From the NCBI GenBank assembly GCA_026418625.1, contig JAOABA010000051.1, positions 62,001 to 126,000 on the forward strand: a stretch of DNA of 64,000 nucleotides, read 5' to 3'. Positions 1 through 64,000 of this stretch are shown in pieces. Numbering within the stretch: position 1 is the stretch's first letter; each line of letters opens with the position of its first letter. The DNA comes from Candidatus Kapaibacterium sp. (GTDB lineage: Bacteria > Bacteroidota > Ignavibacteria > Kapaibacteriales > UBA2268). The notes below the pieces were generated by a model. The model was given only the letters and a program-made list of their open reading frames with translations. It searched no databases and was not told the DNA's origin. The translations under genes were made by a program, and so were the position numbers.

Positions 1-1085
1 TTCAATTAACCCCCAAAAAAATTACAAGAAAATTACTTAAAAATATTAAACTAAAACCAAATGGCTTGAATTCTTTTTTTGAATCAATTTATCAAGCACT
101 CTTGGATTTATCTAAAAGCAACAATAATAATAAGATTTTGATTGTCTTACTGAATAATTCCGATAATTCATCCTTAACAAAAGATTATACTGACTGCCTT
201 GAATTATCGAAGAAATTGAAGATTCCTGTTTATTTCGTAATAATGAATGATTTCATTTCTACTTATCCGATGAAATTAATTTCTTCAAATAGTGGTGGTT
301 ACGTTTTCTATAAAAGTGATTTTAGCAATAATTTCAACTTGAGTTCACTGCTTTCGGAAACTGAATTATCAAGCAGATTTTATTACGAAATAAAAGCACC
401 ATTTTTTCATTCTTCAGAGAAAAGCAAAATCATTGGTATTAATCTTAATTTAGTCCAGAATGAAGAGAAAATTTCTGATAAAACTTTATTTTATTCATCC
501 AAAATAAAAACACCAAATGAAAGAAAAATCATAGCAACTTTTGATGAAGATCAACACAGACTTAAAGAAGAATATGCCGATAAAATTTTCACCTTTGCAG
601 AAATGTTAATTAAAAACCCAGAAAAAAGCATTCGGCTTTTTGGTCATTCTTCTAAAAACGAAGATATTTCCTCGTCTGAATCAATTTCCCTAAAAAGAGC
701 TAATGAAATAAAAGAAAAGCTTATTAATCTTGGTGTAAAGGCAGAACAAATCGAAGTCAGAGATTTGGGAAGTTCTAAACCAGTATATTCATTTGAGCAG
801 GATGAATGGCAAAGAGAAATGAATCGCCGAGTTGAATTTAAATGGATTGAGCCTTCTGCTCTGCCCTATGAAATCATTGCTCAAACTACTAATTCAGAAT
901 ACTCTGCAATTAAATTAACCGAAGAATGGGAAAAACAAGGTTTCCGCTCATATTTCGAAAGAACGGAGTCAATGAATGAACCAATTTATAAAATTAAACT
1001 CTGGGGCTTCCCCTCCAAGGAAGAAGCCGAAAAAGTCATCAAAAAACTAAACCAAAAATTTAGTCTTGTCTTTGATATTGAGTAA
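1..1085 (+). CDS. Envelope protein with von Willebrand A-like, OmpA and SPOR-like parts, 5' end missing
   Basis: The frame is open from base 3 with no stop, and no ATG lies upstream of the TTG at 66, so the gene almost certainly begins outside the window. The visible N-terminal part (ILIVLLNN, then a hydrophobic strand near IPVYFVIM) resembles the alternating strands of a von Willebrand A fold; this is tentative. The middle is an OmpA C-terminal peptidoglycan-binding domain, seen in IRLFGHSS, the conserved RANEIKEKL helix and the closing NRRVEFKW. The last ~70 residues (PYEIIAQT to the end) look like a SPOR domain, which binds denuded glycan strands. The protein probably tethers the outer membrane or a secretion apparatus to the cell wall. 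A terminator-like hairpin follows 75 bases downstream. Confidence 0.6.
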   Translation, partial: QLTPKKITRKLLKNIKLKPNGLNSFFESIYQALLDLSKSNNNNKILIVLLNNSDNSSLTKDYTDCLELSKKLKIPVYFVIMNDFISTYPMKLISSNSGGYVFYKSDFSNNFNLSSLLSETELSSRFYYEIKAPFFHSSEKSKIIGINLNLVQNEEKISDKTLFYSSKIKTPNERKIIATFDEDQHRLKEEYADKIFTFAEMLIKNPEKSIRLFGHSSKNEDISSSESISLKRANEIKEKLINLGVKAEQIEVRDLGSSKPVYSFEQDEWQREMNRRVEFKWIEPSALPYEIIAQTTNSEYSAIKLTEEWEKQGFRSYFERTESMNEPIYKIKLWGFPSKEEAEKVIKKLNQKFSLVFDIE

Positions 1086-1159
1086 AATTATTTTTTATAT
1101 TTTATTATAACTGTTTTTTCTCTTAAAAGTTTTTTAGCTACTGGGCTCAAGATATAGAG

Positions 1160-1180
1160 CAAACATCAATGTTTGTTTTT
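1160..1180 (+). terminator. Rho-independent terminator-like hairpin
   Basis: CAAACA and TGTTTG form a 6-bp stem around a TCAA loop, followed directly by TTTTT. It lies 75 bases after the OmpA/SPOR gene and before the next plus-strand gene. The stem is short and AT-rich, so strength is uncertain. Confidence 0.5.
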
Positions 1181-1278
1181 GAAATCAAATAATTTTTATC
1201 TTTCCAATTGTAAAATATTAAATCAAATTTATTAAATTTGACTTGCCAATTTTTCAATTTACGAGCAAGAAAAAAAGT

Positions 1279-1752
1279 ATGACTGACATCAAACCAAAAC
1301 AAACGGTTTATCAAAGAAAACTGGATTTCTACTGGCGGTTTTTATCAATTTATACAATTTCTTTGCTTGTTTATTCCATATTGAAAGGTTCGATGGAAAA
1401 TTGGACAATCTCAATAGTTCTTAGAGATCCGCTTGTGATTCTTCTGATTATTTTCATCCTTATTACCCTCGGAGGATTAATCTATAATTTTTACAAAAAA
1501 GCAGAAATAATAATTGGAAAAGACTATATTATCTTTAAAACCCGCTTCAGAGAGAAAAAATATTCCTTTAATGAAATCAATAAAATTATTCTTGGCAAGG
1601 ACAGAGCTATCAGAATTAAGAGTTCAACCCCTATAATCAAATTTTTTGTTACCGGACGGCGAACTTCCATTAGAATCAGACCTTCATCATATCAGAATGA
1701 AAAAAATCTGATACACGACATTCAGGCTTTTAAGAAATCATTCAACAGGTAG
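1279..1752 (+). CDS. Small membrane protein with two transmembrane helices and a PH-like tail
   Basis: I do not recognise a family with confidence. The frame is open from a TTG at 1243, but the ATG at 1279 (MTDIKPKQ) gives a more normal start. Two hydrophobic helices (around FLSIYTISLLVYSI and LVILLIIFILITLGG) are separated by a short loop. They are followed by an ~85-residue soluble part that opens with an IIIGKDYIIFKTRF strand pair, as in bacterial PH-like membrane proteins. The arginine-rich end (GRRTSIRIRPSS) would face the cytoplasm or lipid headgroups. The next gene begins 5 bases downstream, so the two are probably cotranscribed. Confidence 0.6.
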   Translation: MTDIKPKQTVYQRKLDFYWRFLSIYTISLLVYSILKGSMENWTISIVLRDPLVILLIIFILITLGGLIYNFYKKAEIIIGKDYIIFKTRFREKKYSFNEINKIILGKDRAIRIKSSTPIIKFFVTGRRTSIRIRPSSYQNEKNLIHDIQAFKKSFNR

Positions 1753-1757
1753 AATAA

Positions 1758-2366
1758 TTGGCTAATTCCGTCATTAATAAACATTTATTTTTATTAATTC
1801 TTTTCTTTGCTGTTTTCTATCAAGTATCATCTGCATTAAGAACTAATATCGATATATTTGATTCACTTTCAAAAAGAATTACTGAAGAATTTATTAAATC
1901 GAGTGCTTTCAGTGAATTTGACACAGTTAATCTCATTTTCAAAGGCAAAGATGATTTCCTCGTTAAAAAACACATCCTCAATCATTTCAATAATTTAAAT
2001 ATAGTAACATTTGAAAATGAGCAAAGCGGGTCACAAAATCAATTAGAAATAGTAATAGAAGAGTTAAAAACTACCATCAAAAACACTGATGATAAAGATA
2101 ACTTCATTAGAGAAATATTTCTTAAATATACTTTTTTTCAAAAAGTAAATGGGGTTATCAAAAATCCTCTTGAATTTACCGAAAACTATCAAGATACAAT
2201 AAGAAAAACAGATATCAATCAAATTAATAGCGAAAATCACTCTTTTGCCAAAGCTGAATTACCTCAAGAAAAACCTACGGTCTTTGAACAAATAATAGAG
2301 CCTTTGATAATCGTATCAGCAGCAGTATTAACAGTTATTTTGTTATTTACTATAAGGTCAAACTAA
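1758..2366 (+). CDS. Hypothetical exported protein with a C-terminal membrane anchor
   Basis: Family not recognised. The frame starts at a TTG (1758), 5 bases after the previous stop; no ATG gives the N-terminal hydrophobic stretch, so TTG is the likeliest start. A signal peptide or anchor (HLFLLILFFAVFYQVSSA) is followed by ~150 polar residues of mixed alpha/beta character. A last helix (IIVSAAVLTVILLFTI) ends just before the C-terminus. This arrangement suggests a periplasmic domain held by a tail anchor. The stop overlaps the convergent nadB stop by 4 bases, which leaves no room for a terminator between them. Confidence 0.5.
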   Translation: MANSVINKHLFLLILFFAVFYQVSSALRTNIDIFDSLSKRITEEFIKSSAFSEFDTVNLIFKGKDDFLVKKHILNHFNNLNIVTFENEQSGSQNQLEIVIEELKTTIKNTDDKDNFIREIFLKYTFFQKVNGVIKNPLEFTENYQDTIRKTDINQINSENHSFAKAELPQEKPTVFEQIIEPLIIVSAAVLTVILLFTIRSN

Positions 2367-3910
2367 TCAGGTTGAATATAATGGCAACCACGGCTCACTC
2401 TTGCTTCAATGGTGGCAGCATTGACAGCAATTGCTGTTTGAACGCCATTTCTTAATTCAATTATATCTCTTGTCATCTTAGCTTTTTGATAAAATTGCTC
2501 AATTTCTGATTGAAGGTGGCGTAATGTTGTTCTTGCTCTGAGAAGCCTTTGTCTGGTTCTGATTAATCCAACATAATTCCACATAGTATTCTTTATTGTC
2601 GTCCAATCCTGAACTATTAGTGCAGGGTCAATAACCTCATTTTCCTCTTTCCAAGGAAAGATTTCAGGAAAGTAGTAATCTTCTTCGTGAAAATCAGCTG
2701 CATCATTCCCGGCTAAGTAACCCCATACAACTGCTTCAAGTAATGAAGTCGAGGCAAGTCTGTTGGCTCCATGAACCCCTGTGCAGGAAACCTCTCCAAC
2801 AGCATAAAGCCTTCTTAATGATGTTCTTCCCCTCAAACTTACACCGACTCCACCGCAAGAATAGTGAGCAGCAGGAACAACCGGAATTGGTTCAGTAGTT
2901 ATGTCCACTCCGTTGTTTTTACAATGCTCATAAATCGTGGGGAATCTGTCTTTAATCCACCCCGCTTCCTTGAATGATATATCGAGATAAACGCAGGGAT
3001 GGCTTGTTTCGAGCATAACCTGATGAATACTTCTTGAAACAACATCTCTCGGAGCAAGTTCTGCAAGCTCGTGGAATCTTTCCATAAACCTTCTTCCTTT
3101 TTTGTCAAGAAGGATACCTCCCTCACCTCTAACGGATTCAGAAATAAGGAAGCTATCACCAGCCCCGTAAAATGTAGTTGGGTGAAATTGTATATATTCC
3201 AAATTGAAACATCTTGCTCCAGCCCTCCAAGCAAGAGCAATTCCATCGCCAGTTGCTTCCGGTGGATTTGTAGTATGAGCATAAATCTGTCCAAGCCCTC
3301 CAGTTGCTAATATTGTCTTACAAGCATATATTGGAAATACTTTCCCCTTTTTATTATTAAGAACTAAAGCTCCAAAGCAGGCAGGTTTTTCATATATATC
3401 AAGCGAATTTGTAGAATGATGTGAAAGAGTCAGCAAATCCACAACAGTATGGTCAGTCATTATGTCAATATTGGAATAGTTATCCAGTGCTTTTATCAAT
3501 GTTTTATGAATTGATTCTCCAGTTCGGTCCTTTGAATGAATGATTCTTGGAACTGAATGAGCCCCTTCGGCAGTTAAATCGAGTTCATTATTTACATCTC
3601 TATCGAAATCTACCGAAAATTTATCAAGCAATATATCTTTCACAAGTCTGGGTCCTAAATCGCATAATAAATTAACTGCATATTCCCAACAATGACCGTC
3701 GCCGGCTTCCATTATGTCCCTTTTCAATTCTTCGCTTGAGTCATTTATTCCTTTGTAAATAATTCCACCCTGTGCATAGGGTGTGTTACCACTTAAAAGG
3801 GACTCGGTTTTTGATAATAATGTAACGTGTTTTCCTCGTTCAGCGGCAGTAATTGCTGAAATAACACCTGCCAAACCCGAACCTATAACTAAGATATCTG
3901 TTTTAACCAT
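2363..3910 (-). CDS. nadB: L-aspartate oxidase
   Basis: This FAD enzyme oxidises L-aspartate to iminoaspartate, the first step of de novo NAD synthesis; quinolinate synthase (NadA) would use the product but is not in the window. The N-terminus has the dinucleotide fold motif VIGSGLAGV. The substrate and FAD regions of the succinate dehydrogenase/fumarate reductase flavoprotein family are visible: TTNPPEATGDGIA, EYIQFHPT, AAHYSCGGVGV and GEVSCTGVHGANRLAS. A helical C-terminal domain of ~100 residues follows. At 515 residues the length fits NadB. It stands alone between convergent and divergent neighbours. Aspartate oxidase is favoured over fumarate reductase because no iron-sulphur or membrane subunit is adjacent. 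Confidence 0.93.
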   Translation of the reverse strand: MVKTDILVIGSGLAGVISAITAAERGKHVTLLSKTESLLSGNTPYAQGGIIYKGINDSSEELKRDIMEAGDGHCWEYAVNLLCDLGPRLVKDILLDKFSVDFDRDVNNELDLTAEGAHSVPRIIHSKDRTGESIHKTLIKALDNYSNIDIMTDHTVVDLLTLSHHSTNSLDIYEKPACFGALVLNNKKGKVFPIYACKTILATGGLGQIYAHTTNPPEATGDGIALAWRAGARCFNLEYIQFHPTTFYGAGDSFLISESVRGEGGILLDKKGRRFMERFHELAELAPRDVVSRSIHQVMLETSHPCVYLDISFKEAGWIKDRFPTIYEHCKNNGVDITTEPIPVVPAAHYSCGGVGVSLRGRTSLRRLYAVGEVSCTGVHGANRLASTSLLEAVVWGYLAGNDAADFHEEDYYFPEIFPWKEENEVIDPALIVQDWTTIKNTMWNYVGLIRTRQRLLRARTTLRHLQSEIEQFYQKAKMTRDIIELRNGVQTAIAVNAATIEARVSRGCHYIQPD

Positions 3911-4030
3911 AACTATTTTCGATTGATTTAACCAATTATTAATTAACGATATATTTCAAATATAATTAAGTTAATCAGAAAATTTTAATCTTTTTAAAGT
4001 GAAAACTTTCAAAATAACGTTTTATAATCT

Positions 4031-4672
4031 ATGCAGTCATTAAAAAATAATATTAACATAATTGATTTTATCAAAGCAAAGCTGAATAGTGAACTGCCGG
4101 GTAGAGAAGCACAAATCAAGATGGCTCCTTCGATTAACGGGCAATTAATTAGGGGCTTTGATGCACCGAAAAATGCTAAGCAGAGTAGTGTTTTGCTACT
4201 TCTTTATCCGTCAAAAGATGAATCTGATTTAAACATTTTATTTACTCTTAGAAGTAATAATCTCAACAGCCACAGTGGGCAAATAAGCTTTCCGGGTGGA
4301 CGAAAAGAAAAGAACGAAACACTTGTCGAAACTGCATTAAGGGAAACAAGAGAAGAAATTGGAATTTCAACAGATGATATTCAAATTCTTGGAAAGCTTT
4401 CAACTCTTTACGTCCCTCCTTCAAATGCCATTATTTATCCATTTGTAGGTTTTTTGCCTTATCCACCCGAAACTAAACCTAACCAAAGTGAAGTTTTTGA
4501 GGTGTTTTCAGTTTCCCTTAAATATTTTTTAGAGAACAAATTTGAAAAACAGGTTTGGAATTATAATGGGCATTTAATGGACGTTCCTCTTTGGAATGTG
4601 CATAACTCAACACCGCTATGGGGTGCAACTGCAATGATTTTAATGGAATTTTTAACTTTATTCGAAAGATAA
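4031..4672 (+). CDS. NUDIX hydrolase, CoA diphosphatase type
   Basis: The Nudix box is complete at residues ~90-112: GGRKEK, then ETALRETREEIGI with the REXXEE core. The segment just before it (SGQISFPGG) is typical of the CoA pyrophosphatase subgroup (YeaB/NudL/PCD1), which cleaves CoA to 4'-phosphopantetheine and 3',5'-ADP with Mg2+ or Mn2+. The length (213 aa) fits. It is divergent from nadB, with ~120 bases between the starts. Substrate assignment comes from family resemblance only; a general nucleotide-sugar diphosphatase is the alternative. Confidence 0.85.
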   Translation: MQSLKNNINIIDFIKAKLNSELPGREAQIKMAPSINGQLIRGFDAPKNAKQSSVLLLLYPSKDESDLNILFTLRSNNLNSHSGQISFPGGRKEKNETLVETALRETREEIGISTDDIQILGKLSTLYVPPSNAIIYPFVGFLPYPPETKPNQSEVFEVFSVSLKYFLENKFEKQVWNYNGHLMDVPLWNVHNSTPLWGATAMILMEFLTLFER

Positions 4673-4678
4673 TAATTT

Positions 4679-4966
4679 TCAGGCTTCTTCAAGCTCGGCT
4701 TGTTTCTTGGAATTTATTATCTCTAAATACTTATTTTCGAACATTTTTTTCACTTTTTCACGCGTCAGCCAGAATTCAAAAGCCAGCCCGTAAGCGTTCA
4801 AAGCAATACTTTCGAAAGAAACAGAATCTTTTGATTTATTATTAGAGCCGATTTGATTATCAGTAGAAAGAACCGTCATAAAATGAATAGCGAAATTGTC
4901 AATGATTTTCATATCTTCTTCAAGATTCTTTAAAATTTTATTTATCTTGTCTACTTCAGAACTCAT
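4679..4966 (-). CDS. Small hypothetical cytoplasmic protein
   Basis: Unrecognised 95-residue protein with predicted helices and no signal peptide. The N-terminus (MSSEVDKINKILKNLEEDMK) is coiled-coil-like and the C-terminus (KKQAELEEA) is charged. The central region has a conserved look (FESIALNAYGLAFEFW). It is convergent with the Nudix gene, with 6 bases between the stops. A distant DUF1844-like assignment was considered but the fit is poor. Confidence 0.5.
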   Translation of the reverse strand: MSSEVDKINKILKNLEEDMKIIDNFAIHFMTVLSTDNQIGSNNKSKDSVSFESIALNAYGLAFEFWLTREKVKKMFENKYLEIINSKKQAELEEA

Positions 4967-5099
4967 TTTCTTCCCTTAATTAAACTTGCTCATTTTTATT
5001 TATCGGCTAAACCGAAATAAAGTTAAATTTTTGCAAATTTTTTAAACTTTAAGTGTTCCTTTTCGTCTGTTATAATGCAAAATGATTAATAATTAAACT

Positions 5100-5726
5100 A
5101 TGATAGAAGTTCAAAACTGGGGATTAATAGATTACGAAGAAGCTTGGGCAAGGCAGAAAGAAATCGTTGAAGACATTCAAAAAAACCGAAACAGAAATGT
5201 CTTGGTTCTTTGTCAGCATCCTTCTGTTATTACTATTGGGCGTGCCGGCAGTTCAAATAATGTGATTGCCGATGAAAAGTTCTTAGCAAGTCTCGGGATA
5301 AAAGTAATTTATAATGATAGAGGTGGGGATGCAACTCTTCATAATCCCGGACAATTAGTTGGTTACCCCATCTTTAATTTAAGCTCTTATAAAGAAGACC
5401 TTCATTGGTTCTTGCGAGAAGTCGAGGAGTGCATTATTGAATTAATATCTTATTATGGTATCAAAGGTGAAAGAATAAAAGGTCTTACGGGCGTTTGGGT
5501 TAGTGGTAACAGAAAAATTTGTGCTATGGGAATTCATTGTTCCCGATGGGTTACTTCACACGGTTTTGCATTGAATGTAGCCAATAACTTAAATGAATTC
5601 AATTTTATTATACCTTGTGGCATTAAAGATAAAGATGTTACGTCTATTAGTAGGGAAGTTGGCACAGATATTGATATTAACGAGGTAGTTATTAAATGTA
5701 TAGATGTTTTCAAACATCACTTTTAA
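5100..5726 (+). CDS. lipB: Octanoyltransferase (lipoate biosynthesis)
   Basis: LipB moves the octanoyl group from octanoyl-ACP to lipoyl domains of 2-oxoacid dehydrogenases and the glycine cleavage H protein. The conserved motif RGGDATLHNPGQ lies at residues ~74-85. The catalytic lysine sits in RKICAMGI (about K139) and the nucleophile cysteine in IIPCGI (about C173). The usual SHGFALNV motif is also present. The length of 208 aa is typical. The sulphur-inserting partner lipA is not in the window. The gene is followed by tRNA-Gly, ~75 bases away. Confidence 0.95.
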   Translation: MIEVQNWGLIDYEEAWARQKEIVEDIQKNRNRNVLVLCQHPSVITIGRAGSSNNVIADEKFLASLGIKVIYNDRGGDATLHNPGQLVGYPIFNLSSYKEDLHWFLREVEECIIELISYYGIKGERIKGLTGVWVSGNRKICAMGIHCSRWVTSHGFALNVANNLNEFNFIIPCGIKDKDVTSISREVGTDIDINEVVIKCIDVFKHHF

Positions 5727-5800
5727 TAACAAGTTATTTGAAAAAAAATTTGGAATTAACTGAAAAAGATTATAATTTTGATGTTACCCAAAAACCATAA

Positions 5801-5873
5801 GCGGGAATAGCTCAGTTGGTAGAGCGCAACCTTGCCAAGGTTGATGTCGCGAGTTCGAGTCTCGTTTCCCGCT
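5801..5873 (+). tRNA. tRNA-Gly (anticodon GCC)
   Basis: The cloverleaf folds cleanly: acceptor GCGGGAA with TTCCCGC, D arm with AGCTCAGTTGGTAGAGC, anticodon loop TTGCCAA with GCC, and T arm GCGAG-TTCGAGT-CTCGT with one G-U pair. The discriminator base is U and CCA is not encoded. An open frame begins inside the tRNA (5816) but belongs to the downstream glycosyltransferase, which must start later. Confidence 0.96.
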
Positions 5874-5908
5874 CGACGATGCAAATCGTCACTTCCTCGT
5901 TATGCTGC

Positions 5909-5953
5909 ATGCCTTGCCGTCATTCCCCCCGATGGCGAGGCATTATTTTTTTA
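5909..5953 (+). terminator. Strong rho-independent terminator after tRNA-Gly
   Basis: A 13-bp stem (5909-5921 pairing with 5931-5943, mostly G-C, with two G-U pairs) encloses a 9-base C-rich loop and runs into a nearly continuous T tract. A second small hairpin lies just after the tRNA at 5875-5890 (GACGAT, GCAA tetraloop, ATCGTC) and may help 3'-end processing. The terminator ends only ~7 bases before the glycosyltransferase ATG, so that gene must be leaderless, read through, or start from a promoter hidden in this stretch. Confidence 0.8.
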
Positions 5954-5959
5954 TTGCTT

Positions 5960-7093
5960 ATGTTAATTGAATTAATCATATATGTCTCTATTTTTTTTCA
6001 GTCATTAATAGTTATTACTGTGACTATTAATGCCATTTTTGGTCCTTTCTTAAAAAAAGGTATCAAGAAACAGGATGAATTAAAATCAAAAAAAACAAAA
6101 GTATCCATTCTTGTCCCTGCCCGGAATGAGGAAAAAAATATTGAAAATTGCCTTAATAGCATTACCTCCTTTGATTATCCCGATTATGAAATTATTGTTC
6201 TTGATGATGGCTCAACTGATAATACTTACAAAATTCTCGAAACATATCAGTCAAAACATCCGAATTTAAAGATACTGAAAGGAAAACAAACACCCTATGA
6301 CTGGTTGGGCAAAAATTGGGCTTGTTATCAGCTTGCTCAAGAGGCAAAAGGTGATATCCTGATTTTTACCGATGCTGATAATTGGCATCGCTCTGATGCT
6401 CTTACTGAAACAATCGAATATATGAATCGCTATCGGCTTGATTTTCTAAGTGCCTTCCCTCAGCAAATTACTAAATCATTATCAGAAAAAATCTTTGTTC
6501 CGGTAGTTGATTTGATCATTTATTCATTTCTTATTCTCTGGTCAACTTTGCTTATGAAAAGCAGTATTTTCGCCGCTGCAAACGGTCAGTGGATTGCAAT
6601 AAGAAGGGAAGCTTATTTTAAAATTGGAGGACACTCTGCTGTTAAATCAAGTATTGTAGAGGATATCCAATTAAGCCGTGTATTTAAGAAAAATAGTTTC
6701 AGAACTTTGACTACCGCAGGAACAGACATCGTCTTCGGGCGAATGTATCATAATTTTTCAGAGATTTGGAACGGTTTCTCAAAAAATATGTATTTCATCT
6801 TTGGCGGTAACTTCTTTATTTTATTCGGGATTATATTTTTGCTTTTACTAACAGGAATATTCCCTTATATTTCTTTGTTCTTTACTACCAGTTTTCTTTT
6901 CCCAATAATCTCAATTTCTCTTATCATCTTATGGAGAGCAATATTATCTTTGAGATTTAAAAGCAATTTATTTCTTAATGTTATATTTCACCCGATATCA
7001 ATTTTATTTTTAATTTTAATTGCATTGAATTCGTTCATAAAAATCAAAACCGGAAAAATTGAATGGAAAGGCAGAAAAATAAAAGTCAGATGA
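5960..7093 (+). CDS. Family 2 glycosyltransferase, CruG-like
   Basis: This is a membrane GT2 enzyme of 377 aa. A short N-terminal helix is followed by the GT-A nucleotide-binding core ILVPARNEE and IIVLDDGSTDNT, the metal-binding TDADNWH, and an acceptor-side segment near SSIVEDIQLSR. Two or three C-terminal membrane helices follow. The ATG at 5960 is chosen because the open frame upstream runs through the terminator and tRNA. The stop overlaps the next gene as ATGA. The neighbour is a DUF422 carotenoid hydratase-like gene. In cyanobacteria a GT2 (CruG) and a DUF422 protein (CruF) together make the 2-O-glycosylated end group of myxoxanthophyll. The GT2 assignment is firm; the acceptor is inferred from this context. 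Confidence 0.82.
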   Translation: MLIELIIYVSIFFQSLIVITVTINAIFGPFLKKGIKKQDELKSKKTKVSILVPARNEEKNIENCLNSITSFDYPDYEIIVLDDGSTDNTYKILETYQSKHPNLKILKGKQTPYDWLGKNWACYQLAQEAKGDILIFTDADNWHRSDALTETIEYMNRYRLDFLSAFPQQITKSLSEKIFVPVVDLIIYSFLILWSTLLMKSSIFAAANGQWIAIRREAYFKIGGHSAVKSSIVEDIQLSRVFKKNSFRTLTTAGTDIVFGRMYHNFSEIWNGFSKNMYFIFGGNFFILFGIIFLLLLTGIFPYISLFFTTSFLFPIISISLIILWRAILSLRFKSNLFLNVIFHPISILFLILIALNSFIKIKTGKIEWKGRKIKVR

Positions 7094-7752
7094 CAAAAGA
7101 AAGAAAAATATATCTAACAAAAGTAATCTTGCTTTACTTCATTCTTATTATGGGTGGGGTTTGGTATCATCTTGGTCTTTTCAGCGAAATCAGTCAGATA
7201 ATTGCGGGTTACTTAATTATATTTATTGGCATTTTATCAGTTTATGAAGTGTATCATAGCGTTAGTATAAACAAAAAATTTAGTTATTTGTCAGTTATTG
7301 CGTTTATTATCATTTTTAGCTGGATAATTGAACTTATTGGAGTTAAGACCGGAGTTATTTTTGGAAATTATCAATATGGAAACATTTTGCAACCTCAATT
7401 GTTTGGAACGCCCATTCCTATTGGATTTGCGTGGATTTCCACCCTTTTGAGCAGTTATGCTATTGCCGAATTAATCCAGAAAAATCAAAATAAGAGAATT
7501 ATTCTATTGCTTTTTGTTGCTATTTTGATGACTTTCTTTGATTTTCTGATGGAACCCGCAGCAATAAAATTAGGATATTGGTCTTGGCAGGATTCTTTAG
7601 TCCCAATACAAAATTATGTAGCTTGGTTCGTTTTGGGTTTCCTTTTTGCTCTGCTATTTTCAACTCAAAAAATCACCTTAACAAAAACAAAACTACTCAA
7701 ACATATCTACATCTCACAATTAATCTATTTTTTAATTATTTATTTTAAATAA
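7090..7752 (+). CDS. cruF: DUF422 carotenoid biosynthesis protein, CruF-like hydratase
   Basis: This integral membrane protein has about seven hydrophobic segments and the DUF422 signatures: ELIGVKTGVIFGNYQYG, GTPIPIGFAWIS, DFLMEPAAIKLGYWSW and IPIQNYVAWF-like VPIQNYVAWF. Characterised members hydrate the 1,2 double bond of acyclic carotenoid ends (CruF, bacterioruberin-type hydratases). The frame is open from an ATG at 7063, but the ATG at 7090 overlaps the glycosyltransferase stop as ATGA and is the more usual coupled start. No phytoene synthase, desaturase or cyclase is in the window, so the substrate must come from genes elsewhere. Confidence 0.78.
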   Translation: MTKERKIYLTKVILLYFILIMGGVWYHLGLFSEISQIIAGYLIIFIGILSVYEVYHSVSINKKFSYLSVIAFIIIFSWIIELIGVKTGVIFGNYQYGNILQPQLFGTPIPIGFAWISTLLSSYAIAELIQKNQNKRIILLLFVAILMTFFDFLMEPAAIKLGYWSWQDSLVPIQNYVAWFVLGFLFALLFSTQKITLTKTKLLKHIYISQLIYFLIIYFK

Positions 7753-7861
7753 AACCCCAAAGAAATTAAACAGCTTTGAATGTTCTGAGTTATTCTTGCC
7801 AGTTAAAAAATGACAATGAAGTTAAAGTGTTTTTCCGGCATCACTTCTTCGAAGAAGACTA

Positions 7862-8035
7862 TGTAAAAAGCAGTCATTCTGAGGCGTAGACGAAGAATCT
7901 ATATCACATAAGTCATTGAATTATAATGGACTCTTCACTTCGTTCAGAGTAACCAAAAACAATTTTTATACTTTTTAAACATAATCGGTGGCAGGTATCG
8001 AAAATCAAATTCTCAAAATTCTTAGCGAATGTGTT
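7862..8035 (+). repeat. Interspersed repeat R, copy 1
   Basis: A ~170-bp unit beginning GTAAAAAGCAGTCATTCTGA and ending near GCGAATGTGTT matches 9061-9234 at most positions and, in part and inverted, 23331-23426. Inside is the run CTCTTCACTTCGTTCAGAGT. It has no open frame. It fills the middle of the 576-base gap 7753-8328, where I see no gene; the remainder is AT-rich. Confidence 0.8.
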
Positions 8036-8071
8036 CTATCCACCCCGGCACTTCCTGCCATCCCTCAAGAG
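8036..8071 (+). repeat. Interspersed repeat P, copy 1
   Basis: A 36-base GC-rich unit (CTATCCACCCCGGCACTTCC and 16 more bases) recurs at 8900-8935 with one mismatch. In copy 1 it directly follows repeat R; in copy 2 it directly precedes repeat Q, so the modules are shuffled. Confidence 0.75.
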
Positions 8072-8286
8072 GGGAATTTTAAAAATTGATTTTTCAAGTT
8101 TGCCATTAGGGCTTTTTTTTTGTCAGTCTTGGTGAGTAGGTGGGAGGCTTTGTTTAGATTAATTAATAATTAAGAACTAACAATTAAATTTATTTAAATA
8201 ATAAGGCATTTAATTCAGTAATTCCGACTTTTAATCTTTTACTACATAACCATCTGATTAATGTTTAAAGTAAAATATCTTTTATT

Positions 8287-8294
8287 TAAATTTG
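8287..8294 (+). promoter_or_regulatory. Bacteroidota-type -7 box (TAnnTTTG) before the toxin-antitoxin pair
   Basis: TAAATTTG matches the Bacteroidota -7 consensus and sits 35 bases before the antitoxin ATG; a clear -33 TTTG is not present. A strong Shine-Dalgarno AGGAG (8318-8322) lies 6 bases before the ATG at 8329. Confidence 0.4.
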
Positions 8295-8328
8295 TCTAAT
8301 TATAATAATTACTATTTAGGAGTTTATA

Positions 8329-8508
8329 ATGCAAAATGTTCAATATATAATAAATGAAACAGGGGAAAAGATAAATGTAATTATTCCTTTTGACGAATAT
8401 ATTGAATTATTAGAAGAAATAGAAGATTTAAAAATCATTGCTGAAAGAAAGAATGAAGATTTGATAGATCATACCAAAGTAAAAAGTTTGATTAACACCA
8501 ATGAATGA
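8329..8508 (+). CDS. Putative antitoxin of a RelBE/ParDE-type pair
   Basis: This 59-residue frame starts with ATG behind an AGGAG ribosome site. It is acidic in the middle (EYIELLEEIEDLK) and resembles the short Phd/RelB-like antitoxins that pair with RelE toxins: a beta-strand N-terminus (VQYIINETGEKINVIIPF) that would dimerise and bind DNA, then a helix that would wrap the toxin. The last 8 bases overlap the toxin start, typical of toxin-antitoxin operons. The family assignment rests mainly on size and position. Confidence 0.78.
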   Translation: MQNVQYIINETGEKINVIIPFDEYIELLEEIEDLKIIAERKNEDLIDHTKVKSLINTNE

Positions 8509-8761
8509 ATATAGAATACTGTGGAAAAAGTCAGCAGTTAAAGAACTAAGTAAATTACCTAAAAAAATTGGAGAAAAAATTTACAGCTTGATATCAAAGC
8601 TATCTCTTGAGCCCAGACCAGAAAATTGTAAAAAGCTAGTTTCCCTTGAAAATTATTATCGAATTAAAATTGGTGATTATAGAGTTGTATATTTTATTGA
8701 AGATAAAAATTTAATCATTGAAATAATTCGAATTGCTCACAGAAAAGAAGTTTATAAATAA
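8501..8761 (+). CDS. RelE/ParE-superfamily toxin
   Basis: At 86 aa it has the RelE fold order: N-terminal strand YRILWKKSAVKELSKLP, helix KIGEKIYSLISKL, then the strand-rich end with YYRIKIGDYRVVYFI and IIRIAHRKEVYK. Family members cleave mRNA at the ribosome or inhibit gyrase; the close RIKIGDYRVVY motif favours the RelE mRNA interferase side. Basic residues R and K near the C-terminus fit the catalytic patch. The gene lies in a repeat-filled island with no other genes, so it is likely a mobile or recently acquired module. Confidence 0.87.
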   Translation: MNEYRILWKKSAVKELSKLPKKIGEKIYSLISKLSLEPRPENCKKLVSLENYYRIKIGDYRVVYFIEDKNLIIEIIRIAHRKEVYK

Positions 8762-8899
8762 ATAATTACCATAGTAGAATTAATTCTAAAGATTTTATTA
8801 TTTCCATTTAACTTAGTTTTGATTATAAAATCTCCTTACATCTTTACATAGGTGGGATATAGAAAATAATCAAATTTATAATATTATTTTAAGAATTTT

Positions 8900-8935
8900 C
8901 TATCCACCCCGGCACTTCCTGCCACCCCTCAAGAG
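8900..8935 (+). repeat. Interspersed repeat P, copy 2
   Basis: Matches 8036-8071 with one difference (CCACCCC here, CCATCCC there). It abuts repeat Q copy 1. The surrounding 782-base gap 8762-9543 has no gene that I can see; nearly all of it is repeat sequence. Confidence 0.75.
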
Positions 8936-8936
8936 A

Positions 8937-9063
8937 GCTTTGTTAAAATTGAATAGCCACTACTTTCAAGTAGTGGGCAAAAAGATCAACCAGCCTAATA
9001 ATATTTCCCAATGGATCAGACGCCCACGTCTATTCCTATTATTCCAGCGAAAAAGGTTGTGTA
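8937..9063 (+). repeat. Interspersed repeat Q, copy 1
   Basis: A ~125-bp unit that starts GCTTTGTTAAAATTGAATAG and contains a perfect 9-bp palindrome (CCACTACTT, TC, AAGTAGTGG at 8957-8976). It ends at GGTTGTGTA, which is also the start of repeat R. Copies are at 9335-9460 and, in part, 23185-23275. It is non-coding; in RNA it would form a hairpin. Confidence 0.8.
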
Positions 9064-9234
9064 TATAGCAGTCATTCTGAGGCGTAGACTAAGAATCCAT
9101 ATCATTTAAGTCATTGATAAATAATAGACTCTTCACTTCGTTCAGAGTGACAAACAACTAATTTTTATACTTTTTCAATAAAATCGGTGTCAGGTCTCGA
9201 AAATCAAATTCTCAAAATTCTTGGCGAATGTGTT
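9061..9234 (+). repeat. Interspersed repeat R, copy 2
   Basis: Matches 7862-8035 in the same orientation with scattered substitutions and small indels. It follows directly on repeat Q copy 1, making a Q-R composite of ~300 bp. Confidence 0.8.
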
Positions 9235-9239
9235 TTTTC

Positions 9240-9269
9240 TGTAGAGACAAAGAATGCTTTGTCTCTACA
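9240..9269 (+). repeat. Perfect 13-bp inverted repeat
   Basis: TGTAGAGACAAAG and its exact complement flank a 4-base AATG loop. There is no T tract on either side, so it is not an obvious terminator. It sits between repeat R copy 2 and repeat Q copy 2 and may be a REP-type palindrome. Confidence 0.75.
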
Positions 9270-9334
9270 AAGGATTGATGTTTCTACCCTGCCATCCTGC
9301 TTTTATTTTGTCCGTCTAGGCAATTGGGTGGGGA

Positions 9335-9460
9335 GCTTTGTTAGAATTGAATAGCCACTACTTTCAAGTAGTGGGAAAAAAATAAACCAACCTATTAGTA
9401 TTTCCCAATGGAACAGACGCCCTCGTCTATTCCTGTTATTCCAGTGAAAAAGGTTGTGTA
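9335..9460 (+). repeat. Interspersed repeat Q, copy 2
   Basis: Near copy of 8937-9063, including the 20-base palindrome (9355-9374). It runs straight into ~25 bases that match the start of repeat R (GTGTAAAAAGCAATTATTCT) before homology stops, so this is a truncated Q-R composite. It ends ~80 bases from the stop of the kelch gene. Confidence 0.78.
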
Positions 9461-9543
9461 AAAAGCAATTATTCTGAGCTGAAGAGGGTGCTTGTGCTAT
9501 TTTAGATTACACAAGCACGCCTTATCAGAAACTTTTGTGAATT

Positions 9544-10866
9544 CTATCTAATAATTAGCATTTTATTATACTCAGCCTTTTCTGATGTCAGCTTTAATAT
9601 GTATATTCCGGCAGCTAATTCACTGACATCAATCTTTTCGTCATCGAGACTATATCTGCTCAAAACGAGTTGCCCTAATAAATCGAAAATTTCTAAAGTA
9701 ATTATCTTATCATAATTACCAAGCTTAATTTCTATAATATTAGTAGCAGGATTTGGGTAAATTTTTAGTTCATTATTTTCATTTTGATCTTCAACAGAAG
9801 AAATTTCACCGATTTGATATACCCAAGTTTGATTCATAGGAATAAGATTGCTCCAAGAGCCTGACATCCCACCAAAAAAGATGACCTTCATATAGTTATA
9901 GTCATTTGGTTGACTAATTTTAGGATGAGCCACTCTTTTTAATTGATTAATTTTAGCACACGCAACTTTATTTATGGGCATAGGCATAGTCTTTGTTTGT
10001 TGAGTGAGTTTTCCAGTAGCGGTATTGTATTCATAAACTTTATCGGAAAAGTTGTTTTGCATATCAAGCCCACCAAAAATAAAAATAATCTTTTGTCCTT
10101 GTTCATTCTCACCTAACACCGATCCCGAGCCTCCCATTAATGGAGGAGCTTCCAGCCCTGAGGTCCAACTGTTAGTAATTAAATTGTATTTAAAACCTTG
10201 ACCATTGGTAAAAATATATAAATCATCATCAACAATTTCCGAAATATGACTTTCTGCAGCAACAGGGATATTTGTTTTATATTGTGTCCATTGATTTGTA
10301 ATATAGTCATATAACCAAATATCATTGAGAACTTTTGAACCATCGAAGCCACCAGAAATAATTGCCTTCCCATCATTGGTTACATTTGCTTTATGATAGT
10401 ATCTTGCCGAGGGTGACGGATTGGTTTGGGGTTTTTGTGTCCATTCTCTCGTTGTAGGGTCATAATTCCACAAGTCTAACAAAGCCATACGATTTTTATC
10501 TTCTCCCCCATGGACATATAATTTACCATCAAGATACCATGTACAATGATTTGCCCGCTCTGATGGAAGTCTGTTTGAGATATATAAGAGTTGCCATATC
10601 TCTAAGGGTGGATTATATGAGTGAAGGTCGTTATACATTTTTTGAGCACTTTCTTGACCAGCAAATAATAGTAGTTCACCTTTTGGAAGAGGTGTAATAC
10701 TATGCCCAAATCTTGCCGAAGGCGAATTGGTAGGATTTAAAATTTTCCAATCTCCTTGAGCATAAGAATTTGTTGATAAAGTTATGGTTACAAAAGCAAT
10801 TATCAAAATTATAAAACTAAAGCTGAAGCATTTTAAGCTATTCCAATTTTCAATTTTTCTTAACAT
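9544..10866 (-). CDS. Secreted kelch-repeat protein with a T9SS sorting domain
   Basis: A signal peptide (FSFIILIIAFVTITLSTNSYAQ) is followed by kelch-type repeats: motifs such as GELLLFAGQE, GKLYVHGGED, GKAIISGGFDG, KIIFIFGGLD and KVIFFGGMSG mark blades of a beta-propeller. The last ~80 residues (LKIYPNPATN, EIFDLLGQLV, AAGIYILKL) are a type A C-terminal sorting domain, which directs export through the type IX secretion system and attachment at the cell surface. The propeller's ligand cannot be told. The gene stands alone, downstream of the repeat island. Confidence 0.88.
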   Translation of the reverse strand: MLRKIENWNSLKCFSFSFIILIIAFVTITLSTNSYAQGDWKILNPTNSPSARFGHSITPLPKGELLLFAGQESAQKMYNDLHSYNPPLEIWQLLYISNRLPSERANHCTWYLDGKLYVHGGEDKNRMALLDLWNYDPTTREWTQKPQTNPSPSARYYHKANVTNDGKAIISGGFDGSKVLNDIWLYDYITNQWTQYKTNIPVAAESHISEIVDDDLYIFTNGQGFKYNLITNSWTSGLEAPPLMGGSGSVLGENEQGQKIIFIFGGLDMQNNFSDKVYEYNTATGKLTQQTKTMPMPINKVACAKINQLKRVAHPKISQPNDYNYMKVIFFGGMSGSWSNLIPMNQTWVYQIGEISSVEDQNENNELKIYPNPATNIIEIKLGNYDKIITLEIFDLLGQLVLSRYSLDDEKIDVSELAAGIYILKLTSEKAEYNKMLIIR

Positions 10867-10943
10867 TTTTACCGAAAATTTTTAGACATAAAAAAATGAA
10901 ATTCAAAATATTTTAAATTCAGAAAAAAATCAACAATGTAATC

Positions 10944-11693
10944 CTAAGCCTTATTTTTTAAGAAAGGCGTGAGCAAATCAATTGGAATTGGGAAAATTGT
11001 TGTTGAATTTTTTTCTGTAGCAATATCAGTCAAAGTTTGTAAATACCTCAATTGAAGAGCAATAGGAGTTTCCTGAATTGTGAGAGCAGCTTCTTTAAGT
11101 TTTTGGGCGGCTTGATATTCACCGTCAGCGTGAATAATTTTCGAGCGTCTTTCTCTTTCGGCTTCAGCTTGTTTTGCCATTGCTCTTTGCATTTCGATGG
11201 GCAAATCAACCTGCTTAACTTCGACTGAAGAGACTTTAATTCCCCAAGGTTCAGTATGATCATCAATAATTTCCTGAAGTCTCTTATTGATGGCTTCTCT
11301 TTCTGACAAAAGTTCGTCGAGGTCTGATTGACCTAAAATACTTCTGAGAGTGGTTTGTGATATTTGGCTTGTAGCAAAAAGATAATTTTCTACTTCGACA
11401 ATTGCCTTTTGAGGTTCCACAACTCTGAAATATATGACTGCACTAACTTTTATTGATACGTTGTCTTTGGTGATGACATCCTGAGGAGGAACGTCCATAG
11501 CAATGATTCTAAGGCTTACTCTGACCATTCTATCAATAAATGGAATTAAGATTATTAAGCCGGGACCTTTAAATCCGATAAGACGCCCAAGACGAAAAAC
11601 AACAGCACGTTCATATTCGTTCATAATTTTTATAGCTGAAGCTAATATGAGGAATACAAATGCAATAACAACAATGAGTTCCATAGGAATCAT
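10944..11693 (-). CDS. Slipin/stomatin-like SPFH membrane protein
   Basis: One N-terminal membrane helix ([17 protein letters not shown]) is followed by an SPFH/Band 7 domain: [16 protein letters not shown], the [12 protein letters not shown] strand, [20 protein letters not shown] and the coiled region [19 protein letters not shown]. It forms oligomeric microdomain scaffolds. It starts 11 bases after the NfeD gene on the same strand. Slipin-NfeD is a well-known conserved pair in which the NfeD protease can cleave the slipin C-terminus. The length (249 aa) is normal. Confidence 0.92.
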
Positions 11694-11704
11694 AATACCT
11701 CCGA

Positions 11705-12991
11705 TTATTTTGGTTTAACAAAAAGGGTTAGGGATTCGACTTTTTCAATTATTACTTCATAGCCGGAATTGATTTCAGCATCTGACACAGCTCTCCAAAT
11801 TTCACCTCTGACTTTGACTTTTCCGGGTTTTCCGGGTTTTATATCTGAAATTACTATAGCTGTCTGGTCAATTAAAGCAGAACTACCAAGAGAAGCTTTT
11901 CTATATTGGGCTTTAATACCTAAACTAATAATTACCAAGAAAAATAAAGTAGTTAGAATAACTACAGTGATTATCAAACTCATAGAAACATTTACATATT
12001 CTGTTGGGTCGTCAAAAAGCATTATGGAACCAAGGAAAAGCGAGATAACTCCTCCTATTGAAAGCAATCCGTGGCTAACAATTTTAATTTCTAACAGGAA
12101 CATAACAACAGCGAGCAGTATAAGAGCTATTCCAGCCCAATTAACCGGTAGCATCTGGAAGGAATAAGCTGCTAATATTAGTGATATACCACCAAGAACA
12201 CCGGGAAAAATGGCTCCGGGATTATATATTTCAAAAAAAATGCCATAAATTCCAGCCATTAGCAACAAATAAGCCACATTTGGATTACTGATAATTTTAA
12301 GAAGCTCATCTTTCCAATTAGATTCTAACTCAATAATTTGGATATCAGTTGTATTAATGATTTTTTCACCTGTTGAAGTGGTAGTTTTGAAGTTATTTAT
12401 TGCTTTGAGAAGCGAATCTAAGTTTGGAGCTATAAAATCAATCACGTTACTATCGAGAGCTTCTTTTTCAGTCGAGGAGATGCTTTCTCTTACGGACTTT
12501 TCAGCCCAAGATGCATTACGGTTTCTTCTTTGGGCAATAGATCTAACAAATGCGGCAGCATCGTTGGTTACTTTATCAAACATAACACTGCTATCGGCTT
12601 CTCCCTGCATTCCGACAGGATGTGCGGCTCCAATATTCGTTCCGGGAGCCATCACAGCAATATTTGCAGCAAGGGTTATAAAGACTCCTGCTGAGCCTGC
12701 TCTTGCTCCTTGAGGTGCAACATATACTACAACAGGTATTGGTGATTCAAGTATATTTTGAACAATTTCTCTTGTTGATTCAAGTAAGCCTCCGGGTGTG
12801 TTCAGCATTATTATGACAGCTTCAGCATCGATTTTTTGTGATTTTTCAATTCCTCGTGCAATGAATGAGGATGTCGCAGGAGTAATGGCTCCATCAACCC
12901 TTATTTTTAATATTTTGGGGGTAGAATATAAACTATGAGAAACAAGTAATAATAGTATTGAAATAATTAAAATTTTCTTCATTTTTGTCAT
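11705..12991 (-). CDS. NfeD-family membrane serine protease (ClpP-class, NfeD1b)
   Basis: A signal peptide is followed by a ClpP/crotonase-fold protease domain: [16 protein letters not shown], and the nucleophile serine in GARAGSAG (about S100). The lysine in [11 protein letters not shown] (about K140) lies at the spacing of the Ser-Lys dyad of characterised NfeD1b proteins. Four membrane helices (around residues 230-360) and a C-terminal NfeD OB-fold domain ([14 protein letters not shown]) follow. It is the upstream partner of the slipin gene. The role is membrane protein quality control, by family knowledge. Confidence 0.92.
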
Positions 12992-13326
12992 ATCATATTA
13001 ATGTAGTTTAAATTTACAAATAAATAATGAAATAACATTAAACATCAATGCTTAAAAATTTATCAATTTGAAAAATTTTATTAAAAAAATCGAACAGAAA
13101 AATTAACAATTAATATTAGAGGCTCGTTCTGATAAATAAAGATGGAAAGAATCCATTCTATATTTTAAATGGATGCAGGGCATTCGATCAAGGAAAAGAT
13201 TTAAAAAATTCAGTTGTAAAATTCTGAATTAGATAACTCAAAATAGATCTAAATAAGACAAGTCTGCTGTTCACAAAATTTAAAAGCAAAACTTGTCAAC
13301 TATTAAATCAAAATAAAAATCTAATT
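12992..13326. other. Intergenic stretch, 335 bases
   Basis: No gene seen. Bases 13126-13200 (CTCGTTCTGATAAATAAAGA, then GGAAAGAATCC and GGATGCAGGGC) look like a decayed member of the CATTCTGA...GAATCC repeat class found elsewhere in the window, but the match is weak. The rest is AT-rich and probably holds the nfeD promoter. Confidence 0.5.
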
Positions 13327-16155
13327 TTATCTCGGTCCGAAATTCCTTAGATTATAAGTAAATGTCAATAATCCGTAGCGCTGAAGAACTGCTGTTTTTA
13401 TATCCTCAATATATGAATCGGTAACATTTCTCTGAACTGAGTTATTGGTATTGAAAGCATCAATTAGAGATAGTTTGATTTCTGCTTGATTTCTATCGAG
13501 GAATTTATATCCAAGACTGACATTCATCAGGAAGAAGTCAACATTATAGCCCTGAGACATTCCCGAATAAAGCTGATGGTTGGCATCTAATTGCAATACG
13601 AAGTTGTCGAAAAATATGAAATTAACTTTTGCTTGAGTGAACTGATTGAGATATTTCGTGTTTAAGTCTTTTTGAATTGCATTCTCTGCCCAATTCAAGC
13701 TTGTTCGGGACATAATAGTAAAATCAATTTTTTCACTGATATTGCTTGTCAAAATGACACTTAAGGCAAAAGTGGATGACTTAGTAGTGTTTTCCAATCC
13801 GTTAATAATTCCGGGTATATTTGAATATTCACCAAACGCGTTCAAATTAAGTTTGGAAAGCATAAAACTTAGCGGGAAACCGTAATTTATAAATGACCGC
13901 ACAGACCAGTAATTGCTTAGGTTAATAGGTGTAGTAAACTTAGTTCCAATTGGTAAGAATAGATTTCTTTCAATGACGGTATCCCTTGAAGCAATTATTG
14001 AGTTGTTTCCAATGTAATCATTAGTGAATTGCCCACCTAACATACCAAAAAATACAGTGGAGTTATCAGTTTCAGTTTGCATATACCTCAAAGAGAAACT
14101 ATGAGTGTAAGATTGCTTTAGGTCTGGGTTTCCACTTGATAGCTGCAAAGGATTTGAATTATTTATAACATCCTGTAACTGGTCAACAGAAGGTGGTGAA
14201 GTATAAGTATAGTAATTAAATCTTAAATTGCTTGTCTTTGAAAAATTATATCTAAGGGATGCCGTAGGTAAAATATTAAAAAATGATTTTTCAATATTGC
14301 CAATTATTGGAAAAGAACGGTCTCCAGTTAATTTTGACCAACTTGCATTTGATTGAGCAGTAATTTCGAATATTTCATCACTATATCTATAAGCTAACCC
14401 AGCTTGTTGGGTGAAATAATTGCTTTTATACACATTGGTTAATGCAGTATCAACGTTTCTGTATGATTGTTGAGCTAAATCATAATTATAAGTTTTCTTA
14501 TCAGAGCTGCTGCTTTGATTGGAAATTCTATAACTAAACTGAATTATATCCTTATCAAATAATGGCTCAGTGTAATTAACATTGGCTGAGTGATTCCAAC
14601 CGTTTGATAGATAGTTAGAGAATTGATTAAGTGAGTCAATAATTGGATTATTTATGAAAAAGCTGTTTTCTGAGAGAAGATAGCTTTCACCTTGACGGTC
14701 ATTGTAAGAATTATCAATCCCTATTGAAAATGTTCTACCTTTTTTTGCAAACCTAAGACGATAAAGAAATTCATTTGCAAAATTCAAACCTTTTTGGTCG
14801 GAATTATAATTATTGTCAGTTGAATTGACAAGGTCATTACCAAAATAAGTTGAACCATTAGTAGAACTGGAGGAATTATTGGGTTGATATGAAAATCTTG
14901 GGCGCAACAAAATCGAATTAGAAGAATCAATAGTATAATCAATTCGTAGATTTAGCCTGTGATTTGTATTTTTTGTTAATGAATTGCTTTCTTCATTATA
15001 TAATTGACCTTTGCTCGAAGATAATATGAATTCCCTGCTGGTCAGGCTTTGAGCAGTATTTGAGGTATAATTAAAAAAGTAACTACCGTTAACATCAATA
15101 TTATCGAACCACTTATCAGTGTAGTTCACACCTAATGAGTGAGTTGTAGAAATACCATTTTGAGGCATAACAAGAAAATTATTAAAAAAGCCGCCACCGG
15201 GAGGACCTCCACCGCTACGTCTTAACATTTGTGGGTTGAAGCCCGAACCTGCCATCATCCTGAAGAAACGACCACCTCCGGAAGAACCGCCACCCATAAC
15301 ACCAAGAATATCTTCAGGAGAGAAATTCTGATTGCTTATATTATTACTCATACCCAGTATTGTAATCCTTCTGTCATTATCAAATATATTGAGGGAACCG
15401 CCAACCTGATATCTGTTATCTAAACCATAGCCACCATAAATTTTCCCGAATTGCCCGTTTCGCATAAATTGTTTTGTGATAATATTCATTGTCTTACTTG
15501 TCTGACCATCATCAACACCTGTGAAAGCAGCTTGTTCGCTTCTCTGGTCGAAAATCTGGACTTTGTCAATTATTTCCGAAGGTAAATTTCGGAGTGCTGC
15601 AAGTGGGTCTTCTCCAAAAAATTGACGCCCATCAACCAAAACTTTTTTAACATCTTCGCCTTGAGCTTTGACTTGCCCACTTTCCACACTCACTCCGGGG
15701 AGTTTTTGAGCCAAATCTTCAGCAGTAGCGTCTGGATTGGTTTTGAAAGCCCCAGCATTAAATTGAACAGTATCGCCGATTTGTTCAGCTGTGGGCATAA
15801 GTGCAGTAACTTCTATCTCATCAAGTTCGCTGCCGGTTTCGCTCATTCGGATTTCACCAAGTTCTAAATTCTTGTCTGATATAGTAACCCTCCTACTGAA
15901 AGGCTTATATCCAACGTAAGTTATTCTCAATGTGTATCTGCCTTGTGATAGACTTTGGAAGTTAAACATTCCTCGCCTGTTTGATGTAACTCCAACTTTG
16001 ACTGAATCTGGTAATTTAATCATTAAAACTGAAGCTCCGGGAAGTGGGTTCCCTGAACTACTGTCAACAACGACTCCACGAACAGAAAATTCCTGAGAAT
16101 ATGCAAAACCTAAAATATTTATGAATATGATAAATAATATAATTCCTCTTTTCAC
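13327..16155 (-). CDS. Outer-membrane beta-barrel receptor, TonB-dependent type with regulatory-like N-domain
   Basis: A signal peptide (FIIFINILGFAYSQ) leads into a carboxypeptidase-regulatory-like domain (residues ~24-105: VRGVVVDSSSGNPLPGASV, GRYTLRITYVGY), a plug domain (~120-230: AQKLPGVSVESG, KVLVDGRQFFGEDP) and a long barrel ending in aromatic strands (LLTFTYNLRNFG). At residues ~286-325 there is a Gly/Met/Phe-rich insert (GVMGGGSSGGG, RRSGGGPPGGG), common in this Bacteroidota subgroup. No SusD partner or ABC transporter is adjacent, so the substrate is unknown. The length of 942 aa is normal for the family. Confidence 0.9.
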   Translation of the reverse strand: MKRGIILFIIFINILGFAYSQEFSVRGVVVDSSSGNPLPGASVLMIKLPDSVKVGVTSNRRGMFNFQSLSQGRYTLRITYVGYKPFSRRVTISDKNLELGEIRMSETGSELDEIEVTALMPTAEQIGDTVQFNAGAFKTNPDATAEDLAQKLPGVSVESGQVKAQGEDVKKVLVDGRQFFGEDPLAALRNLPSEIIDKVQIFDQRSEQAAFTGVDDGQTSKTMNIITKQFMRNGQFGKIYGGYGLDNRYQVGGSLNIFDNDRRITILGMSNNISNQNFSPEDILGVMGGGSSGGGRFFRMMAGSGFNPQMLRRSGGGPPGGGFFNNFLVMPQNGISTTHSLGVNYTDKWFDNIDVNGSYFFNYTSNTAQSLTSREFILSSSKGQLYNEESNSLTKNTNHRLNLRIDYTIDSSNSILLRPRFSYQPNNSSSSTNGSTYFGNDLVNSTDNNYNSDQKGLNFANEFLYRLRFAKKGRTFSIGIDNSYNDRQGESYLLSENSFFINNPIIDSLNQFSNYLSNGWNHSANVNYTEPLFDKDIIQFSYRISNQSSSSDKKTYNYDLAQQSYRNVDTALTNVYKSNYFTQQAGLAYRYSDEIFEITAQSNASWSKLTGDRSFPIIGNIEKSFFNILPTASLRYNFSKTSNLRFNYYTYTSPPSVDQLQDVINNSNPLQLSSGNPDLKQSYTHSFSLRYMQTETDNSTVFFGMLGGQFTNDYIGNNSIIASRDTVIERNLFLPIGTKFTTPINLSNYWSVRSFINYGFPLSFMLSKLNLNAFGEYSNIPGIINGLENTTKSSTFALSVILTSNISEKIDFTIMSRTSLNWAENAIQKDLNTKYLNQFTQAKVNFIFFDNFVLQLDANHQLYSGMSQGYNVDFFLMNVSLGYKFLDRNQAEIKLSLIDAFNTNNSVQRNVTDSYIEDIKTAVLQRYGLLTFTYNLRNFGPR

Positions 16156-16360
16156 TCAACACCAATCAATATACTGAAAAAAACTTTTAGACTTTATGTC
16201 TCTTAAAAAGGTTTATTGACGTATAAAATAACATTCGATTTGCTTTAATGAATTGTGATAATCTTGAAATAATTATAATCTTAATCAAAGATTTTTTTTA
16301 TTAATAGATAAATTATTAAATTAAATATTTCTTAATATAGAATTTTCACGTTGATATTAA

Positions 16361-17077
16361 ATGGATAGTCAAAAGGCAAAGGATATTCTGAACCTTTCAA
16401 TTAAGATTGTAATACTTTGTGGTCTTGTAATATTTATTACCATTGTTGCTTGGAAACTTGCTATCTCTGATTTATACTTCGACTTTACGAATTTTACTCC
16501 AAACGATATATTATTAATTATCGTATCGGTTTTCTTTTTTACTGCTTTCTGGCTAATTCTATCCAAGGTTTTATATTTAATTGAAAAAAAATCTGAACCC
16601 ACTCCGGTTAATGAGGCAATAATTGAAAAATTGCTATCAGTAATTACTGAACAATTAAATAAAAGCCAAACAGTTCAAAGAATTGCAGATATAAAAGATG
16701 AAAAAGATAATTTAAATGAAAAGATTAATGATATTTACAAAAAATTGAACGAAATTGCTGAATTAATAAGAAATATTAATACTCAACCTCAAAAAGAAGT
16801 TCTTAAAAATGACTTAATAAATCTAAATAAGGGTCATAATAATAATACACCCGAACATATTAATTCCTTATTGAAAAAAATAATTTCTGAGCATTTCGAG
16901 GTATCCACACTGAAATTGTTACCAATTGAAATATTTGAGTTTAGAATTAAAAAAATTATCAATGAGTTAGATTTGAATAGTATTAACGATTTAATTCATT
17001 ATGAGATTATTGACAGCAAAAAACAATTAACCGATAAAGGAAAAGCCAAACTAATCGAACTGACAAATTCTTTTTAA
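16361..17077 (+). CDS. Hypothetical membrane protein with a coiled-coil tail
   Basis: Not recognised. Two N-terminal transmembrane helices (IKIVILCGLVIFITIVAW and ILLIIVSVFFFTAFWLIL) are followed by a coiled coil at residues ~85-150 (rich in K, E, N: DEKDNLNEKINDIYKKLNEI) and a helical C-terminal domain. No catalytic motif is visible. It stands alone, divergent from the receptor gene. A structural or scaffold role is possible but not shown. Confidence 0.6.
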   Translation: MDSQKAKDILNLSIKIVILCGLVIFITIVAWKLAISDLYFDFTNFTPNDILLIIVSVFFFTAFWLILSKVLYLIEKKSEPTPVNEAIIEKLLSVITEQLNKSQTVQRIADIKDEKDNLNEKINDIYKKLNEIAELIRNINTQPQKEVLKNDLINLNKGHNNNTPEHINSLLKKIISEHFEVSTLKLLPIEIFEFRIKKIINELDLNSINDLIHYEIIDSKKQLTDKGKAKLIELTNSF

Positions 17078-17127
17078 ACCAATTTTTTTAAAACTAATAG
17101 AAATGAGCATATAAAATATGTTATTTG

Positions 17128-17205
17128 ACTGTCATTCTGACAAACAAAGTTTGGAAGCATCCGTTATGATTTGAGATGGATGTTTAACCTTCGGTTCAGC
17201 ATGAC
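17128..17205 (+). repeat. Decayed CATTCTGA-type repeat
   Basis: The stretch starts GACTGTCATTCTGACAAACA, has GGAAGCATCCG and a GATGGATG segment, and ends CGGTTCAGCATGAC, complementary to its own start (GTCAT/ATGAC). It resembles the first part of repeat R but is diverged. It lies between the convergent stops of the coiled-coil protein and queA. Confidence 0.4.
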
Positions 17206-17242
17206 TTTTTTATTTTTTTTCATTGAGTAATTTAGGTTTAAA

Positions 17243-18553
17243 TTACCTGAATAGTAAGGAAGAATCTCCGTAACTTAAAAATCTATAGTCATTTTCTAAT
17301 GCTTCATTGTATATTTTGTGAAAGTTTTCTTTTCCCACAAATGCAGCAACAAGTAGGATTAGAGTTGAACCGGGCAGATGAAAATTAGTAATTAATGTAT
17401 CAACTATTTTAAATTCATAGCCGGGAACAATAAATAATTCAGTTCTTCCATAAAGTTTATTTGTTTTAAGTTCATTTTCTAAATAATCTATAAGCGACTT
17501 AATAGATTGAGACGGACTTGGCAAATCTTCTGTTTTCTGGAAAAAATAAGGCTCGTATTGATTCAAGACTAAGTCATTAAAATCATTTTTAAATTTTCTT
17601 CCTTTACCAATTTTGATTCCCATCCAGTAAAGTGTTTCCAAAGTTCTTAGAGATGTTGTTCCTACGGCGACTAATCTTTTATTTCCTTTATTAATCAAAA
17701 AATTATACAATGATTTTAAAGTTTCTAAGTTAACACTGAAAATTTCGCTGTGCATATTATGTTCAGCAATATTCTCTGTTTCAATGGGACTAAAAGTCCC
17801 AAGACCAATATGAAGGGTTAATTTATCAATTTTGACCTTTTTCGCTGCTAATTCATCAAAAATTGACTCAGTGAAGTGAAGGCCGGCTGTGGGAGAAGCA
17901 ACCGAACCATCAGAATTTGCATAAACTGTCTGATATGTTTTGTAATCGTTTTCTTCTGAATTTCTGTTTATGTAAGGAGGCAGTGGGATATTTCCAATTT
18001 TGTTAATGATGTTGATAAATTTTTCTCTTTCGTTTTTCCAACTAAATTCAACGACCAATTCTTTTCCTTCTTTGTTTAAAACAACAGCATTGACTGTTGT
18101 AGATAAATCATCTGTTTTTAATTCAAAAGAGGTTCCTTCTTTGACCTTTCTTCCCGAATAGAGGCATTTCCAAATAGTTTTATTTTCAGATTGAAGTGCA
18201 ATTAGAGGGTCAGTTGAAGGAAAAATTGGTTCAAGACAAAAAATTTCAACCAATCCTCCTGTAGCTTTTTTGAACAATAACCTTGCGGGAATAACCTTGG
18301 TATCATTAATAAAAATGATTGAATTTTCGGGAATTAAATCTGGCAAATCCTTGAAATTCTTATGAAAGATTAGGAAGTCTGAATCTTTAAAATTTTCTTC
18401 TCGCTTTAGTGATAAACTTGTGAAGAGAGTTTTATTTCCGGCAACAAGGAGTTTGCTGGAACTCCTTTCAGGCAAAGGGTAAAGAGCTATCCTTTCTTTG
18501 GGTAGCTCATAATTATAATCTTCAAGGAAAATATTTGGAAAAAATTCTTTCAC
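17243..18553 (-). CDS. queA: S-adenosylmethionine:tRNA ribosyltransferase-isomerase
   Basis: QueA transfers and isomerises the ribosyl group of SAM onto preQ1 in tRNA to give epoxyqueuosine, in the wobble base of GUN anticodons. Family motifs present: ELPKERIALYPLPERSSSKLL, NDTKVIPARL, GSVASPTAGLHFTE, LHIGLGTFSP, GTTSLRTLE, FIVPGYEF and TNFHLPGSTLILLVAAF. At 436 aa it is longer than the ~350 aa of E. coli; the extra length is in central loops, as in other Bacteroidota. No other queuosine gene is nearby. The next minus-strand gene upstream ends its reading 37 bases away. Confidence 0.95.
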   Translation of the reverse strand: MKEFFPNIFLEDYNYELPKERIALYPLPERSSSKLLVAGNKTLFTSLSLKREENFKDSDFLIFHKNFKDLPDLIPENSIIFINDTKVIPARLLFKKATGGLVEIFCLEPIFPSTDPLIALQSENKTIWKCLYSGRKVKEGTSFELKTDDLSTTVNAVVLNKEGKELVVEFSWKNEREKFINIINKIGNIPLPPYINRNSEENDYKTYQTVYANSDGSVASPTAGLHFTESIFDELAAKKVKIDKLTLHIGLGTFSPIETENIAEHNMHSEIFSVNLETLKSLYNFLINKGNKRLVAVGTTSLRTLETLYWMGIKIGKGRKFKNDFNDLVLNQYEPYFFQKTEDLPSPSQSIKSLIDYLENELKTNKLYGRTELFIVPGYEFKIVDTLITNFHLPGSTLILLVAAFVGKENFHKIYNEALENDYRFLSYGDSSLLFR

Positions 18554-18590
18554 AAAGTTAAATTAACAAATTCTGTTAAAATAACTTTGA

Positions 18591-19325
18591 TTATTCTTCC
18601 ACTTTGTAACCCACACCTCTGATGTTTTTGATAAACTTGGCGGCATTGCCGAGTTTTTCTCTTAAATTTTTGATATGAACATCTACAGTGCGGTCAAGAA
18701 CTCCTTTTTCCTGAACACCAAGATAGTCAAGGATTCTGTCCCTTGGATAAACCCAACCTTTGCGTTCGCATAGAAGTTTGAGAATTCTAAACTCAGTTGA
18801 AGTCAAATCCACCCTGTTTCCTTCAACATAAGTCTCGTATTTTTGAAGGTCAATCTCAAGGATATCACCAATTTTGAGTTTTTGGGTTTTAAGGACCTTT
18901 TCATCACGACGGAGAACAGCCTTAACTCTCGCAATTAGTTCTCTTGGTGAAAAAGGTTTAGTGATATAATCATCGGCTCCAAGTTCAAGACCCAAAATTT
19001 TATCCATTTCATCAACTCTGGCTGTCAGAATGATGATTGGAATATGCGAATACTTATCTTCCCGCCTTAAATACTTACAAATTTCAAAACCGTCTGAATC
19101 AGGCAACATAAGGTCAAGAATTATTAAATCGGGCAAATCATCCTTCAAGGATTTCAGAAAGGTATCGCCATCGAGGTATTCTTTGACTTTGAAACCGTTC
19201 TTTTTTAAATTTGAAGATAAAAGTTCAACAATATCCGGCTCATCGTCAATGACTGCAATAGTTTTTGGAATTCCCTGCTGAAGCAGATTTTTTGAATCTT
19301 CGTGTTTCGCTTTTTTTGATTCCAT
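18591..19325 (-). CDS. OmpR/PhoB-type response regulator
   Basis: A receiver domain (acidic pair in AVIDDEPD, phospho-Asp in LIILDLMLP at about D71, conserved lysine in ITKPFSP) is followed by a winged-helix DNA-binding domain (VDLTSTEFRILKLL, RTVDVHIKNLREKLG, RGVGYKVE). The frame is open to 19409, but the ATG at 19325 (MESKKAKH) is the likely start; the upstream part is low-complexity Phe/Lys. No kinase gene is adjacent. The only PhoR-like kinase in the window (56016-57782) lacks an adjacent regulator, so the two may pair; that is inference. A 13-bp inverted repeat lies upstream. Confidence 0.9.
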   Translation of the reverse strand: MESKKAKHEDSKNLLQQGIPKTIAVIDDEPDIVELLSSNLKKNGFKVKEYLDGDTFLKSLKDDLPDLIILDLMLPDSDGFEICKYLRREDKYSHIPIIILTARVDEMDKILGLELGADDYITKPFSPRELIARVKAVLRRDEKVLKTQKLKIGDILEIDLQKYETYVEGNRVDLTSTEFRILKLLCERKGWVYPRDRILDYLGVQEKGVLDRTVDVHIKNLREKLGNAAKFIKNIRGVGYKVEE

Positions 19326-19444
19326 AAAAAATTCTGGATTTTTGTAAAAAAATTTAAATTTAAAATTTTTACAAAACAAAATTAACTCATTTTTTTCAAA
19401 ACTGAGCAAGCAATCTAAATATTAACACAAAATTAACTCTTTAT

Positions 19445-19502
19445 AAACAAAAGAATTATGGAAACAGTTGTTTTCTATTTCACCGAAAAAATTCTTTTGT
19501 TT
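19445..19502. repeat. 13-bp inverted repeat between oadB and the response regulator
   Basis: AAACAAAAGAATT (19445-19457) and its exact complement (19490-19502) are separated by 32 bases. It lies after the decarboxylase operon stop and 120 bases before the regulator start. It could end the decarboxylase transcript or serve as an operator; the long spacer argues against a simple terminator. Confidence 0.55.
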
Positions 19503-19530
19503 GCAACAAAAAGAAAAGAGCTATTTAACT

Positions 19531-20664
19531 TTATTTACCAAATATAGCAATTAGAACACCTGCAGCAATAGCTGTTCCAATTACACCGGCTACATTTGGT
19601 CCCATAGCGTGCATTAATAAATAATTATTGGGATTTGTTTCCTGTGCAACATTATGTGAAACTCGAGCTGCCATTGGGACTGCGGATACACCTGCTGAGC
19701 CTATTAGAGGATTTACCTTACCTTTTGTTAAAATATACATCAATTTACCAAGAAGTAAACCACCAATGGTGGAAAATCCAAAAGCTATGACACCCAATCC
19801 AATAATTTTTATAGTTTCAATTTGTAAAAATTTTTCTGCTGTCATTGTCAAACCAACACATACCCCAAGAAAGAAAGTTACGATATTAATTAATTCATTT
19901 TGAGCCATATTAGTAAGTCGTTCAACAACTCTGCTTTCCCTTAAAAGATTGCCTCCCATTAACATAGCCAAAAGTGGAGCTGCAGGTGGAACAATAAGTA
20001 TCCCTAGAAAAATAATCACTATTGGAAAGATTATCTTCACTTTTTTTGATACTTTTTTTGGAGTTTCCATAATTACTGAACGCTCTTTTTCCGTTGTTAA
20101 AAGTTTCATTAAGGGTGGTTGTATTAACGGAACCAGAGCCATATAAGAATAAGCAGCAACTGCAATTGGACCCAGAAGATGAGGAGCAAGTTTAAGCGTT
20201 AAGAATATTGCAGTTGGACCGTCAGCACCACCAATAATACCGATAGCAGCTGCCTCGTTAAGATTAAAACCAAGTAAGACCGCAAAAAAGAGTGCAGTGA
20301 ATACTCCAAACTGTGCTGCAGCTCCAAGTAAAAATGTTTTGGGATTGGACAACAACGGAGTAAAATCAGTCATTGCTCCAATACCTAAAAATATTAACGG
20401 AGGAAAAATTTCAAGCTCAATACCTTTTGAAATGTAATAGAATAATCCTCCTGCGGTCTCTCCAACGGGTGGAAGTAGAAGCCCATTTCCCGGTAAATTT
20501 GTTAAAAAGGCTCCTAAACCTATTGGAAGCAAAAGAAGTGGTTCAAACCCTTTTTTTATAGCTAAAAACATTAACAATAGGGATATACTGAGCATAATAA
20601 CCTGTCCCCAGTTCAATGACCAGAATCCCATACCGGAAATAAATTTCTCTAAAAATTCTAACAT
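19531..20664 (-). CDS. oadB: Sodium-pumping decarboxylase, beta subunit
   Basis: This integral membrane subunit (377 aa, ~9-11 helices) decarboxylates carboxybiotin and moves Na+ outward. Family signatures are visible: [18 protein letters not shown], the Asp-containing [29 protein letters not shown], and [19 protein letters not shown] near the end. It is the last gene of an operon with the carboxyltransferase, gamma and biotin subunits, 15 bases after the biotin carrier. Family knowledge supports a methylmalonyl-CoA (MmdB-type) rather than oxaloacetate pump because the carboxyltransferase is of the acyl-CoA type. Confidence 0.92.
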
Positions 20665-20679
20665 ATCTTCGTCTTAGAA

Positions 20680-21093
20680 TTATTCAAAAGTCATAAGAAG
20701 TTGTCCGGCTTCAATATTATCACCAACCTTGACATTTATTGATTTTATAACAGCACTTACAGGTGATGAAATATTAGTTTTCATTTTCATAGCTTCAAGC
20801 ACAAAAAGAACATCATTTTCTTTAACTTTTTGACCAACCGAAAAAGGTATTTCAATTACTTTTCCGTTAATAGGCGATGATAGTTTTTTCTGGTCAATAG
20901 TTAAAGTTTTGGACTGTCTTGAAATTGGAGTCCTCATCAAGGTATTAAGATGACTACTGCTTAAATGTTCAGTTGGTTTAGTGCCGACAGGTATTATGCC
21001 CTGCGAAGGCTGATAAGGCAATTCATCATCTTCGATGACTTCAACTTCTACTTCGAATCTAATTCCATTGACAGTAACAAGTAATTTTTTCAT
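20680..21093 (-). CDS. Biotin carboxyl carrier subunit of the decarboxylase
   Basis: The protein is 137 aa with a variable N-terminal strand region, a linker and a C-terminal biotinyl domain. The biotin lysine is in EAMKMKT (about K103), with the flanking SSPINGKVIEIPFSVGQKV and GDNIEAGQLLMTFE of the family. It carries CO2 from the carboxyltransferase to the beta subunit. The linker lacks the long Pro/Ala stretch of many homologues. It starts 9 bases after oadG. Confidence 0.9.
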   Translation of the reverse strand: MKKLLVTVNGIRFEVEVEVIEDDELPYQPSQGIIPVGTKPTEHLSSSHLNTLMRTPISRQSKTLTIDQKKLSSPINGKVIEIPFSVGQKVKENDVLFVLEAMKMKTNISSPVSAVIKSINVKVGDNIEAGQLLMTFE

Positions 21094-21102
21094 AATTTAT
21101 CC

Positions 21103-21465
21103 TTAAATTTTTGTTCGAGATACTTTAATAGCGTGTGATCCCATAATATTTTGACGTCCCAAAGCTATCCAAGAGCCGGATTTTTCATCTTTCAAGAATT
21201 TGATTTTTCTAATATGAATTGGTTTATTAATAGCTTCGAAAACAGCTGCAGAAATAACCGCTACTAATTCTGGAGTTAATAAATTTTCTATATCAAGAAT
21301 TTCACCTGATTTTAATTTTTTCTTGACTCTTAGCTCGTTAATACTTTCATCAATTTTTTTTAGAGCAAATATCAATATATAAAAGAAAAAAATTGCAACA
21401 AAAACAGCTGAAATTCCAAAAACAAGAACAAACAAAGCTTCTTCAATAGCATTCATAATTCTCAC
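21103..21465 (-). CDS. Decarboxylase gamma/delta subunit (OadG family)
   Basis: A single N-terminal helix (LFVLVFGISAVFVAIFFFYILIF) is followed by a polar tail with helix LLTPELVAVISAAVFEAI, as in OadG/MmdD proteins. It holds the carboxyltransferase to the membrane beta subunit. Its start lies directly at the carboxyltransferase stop (21465/21466), showing tight coupling. At 120 aa it is longer than the ~80 aa of the minimal OadG. Confidence 0.85.
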   Translation of the reverse strand: MRIMNAIEEALFVLVFGISAVFVAIFFFYILIFALKKIDESINELRVKKKLKSGEILDIENLLTPELVAVISAAVFEAINKPIHIRKIKFLKDEKSGSWIALGRQNIMGSHAIKVSRTKI

Positions 21466-23016
21466 CTATAAAGGAATTAAACCGTGTTTTTTAGCAGGTC
21501 TCAATTCACGTTTATTTTTGAGTGATTCAAGAGCTATCGAGATATATTGTCTTGTGTATTTAGGCTCAATAACAGAATCAATCATTCCTATAGAAGCGGC
21601 AGAATAAGGATTAGCGTGTTCTTGATTATATCTCATTATTAATTCTTTTCTTTTCGCTAAAGGGTCAGTGGCTGTTTTTATTTCATCCTTATAAAGCACG
21701 CTTATTGCTCCTTCAGCACCCATAACTGCAATTTCAGCTGTGGGCCAAGCAGCTACACGGTCAGCTCCCAAGCTTTTTGCACTCATAGCGAGATAAGCAC
21801 CTCCGTAAGCTTTTCGAACGATTATTGAAATTTTTGGAACAGTCGCTGCTGAAAAAGAAAATAGCATTTTTGCCCCGTGTCTTATTATTCCGCCAAATTC
21901 CTGTTCGATTCCCGGCAGAAATCCCGGAACATCAACAAAAGATATAAGTGGAATATTAAAAGCATTGCAAAATCTAATGAACCTTGATGCTTTATCGGAT
22001 GCATCTATGTCGATAGCTCCATATTTCTCAATAGGCTGATTTGCAATAACTCCTACAACTCTACCATTAACTCGAGCGAAACAAATTATGATGTTCTTTG
22101 CGAAATGGCTCTGAATTTCCATTATTGAACCGGGATCAAAAATTCTTGTCAAAACTTCGAACATATCATAAGGGTCTCTTGGATCATCAGGAATGATTGT
22201 ATTAAGCGTTTCGTCCTCGATAAGCACAATTTCACCATTTCCTGCTACTGGCGGATCTTCCATATTATTTGAGGGAAGATATGTAAGCAAATTTTGGACA
22301 ATTTCGATGGCGTCTGCATCATCACGTGCGATAAAATGCACATTACCGCTAAATGTTGCCTGACTTAATGCTCCACCAAGTTCTTCAGCAGAAATTTCTT
22401 CTCCGGTTGCTTCCTTAATAACTTGCGGACCTGCAATGAAAAGCTGCCCAATTCCTTCCACCATTATTATGAAATCCATTAGTGCAGGTGAATATGCAGC
22501 TCCACCAGCGCAAGGACCAGCTATTATTGCTATTTGAGGAACAACTCCGGATAGAAGTGTATTATGATAAAAAATTCTACCATAACCTCTAAGAGAATAA
22601 ATACCTTCCTGAATTCTTGCACCACCGCTATCATTGATTGAGATAAATGGCGCTCCATTTTTCAGGGACATATCCATCATTTCGCATATTTTCCAAGAAT
22701 GCATCTCGCCAACACTTCCACCCATAACAGTGAAATCCTGAGAAGTTGCATAGGCAAGTCTTCCATTAATGGCTCCTATCCCAGTTATTACTCCATCACC
22801 GGGCAAAGACCCTGCTGAAATGTTATGTGAATGGATATTGCTAACGTGCTTATAGATTTCATCATAGAAACCACCATCGAATAGAAGGTGTAATCTTTCT
22901 CTGGCGGTCATCTTTCCGGACTGGTGCTGTTTGTTAATTTTATCAATTCCCCCACTCTCGAGTAATTTTCGCTCACGATTTCGGAGGTCTTCGATTTTTT
23001 TTTGGACCGATTCCAT
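21466..23016 (-). CDS. mmdA: Methylmalonyl-CoA decarboxylase carboxyltransferase (acyl-CoA carboxylase beta type)
   Basis: This 517-aa carboxyltransferase takes the carboxyl group from an acyl-CoA, probably (S)-methylmalonyl-CoA, onto biotin. Two crotonase-fold halves are visible: TARERLHLLFD, SGGARIQEG, GPCAGGAAYSPALMDF in the first, and FVDVPGFLPG, RKAYGGAYLAMSAK and AVMGAEGAISVL in the second. The start is placed at the ATG of MESVQKKIEDL (23016) rather than the in-frame start at 23037. It heads a four-gene operon (carboxyltransferase, gamma, biotin carrier, beta) that couples decarboxylation to Na+ export. Propionyl-CoA carboxylase is the alternative, but the pump subunits decide against it. 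Confidence 0.9.
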   Translation of the reverse strand: MESVQKKIEDLRNRERKLLESGGIDKINKQHQSGKMTARERLHLLFDGGFYDEIYKHVSNIHSHNISAGSLPGDGVITGIGAINGRLAYATSQDFTVMGGSVGEMHSWKICEMMDMSLKNGAPFISINDSGGARIQEGIYSLRGYGRIFYHNTLLSGVVPQIAIIAGPCAGGAAYSPALMDFIIMVEGIGQLFIAGPQVIKEATGEEISAEELGGALSQATFSGNVHFIARDDADAIEIVQNLLTYLPSNNMEDPPVAGNGEIVLIEDETLNTIIPDDPRDPYDMFEVLTRIFDPGSIMEIQSHFAKNIIICFARVNGRVVGVIANQPIEKYGAIDIDASDKASRFIRFCNAFNIPLISFVDVPGFLPGIEQEFGGIIRHGAKMLFSFSAATVPKISIIVRKAYGGAYLAMSAKSLGADRVAAWPTAEIAVMGAEGAISVLYKDEIKTATDPLAKRKELIMRYNQEHANPYSAASIGMIDSVIEPKYTRQYISIALESLKNKRELRPAKKHGLIPL

Positions 23017-23184
23017 ATTATTTAATTTTAAAAACAAGTCAGTTACAAAACTAAACAGAATTTATTTCAAGAAAAATTAATTATTATTCAAAGAATTTTC
23101 ATTTTACACTTAATTTTTAAATCCAAATTTATCATAAAAATGAATTGAATAGTAATAATATTTTCAACGGTCGCTTTGTGGTTA

Positions 23185-23275
23185 GCTTTATCAAAATTGA
23201 ATAGCCACTACTTTCAAGTAGTGGAGAAAAAAATCATTTCTAATAGTATCTTCCGGTAGAACAGATTCCTCTGTT
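23185..23275 (+). repeat. Interspersed repeat Q, copy 3 (partial)
   Basis: Matches the first ~90 bases of the units at 8937 and 9335, including the exact 20-base palindrome (23205-23224); homology fades after AGAACAGATTCC. It lies in the 487-base gap 23017-23503, which holds no gene that I can see and is mostly repeats. Confidence 0.75.
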
Positions 23276-23287
23276 AGTGCAAAGAGA

Positions 23288-23318
23288 GATGTCCCACACC
23301 TCTAAGGTGTAGGACATC
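23288..23318. repeat. Imperfect 14-bp inverted repeat
   Basis: GATGTCCCACACCT pairs with AGGTGTAGGACATC around a CTA loop with one mismatch. A run of A follows on the plus strand, so on the minus strand the T run precedes the hairpin; it is therefore not a terminator for thrS. Confidence 0.65.
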
Positions 23319-23330
23319 AAAAAAAATTTA

Positions 23331-23426
23331 TTGTCACTCTTAACGAAGTGAAGAGTCTATTATGATTCAATGAATTATGTATTATGGATTCTTCGCCTTC
23401 GGCTCCTAATGACTGTTTTTTACACA
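23331..23426 (-). repeat. Interspersed repeat R, copy 3 (inverted, partial)
   Basis: Its reverse complement (GTGTAAAAAACAGTCATT, then GAAGAATCC and CTCTTCACTTCGTTAAGAGT) matches the first ~95 bases of copies 1 and 2. It lies ~55 bases from repeat Q copy 3, in the opposite relative orientation to the Q-R composites at 9 kb. Confidence 0.72.
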
Positions 23427-23503
23427 GCCTCAAAAGATGGTAGAACAAACATCCTTGCTCGATTATTTGTAGAAGAAAGATTCTGCTTTTTTGGGTAGTG
23501 GAT

Positions 23504-25441
23504 TTACCTTGATGAATTATTTGAATTATAAGGATTATTCAATTCGTTAAATAAATTTAAAATTTCATCCATTGTTTTGCTACCAATATTTCCCTTTGTA
23601 TGTTCACGGACAGATAGAGTATTAGTATCAACTTCTTTTTGACCGATTATCAATGCAAAAGGAATTTTTTTCTGCTCAGATTCAGCAATTTTTCTGTTTA
23701 TTTTTTCGCTTCTTAAATCAATTTCTACTCTAAAGCCTGCATTATCAAGAATAGAATAAATTTCATTTGCATATGAATGCTGATTTTCTCCAATAGGTAA
23801 TATATTTGCTTGAACAGGTGCAAGCCAGAATGGAAAATTACCAGCAAAATGCTCTATCAAAATTGAAAGAAATCTTTCCAAAGAGCCGAAAGGAGCCCTG
23901 TGGATTATGACAGGTCTATGCTTTTGATTATCTTCACCGGTATATTCGAGTTGGAAACGTTCAGGCATAACATAATCAACTTGAACAGTTCCTAATTGCC
24001 AAGACCGTCCAAGAGCATCTTTAACATTAAAATCAATTTTAGGTCCATAAAAAGAGGCTTCGCCTTTACCAATAAAATAGTCAAGACCCATCTCGTCGGC
24101 TACTTCCTGAATAACTTTTTCTGCATGATTCCAGCTTTCTTCAGAACCAACATATTTAGATGAATCTTCGTCACGGAAAGATAATCTGATTTTGACGGTC
24201 ATTCCAAATGTATTGAATACTAACTGTGTTAGTTCGACTGTTTGTTTAATTTCGTCTTTTAATTGTTCCTCAGTGCAATACATATGAGCGTCATCTTGAG
24301 TAAATCCTCTGACTCTTGTTAATCCGTTTAACTCTCCAGATTGCTCGTAACGATAAACGGTTCCGAATTCAGCTAAACGTAATGGCAAGTCCCTATAACT
24401 TCGTGGTTTTGAAGCATAAATCTGATGGTGATGAGGACAATTCATAGGTTTTAGTAAATATTCTTCCTCTTCAATTTTTATTGGTGCAAACATTGAATCT
24501 GAATAATACGGATAATGACCCGATGTTTTGTATAGATTAATGTTTCCAATATGAGGAGTGATAACCTCAACATAACCTCTTTTCTTTAATTCGGCTGAGA
24601 TGAAAGCTTCGAGTTTTCTTCTTATAATTGTTCCTTTTGGCAACCAAATAGGCAGACCACCACCGACATTTGGAGAGATCATAAATAGTTCTAATTCCCT
24701 GCCAAGCTTGCGATGATCTCTTTTTTTTGCTTCTTCGAGCATAAAAAGATAATCATCCAGCATTTTTTTCTTTGGAAATGTTATTCCATAAACCCGTGTC
24801 ATCATATTTCTGCTCGAATCACCACGCCAATAAGCTCCAGCTACCGTAAGCAGCTTAACATATTTTATATGGTTGGTGTTTGGAATATGTGTTCCACGGC
24901 AGAGATCAATGAAATTTCCTTGTTTGTAAAATGTGATTTCACCGTCATTTAGCCCATCAATAAGTTCAAGTTTATATTGATCCCCAATCTTAGAGAAATG
25001 TTCAATAGCTTCTTGTTTTGAAATTTCAATTCTTTCGTATTCAGCATTTCTTTTAGCTAATTCAAGCATTTTAGCTTCGATTTCCGGAAGATCTTCGGCA
25101 GAGAGCTTTTTCCCATCAGGGAGATCAACGTCATAATAAAAACCGTTTTCAATTGCTGGACCAATACCGAATTTGACACCCGGATATAATTCTTGAATTG
25201 CTTCAGCCATAAGGTGCGCTGAAGAGTGCCAATATATTTCTTTACCTCGTGGGTCATCAAAAGTAACTATTTCGACTGAAGCATCCTGATTTATTTTTCT
25301 TGATAAATCATATTTTTCACCATTTACAAATATTCCGAGAGCTTCATTTGCTAATCTTTCTGAAATAGAGCGTGCAATTTCGAAACCAGTTGTTCCCTCG
25401 GGATATTCTCTGACGTTACCATCCGGAAATGTAATCTTCAT
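23504..25441 (-). CDS. thrS: Threonyl-tRNA synthetase
   Basis: At 645 aa, all domains are visible in order. An N-terminal TGS domain (1-60) precedes the editing domain, with the zinc/hydrolytic pair in YWHSSAHLMAEA and CRGTHIPNTNHI. The class II catalytic core follows, with LLKPMNCPHHHQIY, RLAEFGTVYRYEQSGE and PVIIHRAPFGSLERF, then a C-terminal anticodon domain (VQANILPIG to EHTKGNIG). Many genomes place infC-rpmI-rplT after thrS; here repeats follow instead. cysS lies 69 bases upstream on the same strand. Confidence 0.97.
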   Translation of the reverse strand: MKITFPDGNVREYPEGTTGFEIARSISERLANEALGIFVNGEKYDLSRKINQDASVEIVTFDDPRGKEIYWHSSAHLMAEAIQELYPGVKFGIGPAIENGFYYDVDLPDGKKLSAEDLPEIEAKMLELAKRNAEYERIEISKQEAIEHFSKIGDQYKLELIDGLNDGEITFYKQGNFIDLCRGTHIPNTNHIKYVKLLTVAGAYWRGDSSRNMMTRVYGITFPKKKMLDDYLFMLEEAKKRDHRKLGRELELFMISPNVGGGLPIWLPKGTIIRRKLEAFISAELKKRGYVEVITPHIGNINLYKTSGHYPYYSDSMFAPIKIEEEEYLLKPMNCPHHHQIYASKPRSYRDLPLRLAEFGTVYRYEQSGELNGLTRVRGFTQDDAHMYCTEEQLKDEIKQTVELTQLVFNTFGMTVKIRLSFRDEDSSKYVGSEESWNHAEKVIQEVADEMGLDYFIGKGEASFYGPKIDFNVKDALGRSWQLGTVQVDYVMPERFQLEYTGEDNQKHRPVIIHRAPFGSLERFLSILIEHFAGNFPFWLAPVQANILPIGENQHSYANEIYSILDNAGFRVEIDLRSEKINRKIAESEQKKIPFALIIGQKEVDTNTLSVREHTKGNIGSKTMDEILNLFNELNNPYNSNNSSR

Positions 25442-25510
25442 TAAAATGATAGAATTAGTTTTACAAACATAACAAAAGCAAAACGAAATGTTAGTTTTAT
25501 TATTTGATAG

Positions 25511-26974
25511 CTATTCACCTATTTTATTAATTTCATACCCATCTTTAGTGTCTTTTATGACATAACCTGAATCAAAAATCTCTTTTCTAATCTTATCAGC
25601 CAAGTCAAATTTTTTTTCCTTTTTAAGCTGAAATCTCTCTTCTGCTAACTTAAGTATATTATTAGGTATCAGGATTTTTTCCTCTGGTTTTTTATCTAAT
25701 TGCCAAACATCAAAGATTTTGTTTAGTTCAAGAAAGAAAGCTTTTAATTTTTTCTTAGATGAAAGTTTTATTGATTTTGGATCTGTATTGTTAATAAAAG
25801 TGAAAATATGGGCAAGTGCTTTTGGTGTATGCAAATCATTAGCGAGTTCAGAGAAAACATTATGCTTTAATTTATCCTCATCAACTTTGTCAGAACCGTC
25901 AATATCTTCATCAAATAAAGAATAAATAAAATCCTGAATTCTTAATCTTGCTTTTCGTGCTGCAGCAATCCCATTAAAAGTAAAGTTATAAACAGAGCCA
26001 TAATGAGCAGAAAGCATAGCGAAACGAATATCTAAAGGGTCAATACCTTTTTTTTCAAGATCCCTAAGCGTAAAAAAGTTACCTAAAGATTTACTCATTT
26101 TCTGTCCCTCAACTTCAAGAAATTCATTATGGCACCATATTGCAGTGGGATCAATGCCGAATGCGGCTTTGCTTTGGGCTATCTCGTCTTCGTGATGAGG
26201 GAATTTTAAATCAATACCACCAGTGTGAATATCAAAAGGAAGTCCAAGAATTTCCTTTTCCATAACAGAGCATTCTATATGCCATCCGGGTCTGCCATCA
26301 CAACGTTGACCTTCTATTTCAAATTCCCAATATGGTTCACCGGGCTTTTTAGCTTTCCAGAGAGCAAAATCAGCTGCTTGTTCTTTTTCATATTGGTCAG
26401 AATCAACTCTATCGCCAGCCCTAAAATTTTCGAAATCTATTTTGAATAATTTGCCATAAATATCAATTTTTCTCCATTCAGCAACGTTAAAATAAATTGA
26501 ACCAGCTGAATAATAAGCTAAACCTCTATTATAAATCTTTTTAATAGTGTCCTGAATTTGTAGAATATAATCTGTTGCCTTCGGAATTTTGTAGAAGTGT
26601 TTAAGGTTAATTTTTAGTTTTGTTATATCATCAAAAAATTCTTTTTCATAAAAAGATGTAAATTTGAGGAGGTTATCCAAGGGATCGTTGCTTTGTTCGC
26701 CCATCTCTTTTCTCCATTCTTTACTTCCAATAGCAGAGTCCCTTATTGTTTTGTCATCAATATTTGTTATGTTCATAACCCAATGAACTTTAAAACCCCC
26801 AACAACTCTTAATACTCTTTGAAGTAAGTCGGCAAAAAGAAATGATCGCATATTTCCTATATGGGCATAATTATAAACTGTTGGACCACAAGAATACATT
26901 CTTATGGTGCTGCCATCAAGTGGAACTACGTGTGATAATTTTCCGTTTAAAGAATTATGTAAATAAATTTCCAT
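25511..26974 (-). CDS. cysS: Cysteinyl-tRNA synthetase
   Basis: This class I synthetase has 487 aa. The HIGH-type motif is YNYAHIGNMRSFLFAD and the KMSKS loop is EGQKMSKSLGNFFT. The zinc-site region is visible with MYSCGPTVYNY, RPGWHIECSVM and GIDLKFPHHEDEIAQS. A helical anticodon-binding tail follows. It is upstream of thrS on the same strand, and the two may share a transcript. The start at 26974 fits the family. Confidence 0.97.
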   Translation of the reverse strand: MEIYLHNSLNGKLSHVVPLDGSTIRMYSCGPTVYNYAHIGNMRSFLFADLLQRVLRVVGGFKVHWVMNITNIDDKTIRDSAIGSKEWRKEMGEQSNDPLDNLLKFTSFYEKEFFDDITKLKINLKHFYKIPKATDYILQIQDTIKKIYNRGLAYYSAGSIYFNVAEWRKIDIYGKLFKIDFENFRAGDRVDSDQYEKEQAADFALWKAKKPGEPYWEFEIEGQRCDGRPGWHIECSVMEKEILGLPFDIHTGGIDLKFPHHEDEIAQSKAAFGIDPTAIWCHNEFLEVEGQKMSKSLGNFFTLRDLEKKGIDPLDIRFAMLSAHYGSVYNFTFNGIAAARKARLRIQDFIYSLFDEDIDGSDKVDEDKLKHNVFSELANDLHTPKALAHIFTFINNTDPKSIKLSSKKKLKAFFLELNKIFDVWQLDKKPEEKILIPNNILKLAEERFQLKKEKKFDLADKIRKEIFDSGYVIKDTKDGYEINKIGE

Positions 26975-27093
26975 AAGATATTTTAAATTTTAATTTTATC
27001 TGCAAATTTTATTTAGTAACAATCGTAAATTAATTATTGCGATTATATGATAAAAATCTTTTATTTTTAGATGGTTAAATACTTATTATTTCT

Positions 27094-27684
27094 ATGATGA
27101 AAAATTTAGATGCTGAATTTATAATTGGAGCAACGAAAGTTTCACAATTTCCTCAATTAAATAAGCCGGAAGTAGCATTTACGGGCAGGTCAAATGTCGG
27201 AAAATCATCGTTACTTAATAGTATCGTCTTGAGAAAAAATTTAGCTAAAACGAGTGCTACTCCGGGAAAAACCCAGCAAATAAATTTTTATGACATTGAA
27301 AATAAGTGGATCTTTACTGATTTACCCGGTTTTGGTTATGCGGAGGTTCCAAAAACACTTAAAGAGAGTTGGATTAAGTTGGTATTTGAGTATTTTCAAA
27401 TTCGGGAAAATTTAAGGCTTGTCTGCCTTCTTGTTGATAGTAGGCACGATCCGACAAAAATTGATATATCGTTAATGGAATGGTTTGAAAACAACAATAA
27501 AAAATTTTTAGTGATTTTAACAAAATGCGATAAAATCAGTCAAAAACTTATTGAGGAACGAAAAAAACAAGTAGAGCATTTACTTCAATTTTGTAAGAAT
27601 AATATTGAAGTTCTTCCTTATTCATCCAAAACAAATATGGGAAGAAATGAGTTACTGGCAATTATCAAAAAGATTACTGTTTAA
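27094..27684 (+). CDS. engB: Ribosome biogenesis GTPase EngB/YsxC
   Basis: This small TRAFAC GTPase (196 aa) acts in 50S subunit assembly. All G motifs are seen: P-loop GRSNVGKSSLLNS, switch I with TSATPGKTQQINFY, G3 DLPGFGYAEVP, and G4 LTKCDK. The frame begins with two ATGs in a row; either may be used. It is divergent from cysS and 12 bases upstream of gmhA, suggesting cotranscription. Confidence 0.95.
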   Translation: MMKNLDAEFIIGATKVSQFPQLNKPEVAFTGRSNVGKSSLLNSIVLRKNLAKTSATPGKTQQINFYDIENKWIFTDLPGFGYAEVPKTLKESWIKLVFEYFQIRENLRLVCLLVDSRHDPTKIDISLMEWFENNNKKFLVILTKCDKISQKLIEERKKQVEHLLQFCKNNIEVLPYSSKTNMGRNELLAIIKKITV

Positions 27685-27696
27685 TTAGGGGGATTA

Positions 27697-28281
27697 ATGA
27701 AAAATTTTGAATTAAAAATTAAGGACTCGATAACTTCAAGTATTGAAACCAAACAATCACTTTTAAAAGAATGTTCAGATGCAATATTAGAAACAGGATT
27801 ATTATTATCGGAATGCATAAAGCAGGGTGGTAAAATCCTCTTTTGCGGTAATGGAGGTAGTGCCGCTGATAGCCAACATCTTGCTGCTGAGCTGGTTATT
27901 CGATATAGAAGTAGTTTCAATAGACCTGCTATCCCGGGAATTGCTTTGACTGTTGATCCGTCAATTATGACAGCCGGTGGAAATGATATCGGGTTCGAAA
28001 ACGTTTTTGCAAGGGGGGTAGAAGCATACGGAAAGACAGGAGATGCACTTGTTGCAATATCAACAAGCGGTAATTCCGAAAATGTATTGAGGGCTTCAAA
28101 AAAAGCAAAAGAATTGGGTTTGAAAGTTATAGGGCTACTTGGTTGTGGTGGAGGTAAAATACTTGAAATTTGTGACTCTGCAGTAGTTGTTCCATCGGAT
28201 GTTACAGCAAGAATACAGGAATCTCATATATTGATAGGGCATATCTGGTGTGAAATTATAGAGGAATATAATTTTAGTTAA
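27697..28281 (+). CDS. gmhA: Sedoheptulose-7-phosphate isomerase
   Basis: This SIS-domain enzyme makes D-glycero-D-manno-heptose 7-phosphate, the first step to the heptose of the lipopolysaccharide core, and acts in the cytoplasm as a tetramer. Motifs: LFCGNGGSAADSQHLAAELV, the GGNDIGFENVFARGVEAYG loop, STSGNSENVLRA, and ESHILIGHIWCEIIE near the end. The length is 194 aa. It has a clear ribosome site (AGGGGG) 7 bases before the ATG. No other heptose gene is nearby. Confidence 0.93.
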   Translation: MKNFELKIKDSITSSIETKQSLLKECSDAILETGLLLSECIKQGGKILFCGNGGSAADSQHLAAELVIRYRSSFNRPAIPGIALTVDPSIMTAGGNDIGFENVFARGVEAYGKTGDALVAISTSGNSENVLRASKKAKELGLKVIGLLGCGGGKILEICDSAVVVPSDVTARIQESHILIGHIWCEIIEEYNFS

Positions 28282-28344
28282 TTTTTTTAGAAAAAGAATT
28301 TTCTTTATTTAAAAAAAATCATTAATTTTGTAATCTTATTTTTT

Positions 28345-28417
28345 GCCACTTTAGCTCAGCTGGTAGAGCAGCTGATTTGTAATCAGCAGGTCGTTGGTTC
28401 GAGTCCGACAAGTGGCT
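28345..28417 (+). tRNA. tRNA-Thr (anticodon UGU)
   Basis: Full cloverleaf: acceptor GCCACTT with AAGTGGC, D arm TAGCTCAGCTGGTAGAGCA, anticodon stem GCTGA/TCAGC with loop TTTGTAA (TGT), T arm GTTGG-TTCGAGT-CCGAC. The discriminator is U and CCA is not encoded. It sits between gmhA and the methyltransferase, a usual landing place for mobile DNA. No direct repeat of the tRNA 3' end is visible downstream within the restriction-modification segment. Confidence 0.96.
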
Positions 28418-28569
28418 CAAAAAAGTTAAAAAGAGACGATCTTTATTCATCAAAAAACTTTTATGAATGTTAAACCGCAAAGTTATTAATTCATTTTATC
28501 AAATTTGAATTACTTTTTATTTCCAATTCATTATATTTTACATTAAAACTATCAAAGCTTTAAAGAAAA

Positions 28570-29760
28570 ATGGAAATATTTCACCAACAAATTCAAAAAA
28601 TCAAAGATAAGTCAAAGAATCAAAATCATCTAAAATACTCAGATAAAATAAATCTCGGTGCTTTTTATACACCTAAAGAATATGTAAATATTGTCTGGAG
28701 TTTTATTAAGCCTTTTTTAAATGATGATAGTGTTGTTTTAGATAGTTCTTGTGGTTACGGTAACTTTTTTGATACCGAGGTGAATTGCAAAAAAATTGGA
28801 AATGATATTGACGTAATAGCAATTTCTCAAGCCAAAAAAAATTTTCAGGAATTGATAACTTTCAACAAAAATGCTTTATTTAATGTAAATCGTGATATGT
28901 TCAACATATCAAAGAATGATAAACTAATAATCATAGGAAATCCTCCTTATAATGATATAACATCAATCATTAGAAACCAAATAAAAACTAATAATTTTAG
29001 TATAGATGCGGACATAAAAACAAGAGATTATGGTTTATCATTTTTGTTATCTTATACTAAACTTGAACCTGAAATAATATGTGTTTTACATCCATTATCT
29101 TACTTAGTAAAAAAAACCAACTTTGATTTACTAAGAAAATTTACATATATGTATAAACTTATTGACGGAATAATTTTTGATAGTGCAACTTTTAAAGAAA
29201 CTTCAAAGGGCATTTCTTTTCCAATAATTATTGCCTTGTATAAAAGAGAAAGTTTGGGTATGCAATTTAATTATATATATAATTATAGATTCAAAACAAT
29301 TGAGAATAAAACTTTTTCATTAAGAGAATTCGATTTTATTACCAACTATATTAATAAATACCCATCAAAAGGTGTTAATCCAAAAGATAATGATATATTC
29401 TTTTGGACTATGCGAGATATAAATGCTTTAAAAAGAAATAAAACATTTGTTAATGATTTTAATGATAATACTATAATTATTGACAAAAGGAGGCTGGATT
29501 ATTATATATATATTGATGTATTTAAACAATTTAGCCATTATGTCCCATATTATTTTGGTAATCTTGATGTTTTTATTAACGATGAATCATTTCAAGCAAA
29601 TAAGGATTATTTTATTTTTGAATGTTTAACAAGACATTCTTTTCTAAATGACTATATAAAACACAACAAGAGTTCAACTTTAAAAGAAGCAAATGAGAAA
29701 ATTACTAATTATTTTAAGACTTTATTAGGAGAGCATTTTGTCCATCCAACTGATAAATGA
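28570..29760 (+). CDS. DNA adenine-N6 methyltransferase (gamma-class, type II)
   Basis: At 396 aa it starts with the N-terminal GAFYTPKEYVN segment typical of gamma-class N6-adenine methyltransferases. The SAM-binding motif I follows (VVLDSSCGYGNFFD, about residues 55-68), and the catalytic motif IV GNPPYND is at about residues 123-129. The C-terminal ~200 residues would be the target recognition region. It lies just after tRNA-Thr, with a partner gene overlapping its end by 23 bases. Base composition looks more AT-rich than neighbours (many ATA, AAT codons), a sign of transfer. The target sequence is unknown. Confidence 0.88.
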   Translation: MEIFHQQIQKIKDKSKNQNHLKYSDKINLGAFYTPKEYVNIVWSFIKPFLNDDSVVLDSSCGYGNFFDTEVNCKKIGNDIDVIAISQAKKNFQELITFNKNALFNVNRDMFNISKNDKLIIIGNPPYNDITSIIRNQIKTNNFSIDADIKTRDYGLSFLLSYTKLEPEIICVLHPLSYLVKKTNFDLLRKFTYMYKLIDGIIFDSATFKETSKGISFPIIIALYKRESLGMQFNYIYNYRFKTIENKTFSLREFDFITNYINKYPSKGVNPKDNDIFFWTMRDINALKRNKTFVNDFNDNTIIIDKRRLDYYIYIDVFKQFSHYVPYYFGNLDVFINDESFQANKDYFIFECLTRHSFLNDYIKHNKSSTLKEANEKITNYFKTLLGEHFVHPTDK

Positions 29761-30514
29761 GAATAGTAAAACCATAAAAGTGAAAATTCCTTTAACAACA
29801 TCAACTGGGAAAATACGAATTAAACAAAGGGATAATATCTATGGTTATGGCCAACCTTTTCCAAGCAAATCTATGAATTTTAATCAAAAAAACTATGTAG
29901 AATGGCAAATTAGCTATGATATTGAAGAAAATAATGAAAAAATTAATTTTTCTGTTTTAAAACAGTATAAATTTATAGCTCACAATGGGAAAAATAAATT
30001 ATTATTTGAATTAAGTGAATATCTTTATCACTTAATAAACTTTGGATTAATATCTCTCTTACAAATAAAAAAATTAAAAAATTTTATTAATAATTTAACT
30101 GAAAATGAATTGTTATCAAACCATCCACATTGTGAGATTAAAAGAACTCACCCTAAGATTCAAAAAATTAATGATTTAAATTTTGAAATACTTAAAGTTG
30201 AATATCCACAATTAATATACAGATTTAAAAACTATTAAGTCATCGCAGAAATAATTATTAAGGAAAAGCAAAAAGCGGTTGGGGTACAACCTATGCTTTT
30301 TTTCTGTTTCCCAATAACCGAATTAATTGCAGATGTACCACTATTGGGTAGAACAGCTAAAACAAATGAATATTCGTATTTCGAGATAAACAATAACAAC
30401 TCATTTGTCTTCTTTGAAATTACAAAAATTTTTGGGATGTTAAGCCCAAACCACAGGTTTGATATTTTGGAGATATTAAATTTACTCTTACAAATCTTCG
30501 AAAATAAAACTTAA
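29738..30514 (+). pseudogene. Probable restriction endonuclease gene interrupted by an in-frame TAA
   Basis: The first open part (29738-30238, 166 codons) starts with TTG behind an AGGAG site, overlapping the methyltransferase end. A single TAA at 30236-30238 ends it. The same frame then stays open for 91 more codons, through VIAEIIIKEKQK and an apparent ATG at 30293, to the stop at 30512-30514. The second part (LLGRTAKTNEYSYFEI, FVFFEITKIFG) reads as normal protein. A full product would be ~258 aa, a usual size for a type II endonuclease. I do not recognise the family and see no certain PD-(D/E)XK motif; the role is inferred from pairing with the methyltransferase. It may be a true pseudogene or a sequencing or assembly error. 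Confidence 0.55.
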
Positions 30515-30539
30515 AAAATATAATATTAGTTCATAATTT

Positions 30540-33188
30540 TTATATTTCTCTGATTTTTAAGCCCGGGATAGGATTTCCACTTAGAAATTCCTCCACAAAA
30601 ACATCTATATGTTTATCGGAAACCATAAGAACGTCCACGTTTCTGACAGCTCCCATTAATTTACCAATATCAACTAAAAGCTCATAAATCATTTCAGTCG
30701 GTATTTTTCTGATTCTTGCAATCACATTATCATCATTTATTGTTACAGAAAAGTTTTTCGCTTCAAGGATTTTAGCTATTGCCTGAGCTCTTCTTGATTT
30801 TCTTGTTATGTTGGATGCACCACCTCGGAAGTTAAAGTTAATGTAGTTACTATTTGTCTCACTCGATGCAAAAGCATCTAATCTTGAAAAATGATAGCCT
30901 AATCGTGAGAAAAAATTAATGTAATTTTCGGAGATTAAAGCGTAACTTCTTGAACCGAGACTAACATCAGACCTATCTGGATCAACAATATTTCCAAGAA
31001 TGATTCCTGCAAAACCACGAGTGTCAATTGGAAGATGACCTGACCATTTGAGTCCGGGGGTTGTCATTCCCTTGATTAAATATTGCATTGGTTTGGAAGT
31101 AATATCATTTGGCGTAATTTTATTACCCTTAATATCATTTTTCAAACCGCCACCTAAATCTATAACTAAAATATCCAAAGGAACATCGAAAATCAGTTTA
31201 TAGGTTTTCCCAGAATCAATGTTTGTATTGTCATAAATCGAAAAAATAGTTCTCATTGCAAGTTCGTGAATGAATCTTATTATATCGTGAATTGTCTCGC
31301 AATGAGCTGGACTGAATTTTTCTGATGATGGGTCATATAAATTAAGCTTAAAGATGTTTCGGGTTAAATTATGCCATATCTTGTAAATAGGACTATTTAA
31401 ATAAGGATTTTCATTGATTTTGTTATTATTTTTTTCTTCAACTAATTCAGGTATTATTCCTTCGTAAACTCTTGTTTCATCGGCAAAAACAGTTACTTCA
31501 ACTCCATTAGTTAAAATTCTGCTTGAATTGATTGTATTAGTTATTACAGGAATATTCAATTCTCTCGCTATGATTGCTAAATGGCCTGTGGTGCTGCCAA
31601 AATCAGAAATCAATGCTGACATTTTATGAATAGCTGTTATAAATTCAGGCAGATTTTTCTTTGCAACAACAACTGACCCATAAGGAATTTGGGCAACTTC
31701 TTTGGGGGTATTTACAATAAAAATTTTACCGTATCCAATCCCGTGACTTGCACAATCTCCTGAATTAATCAGAACTTTATACTTCTTATCAAATTCTGAT
31801 ATAGAGATTTGTTTCTTAGTGTTTAATTTTATTCTCTCTCTAATCTTTAGATTTCTGGATTGTAAAATAAAAATTTCACCATTGGTATCAATTGCCCATT
31901 CAATATCCTGCGGATGTTGATAACGGGTTTCAATTATTCTTGCGTAATTAATCAGCTTTTTTATTTCATCATTTGATAAGTTCGGGTCCGTTAAATTAAC
32001 ATTGTTCAAGAAAGTCTTATTACTATCAGAGCTTTTGTTCAATGCTGTTCTCAACAGATTTTGATTTCCGGGATTGAAATCAATTTTTAATTCTCCATTA
32101 TTGTTAATAATAATATATTGTTGAGGTTGAACTTTGCCTTCAACAACTAAAGAACCAAGTCCCCAAACTGATTGAATGATAATTCCATCCTTTAAATCAT
32201 TTGGATCTCTGGTGAAAAGCACCCCTGCACATTTAGCATTTACCATTTTTATACAACCAGCAGCCATTGGCATATCTTCATCCCTTAAACCTGATAAATA
32301 ACGATAAATTACAGATTGAGGGGAATATTTTGAAATTAAAACATCTATAACAGCATCAAAAACATTGTCGCGAGTGATATTTAGAAAACTTTGATGCAAA
32401 CCAGCAAATGAATGCTTTTCTGAGTCTTCTCCTATGGCACTTGAACGAACGGCAACTAAAGTATTTTTATCATTAAATGTCTCGTCGTATGCCTCCAAGA
32501 TAATTTTCTCAAGATAATCGGGCAACTGTGTTGTTATGATTAAAGCCTGTGCTTGACGGGAAGCATATTGAACTTGGGAAATGTCATTAAAATCAGTATC
32601 AAAGAAAACTTCATTCTTTTTATTTCTTAGGTTTTCTATTCTCATTATATCTTCAAAAAAACGGACTGAAATGCAAAAACCATCAGGGACTGGGAGTTTT
32701 AATCTATTTTTGATTTCACCCAATCGAGCCATTTTATGCCCGACTTCGAGAAAATTTTCTTCTCTGATAGATTTAAGATTATAGGTGTAAGGTATTTTTG
32801 TAAACAAATCATCAATTCTTGTGCAATATTGACAGTCCAAATCAGGGCAAACAAGTTCTTCTGGACAGGTAATTCTGGGTGTTAAGGCTTTATAACATTT
32901 ATCTGTGATGACTCTCAATTTTTCAAGTAATAATCTATATTTCCCACCAGTTAAGAAAATTAGATTATGACTCATTCTTTTAGTTGTTTCCAGAAGAATA
33001 TTTAATCTTTTCTGAGCATATCCACGGGAAAAAGGATTTCCGAGGACAATCATATCTGCCAGTTCCGACATCGCTTTATGTGCTTCATCGTTATCAGCAA
33101 GTATCTCCTGAAATTTTCTAAATTTTTCTTGAAAACTAACATTGTTTTCTTTTTTGTTTCGAACAATATTTTTAAAAAACTTAATCAT
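30540..33188 (-). CDS. PEP-synthase-like ATP-grasp/phosphohistidine protein
   Basis: The 882-aa protein starts at the ATG 33188 (MIKFFKNIV); an in-frame TTG lies 18 bases earlier. The N-terminal ~125 residues are unassigned and end with four cysteines (C108, C114, C119, C122), a possible metal site. Next is the pyruvate-phosphate-dikinase ATP-grasp domain (~150-450: VAVRSSAIGEDSE, GVLFTRDPND, HPQDIEWA), then the swivelling phosphohistidine domain (~480-580: TTGHLAIIARELNIPV, His about 536). The C-terminal TIM barrel that binds PEP/pyruvate is absent. In its place is an unassigned ~270-residue domain (NFRGGASNITRKSRRA). It could phosphorylate an unknown acceptor from ATP. It is the last gene of the transport/phosphorelay unit, 79 bases after tauE. 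Confidence 0.82.
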   Translation of the reverse strand: MIKFFKNIVRNKKENNVSFQEKFRKFQEILADNDEAHKAMSELADMIVLGNPFSRGYAQKRLNILLETTKRMSHNLIFLTGGKYRLLLEKLRVITDKCYKALTPRITCPEELVCPDLDCQYCTRIDDLFTKIPYTYNLKSIREENFLEVGHKMARLGEIKNRLKLPVPDGFCISVRFFEDIMRIENLRNKKNEVFFDTDFNDISQVQYASRQAQALIITTQLPDYLEKIILEAYDETFNDKNTLVAVRSSAIGEDSEKHSFAGLHQSFLNITRDNVFDAVIDVLISKYSPQSVIYRYLSGLRDEDMPMAAGCIKMVNAKCAGVLFTRDPNDLKDGIIIQSVWGLGSLVVEGKVQPQQYIIINNNGELKIDFNPGNQNLLRTALNKSSDSNKTFLNNVNLTDPNLSNDEIKKLINYARIIETRYQHPQDIEWAIDTNGEIFILQSRNLKIRERIKLNTKKQISISEFDKKYKVLINSGDCASHGIGYGKIFIVNTPKEVAQIPYGSVVVAKKNLPEFITAIHKMSALISDFGSTTGHLAIIARELNIPVITNTINSSRILTNGVEVTVFADETRVYEGIIPELVEEKNNNKINENPYLNSPIYKIWHNLTRNIFKLNLYDPSSEKFSPAHCETIHDIIRFIHELAMRTIFSIYDNTNIDSGKTYKLIFDVPLDILVIDLGGGLKNDIKGNKITPNDITSKPMQYLIKGMTTPGLKWSGHLPIDTRGFAGIILGNIVDPDRSDVSLGSRSYALISENYINFFSRLGYHFSRLDAFASSETNSNYINFNFRGGASNITRKSRRAQAIAKILEAKNFSVTINDDNVIARIRKIPTEMIYELLVDIGKLMGAVRNVDVLMVSDKHIDVFVEEFLSGNPIPGLKIREI

Positions 33189-33267
33189 AATAAAAATGGC
33201 TGTCAATATATTAAATGACTAAAGAAATATCATTTTTATTTGACAGCCAGTGTTATAAAATACAAAA

Positions 33268-34299
33268 TTAACTATGCATCTTTTTTTCTTTATAGGCAGC
33301 TGAAATTAGTTTAATGGTAATTATTACACACATTAAAGTAGCTGAGCCCATAATCACAATACCTGAGGCTAATTTCAATTCAGGAATATTAAATTGAACT
33401 TGAACTTGTTTCAAAATAACTGATATTCCCGCAAAAAGAATCATTAAAGCAAAAAGGAGTCTAATACCATAGCCACGAATGTATTTTACTGCTGTAACTC
33501 CAATTTGAGCTCCAATTGCTGCACCTACAAGCATTAAAATCGCTGCTATTAAATCTGTTCTTCCTTTGAGAGAATAAGTAAAACAACCATAGGCACCATC
33601 AAGCATAACGATAAATAAATCTGTTCCAACAGCAACAGCAGTTGGTAAACCGAACATATAAATTAGGGTGGGCATTCTTATAAAACCACCGCCAACACCA
33701 AGAAAGCCAGATATGAAACCTGCGAGGAAAAAAACAAAAACTATTGTCCAAATAGAAATTGAAGCAATATTTGATCTTGGGAAATTAACCATTGGTGGAA
33801 TTTTTATATCTCTTATTTTTTCAACTAAAGATTTTTTGTTTGATACTATCCCTTCTTTTGCAGCTTCTTCTCTTTTTTTGCGGATTACAGCATAATCATA
33901 TATCATAAAAATGCCTAATCCAATAAGCATAAAAATATAAACCCATCTAACAATTGATTCAACTAAACCAATCCTTTCCAGAAACATAATAACTTGAGCG
34001 CCGACTTCCACACCGGGTATTGTGCCTATCATCGTGAAAAAGCCAAGTTTCCAATCAACATTACCCATTTTATTATGTTTCTTGGTTGATACTATCGATT
34101 TTCCAAAGATATGAGCAAAATCGGTCCCAATTGCATAAGGCATAGGAAATCCAAAAATATTAAGAGCAGGCGTAACAATCCAAGCACCACCAACTCCAAA
34201 AAAACCACCCAAAACACCAACACAGAATCCAATTGTAACTAATAAAAGCAGATTGAAATTTTGCTGAGCTATCGGTAAATATATGTTAAATATATCCAT
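33268..34299 (-). CDS. TauE/SafE-family anion exporter
   Basis: This 343-aa membrane protein has two homologous halves: GFCVGVLGGFFGVGGAWIVT with YAIGTDFAHIFGKS, and GFISGFLGVGGGFIRMPTLI with AVAVGTDLFIVML. Family members export sulphite, sulphoacetate or related organosulphonates. A strong AGGAGG ribosome site precedes the ATG. The preceding gene (99 aa) ends 11 bases upstream, and a REC-fused anion symporter lies in the same unit, so an anion cycle is plausible. The substrate cannot be told from sequence. Confidence 0.9.
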   Translation of the reverse strand: MDIFNIYLPIAQQNFNLLLLVTIGFCVGVLGGFFGVGGAWIVTPALNIFGFPMPYAIGTDFAHIFGKSIVSTKKHNKMGNVDWKLGFFTMIGTIPGVEVGAQVIMFLERIGLVESIVRWVYIFMLIGLGIFMIYDYAVIRKKREEAAKEGIVSNKKSLVEKIRDIKIPPMVNFPRSNIASISIWTIVFVFFLAGFISGFLGVGGGFIRMPTLIYMFGLPTAVAVGTDLFIVMLDGAYGCFTYSLKGRTDLIAAILMLVGAAIGAQIGVTAVKYIRGYGIRLLFALMILFAGISVILKQVQVQFNIPELKLASGIVIMGSATLMCVIITIKLISAAYKEKKMHS

Positions 34300-34310
34300 T
34301 ATATTCCTCC

Positions 34311-34610
34311 TTATTCGTGATGAGCAATTTTTGAAACATCAAGTCCAAATATTTTGAGAACTAAGTCAGTTAGAACTCCGATTAAATATCCTACGATTCC
34401 CATTGTTGCAGTAACCAAGAGAGCAAATAACAATTTGTCATCATTATATAGTTGAGCTAACCAAAGAGAAATACCAGATAAATTATCTAACGGAACTTGA
34501 TTGGGAATCGGTTCTCCTTCGCCACCACCACCGGCAAATGCTAAATAAGTAGGAAAGAAAATGAAAACTAAATACAAAGACGAGTAAAGCAATTTTCGAA
34601 TAAACTTCAT
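34311..34610 (-). CDS. Small exported membrane protein in the anion-transport unit
   Basis: Not recognised. At 99 aa it has a signal peptide (LYSSLYLVFIFFPTYLAFA), a glycine-rich mature start (GGGGEGEPIP), a loop with NLSGISLWLAQLYNDD, one transmembrane helix (LLFALLVTATMGIVGYLIGVLTDLVL) and a short tail. It has a GGAG ribosome site. Its position directly before the TauE/SafE gene suggests an accessory subunit of that exporter. Confidence 0.65.
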   Translation of the reverse strand: MKFIRKLLYSSLYLVFIFFPTYLAFAGGGGEGEPIPNQVPLDNLSGISLWLAQLYNDDKLLFALLVTATMGIVGYLIGVLTDLVLKIFGLDVSKIAHHE

Positions 34611-34735
34611 CTTTTACTCCAAAAAAATTAAAAATAATTAATAAACTTTGAATTAAGATTAACGTAAATTAGAACATTAAAAAAGCTATAACAAGGATTA
34701 ATATGATATTGTAACCAAATTGTTTATTTATTTGA

Positions 34736-36436
34736 TTATTTTTTATAAGGAAGTTTAATAGTAAAAATTGTTCCTTTGCCAAGCTCACTTTTGACATCTA
34801 TCGAACCACCTAAATTTTTTACTATTGAATAACTTACTGATAGTCCAAGTCCGGTTCCTTTACCAACAGGCTTGGTTGTGTAAAAGGGTAGAAATATTTT
34901 AGATAATTGTTCATCCGTCATTCCACAGCCGTTATCTTCAACCTCGATAATAATTGATTCATCATCATAGTCTGTTTTTATTATTATTTCTCCTTCGGAT
35001 TTTATAGCGTCGTGTGCATTATTTATGAGATTAATTATTACTTGCCTCAATTGATTGCTCGAAGTAATAATACTCGGAATGTCTGTATTAAATTTTCTTG
35101 TAATTTTTATATTATCAATATTTAATTCTCTTTCAAAAAATCCACTGATTAAATCATCAATCAATTCATTCACATTAACTACAGTCTCAGACTCATCTCT
35201 TTGCCTAACAAAAGTCAGTAATTTTTTATTAATATCTTTAATCCTATAAATTGCAGTATTAATTTTTTTAAAATGTGGTTCAAGTTCTTCTATTTTTAAA
35301 TTGTATCCAAATTTAGGATCAATATAATCCTGCATCAGGCCAATCTCGTTAGCAATAATATTCAAAGGATTACCAATTTCGTGAGCTATTCCTGAGGCTA
35401 ATTCACCAACAGTTGCTAATTTTGATGCTTGTTCAAGCTGCAGCCTAACTAATATTCTTTCTTTTTCAATTTCAACAATATTTTTTGATCTAAAAAAAAT
35501 AATTAACACAAGTAGAATAATAATTGCTAAAGAGGCAATAATTAGCGTTACTTGTTGATTGAAAAATGATTGCATTGACTCTTCTTTTTCAATAGTAATA
35601 ACTGCCCAATTTACTTCATTGAGGCGGGAAAATGCAAACTTTCTTTTATTTTTTTCCAAATTGTAATGTGAAATCCCCAAATTTTCGTTTTGTGGAACTT
35701 GAAAAGGTGATGCTTTCATTGGTTCAGAAATATGTTTTGGAGCAAGCTGAATCAAACCACTTTGATTTATGATTAAAATATTTACATCTTTTGCTTTTTC
35801 AGTTGATGTCATATAACTATAAATTTTTTGAGGATCTAAAGATACTCGAAAAACATAATGTTTTCCATTAATTACTTTTTTAACTCCTATTGTAAAATGT
35901 GGTGCTTTTCTGAATCCAAGATAGATATCAGTTATGATAAATTTTTTCTCAGAACTAATTAAGTTTTGAAACCAAACCTCATTTTTATAGTCCTTGTTTA
36001 TAAGTTGAGGAAGTGGTCCAGAGTATAGCTTTTGAATTGAAGTTGTGTCGAAATAACCTATATCAGTAAATGCATCATTGTTCTTCTTTAAATTGACAAA
36101 AATTTTATGGATTGACATTGAATCAAGTGGGTATTTAAGCTCAGGGTTTTCAATAGCATTAACTACATTATTCACTCTTTCGATGAGATATATATCTAAT
36201 AATCTTGACTTGCTTTCTGCTATTGATTGTAGGTGTAATTCCCTGCTTTTGCTCATTAAATCATTATACTGATAAAAAAAATAAGATATTAGCAGAAAAA
36301 GAGGCAGGACATAAATTAAAATCAATCGAATAAAATAATTTCTTCGCATTGTGGAGAACATCTTTTTAGTATGTGGGTTATCAATAAGCTCACTTACTAA
36401 AGTTTTAAGATATTCTGACTGTTCTCCAGTTTTCAT
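34736..36436 (-). CDS. Cache-type sensor histidine kinase
   Basis: This 566-aa kinase has two transmembrane helices (~36-55 and ~297-316) flanking a ~240-residue extracytoplasmic sensor that looks like a double Cache domain (NDAFTDIGYFD, WFQNLISSEKKFIITDIYLG, VFRVSLDPQ). It has no HAMP domain. The HisKA H-box is GIAHEIGNPLN (about H352), and the ATPase motifs are NLINNAHDAI, EDNGCGM, FYTTKPVGKGTGLGLS. Cache domains usually bind small organic acids or amino acids. The kinase lies 30 bases after a lone receiver and after a receiver-transporter fusion, its likely phosphorylation targets. Confidence 0.9.
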   Translation of the reverse strand: MKTGEQSEYLKTLVSELIDNPHTKKMFSTMRRNYFIRLILIYVLPLFLLISYFFYQYNDLMSKSRELHLQSIAESKSRLLDIYLIERVNNVVNAIENPELKYPLDSMSIHKIFVNLKKNNDAFTDIGYFDTTSIQKLYSGPLPQLINKDYKNEVWFQNLISSEKKFIITDIYLGFRKAPHFTIGVKKVINGKHYVFRVSLDPQKIYSYMTSTEKAKDVNILIINQSGLIQLAPKHISEPMKASPFQVPQNENLGISHYNLEKNKRKFAFSRLNEVNWAVITIEKEESMQSFFNQQVTLIIASLAIIILLVLIIFFRSKNIVEIEKERILVRLQLEQASKLATVGELASGIAHEIGNPLNIIANEIGLMQDYIDPKFGYNLKIEELEPHFKKINTAIYRIKDINKKLLTFVRQRDESETVVNVNELIDDLISGFFERELNIDNIKITRKFNTDIPSIITSSNQLRQVIINLINNAHDAIKSEGEIIIKTDYDDESIIIEVEDNGCGMTDEQLSKIFLPFYTTKPVGKGTGLGLSVSYSIVKNLGGSIDVKSELGKGTIFTIKLPYKK

Positions 36437-36466
36437 ATTATAATTTTAAAAAACTTAGCATCGCTA

Positions 36467-36883
36467 TCAAATATCAGATTCACCAAACATATCATTAATT
36501 GAACCAGATTTTTGATTTTTTTTGCTCGCTTTAACTGCTAAATTTATCACTGAAATTAGTTTATCAATTTCAATGGGTTTAGTAATATAAGAAAACGCTC
36601 CTAATTCTAAAGTTTTCGATGCTACTTCTTCCGAACCGTGAGCAGAATAAATAATTATTTCTGTGTTTTTCTTGTTTTTCTTGATTTTTTCTAAAACTTC
36701 CAACCCATCAATTCCGGGCATTTTAAGATCAAGCACAACAACATCGAAATCACTTTTTTCTAATAAATCTAAAGCTTTATAGCCATCAGGGGCTTTGGAA
36801 ACTTCAAAGCCCCTGAGTTCCATTCTCTTTGTTATTGTATCAAGAAAATCTAATTCATCATCAACTATTAACAATTTAATCAT
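36467..36883 (-). CDS. Single-domain response regulator (receiver only)
   Basis: The 138-aa protein is a full receiver with acidic residues in LIVDDELDF, phospho-Asp in VVLDLKMPG (about D52), Ser in IIYSAHGSEE (about S80) and Lys in YITKPIEID (about K102), plus a short tail. There is no DNA-binding or enzymatic output. It is clearly similar to the receiver at the front of the adjacent transporter fusion (ITKRMELRGFEV versus ITKRLEMRNYKV), so the two arose by duplication. A phosphate sink or shuttle role is inferred. Confidence 0.9.
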   Translation of the reverse strand: MIKLLIVDDELDFLDTITKRMELRGFEVSKAPDGYKALDLLEKSDFDVVVLDLKMPGIDGLEVLEKIKKNKKNTEIIIYSAHGSEEVASKTLELGAFSYITKPIEIDKLISVINLAVKASKKNQKSGSINDMFGESDI

Positions 36884-36914
36884 TTGTTAAATTAAGAGAT
36901 ATTTTCCTATTAAA

Positions 36915-38702
36915 TTAAATTGCATATCCTAAAATTTTAAAAATGATGGGCCAATAAAATTCCATCAATATTACCATCAAGGCACACAAAATTAATGTTT
37001 TAGGTATGGCAACTTTAATAAAATCCATTTGACTAAAATACCCAGTGCTATAAGATATTATTGATGGTGGACATCCTATAACCAACATAACAAATGACGT
37101 AGTTACTGGCAAACTCAAAGCTGTAAATACTCTATTTAATCCAATGTCTATAGCTAAGGGATCCAGTATAGGTAAGCATAAAGCTGTCGCAGCAGAATTA
37201 CTCATAAAACTAGTAATAATAGAGGCAAAAATTGCAATGCTGTAATAGGTTACAAAGTGACCTTGTCCTTTGATTAAAGGGAAGAATTGTTCGGCTAACC
37301 ACTTACCAGCACCAGTATCGAGCATTGCTATTCCAAGAGAAACACCTGCACCAAAAACTAACCAAGCTTCCCAAGAAAACTTTTGAATAACAGTTTTAAT
37401 TGTAACAAATTTAAAACTAAATATTGCTATCAAAGCTATTGCAGCTACAACGCTAACGTGGAGCTTTGTTAAATCTGATAGAGTCCAGAAAATAATCGCC
37501 AAAACAAATATAATACTGACACCTTTTTCATTTCTTGTCATAGGAGGCATTTTTTCTGCTTTGATTTCAGCTGGGAATTCTTTTACTCTCGGTGGCATCA
37601 TTAACCAGCAAACTGCCCAAGTTGCAAGTGATGAAACAATTACCATCGGCATCATCATAATTATCCAATCAAGGAAGCCAATATGAACCCCAATATGCTT
37701 CTCAATAAATTCCAAAGCAATAGGATTTCTTCCACCACCAAGGATAGTTCCAAAACCACCTGCTGAGGCTGTTAGTGGAATCATAATTGTAAAAAACTTG
37801 GCAAAATTATTTGTTTTATCAACAGTGATACCCATTTTAAAGAAAACTGGTATAACAGCAAATAAGAAGATGATTGTTATGGTTGCATCATGAAAAACAG
37901 CTGATGTTATTGATGAAGTCAAAGCAACAACTAAACTGAATTTTAATACATTAGTTCCGGCAATTTTTATTGAATAATAGAGAATTCTTTTAGCTATTCC
38001 TACTTCGTTCAAAATCACACCGAACATTATGATCATCATAACAAACATAACAGCTGGATTGGCAAAAGGTTCCCAAGCTTGAGCAGGTTTCTGTATTCCT
38101 AAAAGGACTAAGCCACCTCCAGCTATGAAAGCTGTTGCCCCGATAGGAACTGCTTCGGTAACCCAAAGCAAAACCACAGTGGTTAAAAGAGCAAGAAATA
38201 TTTGGGCTCTCTCAGAAATACCACCTAAAGGCAAGAGATAAACAATAACACCAGCGAGGACAGAAATAGAAAATAGTAGTAGTGTTTTTTTCCAGGTTGT
38301 TTCCTTAGTTACTTCCTCATGCTCAGATATTAATAGTTTCGCTTTAGCTCTTGCATCGTCAATAATTTTAATGAGCTTATCAATTTCAGCTGGTTTCTGC
38401 AGATAGGTGAAAGCATCAAGCTTTGCCATTTCAACTGCTGATTCAGTTGAACCATGCCCTGTGAGGATTATAACTTGAATATTTGGTTTTTGAGATTTTA
38501 TTCTTTTAAGGACTTCTTCACCGGGAATATCCGGCATTTTCAGGTCCAAAATTACAACATCAATATCTTTCTCTTGCTTTATTAATTGTTCAATATCTTT
38601 CCCAGAGTCCTTGGAGATGACTTTATAATTTCTCATTTCGAGTCGTTTAGTAATGGACTCAAGAAAATCTTTTTCATCATCAATGATTAACAGTTTTGGC
38701 AT
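36915..38702 (-). CDS. Receiver domain fused to a DASS-family Na+/anion symporter
   Basis: Residues 1-~118 form a complete receiver: LLIIDDEKDF, phospho-Asp in VVILDLKMPD (about D53), Thr in ILTGHGS (about T81), Lys in YLQKPAEID (about K103). After a ~30-residue linker comes a divalent anion:sodium symporter (SLC13/DASS, ~12 helices): TEAVPIGATAFIAGG, NPAVMFVMMIIMFG, TASAGGFGTILGGGRNPIAL, and ITSFMSNSAATALCLPI near the end. These membrane transporters import dicarboxylates, sulphate or similar anions. The fusion implies that transport is switched by phosphorylation. The ATG overlaps the upstream CBS gene stop as TAATG, indicating translational coupling. Confidence 0.92.
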   Translation of the reverse strand: MPKLLIIDDEKDFLESITKRLEMRNYKVISKDSGKDIEQLIKQEKDIDVVILDLKMPDIPGEEVLKRIKSQKPNIQVIILTGHGSTESAVEMAKLDAFTYLQKPAEIDKLIKIIDDARAKAKLLISEHEEVTKETTWKKTLLLFSISVLAGVIVYLLPLGGISERAQIFLALLTTVVLLWVTEAVPIGATAFIAGGGLVLLGIQKPAQAWEPFANPAVMFVMMIIMFGVILNEVGIAKRILYYSIKIAGTNVLKFSLVVALTSSITSAVFHDATITIIFLFAVIPVFFKMGITVDKTNNFAKFFTIMIPLTASAGGFGTILGGGRNPIALEFIEKHIGVHIGFLDWIIMMMPMVIVSSLATWAVCWLMMPPRVKEFPAEIKAEKMPPMTRNEKGVSIIFVLAIIFWTLSDLTKLHVSVVAAIALIAIFSFKFVTIKTVIQKFSWEAWLVFGAGVSLGIAMLDTGAGKWLAEQFFPLIKGQGHFVTYYSIAIFASIITSFMSNSAATALCLPILDPLAIDIGLNRVFTALSLPVTTSFVMLVIGCPPSIISYSTGYFSQMDFIKVAIPKTLILCALMVILMEFYWPIIFKILGYAI

Positions 38703-39268
38703 TAGGTCCCTTTCTTATTTTTGTTACATGAGTGAATTATATAATGTTCAATTGAGTCATATATATCAGAAAGTCGGATTATTCCAACAATTTCTTCACC
38801 CTTAGAGACAAGAATGGATAAGGTCTGCCACATTATAAGTTTATGAATGGCTTGTGCAATTGTTTCATTTTCTTCGATTCTTTGTTCAATTGGATTCATT
38901 ATTTCTTTGCATTTCGTGTTTGAGGCTATGGTGCAAAGATCAAGCGGATCATCCATCCATAAATTATAGCTTTCAATCATAGAGTCAATAAACCCTTCAC
39001 TCAGGCTTAATCTTGAAAGCTTTTCAGTATCGAAAAACTTTTGATATTTTGGTTCAAGAGCTTTTAAAAAGGAAATATAACCTATTTTACCAACAATTTT
39101 TCCTTCGTCGTCCTTTACCAAAACTGCTCGATAGTTTTGCTGGTTTTCTGGAATATTTTCGTTCGCTTTATTTAGAGCAACTAAGGCATCATACATTGTG
39201 CTGTCCTGATGAACGGTTGGGTATTGTGCAACAGGGATCATTAATTCTTTGACAAGCTTTCTATACAT
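38702..39268 (-). CDS. Two-CBS-domain regulatory protein
   Basis: The 188-aa soluble protein has two CBS motifs: VKELMIPVAQYPTV with the strand YRAVLVKDDEGKIVG, and CKEIMNPIEQRI with SILVSKGEEIVGIIRLSDI. CBS pairs bind adenine nucleotides (AMP, ATP, c-di-AMP) and commonly gate transporters or enzymes. It is the first gene of the unit and overlaps the transporter start, so it is probably an energy-state sensor for the symporter. It has a His/Asn/Lys-rich tail. Confidence 0.9.
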   Translation of the reverse strand: MYRKLVKELMIPVAQYPTVHQDSTMYDALVALNKANENIPENQQNYRAVLVKDDEGKIVGKIGYISFLKALEPKYQKFFDTEKLSRLSLSEGFIDSMIESYNLWMDDPLDLCTIASNTKCKEIMNPIEQRIEENETIAQAIHKLIMWQTLSILVSKGEEIVGIIRLSDIYDSIEHYIIHSCNKNKKGT

Positions 39269-39642
39269 TTCTACCTCGTATTTATTTAAAATAGATTATT
39301 TTTTCTAATCAGTAAAAATTATTGATAAAAAAATACTTTATTACATATTAGTTGCAATTTATAATTGCTTTAACTCGATAACAATTCAGTATTTAAGATT
39401 GTAATCGGTGTGTTGTATTTGATTTATCACTTTTAAAATTTATCTCTCATCGAAAGAAACGATTTTTCTCAAATTGAAATTTTTTCTATACATTTAAGTT
39501 TTTGTAACTAAACACAATGATATTTTTTTTAGCTTTTTGTTTGAATAACACAATCAAGTTGAGATTGTTCTCATAATTTTTTTGTGATTGTTGCTCAATG
39601 ATTTAATTTTGTCTGATTATTAGTAATATATTTTTATTGAAA
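39269..39642. other. Divergent intergenic region, 374 bases
   Basis: No gene or RNA seen. It must hold the promoter of the minus-strand transport/phosphorelay unit and probably that of the plus-strand membrane protein. Weak dyads (ATCG/CGAT near 39450, GAGA/TCTC near 39563) are present. No sigma-54 type GG-N10-GC element was found by eye. Confidence 0.5.
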
Positions 39643-41190
39643 ATGCGAAATAAAGCTGTTTACTTTGGTTCTTTGCTTGTTATTGTTTTGTTGTATATAT
39701 ATGCTTCGAATTATAAGCTAACACCACCAATTTATAAAATCCAAAAATATGATTTTAAAAATGAGCAAGAGTCATTATTAAAACCAAATTTTGAAGATAT
39801 AGATAAATTTGAGAATATTTTATATTCCAGAAATTTAAATAGAGATAGCTTAAGTTATCTTATACTTGACAGCATAGTAAACGCCAGAATTACTGACAGA
39901 GACAGGTATTTAGCCGATCTTGATCTAAAAAATTATGTGTTAGAATCAAAGAAAGACAGTTTAATCATTGTTAGTAAACCCAAAGAAATTGAATTTGTCA
40001 AGGATATTATTAATGCTAAGTATTTTGAAAATTTACCAGAAAAATATAATCCTTTTATAAAAAAGAATGATTATAACGATGTTATTTTATTTATGAAAAA
40101 CGAAGATATTGCCTTAGATCTTGCCTCTTTAAACTGGAATAAAAGCAAAAACTATTATTTTATAACAAATGAAAATTATAATAATGGTTTGTTGGTCCGT
40201 AAATTAGATGAACTTTATTCCACAGATGAATTATTGGATAAAAATGTTTCTATTTCCTTCTCTGATGCCATTCCTGAAGAAATATTATATCCCTACTCAA
40301 CAAAAAAATATTGGCTTATTCCAATTTTTATAATTGCAGCACTTTTTCCGGTATTTTTGTCAATAAAAAATAAGCTTTTCTCAAAACAAAAAAAAGAATA
40401 TTACAACCCTCAAAGAACAGTTGCAATAGTCTGGATGATATTAGCTTTTCTATTTTTATTAGTTGTTCTATCTGTAATAGTATTGGAGATAGATATCAAT
40501 GAGGGTGGTGGGGCAATGATTTTTCTTGGGCTTTTTTTGTTCGTTGTAAGTATTATAGTGTTCTTAATATATTTAACAAGAGCAATTCAATTCGATAGAA
40601 TATATAAAGCTTTAGATCCAGCGAATGACGATAGTGAAGATGAATTAATACTCGCTAAATGGACTTATGATAAAGCATTTTGGGATGAATTTATTAATGT
40701 TGATATGAGAGAGAAATTATCTACAAATAAATCTTTATTTATCATAACAACTATTTTGATTGTTATTATATTCGGTTATTTTATGATTGAAGACACAGAA
40801 ACAGCACCATATATAGGATTAGCTGGTTTAGCTTTTATTATTTTTCTTTTTTTAATTTCAAGATTAACTCCTGTTTTGTCAGCAAGAAGACTAAAAAACT
40901 CTAATCCGGAATGTATAATAACAAGAACAGGATTAATTCTTGGCAAACAATTTCATAACTGGAGTTCTATGGGAACACGACTTGAGTCAGTAAGGTTTAC
41001 GCAGGACGAACAAGCAATGTTAGAAATAATTTATTCTTATCCGGGAAAGGTTACAAGGTCAAATTATACAATATTAGTTCCTGTGCCACCTGATCAATTA
41101 AAAAAAGCAAAGGAAATAGTAGAAATATTAGAGAATGAAATAAAATTTCTAAACAACTCAAAGAGCAGCTTTAAATATTTTAGTAAATAG
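39643..41190 (+). CDS. Hypothetical multi-helix membrane protein
   Basis: Not recognised. The ATG at 39643 (MRNKAVYFG) is preferred over the in-frame TTG 6 bases earlier. The order is: an N-terminal helix (AVYFGSLLVIVLLYIYAS); a ~190-residue extracytoplasmic domain rich in charged and aromatic residues; then helices at about residues 225-245, 265-285, 293-315, 365-385 and 390-410. A final ~100-residue cytoplasmic part has a PH-like strand pattern (ECIITRTGLILGKQFHNW). Its layout resembles other bacterial proteins with a PH-like end, but no name can be given. Confidence 0.65.
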   Translation: MRNKAVYFGSLLVIVLLYIYASNYKLTPPIYKIQKYDFKNEQESLLKPNFEDIDKFENILYSRNLNRDSLSYLILDSIVNARITDRDRYLADLDLKNYVLESKKDSLIIVSKPKEIEFVKDIINAKYFENLPEKYNPFIKKNDYNDVILFMKNEDIALDLASLNWNKSKNYYFITNENYNNGLLVRKLDELYSTDELLDKNVSISFSDAIPEEILYPYSTKKYWLIPIFIIAALFPVFLSIKNKLFSKQKKEYYNPQRTVAIVWMILAFLFLLVVLSVIVLEIDINEGGGAMIFLGLFLFVVSIIVFLIYLTRAIQFDRIYKALDPANDDSEDELILAKWTYDKAFWDEFINVDMREKLSTNKSLFIITTILIVIIFGYFMIEDTETAPYIGLAGLAFIIFLFLISRLTPVLSARRLKNSNPECIITRTGLILGKQFHNWSSMGTRLESVRFTQDEQAMLEIIYSYPGKVTRSNYTILVPVPPDQLKKAKEIVEILENEIKFLNNSKSSFKYFSK

Positions 41191-41324
41191 ACAAAAAAAC
41201 TAAAATTATTTCTCAAATTAATAAAAATCAACTGAAAAATTTATTTTTTTTGCCGATTAAAATTGTGTAACAATTAAGTTTGTGCAATAAAGTATTGAAA
41301 AAAGCTAATAAACATACTTTTTCT

Positions 41325-41332
41325 TATATTTG
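41325..41332 (+). promoter_or_regulatory. Bacteroidota-type -7 box before the chaperone-usher genes
   Basis: TATATTTG matches TAnnTTTG and would start transcription near 41339, ~34 bases before the chaperone ATG. The upstream TTG (41294) is too far for ideal -33 spacing, so the call is tentative. Confidence 0.42.
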
Positions 41333-41372
41333 TAATTTGTAATTTTTTGATAATAAAGAAAAATAAATAGCT

Positions 41373-42203
41373 ATGAAAACTAAATTAGTAATTATAACCT
41401 TCTTAACCCTATTTAGCATAAATGAATTGTTCTCTCAAATTGGTGTTTACCCACCAATTCTGTTCATCAATCCTTTAAGTAGGGGTGGAATGGTAACTCT
41501 AACCAATACTGGTTATTCGGATAAGGAAGTCGAAGTAATATTTCGCTTTGGTTATGTTGGAAATGATGAGAATGGCAATCATAAATTAATTTACAATGAT
41601 ACTCTTTTAGAAGAGCAATATTCTCTTGTTCCTTATATAAAAGCATTTCCCAAAAAAATTATCATTAAACCCCAGAAACAACAAGTCGTTCGATTTTTAG
41701 TAAGAAATATTAGTGATAAACCCGATGGAACATACTGGACGAGAATGGGAATAAGATTTAGAGACCCAGCAAAGCCAGTTACAAAAGCAGAAGACACATC
41801 GAAGATTACCGCTGCAATAGAATTGGTAGCTGAAGTTAACACTCTTATAATGTTTCAAAAAGGCGCAGTTAATGCAGGAGTTGATATACCATTTATTAAT
41901 ACATTAGCAGTTGGGGACACTTTTAATTTATATGTAAATTATGAAAGATTGGGAAATAGTCCATTTATGGGAAATGTTACGCTTGGTATTTACGATAGCA
42001 AGGGTGATCCAGTTGAAACTTATAGCGAAAAATTAGGTGTTTTCAAAACTTTATTAAGGCGTTACTCATTTGAAAAGGATTACTTTCCACCGGGCAATTA
42101 TACTGTTGAATTTACTATAACAAACGAGCGAGATGATGTCCCAGAAAAAAACACACTAAAATTCAATGTTTTAACTAAGAAATTTACATTTGAAGTGAAA
42201 TAA
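41373..42203 (+). CDS. PapD-like periplasmic chaperone
   Basis: Signal peptide (LVIITFLTLFSINELFSQ), then two immunoglobulin-like domains. The first opens with GVYPPILFINPLSRGGMVTL and contains the strand IKPQKQQVVRFLVRN and TYWTRMGIRF of pilus-chaperone-type proteins; the second begins near INTLAVGDTFNLYVN. Classical chaperones cap pilin subunits and deliver them to an outer-membrane usher. The next gene encodes an usher-like barrel, which supports the call. No pilin subunit gene is recognisable nearby. The length (276 aa) is slightly more than PapD. Confidence 0.75.
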   Translation: MKTKLVIITFLTLFSINELFSQIGVYPPILFINPLSRGGMVTLTNTGYSDKEVEVIFRFGYVGNDENGNHKLIYNDTLLEEQYSLVPYIKAFPKKIIIKPQKQQVVRFLVRNISDKPDGTYWTRMGIRFRDPAKPVTKAEDTSKITAAIELVAEVNTLIMFQKGAVNAGVDIPFINTLAVGDTFNLYVNYERLGNSPFMGNVTLGIYDSKGDPVETYSEKLGVFKTLLRRYSFEKDYFPPGNYTVEFTITNERDDVPEKNTLKFNVLTKKFTFEVK

Positions 42204-42240
42204 ATATTGTGTTGGATTTTATTGTTGTTAATGGTGGAAA

Positions 42241-45200
42241 ATTATTAAGACTAAGTCAAATATTGTTAGAAAACTATTTCATATTTTATTTGTTTTCTTT
42301 ATTATTATTTTAGCTTCAAAACCCCTTCAATCACAAAATGAAGATGAAATCAAAATTGAAGGAATGATAGAAGGCGTTTATTTGTTCAATTATCCTGCTG
42401 CCTCCGGTTATATTATAGCTTTATACGATGGTGACTCAGTCTATATTCCACTTTCAAATTTTTTATCCCGTTTAAAAATTTATTATGATTACATTCCAGA
42501 AAGAAAATTATTTAAAGGCTTTTTAATTCATCCCGATTCTACATTCGAAATAAATTTTTCGACAAATACTGCGAAATTCAAATCAAGAACTTATCCTTTA
42601 AACAGGAATCATTGGGTTGCTTCTGAATTGGAATATTACGTTCAACCCGCCTTATTATCAGAGATTTTCCCCTTCAAGTTTATTGTCGATCAAGGGGAGC
42701 TTGTAATATTACTCAGATCTAATTATACTTTGCCTTGTCTTGAAGAATATTACAGAAAGAAAAGATATGCTGCAAAAGTACCAACCGAGGAAGAAGAATT
42801 TTTTGCACCAATGCGTTATGATAGACAAAGAAAGTGGCTCAATGGCGGTCTTTTTTCTTATTCTTTGTTCGGTGCAAATAATTATAATAGGCAATTAAAC
42901 CTTAATGAAAGAAATTATACCTTTACGGGTGCATTAGGATTAGAAGCTCTTGGGGGAGATGTTGAACTCAGATCTTTTAATAGCTATTTTGAGTCACAAA
43001 ATAAACTTAATACTAACTTAAATTTCTTTTGGAGATATTATTTCCTGAATAATCCTTATTTGACTTTTGTTAAACTTGGTAATCTAAGCACTTACACTAA
43101 TAGATCAACATCTTTGCCGGTTAATGCCTTCGATGGAATACAGGTTTCTAATGAATTAGTTCAAATGCCAAATTTGTTCAAGCATTTTGAAATCGAAGAC
43201 AAAACTAATCCGAACTGGCAGGTAGAAGTCTATGTTGATAACGTCCTTTTTCAACAGGTAACTACAGATTCAACTGGAATTTATAAATTTAAAATACCTG
43301 TGAAATATGGAGGGACATCGGTAACCTATAAATTTTATGGAACCAGAGGTGAGATAGATGAAAAAAGTGAATATATTCAGGCTCCAATTTATTTTTTAAG
43401 GGAAAATGACTTTAGATATTTATTAAGTGCAGGACGAAGAACAGCAGATAGAATTAATATGCTCGATTTCCGTATTGCTTATGGTGTAACAGATTGGATT
43501 ACCTTGGAAGCGTCCGGAGAAAAATTCGAAGGAACAGCAAAACCAAATTTTTATGGAACTCTTTCCGCTCGTTTAATGCCAGAGCTGATTACAAGAATGA
43601 ATTACTTTACAGATAAACTATACGGTTTGGATTTTACTTATGCAGATAGAACTCTTGGTAATTTATATGGAGGATTTACTAATTATTTAGGACGTTCAGT
43701 ATTTAACCCAAGTGGTGATAAATATGCATTTTCTGCATCAATAGGTTTTCCGGGTTTATTTAGTAATACAACTTATTTAAATTTTAATGGACGCAGAATT
43801 GTAGGTGAAGATAGAAACTCTACATTTTTAAACGCAAGGTTAATGTTTAGACTAAGGAACTTTTTTTTCAATGCTAATTATTCATCTAATTTTACAACAT
43901 ACACAGATGAAAGAAGAAATCCTGTCTCGTTCCAAAACATTTTTTTTGCAGCAAATTATAATATAATGTCAAGAAGCAGGTCGAGAATTTATAATTCAAC
44001 GCAAATTAGGTTCAATACATCTTATAATATCAATAATAAAAAATTTGGAAATTTAGTTCTTAGTATAAATCAGTTGATGTTTAAATTTTTCAGAATGTCT
44101 TTTAGCGTTACCGCAAGTCCAGATTTTAAGAATTTATCTTATGGATTAGGCTTATCTCTCAGCTTGAAAGAAATAAAAACAGGAACTTCATTCAGGGCTT
44201 CTAATAATGGTGATTACTATATCTCTCAATCTGCTGAGGGGATTGTTAATTATGATTCTTATGATAATAATTGGTTCTTCACTTCTGAACAAACAGGTGT
44301 TGGCTCTGGTGGAACTGGAGTCAGATTCTTTATTGATGAAAATGATAATGATATTTTTGACGAAAACGAAATAAATGTTACCAATTATGGGATTCAGATG
44401 CCTTTTGGCAATACTGTTCACGATATTGATAATAAAGTATATTATACTTTTGGTCTGCCAATGTATTATCGTGTTAATATGAAAGTTCTATCAGAAACAT
44501 TCGAAAATCCAACTGTTTTCCCGAAATTCAGTGAATTCTCATTTATTGTTGACCCTAATGTTTATAAACCACTTAATATACCTTGTTATGTCGCTGGAAT
44601 ACTCGAAGGAAATGTTTACAGAATGGTTGGTAACACCAAAAAGACACAAAAAGGTTTAAATTTGCATTTATTCAACTCAGATAGCTCATATTTTGTAACA
44701 ATACCTGTTTTGACTGATGGCTCTTTCTACCAAATGGGTGTTCCTCCCGGGAATTATAAATTGACCGTTGACCCAAAGCAACTCGAAATTCTCGGTTTGC
44801 AACAAAGTCCGGAAACTTTAGAAATTACTGTTAAAAAGACTTTAGATGGTGATTTTATAGATAATTTGAATATTGAATTAGTCCGTGCTACTTCCAAACC
44901 CGTTGATAAAGAAACACCAAAGGAAGAGACAATCGAAACACCGAAAGTTGAAGAGGAGGTTATTACACCAGAAACTCCAAAAGATACCACTATTGTAAAA
45001 GAGCCTCCTAAGGTAAAAATTGAACCAAATGAAACCGTTATATTTAACTATGCTTCTTCGACCGCTACTGCAATTCCAACAGAAATGTATCCCTATTTAG
45101 ATGCTCTTGTTGATTATTTTATGAAGAAACCGGGAGTTAGAATCTCCGTTGCCGGTCATACTGAAACTATGCCAACAATTCAACAAGCACGAGACATTTC

Positions 45201-45363
45201 GGAAAGAAGAGCACAGGAAATTTCAAGATACCTCGAAAGCAAAGGAATACCCTCCAGATCTATTTATGCAAGAGGTTTGGGTGCATTATATCCTCTTGAA
45301 AGTAACCTAACTCCTGAAGGTCAGGCAAAGAACCGCAGAGTTGAGATTATGGTTATTGAATAG
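42241..45363 (+). CDS. Usher-like outer-membrane barrel with a C-terminal OmpA domain
   Basis: The first ATG in frame is 42364, but the frame upstream to 42232 encodes an obvious signal peptide (LFHILFVFFIIILASKPLQSQ) with no ATG, GTG or TTG; ATT codons at 42241 and 42244 are the only candidates, or one base is extra near 42237. Counting from 42364: an N-domain (1-~165), then a usher/adhesin-type segment (VEVYVDNVLFQQVTTDSTG, YKFYGTRGEIDEK, ~300-350). A long barrel (~365-640), an EF-like acidic stretch (IDENDNDIFDENE), a Thr/Pro/Glu-rich linker (~850-880) and an OmpA peptidoglycan-binding domain (~885-999; GHTETMPTIQQARDIS) complete it. It follows the chaperone by 37 bases. I infer an outer-membrane assembly or export pore anchored to the wall. 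Confidence 0.72.
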   Translation: MIKTKSNIVRKLFHILFVFFIIILASKPLQSQNEDEIKIEGMIEGVYLFNYPAASGYIIALYDGDSVYIPLSNFLSRLKIYYDYIPERKLFKGFLIHPDSTFEINFSTNTAKFKSRTYPLNRNHWVASELEYYVQPALLSEIFPFKFIVDQGELVILLRSNYTLPCLEEYYRKKRYAAKVPTEEEEFFAPMRYDRQRKWLNGGLFSYSLFGANNYNRQLNLNERNYTFTGALGLEALGGDVELRSFNSYFESQNKLNTNLNFFWRYYFLNNPYLTFVKLGNLSTYTNRSTSLPVNAFDGIQVSNELVQMPNLFKHFEIEDKTNPNWQVEVYVDNVLFQQVTTDSTGIYKFKIPVKYGGTSVTYKFYGTRGEIDEKSEYIQAPIYFLRENDFRYLLSAGRRTADRINMLDFRIAYGVTDWITLEASGEKFEGTAKPNFYGTLSARLMPELITRMNYFTDKLYGLDFTYADRTLGNLYGGFTNYLGRSVFNPSGDKYAFSASIGFPGLFSNTTYLNFNGRRIVGEDRNSTFLNARLMFRLRNFFFNANYSSNFTTYTDERRNPVSFQNIFFAANYNIMSRSRSRIYNSTQIRFNTSYNINNKKFGNLVLSINQLMFKFFRMSFSVTASPDFKNLSYGLGLSLSLKEIKTGTSFRASNNGDYYISQSAEGIVNYDSYDNNWFFTSEQTGVGSGGTGVRFFIDENDNDIFDENEINVTNYGIQMPFGNTVHDIDNKVYYTFGLPMYYRVNMKVLSETFENPTVFPKFSEFSFIVDPNVYKPLNIPCYVAGILEGNVYRMVGNTKKTQKGLNLHLFNSDSSYFVTIPVLTDGSFYQMGVPPGNYKLTVDPKQLEILGLQQSPETLEITVKKTLDGDFIDNLNIELVRATSKPVDKETPKEETIETPKVEEEVITPETPKDTTIVKEPPKVKIEPNETVIFNYASSTATAIPTEMYPYLDALVDYFMKKPGVRISVAGHTETMPTIQQARDISERRAQEISRYLESKGIPSRSIYARGLGALYPLESNLTPEGQAKNRRVEIMVIE

Positions 45364-45549
45364 AATTAACAGCCATTATAAATTTGAAAATGATAGAGAC
45401 ACAAGTCGAATAACATTCTGAATTGTATTTTAGAAACTATTAACGAAACTCATTAGATAATTCCTAACGATGCTCGTAAAATTACTGCCAAAAACAAATG
45501 TTTGACATACAGTTCAATTTCTAACTACAATTAGCGTTTTGTTTAGATT

Positions 45550-45792
45550 TTATTCAGAATAAAAATATTTCTTTAATTCACTTTCTGGAATGTATTTAGA
45601 AGCTTGTCTAATTATTGCTTTGATAGTTCCTTTGTCTAATTCATTATGATTCGGTATTGTTAGGATTTGCTCAATAGAATTAATTTTTCTAAAAATCTTA
45701 ACATGGCTGCCTTTTTGTGATTTAATATTAAATCCAAAAATTGAAAAAATTCTAAGTAATTCAATGCCTGATAGAACCTTTAGTTTAGGCAT
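45550..45792 (-). CDS. hicA: HicA-type toxin
   Basis: An 80-residue protein with the dsRBD-like HicA fold: MPKLKVLSGIELLRIFSIF, the catalytic histidine in SQKGSHVKIFRK, and the end IPNHNELDKGTIKAIIRQAS. HicA cleaves mRNA. The ATG at 45792 gives an 8-base overlap with hicB; a GTG at 45804 is also in frame. The antitoxin gene precedes it, the less common order. Confidence 0.9.
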   Translation of the reverse strand: MPKLKVLSGIELLRIFSIFGFNIKSQKGSHVKIFRKINSIEQILTIPNHNELDKGTIKAIIRQASKYIPESELKKYFYSE

Positions 45793-46012
45793 ATTCGAAT
45801 TCACCTAAATCAATGTTCACAGATATTGCAGGATTCGGTAAAATATCATATGCTTCTAAATCCTCGCCTTCAATATGTAAGTTCAAAGCTTCTCTTATAT
45901 TTTCAACAGTTTCATCGAGAGTTAATCCTTGTGTTACGATTGGCAGATCTAAACATTCTGCGACATAATACCTTTCTCCCCTGAATATTCTGAAATTTAT
46001 AATTTTTTTCAT
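45785..46012 (-). CDS. hicB: HicB-type antitoxin
   Basis: This 75-residue partial-RNase-H-fold antitoxin has RYYVAECLDLPIVTQGLTLDETVENIREAL, the hallmark of HicB. The extra C-terminal DNA-binding helix-turn-helix or ribbon-helix-helix domain of longer HicB proteins is absent, so autoregulation may be weak or involve other factors. It overlaps hicA by 8 bases. Confidence 0.9.
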   Translation of the reverse strand: MKKIINFRIFRGERYYVAECLDLPIVTQGLTLDETVENIREALNLHIEGEDLEAYDILPNPAISVNIDLGEFEYA

Positions 46013-46233
46013 AATACATTCTCAAATTACTATAATCATTTTTGACAAGTTACAATTCCATTTATTTTATCTCAAGTTAAACGAATAAATTTGTAATATG
46101 CAAAGTTCTTATGAGCTGTAGATGAAAATCATTTATCAAAATTAATGATTTCTTCCAACCTTTGATTGTTTGGATGACAACCAAATTTAATTAATTTATT
46201 AATTTCTAATTTTATGAATAATTGGGTAAAAAA

Positions 46234-48198
46234 TTAATCTTCTATTGGTGTTTCAACTAAAACATCAACTCTTCTGCAATAAAATCTTCCTTCAGGTAAA
46301 TTATTATTAAATCTTAATTCATTTTCGCCCAAACCAGTTGAAATGATTTGTTTTGCTTTTAATTCCTTCTTGACCGCATCTGCTCTTTCCTGGCTTAATT
46401 TTTGATTTCTTTCAGCTGTTCCTATCCTGTCTGTATGTCCCAATATCTTTATTGTTGAGTTTGGTTTTACTCTTGTTTTTATTATGTCAATTACTCTGCT
46501 GTTATAATAGCTTATAGTAGCTTTATCATAAGCAAAAAGAATTAGACTAAATCTGTCTATGTATTTATCTCCCATTCTATCTCTTTTCTTTTTCTGGATA
46601 GTAATAACATCAACAGGTATTGACTTCATTTTCGAACTTGCTTTCTGTCCAGTAACATCCTTAACATTTATCTTGTAATCCAACGGTGCATTTTCTTTTG
46701 GAATAGATTTCTGCTCTAAATCAAAAAGCCATTCAACAGTAGATGGAACTGAGCTATAATCTTTAAATTCCTTAATTAATTTACCGTTTTGATATGCTTC
46801 AATTGACCAACTATCAATTGCTGCTTCGTTTTTAACATCGTTATAAAACCTTACCATCGGCGGATTTACCGTTCGAAGTGTGTCATCTGTGGTAATAGGT
46901 GCCAAAATTTCAAATTTGTTGGTCGTAATTTCTGCTCTCCTGTTTTCAATTATTCCATCAGGCTCATTAACATTAGATGGCTCTTGAGGTAAATTTCTTG
47001 AACTCAGCTTAATTCTGTTTTCGGGAATCTCCCAAACTTGTGTAAGATAATTCTTAATTGTTTCTGCTCTTCTTTGAGAAAGAGCTGTATTTCCTCGTTC
47101 CAATCCTTCATTCGAGTTACATCCTTCAATAGTTATCATAGCATCGGGATTTTCAATCATTCGCCTACCAACAATATTTAGAAGATTATAATATGTTTCA
47201 AGAACACCAGCTCTATGCAAATTTTCTACTCTGAATTGTTTTGCTTCTTCTTTTGTTAATCGAACATATCTCGGAGGTATTTCGGACGAGTTTTCATCAA
47301 AAAACACATAAGATAGTAACGGTTTTAACTCATAAGAGAGGAACTCTTCAACAACAAACTTTGCCACATTGATTTCATTTCCCTCTTGATCAACCCCCAT
47401 TGCATTGATATTTGCTATAAGCTCAGGCTTTTGTTCTGGTGGTATCATTGGAGGTTCGCTTATTTCAGGTTTGGGAGAGTATTTCAAGGCTAAACCAAGT
47501 CTTAAAGTATTAATTTTCCAATCTGTATTTTTTGCAACTTCATTCAAACCGAAAGAATAAAAAGCCTCTGGTTGTAAGAACCAAGTTTTATCTTTATTTA
47601 ATGGTAATTCATAAGATAAGCCACCAAGTAGACTTAGTCGAAAAGTAGCTGCATCAGGTATTTGGACATCATTGACAAGCCTTGTCCTTTGATTATTTTC
47701 ATAAGTGCCTGTTAATGGTTCAAGTATTTTTTCCTGATGACTTGCATCCTTTTGAATAATTAAACCAGCGTGAAAACCTAACTCAAGCGATAAGCCTTCC
47801 CAAAGCCTTATACCAAGCATTGGTTCAATTCCTATTGACGAAATTTTTGCATCGAGAGTATGTTCAAAAACACCTTTTACAGCCTGAGCGTTAAGATTAA
47901 CAGTATCTTCTTCGAGTCTTTTCAATAATCCATATCGTGTGAAATAACCTAATCTTAAATCAAGAAAAAGACTTTCACTTAAAATAAAATTAGACAAAAA
48001 ACCTAAACTAAAGCCTAATCCGCTTCCATCTCTAAAACCCGGACTACAACTTGGACAATTTGATAATGAATCAAAATTCGCAGTGTGTGAATTCAAATTA
48101 ATATGTCCAAAAATACCGTAACTGTTTCTTTCACTTTGGGAATATGAAAATTGAGAAAGAATTAGATATGTCAATATTAGAATCACAAACCTTTTCAT
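46234..48198 (-). CDS. Outer-membrane protein with an N-terminal barrel and two OmpA-like domains
   Basis: Signal peptide (FVILILTYLILSQFSYSQ), then a ~220-residue OmpA-type barrel (SGLGFSLGFLSNF to LRLGLALKYSP), a Pro-rich linker (SEPPMIPPEQKPE) and a first OmpA-like domain (~285-430: YVFFDENSSEIPP, LSQRRAETIKNYL, IENRRAEI). A strand-rich middle (~440-530) leads to a second OmpA domain (~535-650: LILFAYDKATI, LGHTDRIGTAERN, LSQERADAVKKEL, RRVDVLVE). Such double domains would hold peptidoglycan strongly. It overlaps the upstream surface protein gene by 4 bases (ATGA), implying that the two work together. Confidence 0.87.
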   Translation of the reverse strand: MKRFVILILTYLILSQFSYSQSERNSYGIFGHINLNSHTANFDSLSNCPSCSPGFRDGSGLGFSLGFLSNFILSESLFLDLRLGYFTRYGLLKRLEEDTVNLNAQAVKGVFEHTLDAKISSIGIEPMLGIRLWEGLSLELGFHAGLIIQKDASHQEKILEPLTGTYENNQRTRLVNDVQIPDAATFRLSLLGGLSYELPLNKDKTWFLQPEAFYSFGLNEVAKNTDWKINTLRLGLALKYSPKPEISEPPMIPPEQKPELIANINAMGVDQEGNEINVAKFVVEEFLSYELKPLLSYVFFDENSSEIPPRYVRLTKEEAKQFRVENLHRAGVLETYYNLLNIVGRRMIENPDAMITIEGCNSNEGLERGNTALSQRRAETIKNYLTQVWEIPENRIKLSSRNLPQEPSNVNEPDGIIENRRAEITTNKFEILAPITTDDTLRTVNPPMVRFYNDVKNEAAIDSWSIEAYQNGKLIKEFKDYSSVPSTVEWLFDLEQKSIPKENAPLDYKINVKDVTGQKASSKMKSIPVDVITIQKKKRDRMGDKYIDRFSLILFAYDKATISYYNSRVIDIIKTRVKPNSTIKILGHTDRIGTAERNQKLSQERADAVKKELKAKQIISTGLGENELRFNNNLPEGRFYCRRVDVLVETPIED

Positions 48199-50660
48199 TT
48201 TTGCACCTCCATAATTCTGTTAATAACTTCAGATGGTGTCTTTAATATTACAAAGTAAACTCCAGTTGCTATATTTGTTACATCGTAAATTGCTCGATAT
48301 GAACCCGATTCAATCACTCCATTATAAATATCAGATATCTTTATGCCTGTTAAATCATAAACAGCTAAATGCGTAAATCCTGATTCTGGAGTTGTGAATT
48401 CAATTTCTGCACTTGAGCTTGAGGGGTTTGGTTTAATAGTCATAGTAATTACTCCGCCACCCGATTTAAACAATCTCGTTATACCTCCAGCTTTGCACAA
48501 ATTAATTAACCTGACAGTAGTATCAATTCGTGTAACATCGAATCTGCAATCATCCCATTCGAAAAATTCAAGGAGGAAATTTGATTCCTCGACCTCTCCT
48601 AAAGTTGCAAGGAATGTCATATTTGCAAGATTGGGATCGAAACCATTTCTGCGCCCCTGAAGAGTAATGACCCTATCCTGATTGTCAATTATACCTTGAG
48701 GAGTATTGCCAAATGGAACCATTATTGTCTTATTAAATCTGATTCTTGCTTTAAAATTGAATGCTTTGCAAAAATCCAGATCTGTCTGGTCAGTTATTCT
48801 TAAAATAACATTAAAGATTTCACCGGGTTCCTTCCTGATTACTGTATCAGATAAAGTAACAACGGTTGTTGGTTGAATAACAGTAATTAATATTGGTGGA
48901 GATGTATTTCGGCAACCATTTGTATCTACTACAATAACGGTATATGAGCCGGGATCTCTAACTACAATTGTTCTTGTAGTTGCTCCAGTATTCCATTGAT
49001 ATGATACATATCCATTATTTCCTGCATCCAGAATTACACTATCGCAGGAACAAAATCTTGTTGGTCCAAGAGGAGTAATTACTGGATTAGGCAAAGGATT
49101 TACTCTAACTGTTATTGAGGCAGTATCTCGACAACTCTTCGCATCAGTAACTACTACAGTGTAAGTTGTAGTTTGATTGGGATTTGCCATTGGCTGAGCA
49201 ACATTTGTTGCACTAAGACCTTGTGCTGGCGACCAGCTATAAGAATATGGAGGGGTGCCGCCAGTTGCCGGATTTCCTATCTGAACCGCCGTTCCCGAGC
49301 AAGTAGCAACATTGGGTCCCGGGTTAACATTTGGCAAAGGATTTATTATAACTCTAATAGTTGCTGAAGTCTGACAGCCATTGCCATCCGTCACCGTAAC
49401 GGTGTAATTTGTTGTCTGATTAGGATTTGCAGTTACTTGTGCAGTATTTGATGCACTTAAACCAGTTGTTGGCGTCCAATTATAACTATAAGGCGGCCTT
49501 CCACCAGTTGCAGTATTTCCTATTAAAATAGGTGAACCAAGACAGGTTTCAACATTTTGAGGAAGATTTACAGAAGGATTCGGATAAACTGTTATGGTTA
49601 CGGTATCATAGCCGAATTGACAGTTTGAAGCATCAGCTCCCCTTAGAAAATAAGTAGTAGTAGAATTAGGACTAACCTGAATGGAGGCAGTAGTTGCAGA
49701 TAATCCGGGTGGATTTGAAGACCATTGATAATTTACACCCCCACTTGCAGTTAGTGTTATTTGTTCTCCTGCACAAATACTTGTTTTAGATGGAGTTATT
49801 TTGATATTATCAAGCGTTTGAGGACAAGTTCTGCAGGTTGTGGTTCTAAAATATAAGCCCATCATTAACCAAGCATAACAATCTCCTCCACCTTCCAAAC
49901 CAAAACTTGCTGAACTCTGTCCCTGAGTTACATTTGTTTGCCTTGACTCTGAGTTCCAAAAATTTCTAGAAATTTGATGGGTAGTTCCGTTTATAATACC
50001 ATTAAATGTTGGTGAAACAGAATTTTGCATATCTGAAACAATCAGAAAACCCTCGGCAAAAGTAGAATTTCCACAAGCTGTGAAACCGGTTAAATTCTCA
50101 TTCATCGATCCACCAGAGCTTGTAGACCTCAAACCATCGTTAATAACTAAATGCCCTTCAAAATTTTCGGTTAAATCTTCATAGGCAATAAAAAGAGTTA
50201 AACCATCAGTTTCTCGATTTGCTGTGCCAGTATTTATCAAATAATCACCGTTTCCAGTTATTGAAGCAGTAACATTCGCTCTATAACCTCTTGTCCCTTG
50301 TTCATTCCAACATTTATGAGGTCCTTGGCCAGTTTGTGTGGCAGCATAATTTGATGAATTGTTTTGAGGATTTACAACATTGACTGTTGGACTTGTAGGA
50401 GTAGATGATGAGTAAGAAACAGTAAACCAGACATAAGCTCTTACAATACGATAGCAACTTGCAGGTAACTCGCTCACATTTAGAGTAATTGGCATATCCT
50501 GACCAAGAGGTGTTGCATATCTTGTTGTTACTTTCGCCGATTTTTGTATGTATTTAAGACCACACCTCGATTCCCTTAGAACAATGTTATTAATAGCTTG
50601 AGAATATAAAAATGTAAAGGGAATCAAAAAGATTAAGGCAGTTAGTAGGAACTTTCTCAT
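48195..50660 (-). CDS. Surface protein with Ig-like repeats, cohesin-like module and T9SS sorting domain
   Basis: This 821-aa secreted protein has a signal peptide (LTALIFLIPFTFLYSQ) and an N-terminal domain (~25-278) with paired cysteines, like DUF3344-type modules. Four PKD/Ig-like modules (~285-597) follow; the second and third are near-identical 81-residue repeats (TGGRPPYSYNW, TGGTPPYSYSW). A cohesin-like part (~600-725: VILRITDQTDLDF) and a type IX sorting domain (~735-821: IKPNPSSSSAEIEF, IATGVYFVIL) complete it. A strong AGGAGG site precedes the ATG. It is the first gene of an operon with the double-OmpA protein, so it is probably a surface adhesin partnered with a cell-wall-bound outer-membrane protein. 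Confidence 0.86.
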   Translation of the reverse strand: MRKFLLTALIFLIPFTFLYSQAINNIVLRESRCGLKYIQKSAKVTTRYATPLGQDMPITLNVSELPASCYRIVRAYVWFTVSYSSSTPTSPTVNVVNPQNNSSNYAATQTGQGPHKCWNEQGTRGYRANVTASITGNGDYLINTGTANRETDGLTLFIAYEDLTENFEGHLVINDGLRSTSSGGSMNENLTGFTACGNSTFAEGFLIVSDMQNSVSPTFNGIINGTTHQISRNFWNSESRQTNVTQGQSSASFGLEGGGDCYAWLMMGLYFRTTTCRTCPQTLDNIKITPSKTSICAGEQITLTASGGVNYQWSSNPPGLSATTASIQVSPNSTTTYFLRGADASNCQFGYDTVTITVYPNPSVNLPQNVETCLGSPILIGNTATGGRPPYSYNWTPTTGLSASNTAQVTANPNQTTNYTVTVTDGNGCQTSATIRVIINPLPNVNPGPNVATCSGTAVQIGNPATGGTPPYSYSWSPAQGLSATNVAQPMANPNQTTTYTVVVTDAKSCRDTASITVRVNPLPNPVITPLGPTRFCSCDSVILDAGNNGYVSYQWNTGATTRTIVVRDPGSYTVIVVDTNGCRNTSPPILITVIQPTTVVTLSDTVIRKEPGEIFNVILRITDQTDLDFCKAFNFKARIRFNKTIMVPFGNTPQGIIDNQDRVITLQGRRNGFDPNLANMTFLATLGEVEESNFLLEFFEWDDCRFDVTRIDTTVRLINLCKAGGITRLFKSGGGVITMTIKPNPSSSSAEIEFTTPESGFTHLAVYDLTGIKISDIYNGVIESGSYRAIYDVTNIATGVYFVILKTPSEVINRIMEVQK

Positions 50661-50869
50661 AAGCTTTCCTCCTATAAATTCTTTCAGTAAAATATTCTAA
50701 ATTATTAATATTTTACCTACAAATTATCAAAACAAAATTTTAAATACAACAAAAAAATTAAAAAACTTTAACTTAATTATTTAAAGTTCAGAGTTTCATT
50801 AGAAATTTCATTATGCAATTAATAATTATTAAATTTGAATTTATATTTTGTTTATTATGAGATTAGATA

Positions 50870-52018
50870 ATGATTTATTTGAATAATGCGGCAACAAGTT
50901 TTCCTAAACCCCAATCTGTTATTAATGCTGTTACTGAATGTTTATCTCGTCCTTTACTACATTCATCACGAACCGGTTTCGAGCGTGAGAAAGATGATTA
51001 TATCTATCTTTGTCGTGAAAATCTCGCAAAAATTCTTAATGTAAAAGACCCTCTTCATATTGTTTTTTCGTCTGGAAGCACTGAATCTTTGAACTTAGCA
51101 ATTAAGGGATTGAATCTCAAGGGTTCGCACGTTGTTACAACTGCCATTGAGCATAATTCAGTTCTACGTCCTTTAAAAACGATGGAACTATATGGTGAGA
51201 TCTCTATCTCTATTGTTATGTGCGATGAGAAGGGATATATCGAACCAGAATGGATTGGTCAGGCAATGAATTCTAATACAAAAGCGGTTGTTGTCAATCA
51301 TTGCTCAAATGTTACCGGAACCATTCTCGATATAAAAGAAATAGCCAAAGTTGTCCATAAAAATGGAGCTGTTTTGATTGTTGATGCTTCTCAATCAGCA
51401 GGCTCAGTTCCTATTGACTTTGATGGCTGGGATATTGATTTATTGGCTTTCACAGGACACAAATCACTTTATGGAATTCAAGGGATTGGAGGGCTATGTA
51501 TAAAGGAAGGAATAGAACTAAAGCCTCTTAAAGTTGGCGGGACTGGCATTTTGAGCGAAGTCCTTCTTCAACCTGACGGTCTTCCAATTTATTATGAAGC
51601 GGGAACACCAAATACACCCGGTATAATATCATTATGGGCTGGAACCGAATTCATTCTAAATGAAGGTTTCGAAAAAATTCATAATCACAAAAGTAAATTA
51701 GTAAAAAAGATGATCAAAGAGCTAAGTGAAGTTCCTGAGGTAAAGATTTATTATGACCCCGAACACTCGAGCTATTCAAATTTCTGTTTTAATATTGAAG
51801 GAATGGTTCCCGAAGAAGTAGGATATATGCTTGACAGCTCTTTTGATATAATGGTAAGGACAGGACTCCATTGTGCTCCACTTGTTCTTGAACCACTTGA
51901 TGTTTTTCCTTGGGGAACTGTTCGAGCAAGCCCTTCATACTTTACTACTGAAGAAGAAGTCGATACTTTTATTAATGCAATAAAGGATATTGTAAATTTT
52001 GTTAAAAAGAAAAAATAA
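50870..52018 (+). CDS. Class V aminotransferase, cysteine desulfurase-like
   Basis: This 382-aa PLP enzyme has MIYLNNAATSFPKP at the start, the substrate/PLP residues in TTAIEHNSVLRPL, the PLP aspartate in VLIVDASQSAGSVP and the Schiff-base lysine in LLAFTGHKSLYG. The desulfurase-type cysteine is in RTGLHCAPLV. It matches the subgroup near the SufS/CsdA desulfurases without SufU, SufE or IscU next to it. It may supply sulphur, or act on another amino acid. Next is a DUF2130 gene 14 bases downstream on the same strand. Confidence 0.88.
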   Translation: MIYLNNAATSFPKPQSVINAVTECLSRPLLHSSRTGFEREKDDYIYLCRENLAKILNVKDPLHIVFSSGSTESLNLAIKGLNLKGSHVVTTAIEHNSVLRPLKTMELYGEISISIVMCDEKGYIEPEWIGQAMNSNTKAVVVNHCSNVTGTILDIKEIAKVVHKNGAVLIVDASQSAGSVPIDFDGWDIDLLAFTGHKSLYGIQGIGGLCIKEGIELKPLKVGGTGILSEVLLQPDGLPIYYEAGTPNTPGIISLWAGTEFILNEGFEKIHNHKSKLVKKMIKELSEVPEVKIYYDPEHSSYSNFCFNIEGMVPEEVGYMLDSSFDIMVRTGLHCAPLVLEPLDVFPWGTVRASPSYFTTEEEVDTFINAIKDIVNFVKKKK

Positions 52019-52032
52019 ATTCAAGATTAATT

Positions 52033-53376
52033 ATGAGTGATGAAATAAAAAATACCATTAAATGCCCAAATTGTGGAACAGTAATAGAAGTCACAAAAGT
52101 TCTTTGGCACGAAATTGAAGAAAAAGTCAGCGACGATTATAGAAAAAAATACTTCGCTGCTATCGAAAAAGAAAGAAAAAAAGTTGAAGAAGAACAAAAA
52201 CAAAAATATGAACAAACTCTTGCTGAATTAAAAAAGACACTAAATTCTAAGGATGAGGAAATCGCTAAGGCTAATAAAAAGGCTGAAGAGCTACTCAAAA
52301 AAGAAGCAGAACTGATTGAGAAAGAAAATCTGATTAATATTACTATTCAAAAAAGATTAGAGGAAGAAAAGTCCAAAATTGCCGAATATGAACAACAAAA
52401 AAATAAATTTATAGTAGAAAATCTGCAAAAAGAGCTTGAAGAACAAGCAAAAAAATTAGAGGAAGCTCAAAAAATTGAACTCGAAGCCAGAAGAAAACAA
52501 AAAGAATTAGAAGATAAAGAAAAAAATCTCGAGCTTGTTGTCGAGCAAAAACTTGCCGAAGAAATGAAAAAAAGAGCTTTGGAAATAGAAGAACGAAAAA
52601 ATCACGAAATGAGCCTTAAAATAAGGCAATACGAAGAAAGAGAGGCAAGTTTGAAGAGAACAATTGAAGAATTAAAGCAAAAATCGGAACAAGGCTCTAT
52701 ACAACTTCAGGGTGAAGCTCAGGAAATTGAATTGGAGGAACTACTCAAAAGAAAATTTATCTTTGATATTATTGAGCCTGTCCCCAAAGGTATGCGAGGT
52801 GCAGACTGCATACAGACTATCAGAAACGATATTGGTCAAGAATGTGGAAAAATAATTTGGGAATCCAAAAGAACCAAAGACTGGCAAAATAATTGGATTG
52901 ATAAATTAAAAAATGATAAGAACGAATCTAATGCCGATGTAGCCGTTATTGTTACTCAAGCTATGCCAAAGGAGATTAAGAATTTTGGTTTTCTTGATGG
53001 AGTTTGGATTACAAGTTTTAACTATGTACCAGAACTTGCGTTTGTTCTTCGCGAATCAATTATTCAGTTTAATATGATAAAGCTGTCTCAAGCAGGTAAA
53101 GATCAAAAAATGGAGTTAATGTATGATTATCTGACAGGGACAGAATTCAAAAATAAGATTCAATCAATTGTCGAAGCCTTTGTTTCTATGAAATCAGAAC
53201 TTGAAAAAGAAAAAGCAGCTATGGCAAAAATCTGGTCAAAAAGGGAGAGGCAAATAGAAATTGTAAGAGACAATACAATTAAAATTTATGGCAGTCTTCA
53301 GGCAATCATCGGCAAACAATTACCCGAAATTAATTATCTTGAATTAAATCCAGTTAATGAAAATAATGATTTTTAA
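52033..53376 (+). CDS. DUF2130 coiled-coil protein
   Basis: The N-terminus has a small zinc-like CPNCGTV motif (IKCPNCGTVIEV). A very charged coiled coil (~35-230, rich in E/K/A) follows, then the conserved DUF2130 domain (~235-400: RGADCIQTI, IIWESKRTKDWQNNWI, ADVAVIVTQAMPKEI). The domain has features of a PD-(D/E)XK nuclease-like fold (E in IIWESKRTK), which is suggestive only. Function is unknown. It is widespread in bacteria as a single gene. Confidence 0.88.
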   Translation: MSDEIKNTIKCPNCGTVIEVTKVLWHEIEEKVSDDYRKKYFAAIEKERKKVEEEQKQKYEQTLAELKKTLNSKDEEIAKANKKAEELLKKEAELIEKENLINITIQKRLEEEKSKIAEYEQQKNKFIVENLQKELEEQAKKLEEAQKIELEARRKQKELEDKEKNLELVVEQKLAEEMKKRALEIEERKNHEMSLKIRQYEEREASLKRTIEELKQKSEQGSIQLQGEAQEIELEELLKRKFIFDIIEPVPKGMRGADCIQTIRNDIGQECGKIIWESKRTKDWQNNWIDKLKNDKNESNADVAVIVTQAMPKEIKNFGFLDGVWITSFNYVPELAFVLRESIIQFNMIKLSQAGKDQKMELMYDYLTGTEFKNKIQSIVEAFVSMKSELEKEKAAMAKIWSKRERQIEIVRDNTIKIYGSLQAIIGKQLPEINYLELNPVNENNDF

Positions 53377-53396
53377 TTTTTATCATAAGGAAAGTT

Positions 53397-53885
53397 ATGA
53401 ACGCAGCTCATTTACATCTTCTTTTGAACCACTTCCCTGTAATTCTCTTGATTGTTGGTTTTGTGATTTTAATTGTTGGATTAATTGCTAAGAAAAAGAC
53501 TTTAAAAATCACGGCTCTTGTAATTTTTATGTGTGGTTCATTAATAACCATACCGACCTATTTTTCTGGAGGAAATGCTGAGGATATAATTGAAGATATA
53601 AGCCCAGAAAGCAAGGTATATATTGAAAAGCACGAAGATCAAGCCAAAATTTTCTCCATAACTTTTTATATGCTAGGAATTTTATCTTTTATAGGAATAT
53701 TGGGTATTTCAAAAGACCAAAAATATGCTTCTTGGTTTACTTATTTAATATTAATCTTTTCTGCCATCAGTTTATATTTTGCTGCTTTAACAGGTAATTC
53801 AGGTGGAGAAATCAGACATACAGAAATTCGAAAAGAAATCCCAACTAATGGTATCGAAAGAGAGAAAATTGAGGTTGATCACTAA
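53397..53885 (+). CDS. DUF2231-like four-helix membrane protein
   Basis: The 162-aa protein starts MNAAHLHLLLNHFPV, a His-rich first helix typical of this family, and has helices near LLIVGFVILIVGLI, ITALVIFMCGSLITIP, FSITFYMLGILSFIGI and WFTYLILIFSAISLYF. The end (LTGNSGGEIRHTEI) is also conserved. The histidines could bind heme or metal, but this is speculative. The stop overlaps the convergent transporter stop by 4 bases. Confidence 0.78.
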   Translation: MNAAHLHLLLNHFPVILLIVGFVILIVGLIAKKKTLKITALVIFMCGSLITIPTYFSGGNAEDIIEDISPESKVYIEKHEDQAKIFSITFYMLGILSFIGILGISKDQKYASWFTYLILIFSAISLYFAALTGNSGGEIRHTEIRKEIPTNGIEREKIEVDH

Positions 53886-54778
53886 GCTTTTTCTTTCTTA
53901 AACAATTTTTGAAGAAATTCACCCGCTTCTGATAGCACAACTCCGGAAAAGAGTATTAGCGCACCAAAATACTCTTTTCCAGATAAAATCTCACTGAAAA
54001 TTATAAATGCAATCAAAGAAGCAAAAACCGGTTCAAGTGCAAATATCAAAGCGGCTTTAACCGGTGTTGTGTATTTCTGAACTGCTGTGTGAATGATTGT
54101 CAAAAATATTGATGCCACAATCCCATTGAATAATAGCGAATAAATTAACATTTCGCTAAAATTAAAATTAATCGAATTTTTTTCGAAAATTAAAGCTCCC
54201 AAAAGGCTTAATGGCAATATTACTAAGAATTGCATCATTACGAGTTGAATTGTTTCGCTGAAGATTTTTACCTTTTTTGTGAAAATGTCCATATAAGTAA
54301 TGTAAAATCCCCAGAAAATAGTGGAGAGCAAAGTCAGTAAATCACCAATATTAATATTATCAAAATCGGGATTAGCAAAAAGCCATAACCCAATGAAAGC
54401 TACAAAAACACCTGCTTTCTGCCAGAATTTAATGGGTTTTCTTATGATAAGCCAGAATACAAACGGGGTAATTACAACGGCCATCCCTGTAATGAATGCT
54501 GATTTAGTAACCGAAGTAAATTTAAGTCCTAAGGTTTGAAGAATGAAACCTCCACCAAAGAAAAGACCTAATATTAGTCCGTCAAAAAATTTTTCCTTGC
54601 TTATTTTAAAAAACTGCTTTCCGAAAATAAAGATTAGTATAGTAAAAGCCAGAAGAAAACGAAGAAATAAATAAAATAAGGGGCTGGTCTCATCTAAACC
54701 GATTTTTGTAAAAGAAAAAGTTGCACCCCAGATTATAGTTACAACTCCAAGCAATAACTCCGCAGACCAAGATTTCAT
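53882..54778 (-). CDS. EamA/DMT-family transporter
   Basis: The 298-aa protein has ten hydrophobic helices in two EamA repeats: WGATFSFTKIGLDETSP and LGLKFTSVTKSAFITGM in the first, and GFYITYMDIFTKKV and ALIFALEPVFASLIAFIIFSE in the second. These are drug/metabolite or amino acid exporters of the inner membrane; the substrate is unknown. Its start overlaps the end of the L,D-transpeptidase gene by 4 bases, so the two are cotranscribed. Confidence 0.9.
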   Translation of the reverse strand: MKSWSAELLLGVVTIIWGATFSFTKIGLDETSPLFYLFLRFLLAFTILIFIFGKQFFKISKEKFFDGLILGLFFGGGFILQTLGLKFTSVTKSAFITGMAVVITPFVFWLIIRKPIKFWQKAGVFVAFIGLWLFANPDFDNINIGDLLTLLSTIFWGFYITYMDIFTKKVKIFSETIQLVMMQFLVILPLSLLGALIFEKNSINFNFSEMLIYSLLFNGIVASIFLTIIHTAVQKYTTPVKAALIFALEPVFASLIAFIIFSEILSGKEYFGALILFSGVVLSEAGEFLQKLFKKEKA

Positions 54779-55902
54779 CGAATGCTGTCTTTTTTATCTT
54801 GCAGTAATTCCCTTTCTCTTTTTAATTTTGCTTCTTTTGCAGCTTTTTCCCTCCTTAATTGATTGAAATTAACCGAAGGAATTAATTTGACACCCTCTCT
54901 GATTACACCTCTTGCTCTTAAAGTATCTTCAGCATAAATGTATCTTTCTCTGTTTCTTAGAGACCCACGCGACATTTCTGGAATTTGGATAATAGGTATT
55001 AAGGCTTCTTCAACCTCCATAGGATTTTCGGGTAGAGTAATTACTTTCTCTTTATTGTTTTTTAATCTTAGCCATTGCTTACCCTTGCCAACATTAAAGT
55101 CATAATGATCAATTATTATGACTGGCGTTCCTGAAAGTGGGATAAGCTTGCCAAGGCTGTCTCTTTTAATTCCCTCACCCCAATAAAATAGCCATTCTGC
55201 ATCATCAAGAAATTGTCTAATACAGGAATGAGAAGCTGGTCGTCCCGGCATTTCAAATTGGTGGAAGGCACTACCCGCTTCCGTGTGAAAATTCCACGTG
55301 AACGGCATTACCCAATTGCTATCCAAAGATGAACGGTGCAACTTCACCTTCCAATTTAGTGCATATCTACCGGGATATGATGGTGTCCTTTCTTTCCCTG
55401 TATTTGCAGCAGCAAATCTTACAAGCTTTCCGTATTCATAACAGCCATAGGCTTGATAAACATTTGATATAACGATTAATTTGGGGATTTTTTCTGCACC
55501 CTGATAGTAATGAGGAAATACTGAATAAGCTTTTATATCGTTAACAATTGTGTCGGGGGTAATATAAGCAGAACCAACGCCGAGAAATCTTAACTCTTTT
55601 CTGTTTAAGGTTATGAAAACTTTATGCTGAATAAAGTTACTTTCTGTTTTTCTATATTTATTTAAAATTTTGTTCAAATGTTCCCGGGATTTAATAGTAT
55701 CAAGTGTATAGTTTATTAAGGGTATTTCGTTATGGAAAATTTCTTCCTTATTCTTGTTAAAAGGTTCTACTCTATCAAGGGTGTTGTCATTACTGCTAAT
55801 TCTTTCTGATGATTCACTTTCACCCGTGCAGCTATAAAAAAAGGCAAAAGCTGAAAGGAAAAGCAAAATCGAAATTCTCTCAAAAATTATTAAATTTACC
55901 AT
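54775..55902 (-). CDS. L,D-transpeptidase (YkuD) lipoprotein
   Basis: A signal peptide ending in a cysteine (SAFAFFYSCTGES) suggests a lipoprotein, although the lipobox is not ideal. The YkuD domain at residues ~100-270 has GRYALNWKVKLH, the catalytic region RPASHSCIRQFLDDA (Cys nucleophile) and a preceding HTEAGSAFHQFEM segment. Such enzymes make 3-3 peptidoglycan cross-links or attach proteins to peptidoglycan. The C-terminus is a highly charged helix (KAAKEAKLKRERELL). The transporter downstream overlaps its end. Confidence 0.88.
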   Translation of the reverse strand: MVNLIIFERISILLFLSAFAFFYSCTGESESSERISSNDNTLDRVEPFNKNKEEIFHNEIPLINYTLDTIKSREHLNKILNKYRKTESNFIQHKVFITLNRKELRFLGVGSAYITPDTIVNDIKAYSVFPHYYQGAEKIPKLIVISNVYQAYGCYEYGKLVRFAAANTGKERTPSYPGRYALNWKVKLHRSSLDSNWVMPFTWNFHTEAGSAFHQFEMPGRPASHSCIRQFLDDAEWLFYWGEGIKRDSLGKLIPLSGTPVIIIDHYDFNVGKGKQWLRLKNNKEKVITLPENPMEVEEALIPIIQIPEMSRGSLRNRERYIYAEDTLRARGVIREGVKLIPSVNFNQLRREKAAKEAKLKRERELLQDKKDSIR

Positions 55903-56015
55903 AACTGAATAATAAGTGAAACTATGAAAAAATATTGATGTATAAATATTATAATTTATTGTTGAACAAATTTATAAAATGATTATGATAATTCATTTAT
56001 TTTTATCAATGGTTA

Positions 56016-57782
56016 TCATACCGATTGAAAATTATTATCAACTTCTTCGTTTAGGACTGTATGAAATATTGGAATTTTGACGATAAAAGTAGTCCCTTTT
56101 CCTACTTCACTTTCTAAATTAATTTCACCATTATGGGCTTGAACTATATGTTTCACAATTGAAAGACCTAATCCAGTTCCTCCAGTTTTGCGAGAATGAG
56201 ATTTATCTACGGTATAAAATCTTTCAAAAATTCTTGATTGATGCTCCTTAGGAATGCCCAAACCGCTGTCTTTAACTTCAATAAAGACATTTTCGGAATT
56301 ATTATAAAGTTTTACTTCAATTGTTCCATCCTGACTATACTTGATAGCATTATCAATGAGATTTATCATCAACTGTTCAAGTCTAAAGGCATCAGCCTTA
56401 ATCAAAGGAACTTCATCCTGAAAATTATGAATAAGAGAAATTTGTTTTTCTTTCAATTTTTGCTCAAAAATTACAGTTATACTTTTTATTAATTCGGTTA
56501 AATTGACATCAGAAATAATAAGTGGTGTTTCTTTGTTTTCGAGCTCTGATAAGGTTAGCAAATCCTCAACAATAGATATCAACCTTTTAGTGTTATTGTT
56601 AATAATATTAAGGTATTGTTTATGTTCATCATCAATCTCATCCATAAGGGTCTCAATAAATCCTCTGATTGAAGTCAGTGGCGTTCTTAATTCGTGTGAG
56701 ACATTTGTAATAAAATCTTTTTTTACAATTTCTAACTTTTTTGCTTCAGTTATATTGAAGAATATCAGAATAACCTCATCTTTTGTTTCCATTAGGTCAG
56801 CGGTGCATAGATAGAATTCCTGACCAATTTGCAGCTCACAGCTACTACTTCTTTTCTTATCTCTTGTTCTGTTAATTAATTGCCAAAGCTTGGAATTTTT
56901 AATGAATAGACCATATTGATTACCAGTAACTTTATCTGTATTCAGAATTTTTTTCATACTATCATTAGCAAGAACAATAATATCTTTTCTGTCAATAACT
57001 AATAAACCTTCCTGAATAGTAGAAATAACGCTATTCAATTCATCTTTCTGCATCGAAACCTGGTTAAAAAGGCTTTTTATCTGGTTGGTCATTTCGTTGA
57101 AACTTGAAGCTAATTTAAAAAAATCATCCTTTCTTGATAATTCAACTTTAATATCAAAATCACCAGATGCGACTTTTTCGGCTGCTTGTATTATTTTATC
57201 AAGTGATTTTGCAACTTTTCTTGTGTATAATAAAGCAATAATAAAAGCAGATAATAAAGAAACAACCAGACCTAAAATGATATTATTGTTTAATTGACTC
57301 TGCCAATTCATCAAATTTTTATCAACATTTGTTAAAAAGATTGAGCCAATTCTTTTATTATCCGAATTAATCGTCCTGAAATAGACTGAGTTTGCCGAAA
57401 TTTGCTCGCTTAGTTCAAAACTTTGAGTATTTTTTGCCAGCACAATAACATTTGAAATTTTTTCTTTTAATTTATAAAGTTCTTTTTTGTCTAAATTCTC
57501 ACTTGAAAAAATTACTTCATCAGAGTCTGATAAAATAACAACAAATATATTTTTGTTGGTCAATGCTTTTTTTGAGACTGAATCAATTGCAGGAAAATCG
57601 TGACTTAATAAATAAGGTGTAACAAAGTTCTCTATAGAATAGCTGTGTTCTTTAAGCGTATTACTGATTAAATTAGAATAATTTTCTAACTTCTGACCAT
57701 TGATGAACAAAATAATAGCAAGAATAGAGAAAGCTATTATAACAAAAGAAATAATAAAAAATTTCGAGAATAAACCTTTCAT
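56016..57782 (-). CDS. phoR: PhoR-like sensor histidine kinase
   Basis: The frame is open to 57896, inside phoU, but the ATG at 57782 (MKGLFSKFF) starts the natural N-terminal helix, one base after the phoU stop. Order: helix (~8-28), extracytoplasmic region (~30-165), helix (~167-187), HAMP (~188-240), PAS (~250-345), HisKA with VSHELRTPLTS (about H363), and HATPase (LMINLIDNAIKYS, DSGLGIPKEHQSRIF, GGTGLGLSIVKHI). As the last gene of a pst-phoU operon it probably senses phosphate status through PhoU and the transporter. No phoB gene follows. Confidence 0.88.
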   Translation of the reverse strand: MKGLFSKFFIISFVIIAFSILAIILFINGQKLENYSNLISNTLKEHSYSIENFVTPYLLSHDFPAIDSVSKKALTNKNIFVVILSDSDEVIFSSENLDKKELYKLKEKISNVIVLAKNTQSFELSEQISANSVYFRTINSDNKRIGSIFLTNVDKNLMNWQSQLNNNIILGLVVSLLSAFIIALLYTRKVAKSLDKIIQAAEKVASGDFDIKVELSRKDDFFKLASSFNEMTNQIKSLFNQVSMQKDELNSVISTIQEGLLVIDRKDIIVLANDSMKKILNTDKVTGNQYGLFIKNSKLWQLINRTRDKKRSSSCELQIGQEFYLCTADLMETKDEVILIFFNITEAKKLEIVKKDFITNVSHELRTPLTSIRGFIETLMDEIDDEHKQYLNIINNNTKRLISIVEDLLTLSELENKETPLIISDVNLTELIKSITVIFEQKLKEKQISLIHNFQDEVPLIKADAFRLEQLMINLIDNAIKYSQDGTIEVKLYNNSENVFIEVKDSGLGIPKEHQSRIFERFYTVDKSHSRKTGGTGLGLSIVKHIVQAHNGEINLESEVGKGTTFIVKIPIFHTVLNEEVDNNFQSV

Positions 57783-57783
57783 A

Positions 57784-58482
57784 TTATTTTTGATTATTAT
57801 CTGGACTAATGAAATCAAATAGCCTGTGTTTAACAATTTTTGCATCCACCATAAATACAACCTCCTCGCATATTCCAACTGCAAAATTAGCAGCAAAATG
57901 GAGGTTCCTATTTATTATTATTAACCTTGTAAATGAATCAATATACATTGGATTTTTTTTCATTAAATCAATTATGATATTATAATTTTCTTTGATAAGT
58001 TTTTTTAGCTCAAGAAAGTCATTGAAAACCTCGTATGATAATGATGTATCCTGAAAAGTAAAAGAATCAACAGCTTTTGTAACCAATGCAACAAGTTTTT
58101 CTGCTATAATATTGAAATTTGTCTGGTTTTGATATGGTAGTCCTAAATTTATGGACAAAACATTTTTTGCTATATTAGTGGCTAAATCGCTTATCATTTC
58201 CATTTTTTCATTAATTGTGATAGCGGAAATGACAAATCTCAAATCCATAGCAACTGGTTGATGAAGAGCAAAGATTTTAAGGCATTGTTTTTCAATTTTC
58301 AAGTCTATTTCATCAACTTTGTCGTCATTGGAAATGATTGTTAAAGCAAGTTTTTGATTATTATGAATAAGGGCTTTCATTGAGTTATCAATCTGCTCTT
58401 GTATCATTAGTCCCATTTTGATGAGCCTTGCCCTTAACTTATTAAGTTCTTCATCAAATTGTTTGATAATGTGGTTATTCAT
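57784..58482 (-). CDS. phoU: Phosphate transport regulator PhoU
   Basis: The 232-aa protein has two three-helix halves with the metal-binding motifs ISNDDKVDEIDLKIEKQ and MEMISDLATNIAKNV. PhoU links the Pst transporter to the PhoR kinase and represses the pho response when phosphate is ample. It lies 14 bases after pstB and one base before phoR. The second half's motif (HFAANFAVGICEEV) is diverged from E.xxD-type sites but retains the family pattern. Confidence 0.93.
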   Translation of the reverse strand: MNNHIIKQFDEELNKLRARLIKMGLMIQEQIDNSMKALIHNNQKLALTIISNDDKVDEIDLKIEKQCLKIFALHQPVAMDLRFVISAITINEKMEMISDLATNIAKNVLSINLGLPYQNQTNFNIIAEKLVALVTKAVDSFTFQDTSLSYEVFNDFLELKKLIKENYNIIIDLMKKNPMYIDSFTRLIIINRNLHFAANFAVGICEEVVFMVDAKIVKHRLFDFISPDNNQK

Positions 58483-58496
58483 TTTCTTCCAAAATA

Positions 58497-59255
58497 TTAT
58501 CCATATCTTCCTGTAATATAATCCTCTGTTTGTCTTTTCGAAGGATTAGTAAAAATTTTTCTTGTTTTATCATATTCAATCAACTCGCCCATATAGAAAA
58601 AAGCTGTCATATCACTGACTCGAGCGGCTTGCTGCATATTGTGAGTAACGATTATTATAGTATAGTTTTTCTTAAGCTCTAAAATCAATTCTTCGATTCT
58701 TGCAGTCGAAAGTGGGTCAAGGGCACTTGCTGGTTCATCCATTAAAAGGATTTCAGGATTTACAGCTAAAGCCCTTGCAATACAAACCCTTTGCTGTTGA
58801 CCGCCAGAAAGTTTTAATGCTGAATCATAAAGATTATTTTCAACTTCTTCCCAAATGGCAGCCTTAATTAAACAATTTTTTACGATCTCGTATAACTCAT
58901 CTTTATTTGTAATTCCATTTACCCTTGGACCATAAGCAACATTGTCAAAAATTGATTTTGGGAAAGGATTAGATTTTTGGAATATCATCCCGGTTTTTTT
59001 TCTTAATTCAGTAACATTAGTATTTTTTGAATAAATATCAACTCCATCAATTAAGACTTTTCCCGAAATTTTTATGCTGTCGTTGAAATCGTTTAATCTG
59101 TTAATAGTTTTCAAAAAAGTTGTTTTACCACAACCTGAGGGACCAATCAATGCAGTAACCTGATTTTTAGAGATGTTAAGCGAAACATCCTTCAGAGCAG
59201 GTTTGTTCCCATAGCTAACGGATAAAGACTCTATTTTGATTTTAACTTCTTTCAT
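58497..59255 (-). CDS. pstB: Phosphate ABC transporter ATP-binding protein
   Basis: This 252-aa ABC ATPase is complete: Walker [14 protein letters not shown]-loop with [20 protein letters not shown] (a PstB hallmark), signature [15 protein letters not shown], Walker [14 protein letters not shown], and the H-loop [16 protein letters not shown]. It energises phosphate uptake through PstA and PstC. The gene lies 7 bases after pstA. Confidence 0.97.
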
Positions 59256-59262
59256 ACAACAA

Positions 59263-60543
59263 TCAAAAATCCTTGGTCATTCGTGATCTTGTTTTTGAAC
59301 GCAAAAAAATTGCTGTGAAATTTAGTGTAAAAGTTAATAATAACAAAACAAATGTAGTAGAATATTGCAAAGGTTTAGTCAATTCAACATTAATTGATTG
59401 TGTAGCGAGAACATAAATGTGATACCCAAGTTCCATAAATTGAGAAGAAAGAGAATCAGGCAAATCAGGTAGATACATAGCTACACCAGTAAACAAGATA
59501 GGTGCAACTTCTCCAGCACCACGACTAACAGCTAATATTCCACCCGTTAAAATACCGTTAACCGCTCCGGGAAGAACTACTTTTGCAATAGTTTGAAGCT
59601 TCGAAGCACCAAGAGAATAACTCGCTTCCCTTAGATCTTGTGGAATAGATTTAATAGCTTCCTCAACGGATACTATAACTAAGGGCAAAGTGAAAAGAGC
59701 CATTGTAAGTGCTGCCCAAATTAATGCCGGTTGTCCCCATTTTGGTCTTTCTCTTTCTTTTAGATACTCTATGTAAAAATCAAGTGAATAGCCTTTTTTC
59801 TCTTCTCTGGATTCTAAAATTTGTAGGATTTCTATTTTATCTTTCCATTGAACTAAATTCAAATCGTTTAAATATGCAATTAATTCTTTGGGTTGAGCCT
59901 CTCTGTTACTGCTAAGAGGAGATTTTTCCATAGAAAGTAAATTTCTCAACTCATTATATCTTGAGTAAATTTCGCTATTATCTATTTGCTTTCCAACAAT
60001 ACCAATGAAAAAACCTAAACCAAATAAACCAAAAATTATAGGAGGAACTCCAGCTAAAGAATTTACAGAAAATCTTACAATTCTGTAGAATAGTGAAGTT
60101 TCTTTTGCATACTCAGTCATATAAATAGCTGTAATTGTGCCAATAGGAATACCAGCAATTGACATAATAATCACAAGAAAAGCAGTTCCAATTATAGCAG
60201 GAAATATTCCACCGCTTGTTAAGCCTTCTGTAGGATTTGTAGTAAGAAACTCCCAAGTTATATGTTTGCTTCCAAGTATAAAAATATATGTTAAAACATA
60301 GATAACAAATAAAATAACAATTAATGAAGCAAGGCTTGTCAGAACAATAAAAGTTCTTTCGATTACTAAGTTAAATATAAATGAGGATTTTTTTCTTATA
60401 AAAAAGAAAGTAATTGCAATCAGTGAAATAGTAATAATTAGTGCTATTATCCAATTAAAAATAAGACTTATAATTGAAGTAAAAACAACAATTAAAACTA
60501 ATGATAAAGCAAAGAAAAGATTTATTTTTATTAATTTTTTCAA
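59263..60543 (-). CDS. pstA: Phosphate ABC transporter permease PstA, with a large insert
   Basis: The MetI-like permease core is clear ([34 protein letters not shown], the EAA loop [33 protein letters not shown]). At 426 aa it is ~130 longer than E. coli PstA. Two extra N-terminal hydrophobic helices (~8-50) precede the usual first helix. A hydrophilic stretch of ~80 residues (about 188-270: [33 protein letters not shown]) sits between the FGLFG helix and the next core helix. pstC ends one base upstream. Confidence 0.93.
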
Positions 60544-60544
60544 A

Positions 60545-61726
60545 CTAATAACCTCTATACTTATTTAAAAGCTTTTTTCTAAAAATAAACTCTGCAATAG
60601 CATTGATTGAAAAAGTTATTATAAACAAAACTGAACCGATGATGAACAAAACACCATAATGTATGCTCCTATATTCGACTTCCGCCATTTCGGAGCCTAT
60701 TGTGGCTGCCATAGTTCTTACAGAATCAAAAATATTTGCTGTTATAACAGCTGCGTTTCCGGTTATCATTAATGCTATCATAGTTTCACCGAAAGCTCTT
60801 CCGAAACCCATCAAAAGGGCAGCAAAAACACCGGGGAGTGCGGCAGGTAACAAAACTTTATAAGCTGTTTGCCATCTATTTGCTCCAAGGGCTAAGCTTG
60901 CTTCGCTTAAATGCTTTGGAACAATATATAGAGCGTCCTCGACTAAAGTATATACTATTGGAACAATTACAATTGAAAGTCCAATACCTCCTAAAAAAGC
61001 ATTTAATCTTAATTGAGTATTGAAAAGTTCCTCAAAATAACCCGACAAGACAGTCAGGCAGAAAAAACCTATAACTACAGTTGGTAAGCCAGCTAAAATT
61101 TCAACAACTGGTTTAATTATTTCTCTTAACCACTTTGGAGCAAATGCTATAGTGAATAAAGCTGCAAGAACCGAAATTGGAAAAGCTATAATAATCCCAA
61201 TTAAAGAAACTTTAAAAGAGCCAAAAATCAATGATAGTATATTATACTTAGGCTCAACTGAAATTGGTTGCCAAATATAGGCTGGCTCCCCTTCGATAAT
61301 ATCATTAGCTTTTATTAAATCCCAAAAACTTATTGCTTTCTCATTACCACTAGAGTAACGATGTAGAGAAATTTTTTTACCTTCATCAATTGGATTTATT
61401 ATATTTATTTTTACTGAGTCGCTTCTGTTTAATAAAAGATTAGAACGGTTTGTATCTGGTGGGTATTTTTCTGGCCTCAGTTCATCATCAAAATATATTT
61501 CTCCATTAGAATAGATTTCATCTGTGTGTTTCAGAGGTTTTTGAATATTTTGATATTTTAATTTATTCTTTTCTGGTTTGAATGCCCAATAGGACTCTTG
61601 AAAAACAAAATAAAAAATTCCTAAAATAAATGCAAGTGAAAGCAGGGCAATTGCTTTAATAGAATTTTCAACAAAGAATTCGAAAATTGATATTTTTTTA
61701 GGCAATATTTTTCTTATGTTTTTCAT
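60545..61726 (-). CDS. pstC: Phosphate ABC transporter permease PstC, with a periplasmic insert
   Basis: The start is placed at ATG 61726 (MKNIRKIL); a GTG 18 bases upstream is in frame. The core is that of PstC: ISVLAALFTIAFAPKW, EILAGLPTVVIGFFCLTVL, the EAA loop VPKHLSEASLALGANRWQT, and GRAFGETMIALMITGN. Between the first helix (~33-50) and the core (~165) lie ~115 polar residues (FKPEKNKLKYQ to YIWQPISVEPK) absent from the E. coli protein, probably periplasmic. It follows pstS by 40 bases and precedes pstA by 1. Confidence 0.93.
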   Translation of the reverse strand: MKNIRKILPKKISIFEFFVENSIKAIALLSLAFILGIFYFVFQESYWAFKPEKNKLKYQNIQKPLKHTDEIYSNGEIYFDDELRPEKYPPDTNRSNLLLNRSDSVKINIINPIDEGKKISLHRYSSGNEKAISFWDLIKANDIIEGEPAYIWQPISVEPKYNILSLIFGSFKVSLIGIIIAFPISVLAALFTIAFAPKWLREIIKPVVEILAGLPTVVIGFFCLTVLSGYFEELFNTQLRLNAFLGGIGLSIVIVPIVYTLVEDALYIVPKHLSEASLALGANRWQTAYKVLLPAALPGVFAALLMGFGRAFGETMIALMITGNAAVITANIFDSVRTMAATIGSEMAEVEYRSIHYGVLFIIGSVLFIITFSINAIAEFIFRKKLLNKYRGY

Positions 61727-61766
61727 TTTTGTTAAATGACACACAGTAAAATTACTAATAATGATT

Positions 61767-62573
61767 TTATTTTATGGGGAAAAAGCCAGATTCTCGAACA
61801 ATTTGTTGCCCCTCAGGGCTAAGTATCCAGTCAATATATTTTTTTATCAAACCTGTTGGTTGATTTCTTAAATACATATAAAGATATCTGCTTATTGGAT
61901 ACAATCCACTTTGGATGTTATCAATAGTTGGTTCAACATTATTTATTTTTAGCATTTTTACGTTTTTTGTATAACCGAATCCACCGTAGCCAATAGCGTG
62001 TTCATCTTTAGATACTGCATTTACTACTGAGGCAGTTCCAGGAAGATTTTGGCAGAAAGGAGAATAATCTTCGCCATTTAAAATAATATCCTTGAAATAA
62101 ACATAAGTGCCAGAGTTGTTTTCCCTTGAATAAAGAACAATTCTGGCATTCTTTCCCCCAACTTCTTTCCAATTTGTAATTTTCCCTCGATAAATGTCTT
62201 TCAATTGACTCAATGAAAGGTTTGATACTCCATTTTTTTCATTAACATAAATTATAATTCCATCAATTGCGCAATTAATTTCAACACCTGTTGTTCCATA
62301 TTTTTCCATTAACTTTCTAACTTCATTAGTTTTTATTGGTCTCGAGGAATTACAAATGTCTGTTGTTCCATTAATTAATGCAGTTATACCAATCCCCGAA
62401 CCTCCGCCAGAAACTTGAATTAGCACATCAGGATTTTTTTGCATAAATTTCTCTGCCCATTTTTGAGAGAGAAAAACCATTGTGTCGGAGCCTTTAATAG
62501 TGATTTTTTCGGAATATTTGAACCCTGTAATAACTATTAAAAATAAAATTAATACTATAAATTTCGCTTTCAT
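61767..62573 (-). CDS. pstS: Phosphate ABC transporter substrate-binding protein PstS
   Basis: The ATG at 62573 (MKAKFIVLILFLI) starts a signal peptide; the in-frame TTG two codons before is less likely. The 268-aa protein has the phosphate-binding pattern IKGSDTMVFLSQKWAEKF, VSGGGSGIGITALINGTTDI, RENNSGTYVYFKDIIL, NAVSKDEHAIGYGGFG and the closing PEGQQIVRESGFFPI. It is a shorter PstS-type (PBP-like) protein. It is the first gene of the pstSCAB-phoU-phoR operon; no E. coli-type Pho box is visible upstream, which is expected outside Proteobacteria. Confidence 0.93.
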   Translation of the reverse strand: MKAKFIVLILFLIVITGFKYSEKITIKGSDTMVFLSQKWAEKFMQKNPDVLIQVSGGGSGIGITALINGTTDICNSSRPIKTNEVRKLMEKYGTTGVEINCAIDGIIIYVNEKNGVSNLSLSQLKDIYRGKITNWKEVGGKNARIVLYSRENNSGTYVYFKDIILNGEDYSPFCQNLPGTASVVNAVSKDEHAIGYGGFGYTKNVKMLKINNVEPTIDNIQSGLYPISRYLYMYLRNQPTGLIKKYIDWILSPEGQQIVRESGFFPIK

Positions 62574-62812
62574 TATCAAATCATGAATTAATTAAAATTT
62601 TAAAAGATAAAATCACAAACTTATTGTAAAAGAAAATACTTTTTCTTTGCTGAGCAAAATATCAAAAATTAATTTGAAAACGATTAATTCAAGATTTATA
62701 AATTGTTAATAATTAGTTCATTTTGAGTTTGAATTCTTAAGAAAAACAGATTTTAAAAAAATTTAATTTTATATTAACTTGAAAATGAATTGATAACAAA
62801 TATGGAAAACTG

Positions 62813-64000
62813 ATGATAATCACTATCGAATTAATCAAGGAGCTTTTCAGAGGTTTTACGGTTCATCGCTGGAATGATAAAATTAGACCAGTTGATTTGA
62901 TTGAAATAGACAAGCACGCACACAAAATGTTCATAGCATATTGTCTTGGGAAATTTGAAGAGGATAATGGTCGAACCATTGATTGGAATATCATAATTAA
63001 AAATGGAATTTTTGAGCTCCTAAGAAGAATCGTGTTATCAGATATCAAATCACCAATTTATTATCTTATTAAGCAAGAAAACAAGAGGATTTTTAATAAG
63101 CTGAACCAATGGGTCTTCGAGCAATTAGCAGAAAAGATCAATGATTCACAATTACAGAAAGATTTTTATAATTATCTTTTTGAAAAGACAAAAATTGACA
63201 AACTCAGTCAAAAAATTCTTGATGCGGCTCATAAATATTCTAGTTATTGGGAATTCCTTATTATCAAAAATGCAAATCCATTTAGCTACCAGATTATAGA
63301 AATTGAAAGAAGCTTACTAAATGACCTTAACAATTATTTGGATTTAGTCGGAATGCGTGAATTGATAACCCGCCAGAAAATTTCTGATTTTGTTGATTTA
63401 TTCGGTCAGTTAAGATTTCAAACCCGTTGGTCTCAAATACCGAGAGTGCCAAAAACTTCAGTGCTTGGACATTCAATGCTGGTTGCCACATTAAGCTACT
63501 TTTTTTCTATCGAGAACAAAGCTTGCTCAAAAAGAATTTACAATAATTTTTTTGGTGGTTTGTTTCACGACCTAACTGAGGCAGTAACACGAGACATAAT
63601 CTCCCCCGTAAAAGAATCATCAAAGGAATTCAATAAATTGATTTTTGAAATTGGAAACGAGCTTGCCGAAAAGGAAATATTCCCTCTTGTTCAATCCCAT
63701 TGGGTAGATGAACTAAAATATTTTATGATTTATGAATTCAAAAATAAAGTTAATGAAAAGCATAATAGCAAAAAGTTAACTACAAGTTTAATAAATAAGT
63801 TTTACAATGAAGACAAATTTTCAGCTTATGACGGTGCGTTAGTCAAAGCTGCCGACCAATTAGCAGCTTTTCTGGAGGCTTGGTATTCAACTCATTTTGG
63901 AATAAAATCAGATGAATTATTCTCAGCAATAAATCAAATTTCCTCAAACTATTCGAAATTAGAGCTTGGAGAGTTAAATCTCTCTGAAATCTTTTCTGGA
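62813..64000 (+). CDS. HD-domain phosphohydrolase, 3' end cut by the window
   Basis: The ATG at 62813 opens a frame that stays open to the right edge (396 codons). The first ~200 residues have a duplicated look of HD-like helices with a HAHKMFIAYCLG segment; the metal-binding HD motif proper is SVLGHSMLVATLSYF with GGLFHDLTEAVTRDIISPV and later KAADQLAAFLEAW. This HDLTE/TRD combination is typical of YfbR/oxetanocin-type phosphohydrolases that act on nucleotides. The product cannot be named further. It is divergent from pstS, with ~240 bases between. Confidence 0.85.
   Translation, partial: MIITIELIKELFRGFTVHRWNDKIRPVDLIEIDKHAHKMFIAYCLGKFEEDNGRTIDWNIIIKNGIFELLRRIVLSDIKSPIYYLIKQENKRIFNKLNQWVFEQLAEKINDSQLQKDFYNYLFEKTKIDKLSQKILDAAHKYSSYWEFLIIKNANPFSYQIIEIERSLLNDLNNYLDLVGMRELITRQKISDFVDLFGQLRFQTRWSQIPRVPKTSVLGHSMLVATLSYFFSIENKACSKRIYNNFFGGLFHDLTEAVTRDIISPVKESSKEFNKLIFEIGNELAEKEIFPLVQSHWVDELKYFMIYEFKNKVNEKHNSKKLTTSLINKFYNEDKFSAYDGALVKAADQLAAFLEAWYSTHFGIKSDELFSAINQISSNYSKLELGELNLSEIFSG

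Follow-up and report, generated by a model that had tools for sequence, protein, structure and literature searches.

An orphan DNA methylase, left after the recent loss of a base-excising restriction enzyme, is the reading that we favour, with a probability of roughly 85%, for a PabI-family gene pair that follows a tRNA-Thr gene. The two genes span positions 28570-30514 on the forward strand of the window, by which we mean the whole 64-kb stretch of Candidatus Kapaibacterium DNA under analysis. According to this reading, a pair of the bacterial CcoLI/HpyAXII type would have been inserted behind the tRNA gene, with a methyltransferase (M) that is intact and presumably methylates the adenine of GTAC. 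The restriction enzyme (R), when whole, would excise the unmethylated GTAC adenine and nick the abasic site. One nonsense codon would recently have inactivated R, and the toxicity of R may have favoured its loss. We infer the GTAC specificity of the pair, the activity of M and, from the sequence, the lost activity of R. The features of the locus are collected in Table 1, together with related methyltransferases on viral contigs.

Table 1. Features of the M/R locus in the window and M.PabI-type genes on viral contigs
Feature	Positions	Strand	Basis, or identity to the window M
tRNA-Thr (TGT), directly upstream of the M/R pair	28345..28418	+	ARAGORN
M.PabI-type gamma-class adenine DNA methyltransferase, 396 aa, intact, probably now orphan	28570..29760	+	homology, conserved columns, fold
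5' part of PabI-family restriction DNA glycosylase gene, 166 codons	29738..30238	+	matches R.CcoLI
Premature TAA stop within the catalytic domain	30236..30238	+	0/20 full-length relatives stop at this column
3' part of the glycosylase gene, 91 codons and stop	30239..30514	+	PF09522 match alone
Hairpin and T run within the coding sequence, no conserved terminator	30266..30304	+	folding z-scores, relatives
Viral M, L168 (IMGVR_UViG_3300038974_000450)	3001-4185		70%
Viral M, L169	2986-4110		44%
Viral M, L170	2929-3858		52%, cut by contig end

The gene pair and its interrupted frame

The R frame starts with a TTG at 29738, is preceded by AGGAG and shares its first 23 nt with the end of M. The original prediction described a 166-codon frame that ends at a TAA and stays open for 91 more codons of normal-looking protein. 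The ORF coordinates confirm this, with the open run reaching a second TAA at 30512-30514. The chance of such a 91-codon run is about 2e-4 at the local base composition, and the run is genuine protein, as it matches PF09522 on its own (E=6.3e-29). Among the 47 non-nested ORFs of at least 120 aa in the window, four, R included, stay open for more than 60 codons past their stop. Of the three besides R, two run into the next gene in the same frame, as read from the coordinates (25511-26974 then 23504-25441; 27094-27684 then 27697-28281), and the third has a translation that we take to resemble a carboxyltransferase and then a small membrane subunit. As these three are followed by genes or a subunit, R is the sole gene found broken by this test. 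The 3' 91 codons of R are untranslated, save by readthrough or reinitiation.

With its stop read as X, the whole R frame matches PF09522 (R.Pab1) at E=3.3e-38 over residues 134-248, a match that spans the stop at codon 167 and whose 130.9 bits, against a curated cut-off of 25, place the frame in the family. The part before the stop matches PF09522 weakly when taken alone (0.0046, below the cut-off). The best PDB match of the read-through frame is 7CFA, R.CcoLI (E=1.2e-45), and the part before the stop matches the same entry by itself (E=8.3e-20). The read-through protein, modelled with AlphaFold from an alignment that included 17 relatives (mean pLDDT 92.8, pTM 0.88), has the HALFPIPE fold: in Foldseek against the PDB, all 16 chains at E<=0.001 are R.CcoLI or R.PabI. 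The catalytic Tyr60, His239 and Asp242 are present (Tyr52, His222 and Asp225 of R.CcoLI, with the numbering offset derived by hand from the alignment), each of them in 20 of 20 relatives. Tyr60, Asp61, Asn83 and the lyase Lys87 (R.CcoLI Tyr52, Asp53, Asn67 and Lys71) are kept before the stop, and beyond it lie the base-reading Gln178, Gln184 and Met186 as well as the catalytic His239 and Asp242. A 166-aa product would retain the active-site Tyr and Lys, with His, Asp and the C-terminal strands and helices gone. Judged by its sequence, and with the frame interrupted by the TAA at codon 167, R is a broken, not a working, member of the PabI-family (HALFPIPE) restriction DNA glycosylases.

Passages of PMC7806768 report that PabI-family enzymes remove adenine from unmethylated GTAC, and that mesophilic members of the family also nick the abasic site (AP-lyase). 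The partner of M, as a member of this family of adenine-excising DNA glycosylases, is therefore not an ordinary nuclease. The earlier description of a nuclease gene with one in-frame stop holds for the stop and for the restriction role and is refined for the nuclease, as PF09522 and 7CFA denote a base-excising glycosylase.

The methyltransferase had been called intact, and it is so, with an open frame that keeps NPPYND and further columns that are invariant among 19 aligned members. Its identity to the M next to R.PabI on a Campylobacter coli plasmid is 47%, and it matches the PADLOC MTase_II model PDLC03275 (E=1.5e-74); a Pfam search of the window M gave no family above the cut-off. The fold of its model (pLDDT 85.6) is predicted to resemble the adenine DNA methyltransferases M.BseCI and CamA. 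This gamma-class M is adjacent to R, upstream and on the same strand. All 22 genome_contigs loci likewise have a relative of M upstream of R, although in one of them, an Elusimicrobia contig (L023, 3142-3455), it is a remnant that has lost a large internal stretch, and the adjacent R gene is truncated after its start by the end of the contig. Additionally, the M and R trees agree in placing the window in one clade with L004-L008.

Among known systems, R.CcoLI and M.CcoLI of Campylobacter coli (7CFA) are of the same family and fold (Foldseek TM 0.88 on target), their catalytic Tyr, His and Asp and lyase Lys align with the window R, and both pairs have the bacterial-type order, with M upstream on the same strand. 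The window R differs from R.CcoLI in being interrupted by a stop, in its identity of about 38% and in the lineage of its host. HpyAXII of Helicobacter pylori is like the window pair in gene order, in decay of R with M kept and in avoidance of GTAC by the host, according to parts of PMC10273834 and PMC4615327, yet the window pair comes from a different lineage of the pair. R.PabI of Pyrococcus abyssi (PDB 2DVY, 3WAZ) shares the fold and family of the window R. The archaeal pairs, as a part of PMC4615327 describes them, are tail-to-tail with a longer M, whereas the window M and R stand in tandem. Another genome of the host's class (G016) carries a more distant R (L002, 1480-2238; 30%) with a poorly related methylase on the opposite strand, a gene order that resembles the archaeal pairs; GTAC is not depleted in that genome (0.86).

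Age of the lesion and other readings of the stop

The stop was compared with 20 full-length relatives of R, namely 18 from the genome_contigs scan (L004-L021), a plasmid copy (L003) and the copy from the same-class genome (L002). None of the 20 stops at the TAA column of the window. At columns conserved in at least 90% of the relatives, the window agrees at 28 of 32 before the stop and at 22 of 24 after it, and its identity to L004 is 59% and 63%, respectively. The lowest p in 12 relative-rate tests on the post-stop part is 0.286, and one of 12 tests on the whole R falls below 0.05 (p=0.033, uncorrected). A stop would result from 38 of the 819 possible single substitutions in the 91 codons and none is present; in simulation, about half of neutral copies acquire a stop by 0.05 substitutions per site. 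The lack of faster divergence after the stop, together with the lack of a further stop, means that the lesion looks recent, or is an assembly error. On the tree, the end branch of the window is 0.63 for R vs 0.33 for M, and in the four nearest relatives the R end branch is 0.63 to 1.33 times that of M. Some relaxation of R before the stop is possible, given this longer branch. A signature of accelerated decay was considered and set aside, since despite the longer branch a single whole-R rate test of the 12 gave p<0.05.

That the TAA arose in sequencing or assembly, with an intact, working PabI-type system behind it, is in our judgement unlikely. It agrees with an R that is otherwise sound, with all catalytic residues present, no second lesion and no post-stop acceleration, and with the depletion of GTAC in the host; the TAA is known from the contig sequence alone. 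However, the difference is of the substitution type and not a homopolymer slip, and substitution errors are rare in consensus assemblies. Decay of R is also frequent in the family, as 3 of 23 judgeable loci, the window included, are broken and 20 are full-length. L023 and L024, where the contig ends inside R, were excluded from this count, and L019 was scored as intact in spite of an aligned start codon other than ATG, GTG or TTG. G342 contains a further, weak R-like match (8.1e-5, below the cut-off, with two stops) that was left out; tblastn gave no match for that stretch at 1e-3. The three broken copies comprise the nonsense codon of the window, a frameshift in Helicobacter equorum (L022) and an internal deletion in a Campylobacterota MAG (L025), and M is open in all three loci. 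In L025, the remnant of R (3501-3730) consists of the first 46 and the last ~34 residues, out of frame, beside an intact M, and GTAC in that genome stands at 0.08 of the expected count. For HpyAXII of H. pylori, a part of PMC10273834 gives R as functional in about 20% of the isolates tested and M in about 90%. The prediction that loss of R with M kept is a common evolutionary end is borne out by L022, L025 and HpyAXII; L023, where it is M that carries the deletion, is damaged the other way round. Helicobacter is already known for decay of R with M kept, and the window adds a case from another branch of bacteria.

A tolerated stop, at which low TAA readthrough or a restart at the ATG at 30293 would yield little active enzyme and limit its toxicity, we consider very unlikely. 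In its favour, the 91 codons beyond the stop match the preceding part of R in conservation, and the ATG lies 54 nt downstream, preceded by a GGGG run. However, recent loss predicts equal conservation too, the stop is shared by none of the 20 relatives, and a restart at 30293 would lose the strand bearing Gln178 and Gln184. TAA is the commonest stop of the window, ending 30 of 47 ORFs; the code is therefore not reassigned, and recoding of TAA was rejected. A split enzyme made of two peptides was also held to be unlikely, since in the model the restart would remove a central strand. Still less probable is that the stop throttles a toxic base-excising enzyme to traces by readthrough, giving a weak GTAC defence at low self-damage; if true, this would explain why conservation after the stop equals that before it.

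The original prediction also described a hairpin with a T run, lying across the join, as either coincidental coding sequence or a terminator. The hairpin exists, but sits about 28 nt downstream of the TAA. It folds at -15.9 kcal/mol (z=-1.84; 10 of 200 shuffles equally good), a shorter segment reaches z=-2.18 (5 of 200), and the terminator scan lists it on both strands. A stem, a loop and a T run are thus present, as a functional terminator behind a gene that naturally ends at the TAA would have them; we give this reading almost no credence. The stem encodes a family-conserved protein segment, KQKAVGVQPMLFF, and the corresponding segments of four close relatives (z of -1.10, -0.42, -2.19 and +0.35) fold weakly in three of four cases. 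No relative of the 20 ends at this point, and the coding run goes on with the catalytic His and Asp. The coding half of the earlier alternative is therefore retained and the terminator dropped. Recent loss of R remains the preferred reading.

Spread of the pair and depletion of GTAC

The R family was found in 2 of 294 genomes of the host's class and in 1 of 54 of its family. By their record labels, relatives of the pair occur in Spirochaetes, Rickettsiales, Aminicenantes, Flavobacteriales, Desulfurobacteriaceae, Fibrobacter, Verrucomicrobia, Elusimicrobia, Cardiobacteriaceae and Campylobacterota, most of them MAGs, where an individual contig may not belong to the organism on the label. The nearest relatives of R are MAGs labelled Spirochaetes, Rickettsiales, Aminicenantes and Flavobacteriales. 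The abstract of a 2023 review places the PabI family in Helicobacteraceae/Campylobacteraceae and a few archaea, and a part of a 2015 paper (PMC4615327) adds Brachyspira, Mycoplasma, Mucispirillum and Caloramator. We recognised no paper on a wider spread of PabI pairs among the open-licence papers searched.

In 367 kb of host genome, GTAC occurs 37 times against 403 expected (0.09), a depletion of about 11-fold. The same genome (the window and 16 stretches, L070-L085) is also depleted of CTAG (0.08), CATG (0.12) and GGCC (0.15), possibly a sign of further restriction systems in this lineage. Since these sites are similarly depleted, the depletion of GTAC alone is unspecific, and the argument rests on the contrast with non-carriers of the same family. 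Among 100 relatives searched, the only other strong match to M is in a genome of the same family (G305, 52%), where GTAC stands at 5 of 92 expected (0.05). This M belongs to another clade than the window M; R was not found in G305, whose contig breaks off inside the 3' end of M. The 18 usable same-family genomes with neither M nor R, after leaving out G265 and G304 (masked sequence only), range from 0.47 to 1.43, with a pooled 605 of 766. That the two carriers should be the lowest of 20 same-family genomes has a probability of 1/190, in small samples.

Carriers of other phyla range from 0.00 to 1.42, and several of them do not avoid GTAC (e.g., 0.84, 0.96, 1.01 and 1.42). With the host and G305 counted, 7 of 18 carriers lie below 0.1 and 12 of 18 below 0.47, a cross-phyla comparison that is uncontrolled for kinship. 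The roughly 11-fold depletion in the host suggests that the system was long active before the loss of R. Two of the five GTAC sites in the window (30284 and 30335) lie in the broken R, both after the stop. These are 2 of the host's 37 sites, vs 0.08 expected there from the genome rate, an excess that was noticed post hoc.

Genomic setting, viral copies and meaning

The tRNA-Thr gene is the likely left edge of an acquired segment. The order of gmhA followed by tRNA-Thr(TGT) recurs in 4 of 19 gmhA loci of relatives, none of the four with a match to M or R, and insertion of the pair is deduced from this order. The 3' end of the tRNA-Thr gene occurs just once in the window, and integration via a repeat of the tRNA end was discarded. 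The right-hand neighbour of the pair, which we take to be PEP-synthase-like, and gmhA have no match in the same-genus genome G294, which thus offers no orthologous empty site. Ku has no match in the host genome, which fits the reported exclusion between PabI and Ku, in one genome only. Elsewhere in the window, a 1-kb stretch (52001-53000) has a strong purine skew (AT skew 0.379, GC skew 0.218) and overlaps the ORF at 52033-53376.

Three viral contigs carry an M.PabI-type M with no R detected, which is weak evidence of the absence of R, as the records may be fragments. The three copies belong to three different M clades, and that of L168 immediately follows a gene for a terminase (phrog_15, E=1.9e-127). 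Relatives of R were found neither in viral contigs (two scans) nor in phage records, and M was not found in phage records. An M without a detected R on viral contigs suggests that phages may carry counter-measures to this defence, and the viral copies are possibly a phage counter-defence against GTAC base excision.

The locus represents an ordinary evolutionary fate of an unusual enzyme, known for the PabI family and met here in a new host lineage. Experimental knowledge of base-excision restriction comes from a handful of systems. The window locus and its relatives extend PabI-type pairs to several phyla that are unnamed in the abstract of the 2023 review, and breakage of R beside a kept M is also seen in those other lineages. 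With M kept, R apparently just lost and GTAC still rare, the host presents a natural contrast that would allow the relaxation of site avoidance to be tracked.

Follow-up and report, generated by a model that had tools for sequence, protein, structure and literature searches.

A receiver-DASS fusion within a seven-gene unit of a putative sulfate-reducing Bacteroidota bacterium, and its possible direct control by phosphorylation

The window analyzed here is a 64,000-nt stretch from Candidatus Kapaibacterium sp. (GCA_026418625.1, JAOABA010000051.1:62001-126000), in which seven consecutive open reading frames occupy positions 30540-39268 on the minus strand. The genes, together with one residue of the second, are as follows.

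38702..39268, minus strand: CBS-domain protein, 188 aa, putative adenylate sensor (PF00571, 40.3 bits)
36915..38702, minus strand: receiver-DASS fusion, 595 aa (PF00072 and PF00939 in a single frame)
38544..38546, minus strand: codon of D53, predicted phospho-acceptor of the fused receiver (residue listing)
36467..36883, minus strand: stand-alone single-domain receiver, 138 aa (Response_reg, no output domain)
34736..36436, minus strand: membrane histidine kinase with dCache sensor, HisKA (H352), and HATPase_c (domain search)
34311..34610, minus strand: small exported membrane protein, distantly related to the DVU0150 family (NF040783, 56.7 bits)
33268..34299, minus strand: TauE/SafE (TSUP) transporter (PF01925, 165.3 bits)
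30540..33206, minus strand: PEP-synthase-like protein, 888 aa (PPDK_N, 268 bits; PEP-utilizers, 49 bits)

All seven genes and their domains were found where a preliminary description of this DNA had placed them, with intergenic spacings of -1, 31, 30, 125, 11, and 61 bases. The same description had treated the locus as one functional unit, which is supported; since the order is kept in other genomes, the arrangement is not chance. A promoter and terminator scan gave promoters that were not in excess over shuffled sequence, and Rfam, searched over positions 28000-42000, matched only one tRNA and thus no known riboswitch.

The second gene encodes a receiver at residues 1-120 and a DASS transporter at approximately residues 140-588, scoring 89.7 bits for Response_reg and 164.4 bits for Na_sulph_symp (Pfam cut-off, 27). 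The TIGR00785 "dass" model scored 195.9 bits, narrowly under its cut-off of 198.6, and the transporter part is filed here only as a divergent member of the DASS superfamily. The acid pocket of the fused receiver is complete (D8, D9, D53, T81, and K103), and D53, correctly named as the phospho-Asp in the preliminary description, is invariant in all eight fused receivers aligned. Conservation of the fused receiver and of the DASS part is about equal (76 and 76% identity to locus L009; 64 and 62% to L012), while the stand-alone receiver is less conserved at the same two loci (60 and 53%, respectively); the fused receiver is therefore under real constraint. An AlphaFold2 model of the fusion (pLDDT, 76; pTM, 0.70) places the receiver directly ahead of membrane helix 1, the linker around residues 126-135 being poorly modeled, and its transporter part matches VcINDY, NaDC3, and NaS1 in Foldseek (E values of 1e-12 to 1e-14; best, 2.7e-14). 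Sequence identity to solved DASS proteins is approximately 20%, which is too low to separate sulfate from dicarboxylate transport. At the sodium sites, the first SNT position reads HDA in 15 of 15 aligned homologs, and the second reads SNS (SNT in one). A plasmid search with the fusion as query returned no match.

The stand-alone receiver likewise retains an intact acid pocket (D8, D9, D52, S80, and K102). The kinase carries H352 as predicted phospho-donor, and its dCache_1 match of 35 bits lies under the cut-off of 45. Although the locus had been said to encode a phosphorelay, and kinase and receivers are indeed present, Pfam searches of the seven proteins detected neither an HPt domain nor a hybrid kinase; the system is better described as a branched two-component system with one kinase and two receivers. 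The claim that the unit holds no DNA-binding output was supported: no receiver in it carries such a domain, one being single-domain and the other attached to DASS. Receivers in the core operons of other genomes are also too short for a DNA-binding domain. In a tree of receivers, the fused forms make one clade and the stand-alone forms another, with matching splits.

The fusion protein was used as query against 84,980 species genomes. The order CBS, receiver-DASS, receiver, kinase was found in L009, L010, and L012-L015. L008 has the first three genes, its contig ending inside the receiver gene, and in L011 the receiver is reduced to its C-terminal half, within an implausible 2202-aa frame that is perhaps an assembly fault. 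In L016-L023, from sulfate-reducing Proteobacteria/Desulfobacterota and relatives, the DASS protein is 48-54% identical and has no receiver attached, with a CBS gene usually upstream and a single-domain receiver often downstream. The gene immediately upstream of DASS is a CBS ortholog in L008-L010 and L012-L015 and, where DASS is unfused, in L018-L023. Overall, we conclude that these four genes, CBS, receiver-DASS, single-domain receiver, and dCache kinase, are an old core.

A second receiver-DASS fusion, of 692 aa and from a different DASS branch, was found at L133 in a dsrA-positive genome (G625). A single origin of all fused DASS proteins was rejected (AU test, p=2e-6, on a tree with long branches), and identities of 27% versus 49% agree with separate origins; on these sequence comparisons, the fusion evolved at least twice. 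Receiver-CBS fusions were found in L019 and L134, and hybrid receiver-kinases adjoin DASS genes in L129 and L133. One further genome, G426, has a DASS gene whose neighbor is the peroxiredoxin gene also seen in L012 (87.5% identity). It was considered as an exception, a DASS gene without dsrA, and set aside as such: its DASS protein is plain yet nested inside the fused clade, the receiver, CBS, stand-alone receiver, and kinase were absent within the 20 kb examined, and dsrA was not found. G426 seems to represent a secondary loss in which the control module went together with dsrA.

The remaining three genes form a second module, found repeatedly next to the core. The small exported protein scored below the NF040783 cut-off of 70 and is a distant relative from the same neighborhood; its gene adjoins TauE, whose protein passes the Pfam cut-off, in L010 and L102-L109. 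Gene orders vary: DUF4881 lipoprotein, TauE, DVU0150, divergent sigma-54 activator, and PPDK in L102/L103; PPDK, TauE, DVU0150, divergent PPDK, kinase, and receiver in L104/L106; kinase, TauE, small gene, PPDK, and receiver in L113; and TauE and CBS followed at some distance by PPDK, receiver, PPDK, kinase, and two receivers in L117. The DVU0150-like, TauE, and PPDK-like genes are also together in L107/L108, and L019/L110 have CBS-DASS near two PPDK genes. L010 joins both modules into the whole seven-gene set, and L109, from the same genome as L008, has kinase, DVU0150, and TauE in the window's order. The preliminary description had also proposed exchange or overflow by an import/export pair; this is not supported, as the four-gene core stands without a TauE or PPDK-like gene on the contigs of L012-L015. 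Just upstream of the L010 set lie genes for glutamyl-tRNA reductase, an NAD-binding siroheme-synthase-like protein, and a tetrapyrrole methylase, plausibly for synthesis of siroheme, the DsrAB cofactor.

The 888-aa protein begins with a new domain bearing a Cys motif (C114-C120-C125-C128), continues with an ATP-grasp PPDK_N domain and a phospho-His swivel domain (H542), both with invariant motifs, and ends in a new C-terminal domain where the PEP barrel would stand. The label "PEP-synthase-like" thus holds for the ATP-grasp and phospho-His domains, but identity as a PEP synthase was rejected, as Pfam detected no PEP-binding barrel and the PEP synthase model PRK06464 scored 324 bits against 598 required, its match stopping at residue 599. 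Homologs were found in 10 of 18 genomes searched, with the C-terminal part also matched in many. Where PPDK genes are paired, often one member has the phospho-His motif and the other lacks it by simple motif search. An AlphaFold2 model built from four sequences reached a pLDDT of 44 and was set aside.

The host genome (3.3 Mb, 96% complete) is that of an uncultured member of the Bacteroidota, and the named assemblies closest to it are from Kapabacteria and Ignavibacteria. One cluster on host contig C19 encodes sat, aprB, aprA, qmoC, dsrA, dsrB, and dsrC above curated cut-offs, together with a DsrK-like protein below its own (298 bits; cut-off, 400). An 88-aa open reading frame after dsrB, in the position of DsrD (L100:10991-11257), gave no match to any Pfam or NCBIfam family or, convincingly, to a PDB chain, and was left unassigned. 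Among relatives, the Kapabacteria family UBA2268 carries reductive-type Dsr (PMC10591310), and "Ca. Thermonerobacter thiotrophicus" is a predicted sulfate reducer (PMC6338057). Given these genes and the published Dsr of its relatives, dissimilatory sulfate reduction by the host is very probable. It has at least two further DASS genes, one on C19 at a distance of about 38 kb from dsr and one on contig C41 with TrkA_C, so receiver-DASS is not necessarily the principal importer of sulfate.

Association of the unit with dsrA was then assessed. dsrA is above cut-off in each of the 17 genomes to which the DASS domain led, a set gathered by similarity rather than at random; L024, a receiver-only match, was left out of this count. 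Among 218 genomes from the phylum of Desulfomicrobium, the DASS subtype occurs in eight, all within the 108 that are dsrA positive (Fisher's test, p=0.003), a linkage that is partly one of lineage. Among 197 genomes of the host's class, dsrA occurs in nine and the fused unit in two, both dsrA positive (Fisher's test, p=0.002), and the 7 dsrA-positive genomes among the 195 without the fused unit belong to another family; numbers in both tests are small and the genomes non-independent. Queries with the whole fusion had yielded scores for only a few candidates in each genome, probably because receivers crowded the results. Rerunning with the DASS part left the class result the same and raised the count in the Desulfomicrobium phylum from 1 to 8, at an E-value limit that was also slightly looser.

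Transcript data bear on one ortholog. In a hot-spring study by Thiel et al., transcripts of a "predicted sulfate transporter," 000020_7, track dsr transcripts over the day-night cycle, and 000020_4 is a day-expressed peroxiredoxin (PMC6338057). L012 is scaffold MS_under00020 and reads, in contig direction, peroxiredoxin, kinase, receiver, and receiver-DASS. As genes 4 to 7 fit this order, 000020_7 should be the fusion, and the hot-spring ortholog thus appears to be a gene whose transcripts track those of dsr.

We propose that the unit serves sulfate uptake in a putative sulfate reducer, with the kinase acting directly on a receiver-bearing transporter and the CBS protein adding an inside signal, a reading to which we assign a probability of roughly 0.6. 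Sulfate is the likely substrate of the DASS part because of the host pathway, the dsrA association, and the ortholog transcripts that appear to follow dsr genes; an earlier choice between a sulfur anion and a dicarboxylate is in this way narrowed to sulfate as most likely. Published data are consistent with such a role: in sulfate reducers, genes for Cache kinases and CBS proteins neighbor those of DASS sulfate transporters (PMC11887813), and the level of sulfate affects some DASS genes (PMC5840216). The DASS domain would import sulfate with Na+, supplying the Sat-Apr-Dsr pathway, and the dCache kinase would sense an outside solute, sulfate or a related anion. Phosphate would pass from H352 both to D53 of the transporter's receiver and to D52 in the stand-alone one; the latter probably acts as a competitor or a drain for phosphate, or docks on the transporter complex. 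Phosphorylation of D53 would alter transporter activity directly, without a change in gene expression. The CBS protein may join the transporter complex, its inside signal plausibly being AMP/ATP or APS, whose levels would track sulfate activation, and the TauE, DVU0150-like, and PPDK-like genes would form a second transport module under joint control.

The fusions point to a shared complex, and the independent receiver-DASS and receiver-CBS fusions support the earlier suggestion that signaling probably ends at the transporter. We favor direct phospho-Asp control of the transporter as the simplest reading and a well-motivated hypothesis, because of both kinds of fusion, the exclusive use of single-domain receivers, and the joint loss in G426. 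More tentatively, and at somewhat under even odds, we extend this to a transporter gated by Asp phosphorylation of its own receiver without transcription, an arrangement evolved at least twice, in which CBS and PPDK-like proteins both report energy state to the complex.

Signals might instead flow in reverse, with the transporter acting as a co-sensor that draws phosphate from the kinase or inhibits it via the fused receiver, and with the output residing either in the stand-alone receiver or in some distant transcription factor. Transporter co-sensors are well known, as in DctA-DcuS and Pst-PhoU-PhoR. One kinase serving two receivers, the dense kinase-transporter traffic implied by the hybrid receiver-kinases in L129 and L133, and the transcriptional output proposed for a related cluster (PMC11887813) would all fit, but the core operons examined lack a DNA-binding protein and a fused phospho-competent receiver usually marks an output rather than a sensor; we regard this account as unlikely. 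Less probable still is that the DASS part imports a C4-dicarboxylate or similar organic anion and is merely common among sulfate reducers. The solved relatives that include the dicarboxylate carriers VcINDY and NaDC3 leave the substrate unreadable at such identity, and in D. vulgaris two of the TSUP/PSE transporters share their regulation with lactate genes (PMC4641369). Against import of an organic anion stand dsrA in all eight carriers of the 218-genome sample and in both fused-unit genomes of the class, the hot-spring transcripts that appear to follow dsr genes, and the same architecture in published DASS sulfate clusters.

Another view divides the locus into two independent neighbors, a four-gene sulfate core and a TauE-DVU0150-PPDK-like unit with another substrate, which is compatible with the core of the proposed sulfate-uptake reading. 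The modules do occur apart (L012-L015 without TauE or PPDK on the contig; TauE modules without DASS in L104-L108), a 125-base gap separates the kinase gene from the DVU0150-like gene, and in L102/L103 the TauE module adjoins a sigma-54 activator. However, the window and L010 have the modules joined, as does, through the L109 genes, the genome of L008, and a PPDK-like gene lies directly after the kinase gene in L009 and L010 and near CBS-DASS in L019/L110. We consider independence rather unlikely, though a real contender.

Dissimilatory sulfate reduction starts with the entry of sulfate, yet as of 2018 the proteins responsible for uptake in sulfate reducers had not been identified by any study (PMC5840216). 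A transporter bearing its own receiver would make the matching of uptake to energy state directly addressable on a single purified protein. Such a transporter is further an argument for action on protein, not on promoters, by the kinase, receiver, and CBS genes around DASS genes of sulfate reducers, and it extends the DASS-kinase-CBS system to the Bacteroidota.

Several known systems resemble parts of the unit. The transporter has the predicted fold of VcINDY and NaS1 (SLC13, DASS fold) but differs from them in its approximately 20% identity, its extra N-terminal receiver, and HDA in place of the first SNT-type motif. The PPDK-like protein shares intact ATP-grasp and phospho-His swivel domains with PEP synthase/pyruvate phosphate dikinase, whereas its barrel is replaced by the new C-terminal domain and a Cys-motif domain is added at the N terminus. 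The D. vulgaris DVU0150-DVU0146 operon, controlled by the sigma-54 activator DVU0151 (PMC4641369), is echoed in L102/L103, where TauE comes after a DVU0150-family gene and a PPDK-like gene lies beside the activator; unlike the window, it lacks the receiver fusion and is under transcriptional sigma-54 control. Candidate sulfate-reducer transporters of DASS group Cii reach 691 aa, with receivers unmentioned (PMC5840216); some may be fusions, given the 692-aa protein of L133. Gene 000020_7 of Ca. Thermonerobacter thiotrophicus is by gene order the ortholog at L012 (60% identity), receiver fusion included, and the main text of PMC6338057 gives its transcription pattern only, with fusion and operon partners undescribed. 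The closest parallel is a cluster published in 2025 in Science Advances from dissimilatory sulfate reducers of the Desulfobacteraceae, which combines DASS, a Cache kinase, receivers, and CBS; sulfate was proposed as substrate, sulfate sensing by Cache and adenylate sensing by CBS were suggested, and a transcriptional output was drawn (PMC11887813). The unit was thus not wholly undescribed, as had been thought possible, but the main text of that report makes no mention of the fusion, TauE, PPDK, or Bacteroidota, and the present unit differs in its Bacteroidota host, its compactness, its fused receiver, its use of single-domain receivers only, and the attached TauE-DVU0150-PPDK-like module. The open-licence literature yielded no other description of such a receiver-transporter fusion, which hints weakly at novelty. 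Relative to these systems, what is new is the fusion of a receiver to a transporter with at least two origins, the receiver-CBS fusions, the restriction to single-domain receivers, and joint loss of the type seen in G426.

Around the seven-gene unit, the window carries further genes for ion and phosphate transport and a possible restriction-modification locus:
19531-23037, minus strand, Na+-translocating decarboxylase genes (OAD beta subunit, biotin carrier, small gamma-like subunit and carboxyltransferase)
28345-28417, tRNA adjoining the next entry
28570-30238, plus strand, two ORFs overlapping each other
56016-62579, minus strand, phosphate uptake cluster (PstS, PstC, PstA, PstB, PhoU and a HAMP histidine kinase), in which the kinase was domain-checked and the remaining genes were assigned by eye

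The decarboxylase genes lie 7.5 kb from the unit, and their products may generate the Na+ gradient on which a DASS symporter would draw. Neither overlapping ORF had a Pfam match; the two are possibly a restriction-modification pair, as the first contains NPPY, a motif characteristic of DNA methylases that act on adenine.

Two additional DASS genes of the same genome, the first lying ~38 kb away from the dsr genes and the second with TrkA_C domains, are candidate carriers of sulfate or organic anion. They are listed with tetrapyrrole genes of a related locus, L010, that plausibly supply siroheme for DsrAB:
L099:8857-10377, DASS gene
L101:5657-7456, DASS gene
L010:1102-3990, genes for glutamyl-tRNA reductase, a siroheme-synthase-like protein and a tetrapyrrole methylase, immediately upstream of the two modules where these are joined

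Variant DASS loci were found in other genomes. A 2202-aa frame (L011:1481-8089), in which an unassigned N-terminal part of ~1660 aa precedes half a receiver and the DASS, may reflect an assembly fault or gene decay. In genome G426, a plain DASS gene (L139:8499-10610) placed inside the fused clade adjoins the same peroxiredoxin as in L012; no receiver, CBS, RR or HK accompanies it, and a search of that genome for dsrA found none. In Desulfobacterota-type genomes, receiver-kinase hybrids directly adjoin DASS genes (L129:6149-7390 and L133:5455-7500), and true multi-step relays may therefore operate there.

PPDK-like proteins are paired in L104, L106, L110, L111 and L114. A simple motif search found the phospho-His motif in one member per pair and not in the other, which suggests that each pair combines an active enzyme and a pseudo-enzyme. 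Desulfobacterota homologs of the PPDK-like protein were searched for a four-cysteine motif, and none was found; Kapabacterial/Ignavibacterial proteins (window 30540-33206, L009, L010, L104 and L106) carry it near the N-terminus, spaced C-x5-C-x4-C-x2-C in the window protein. The motif is a possible metal or redox site.
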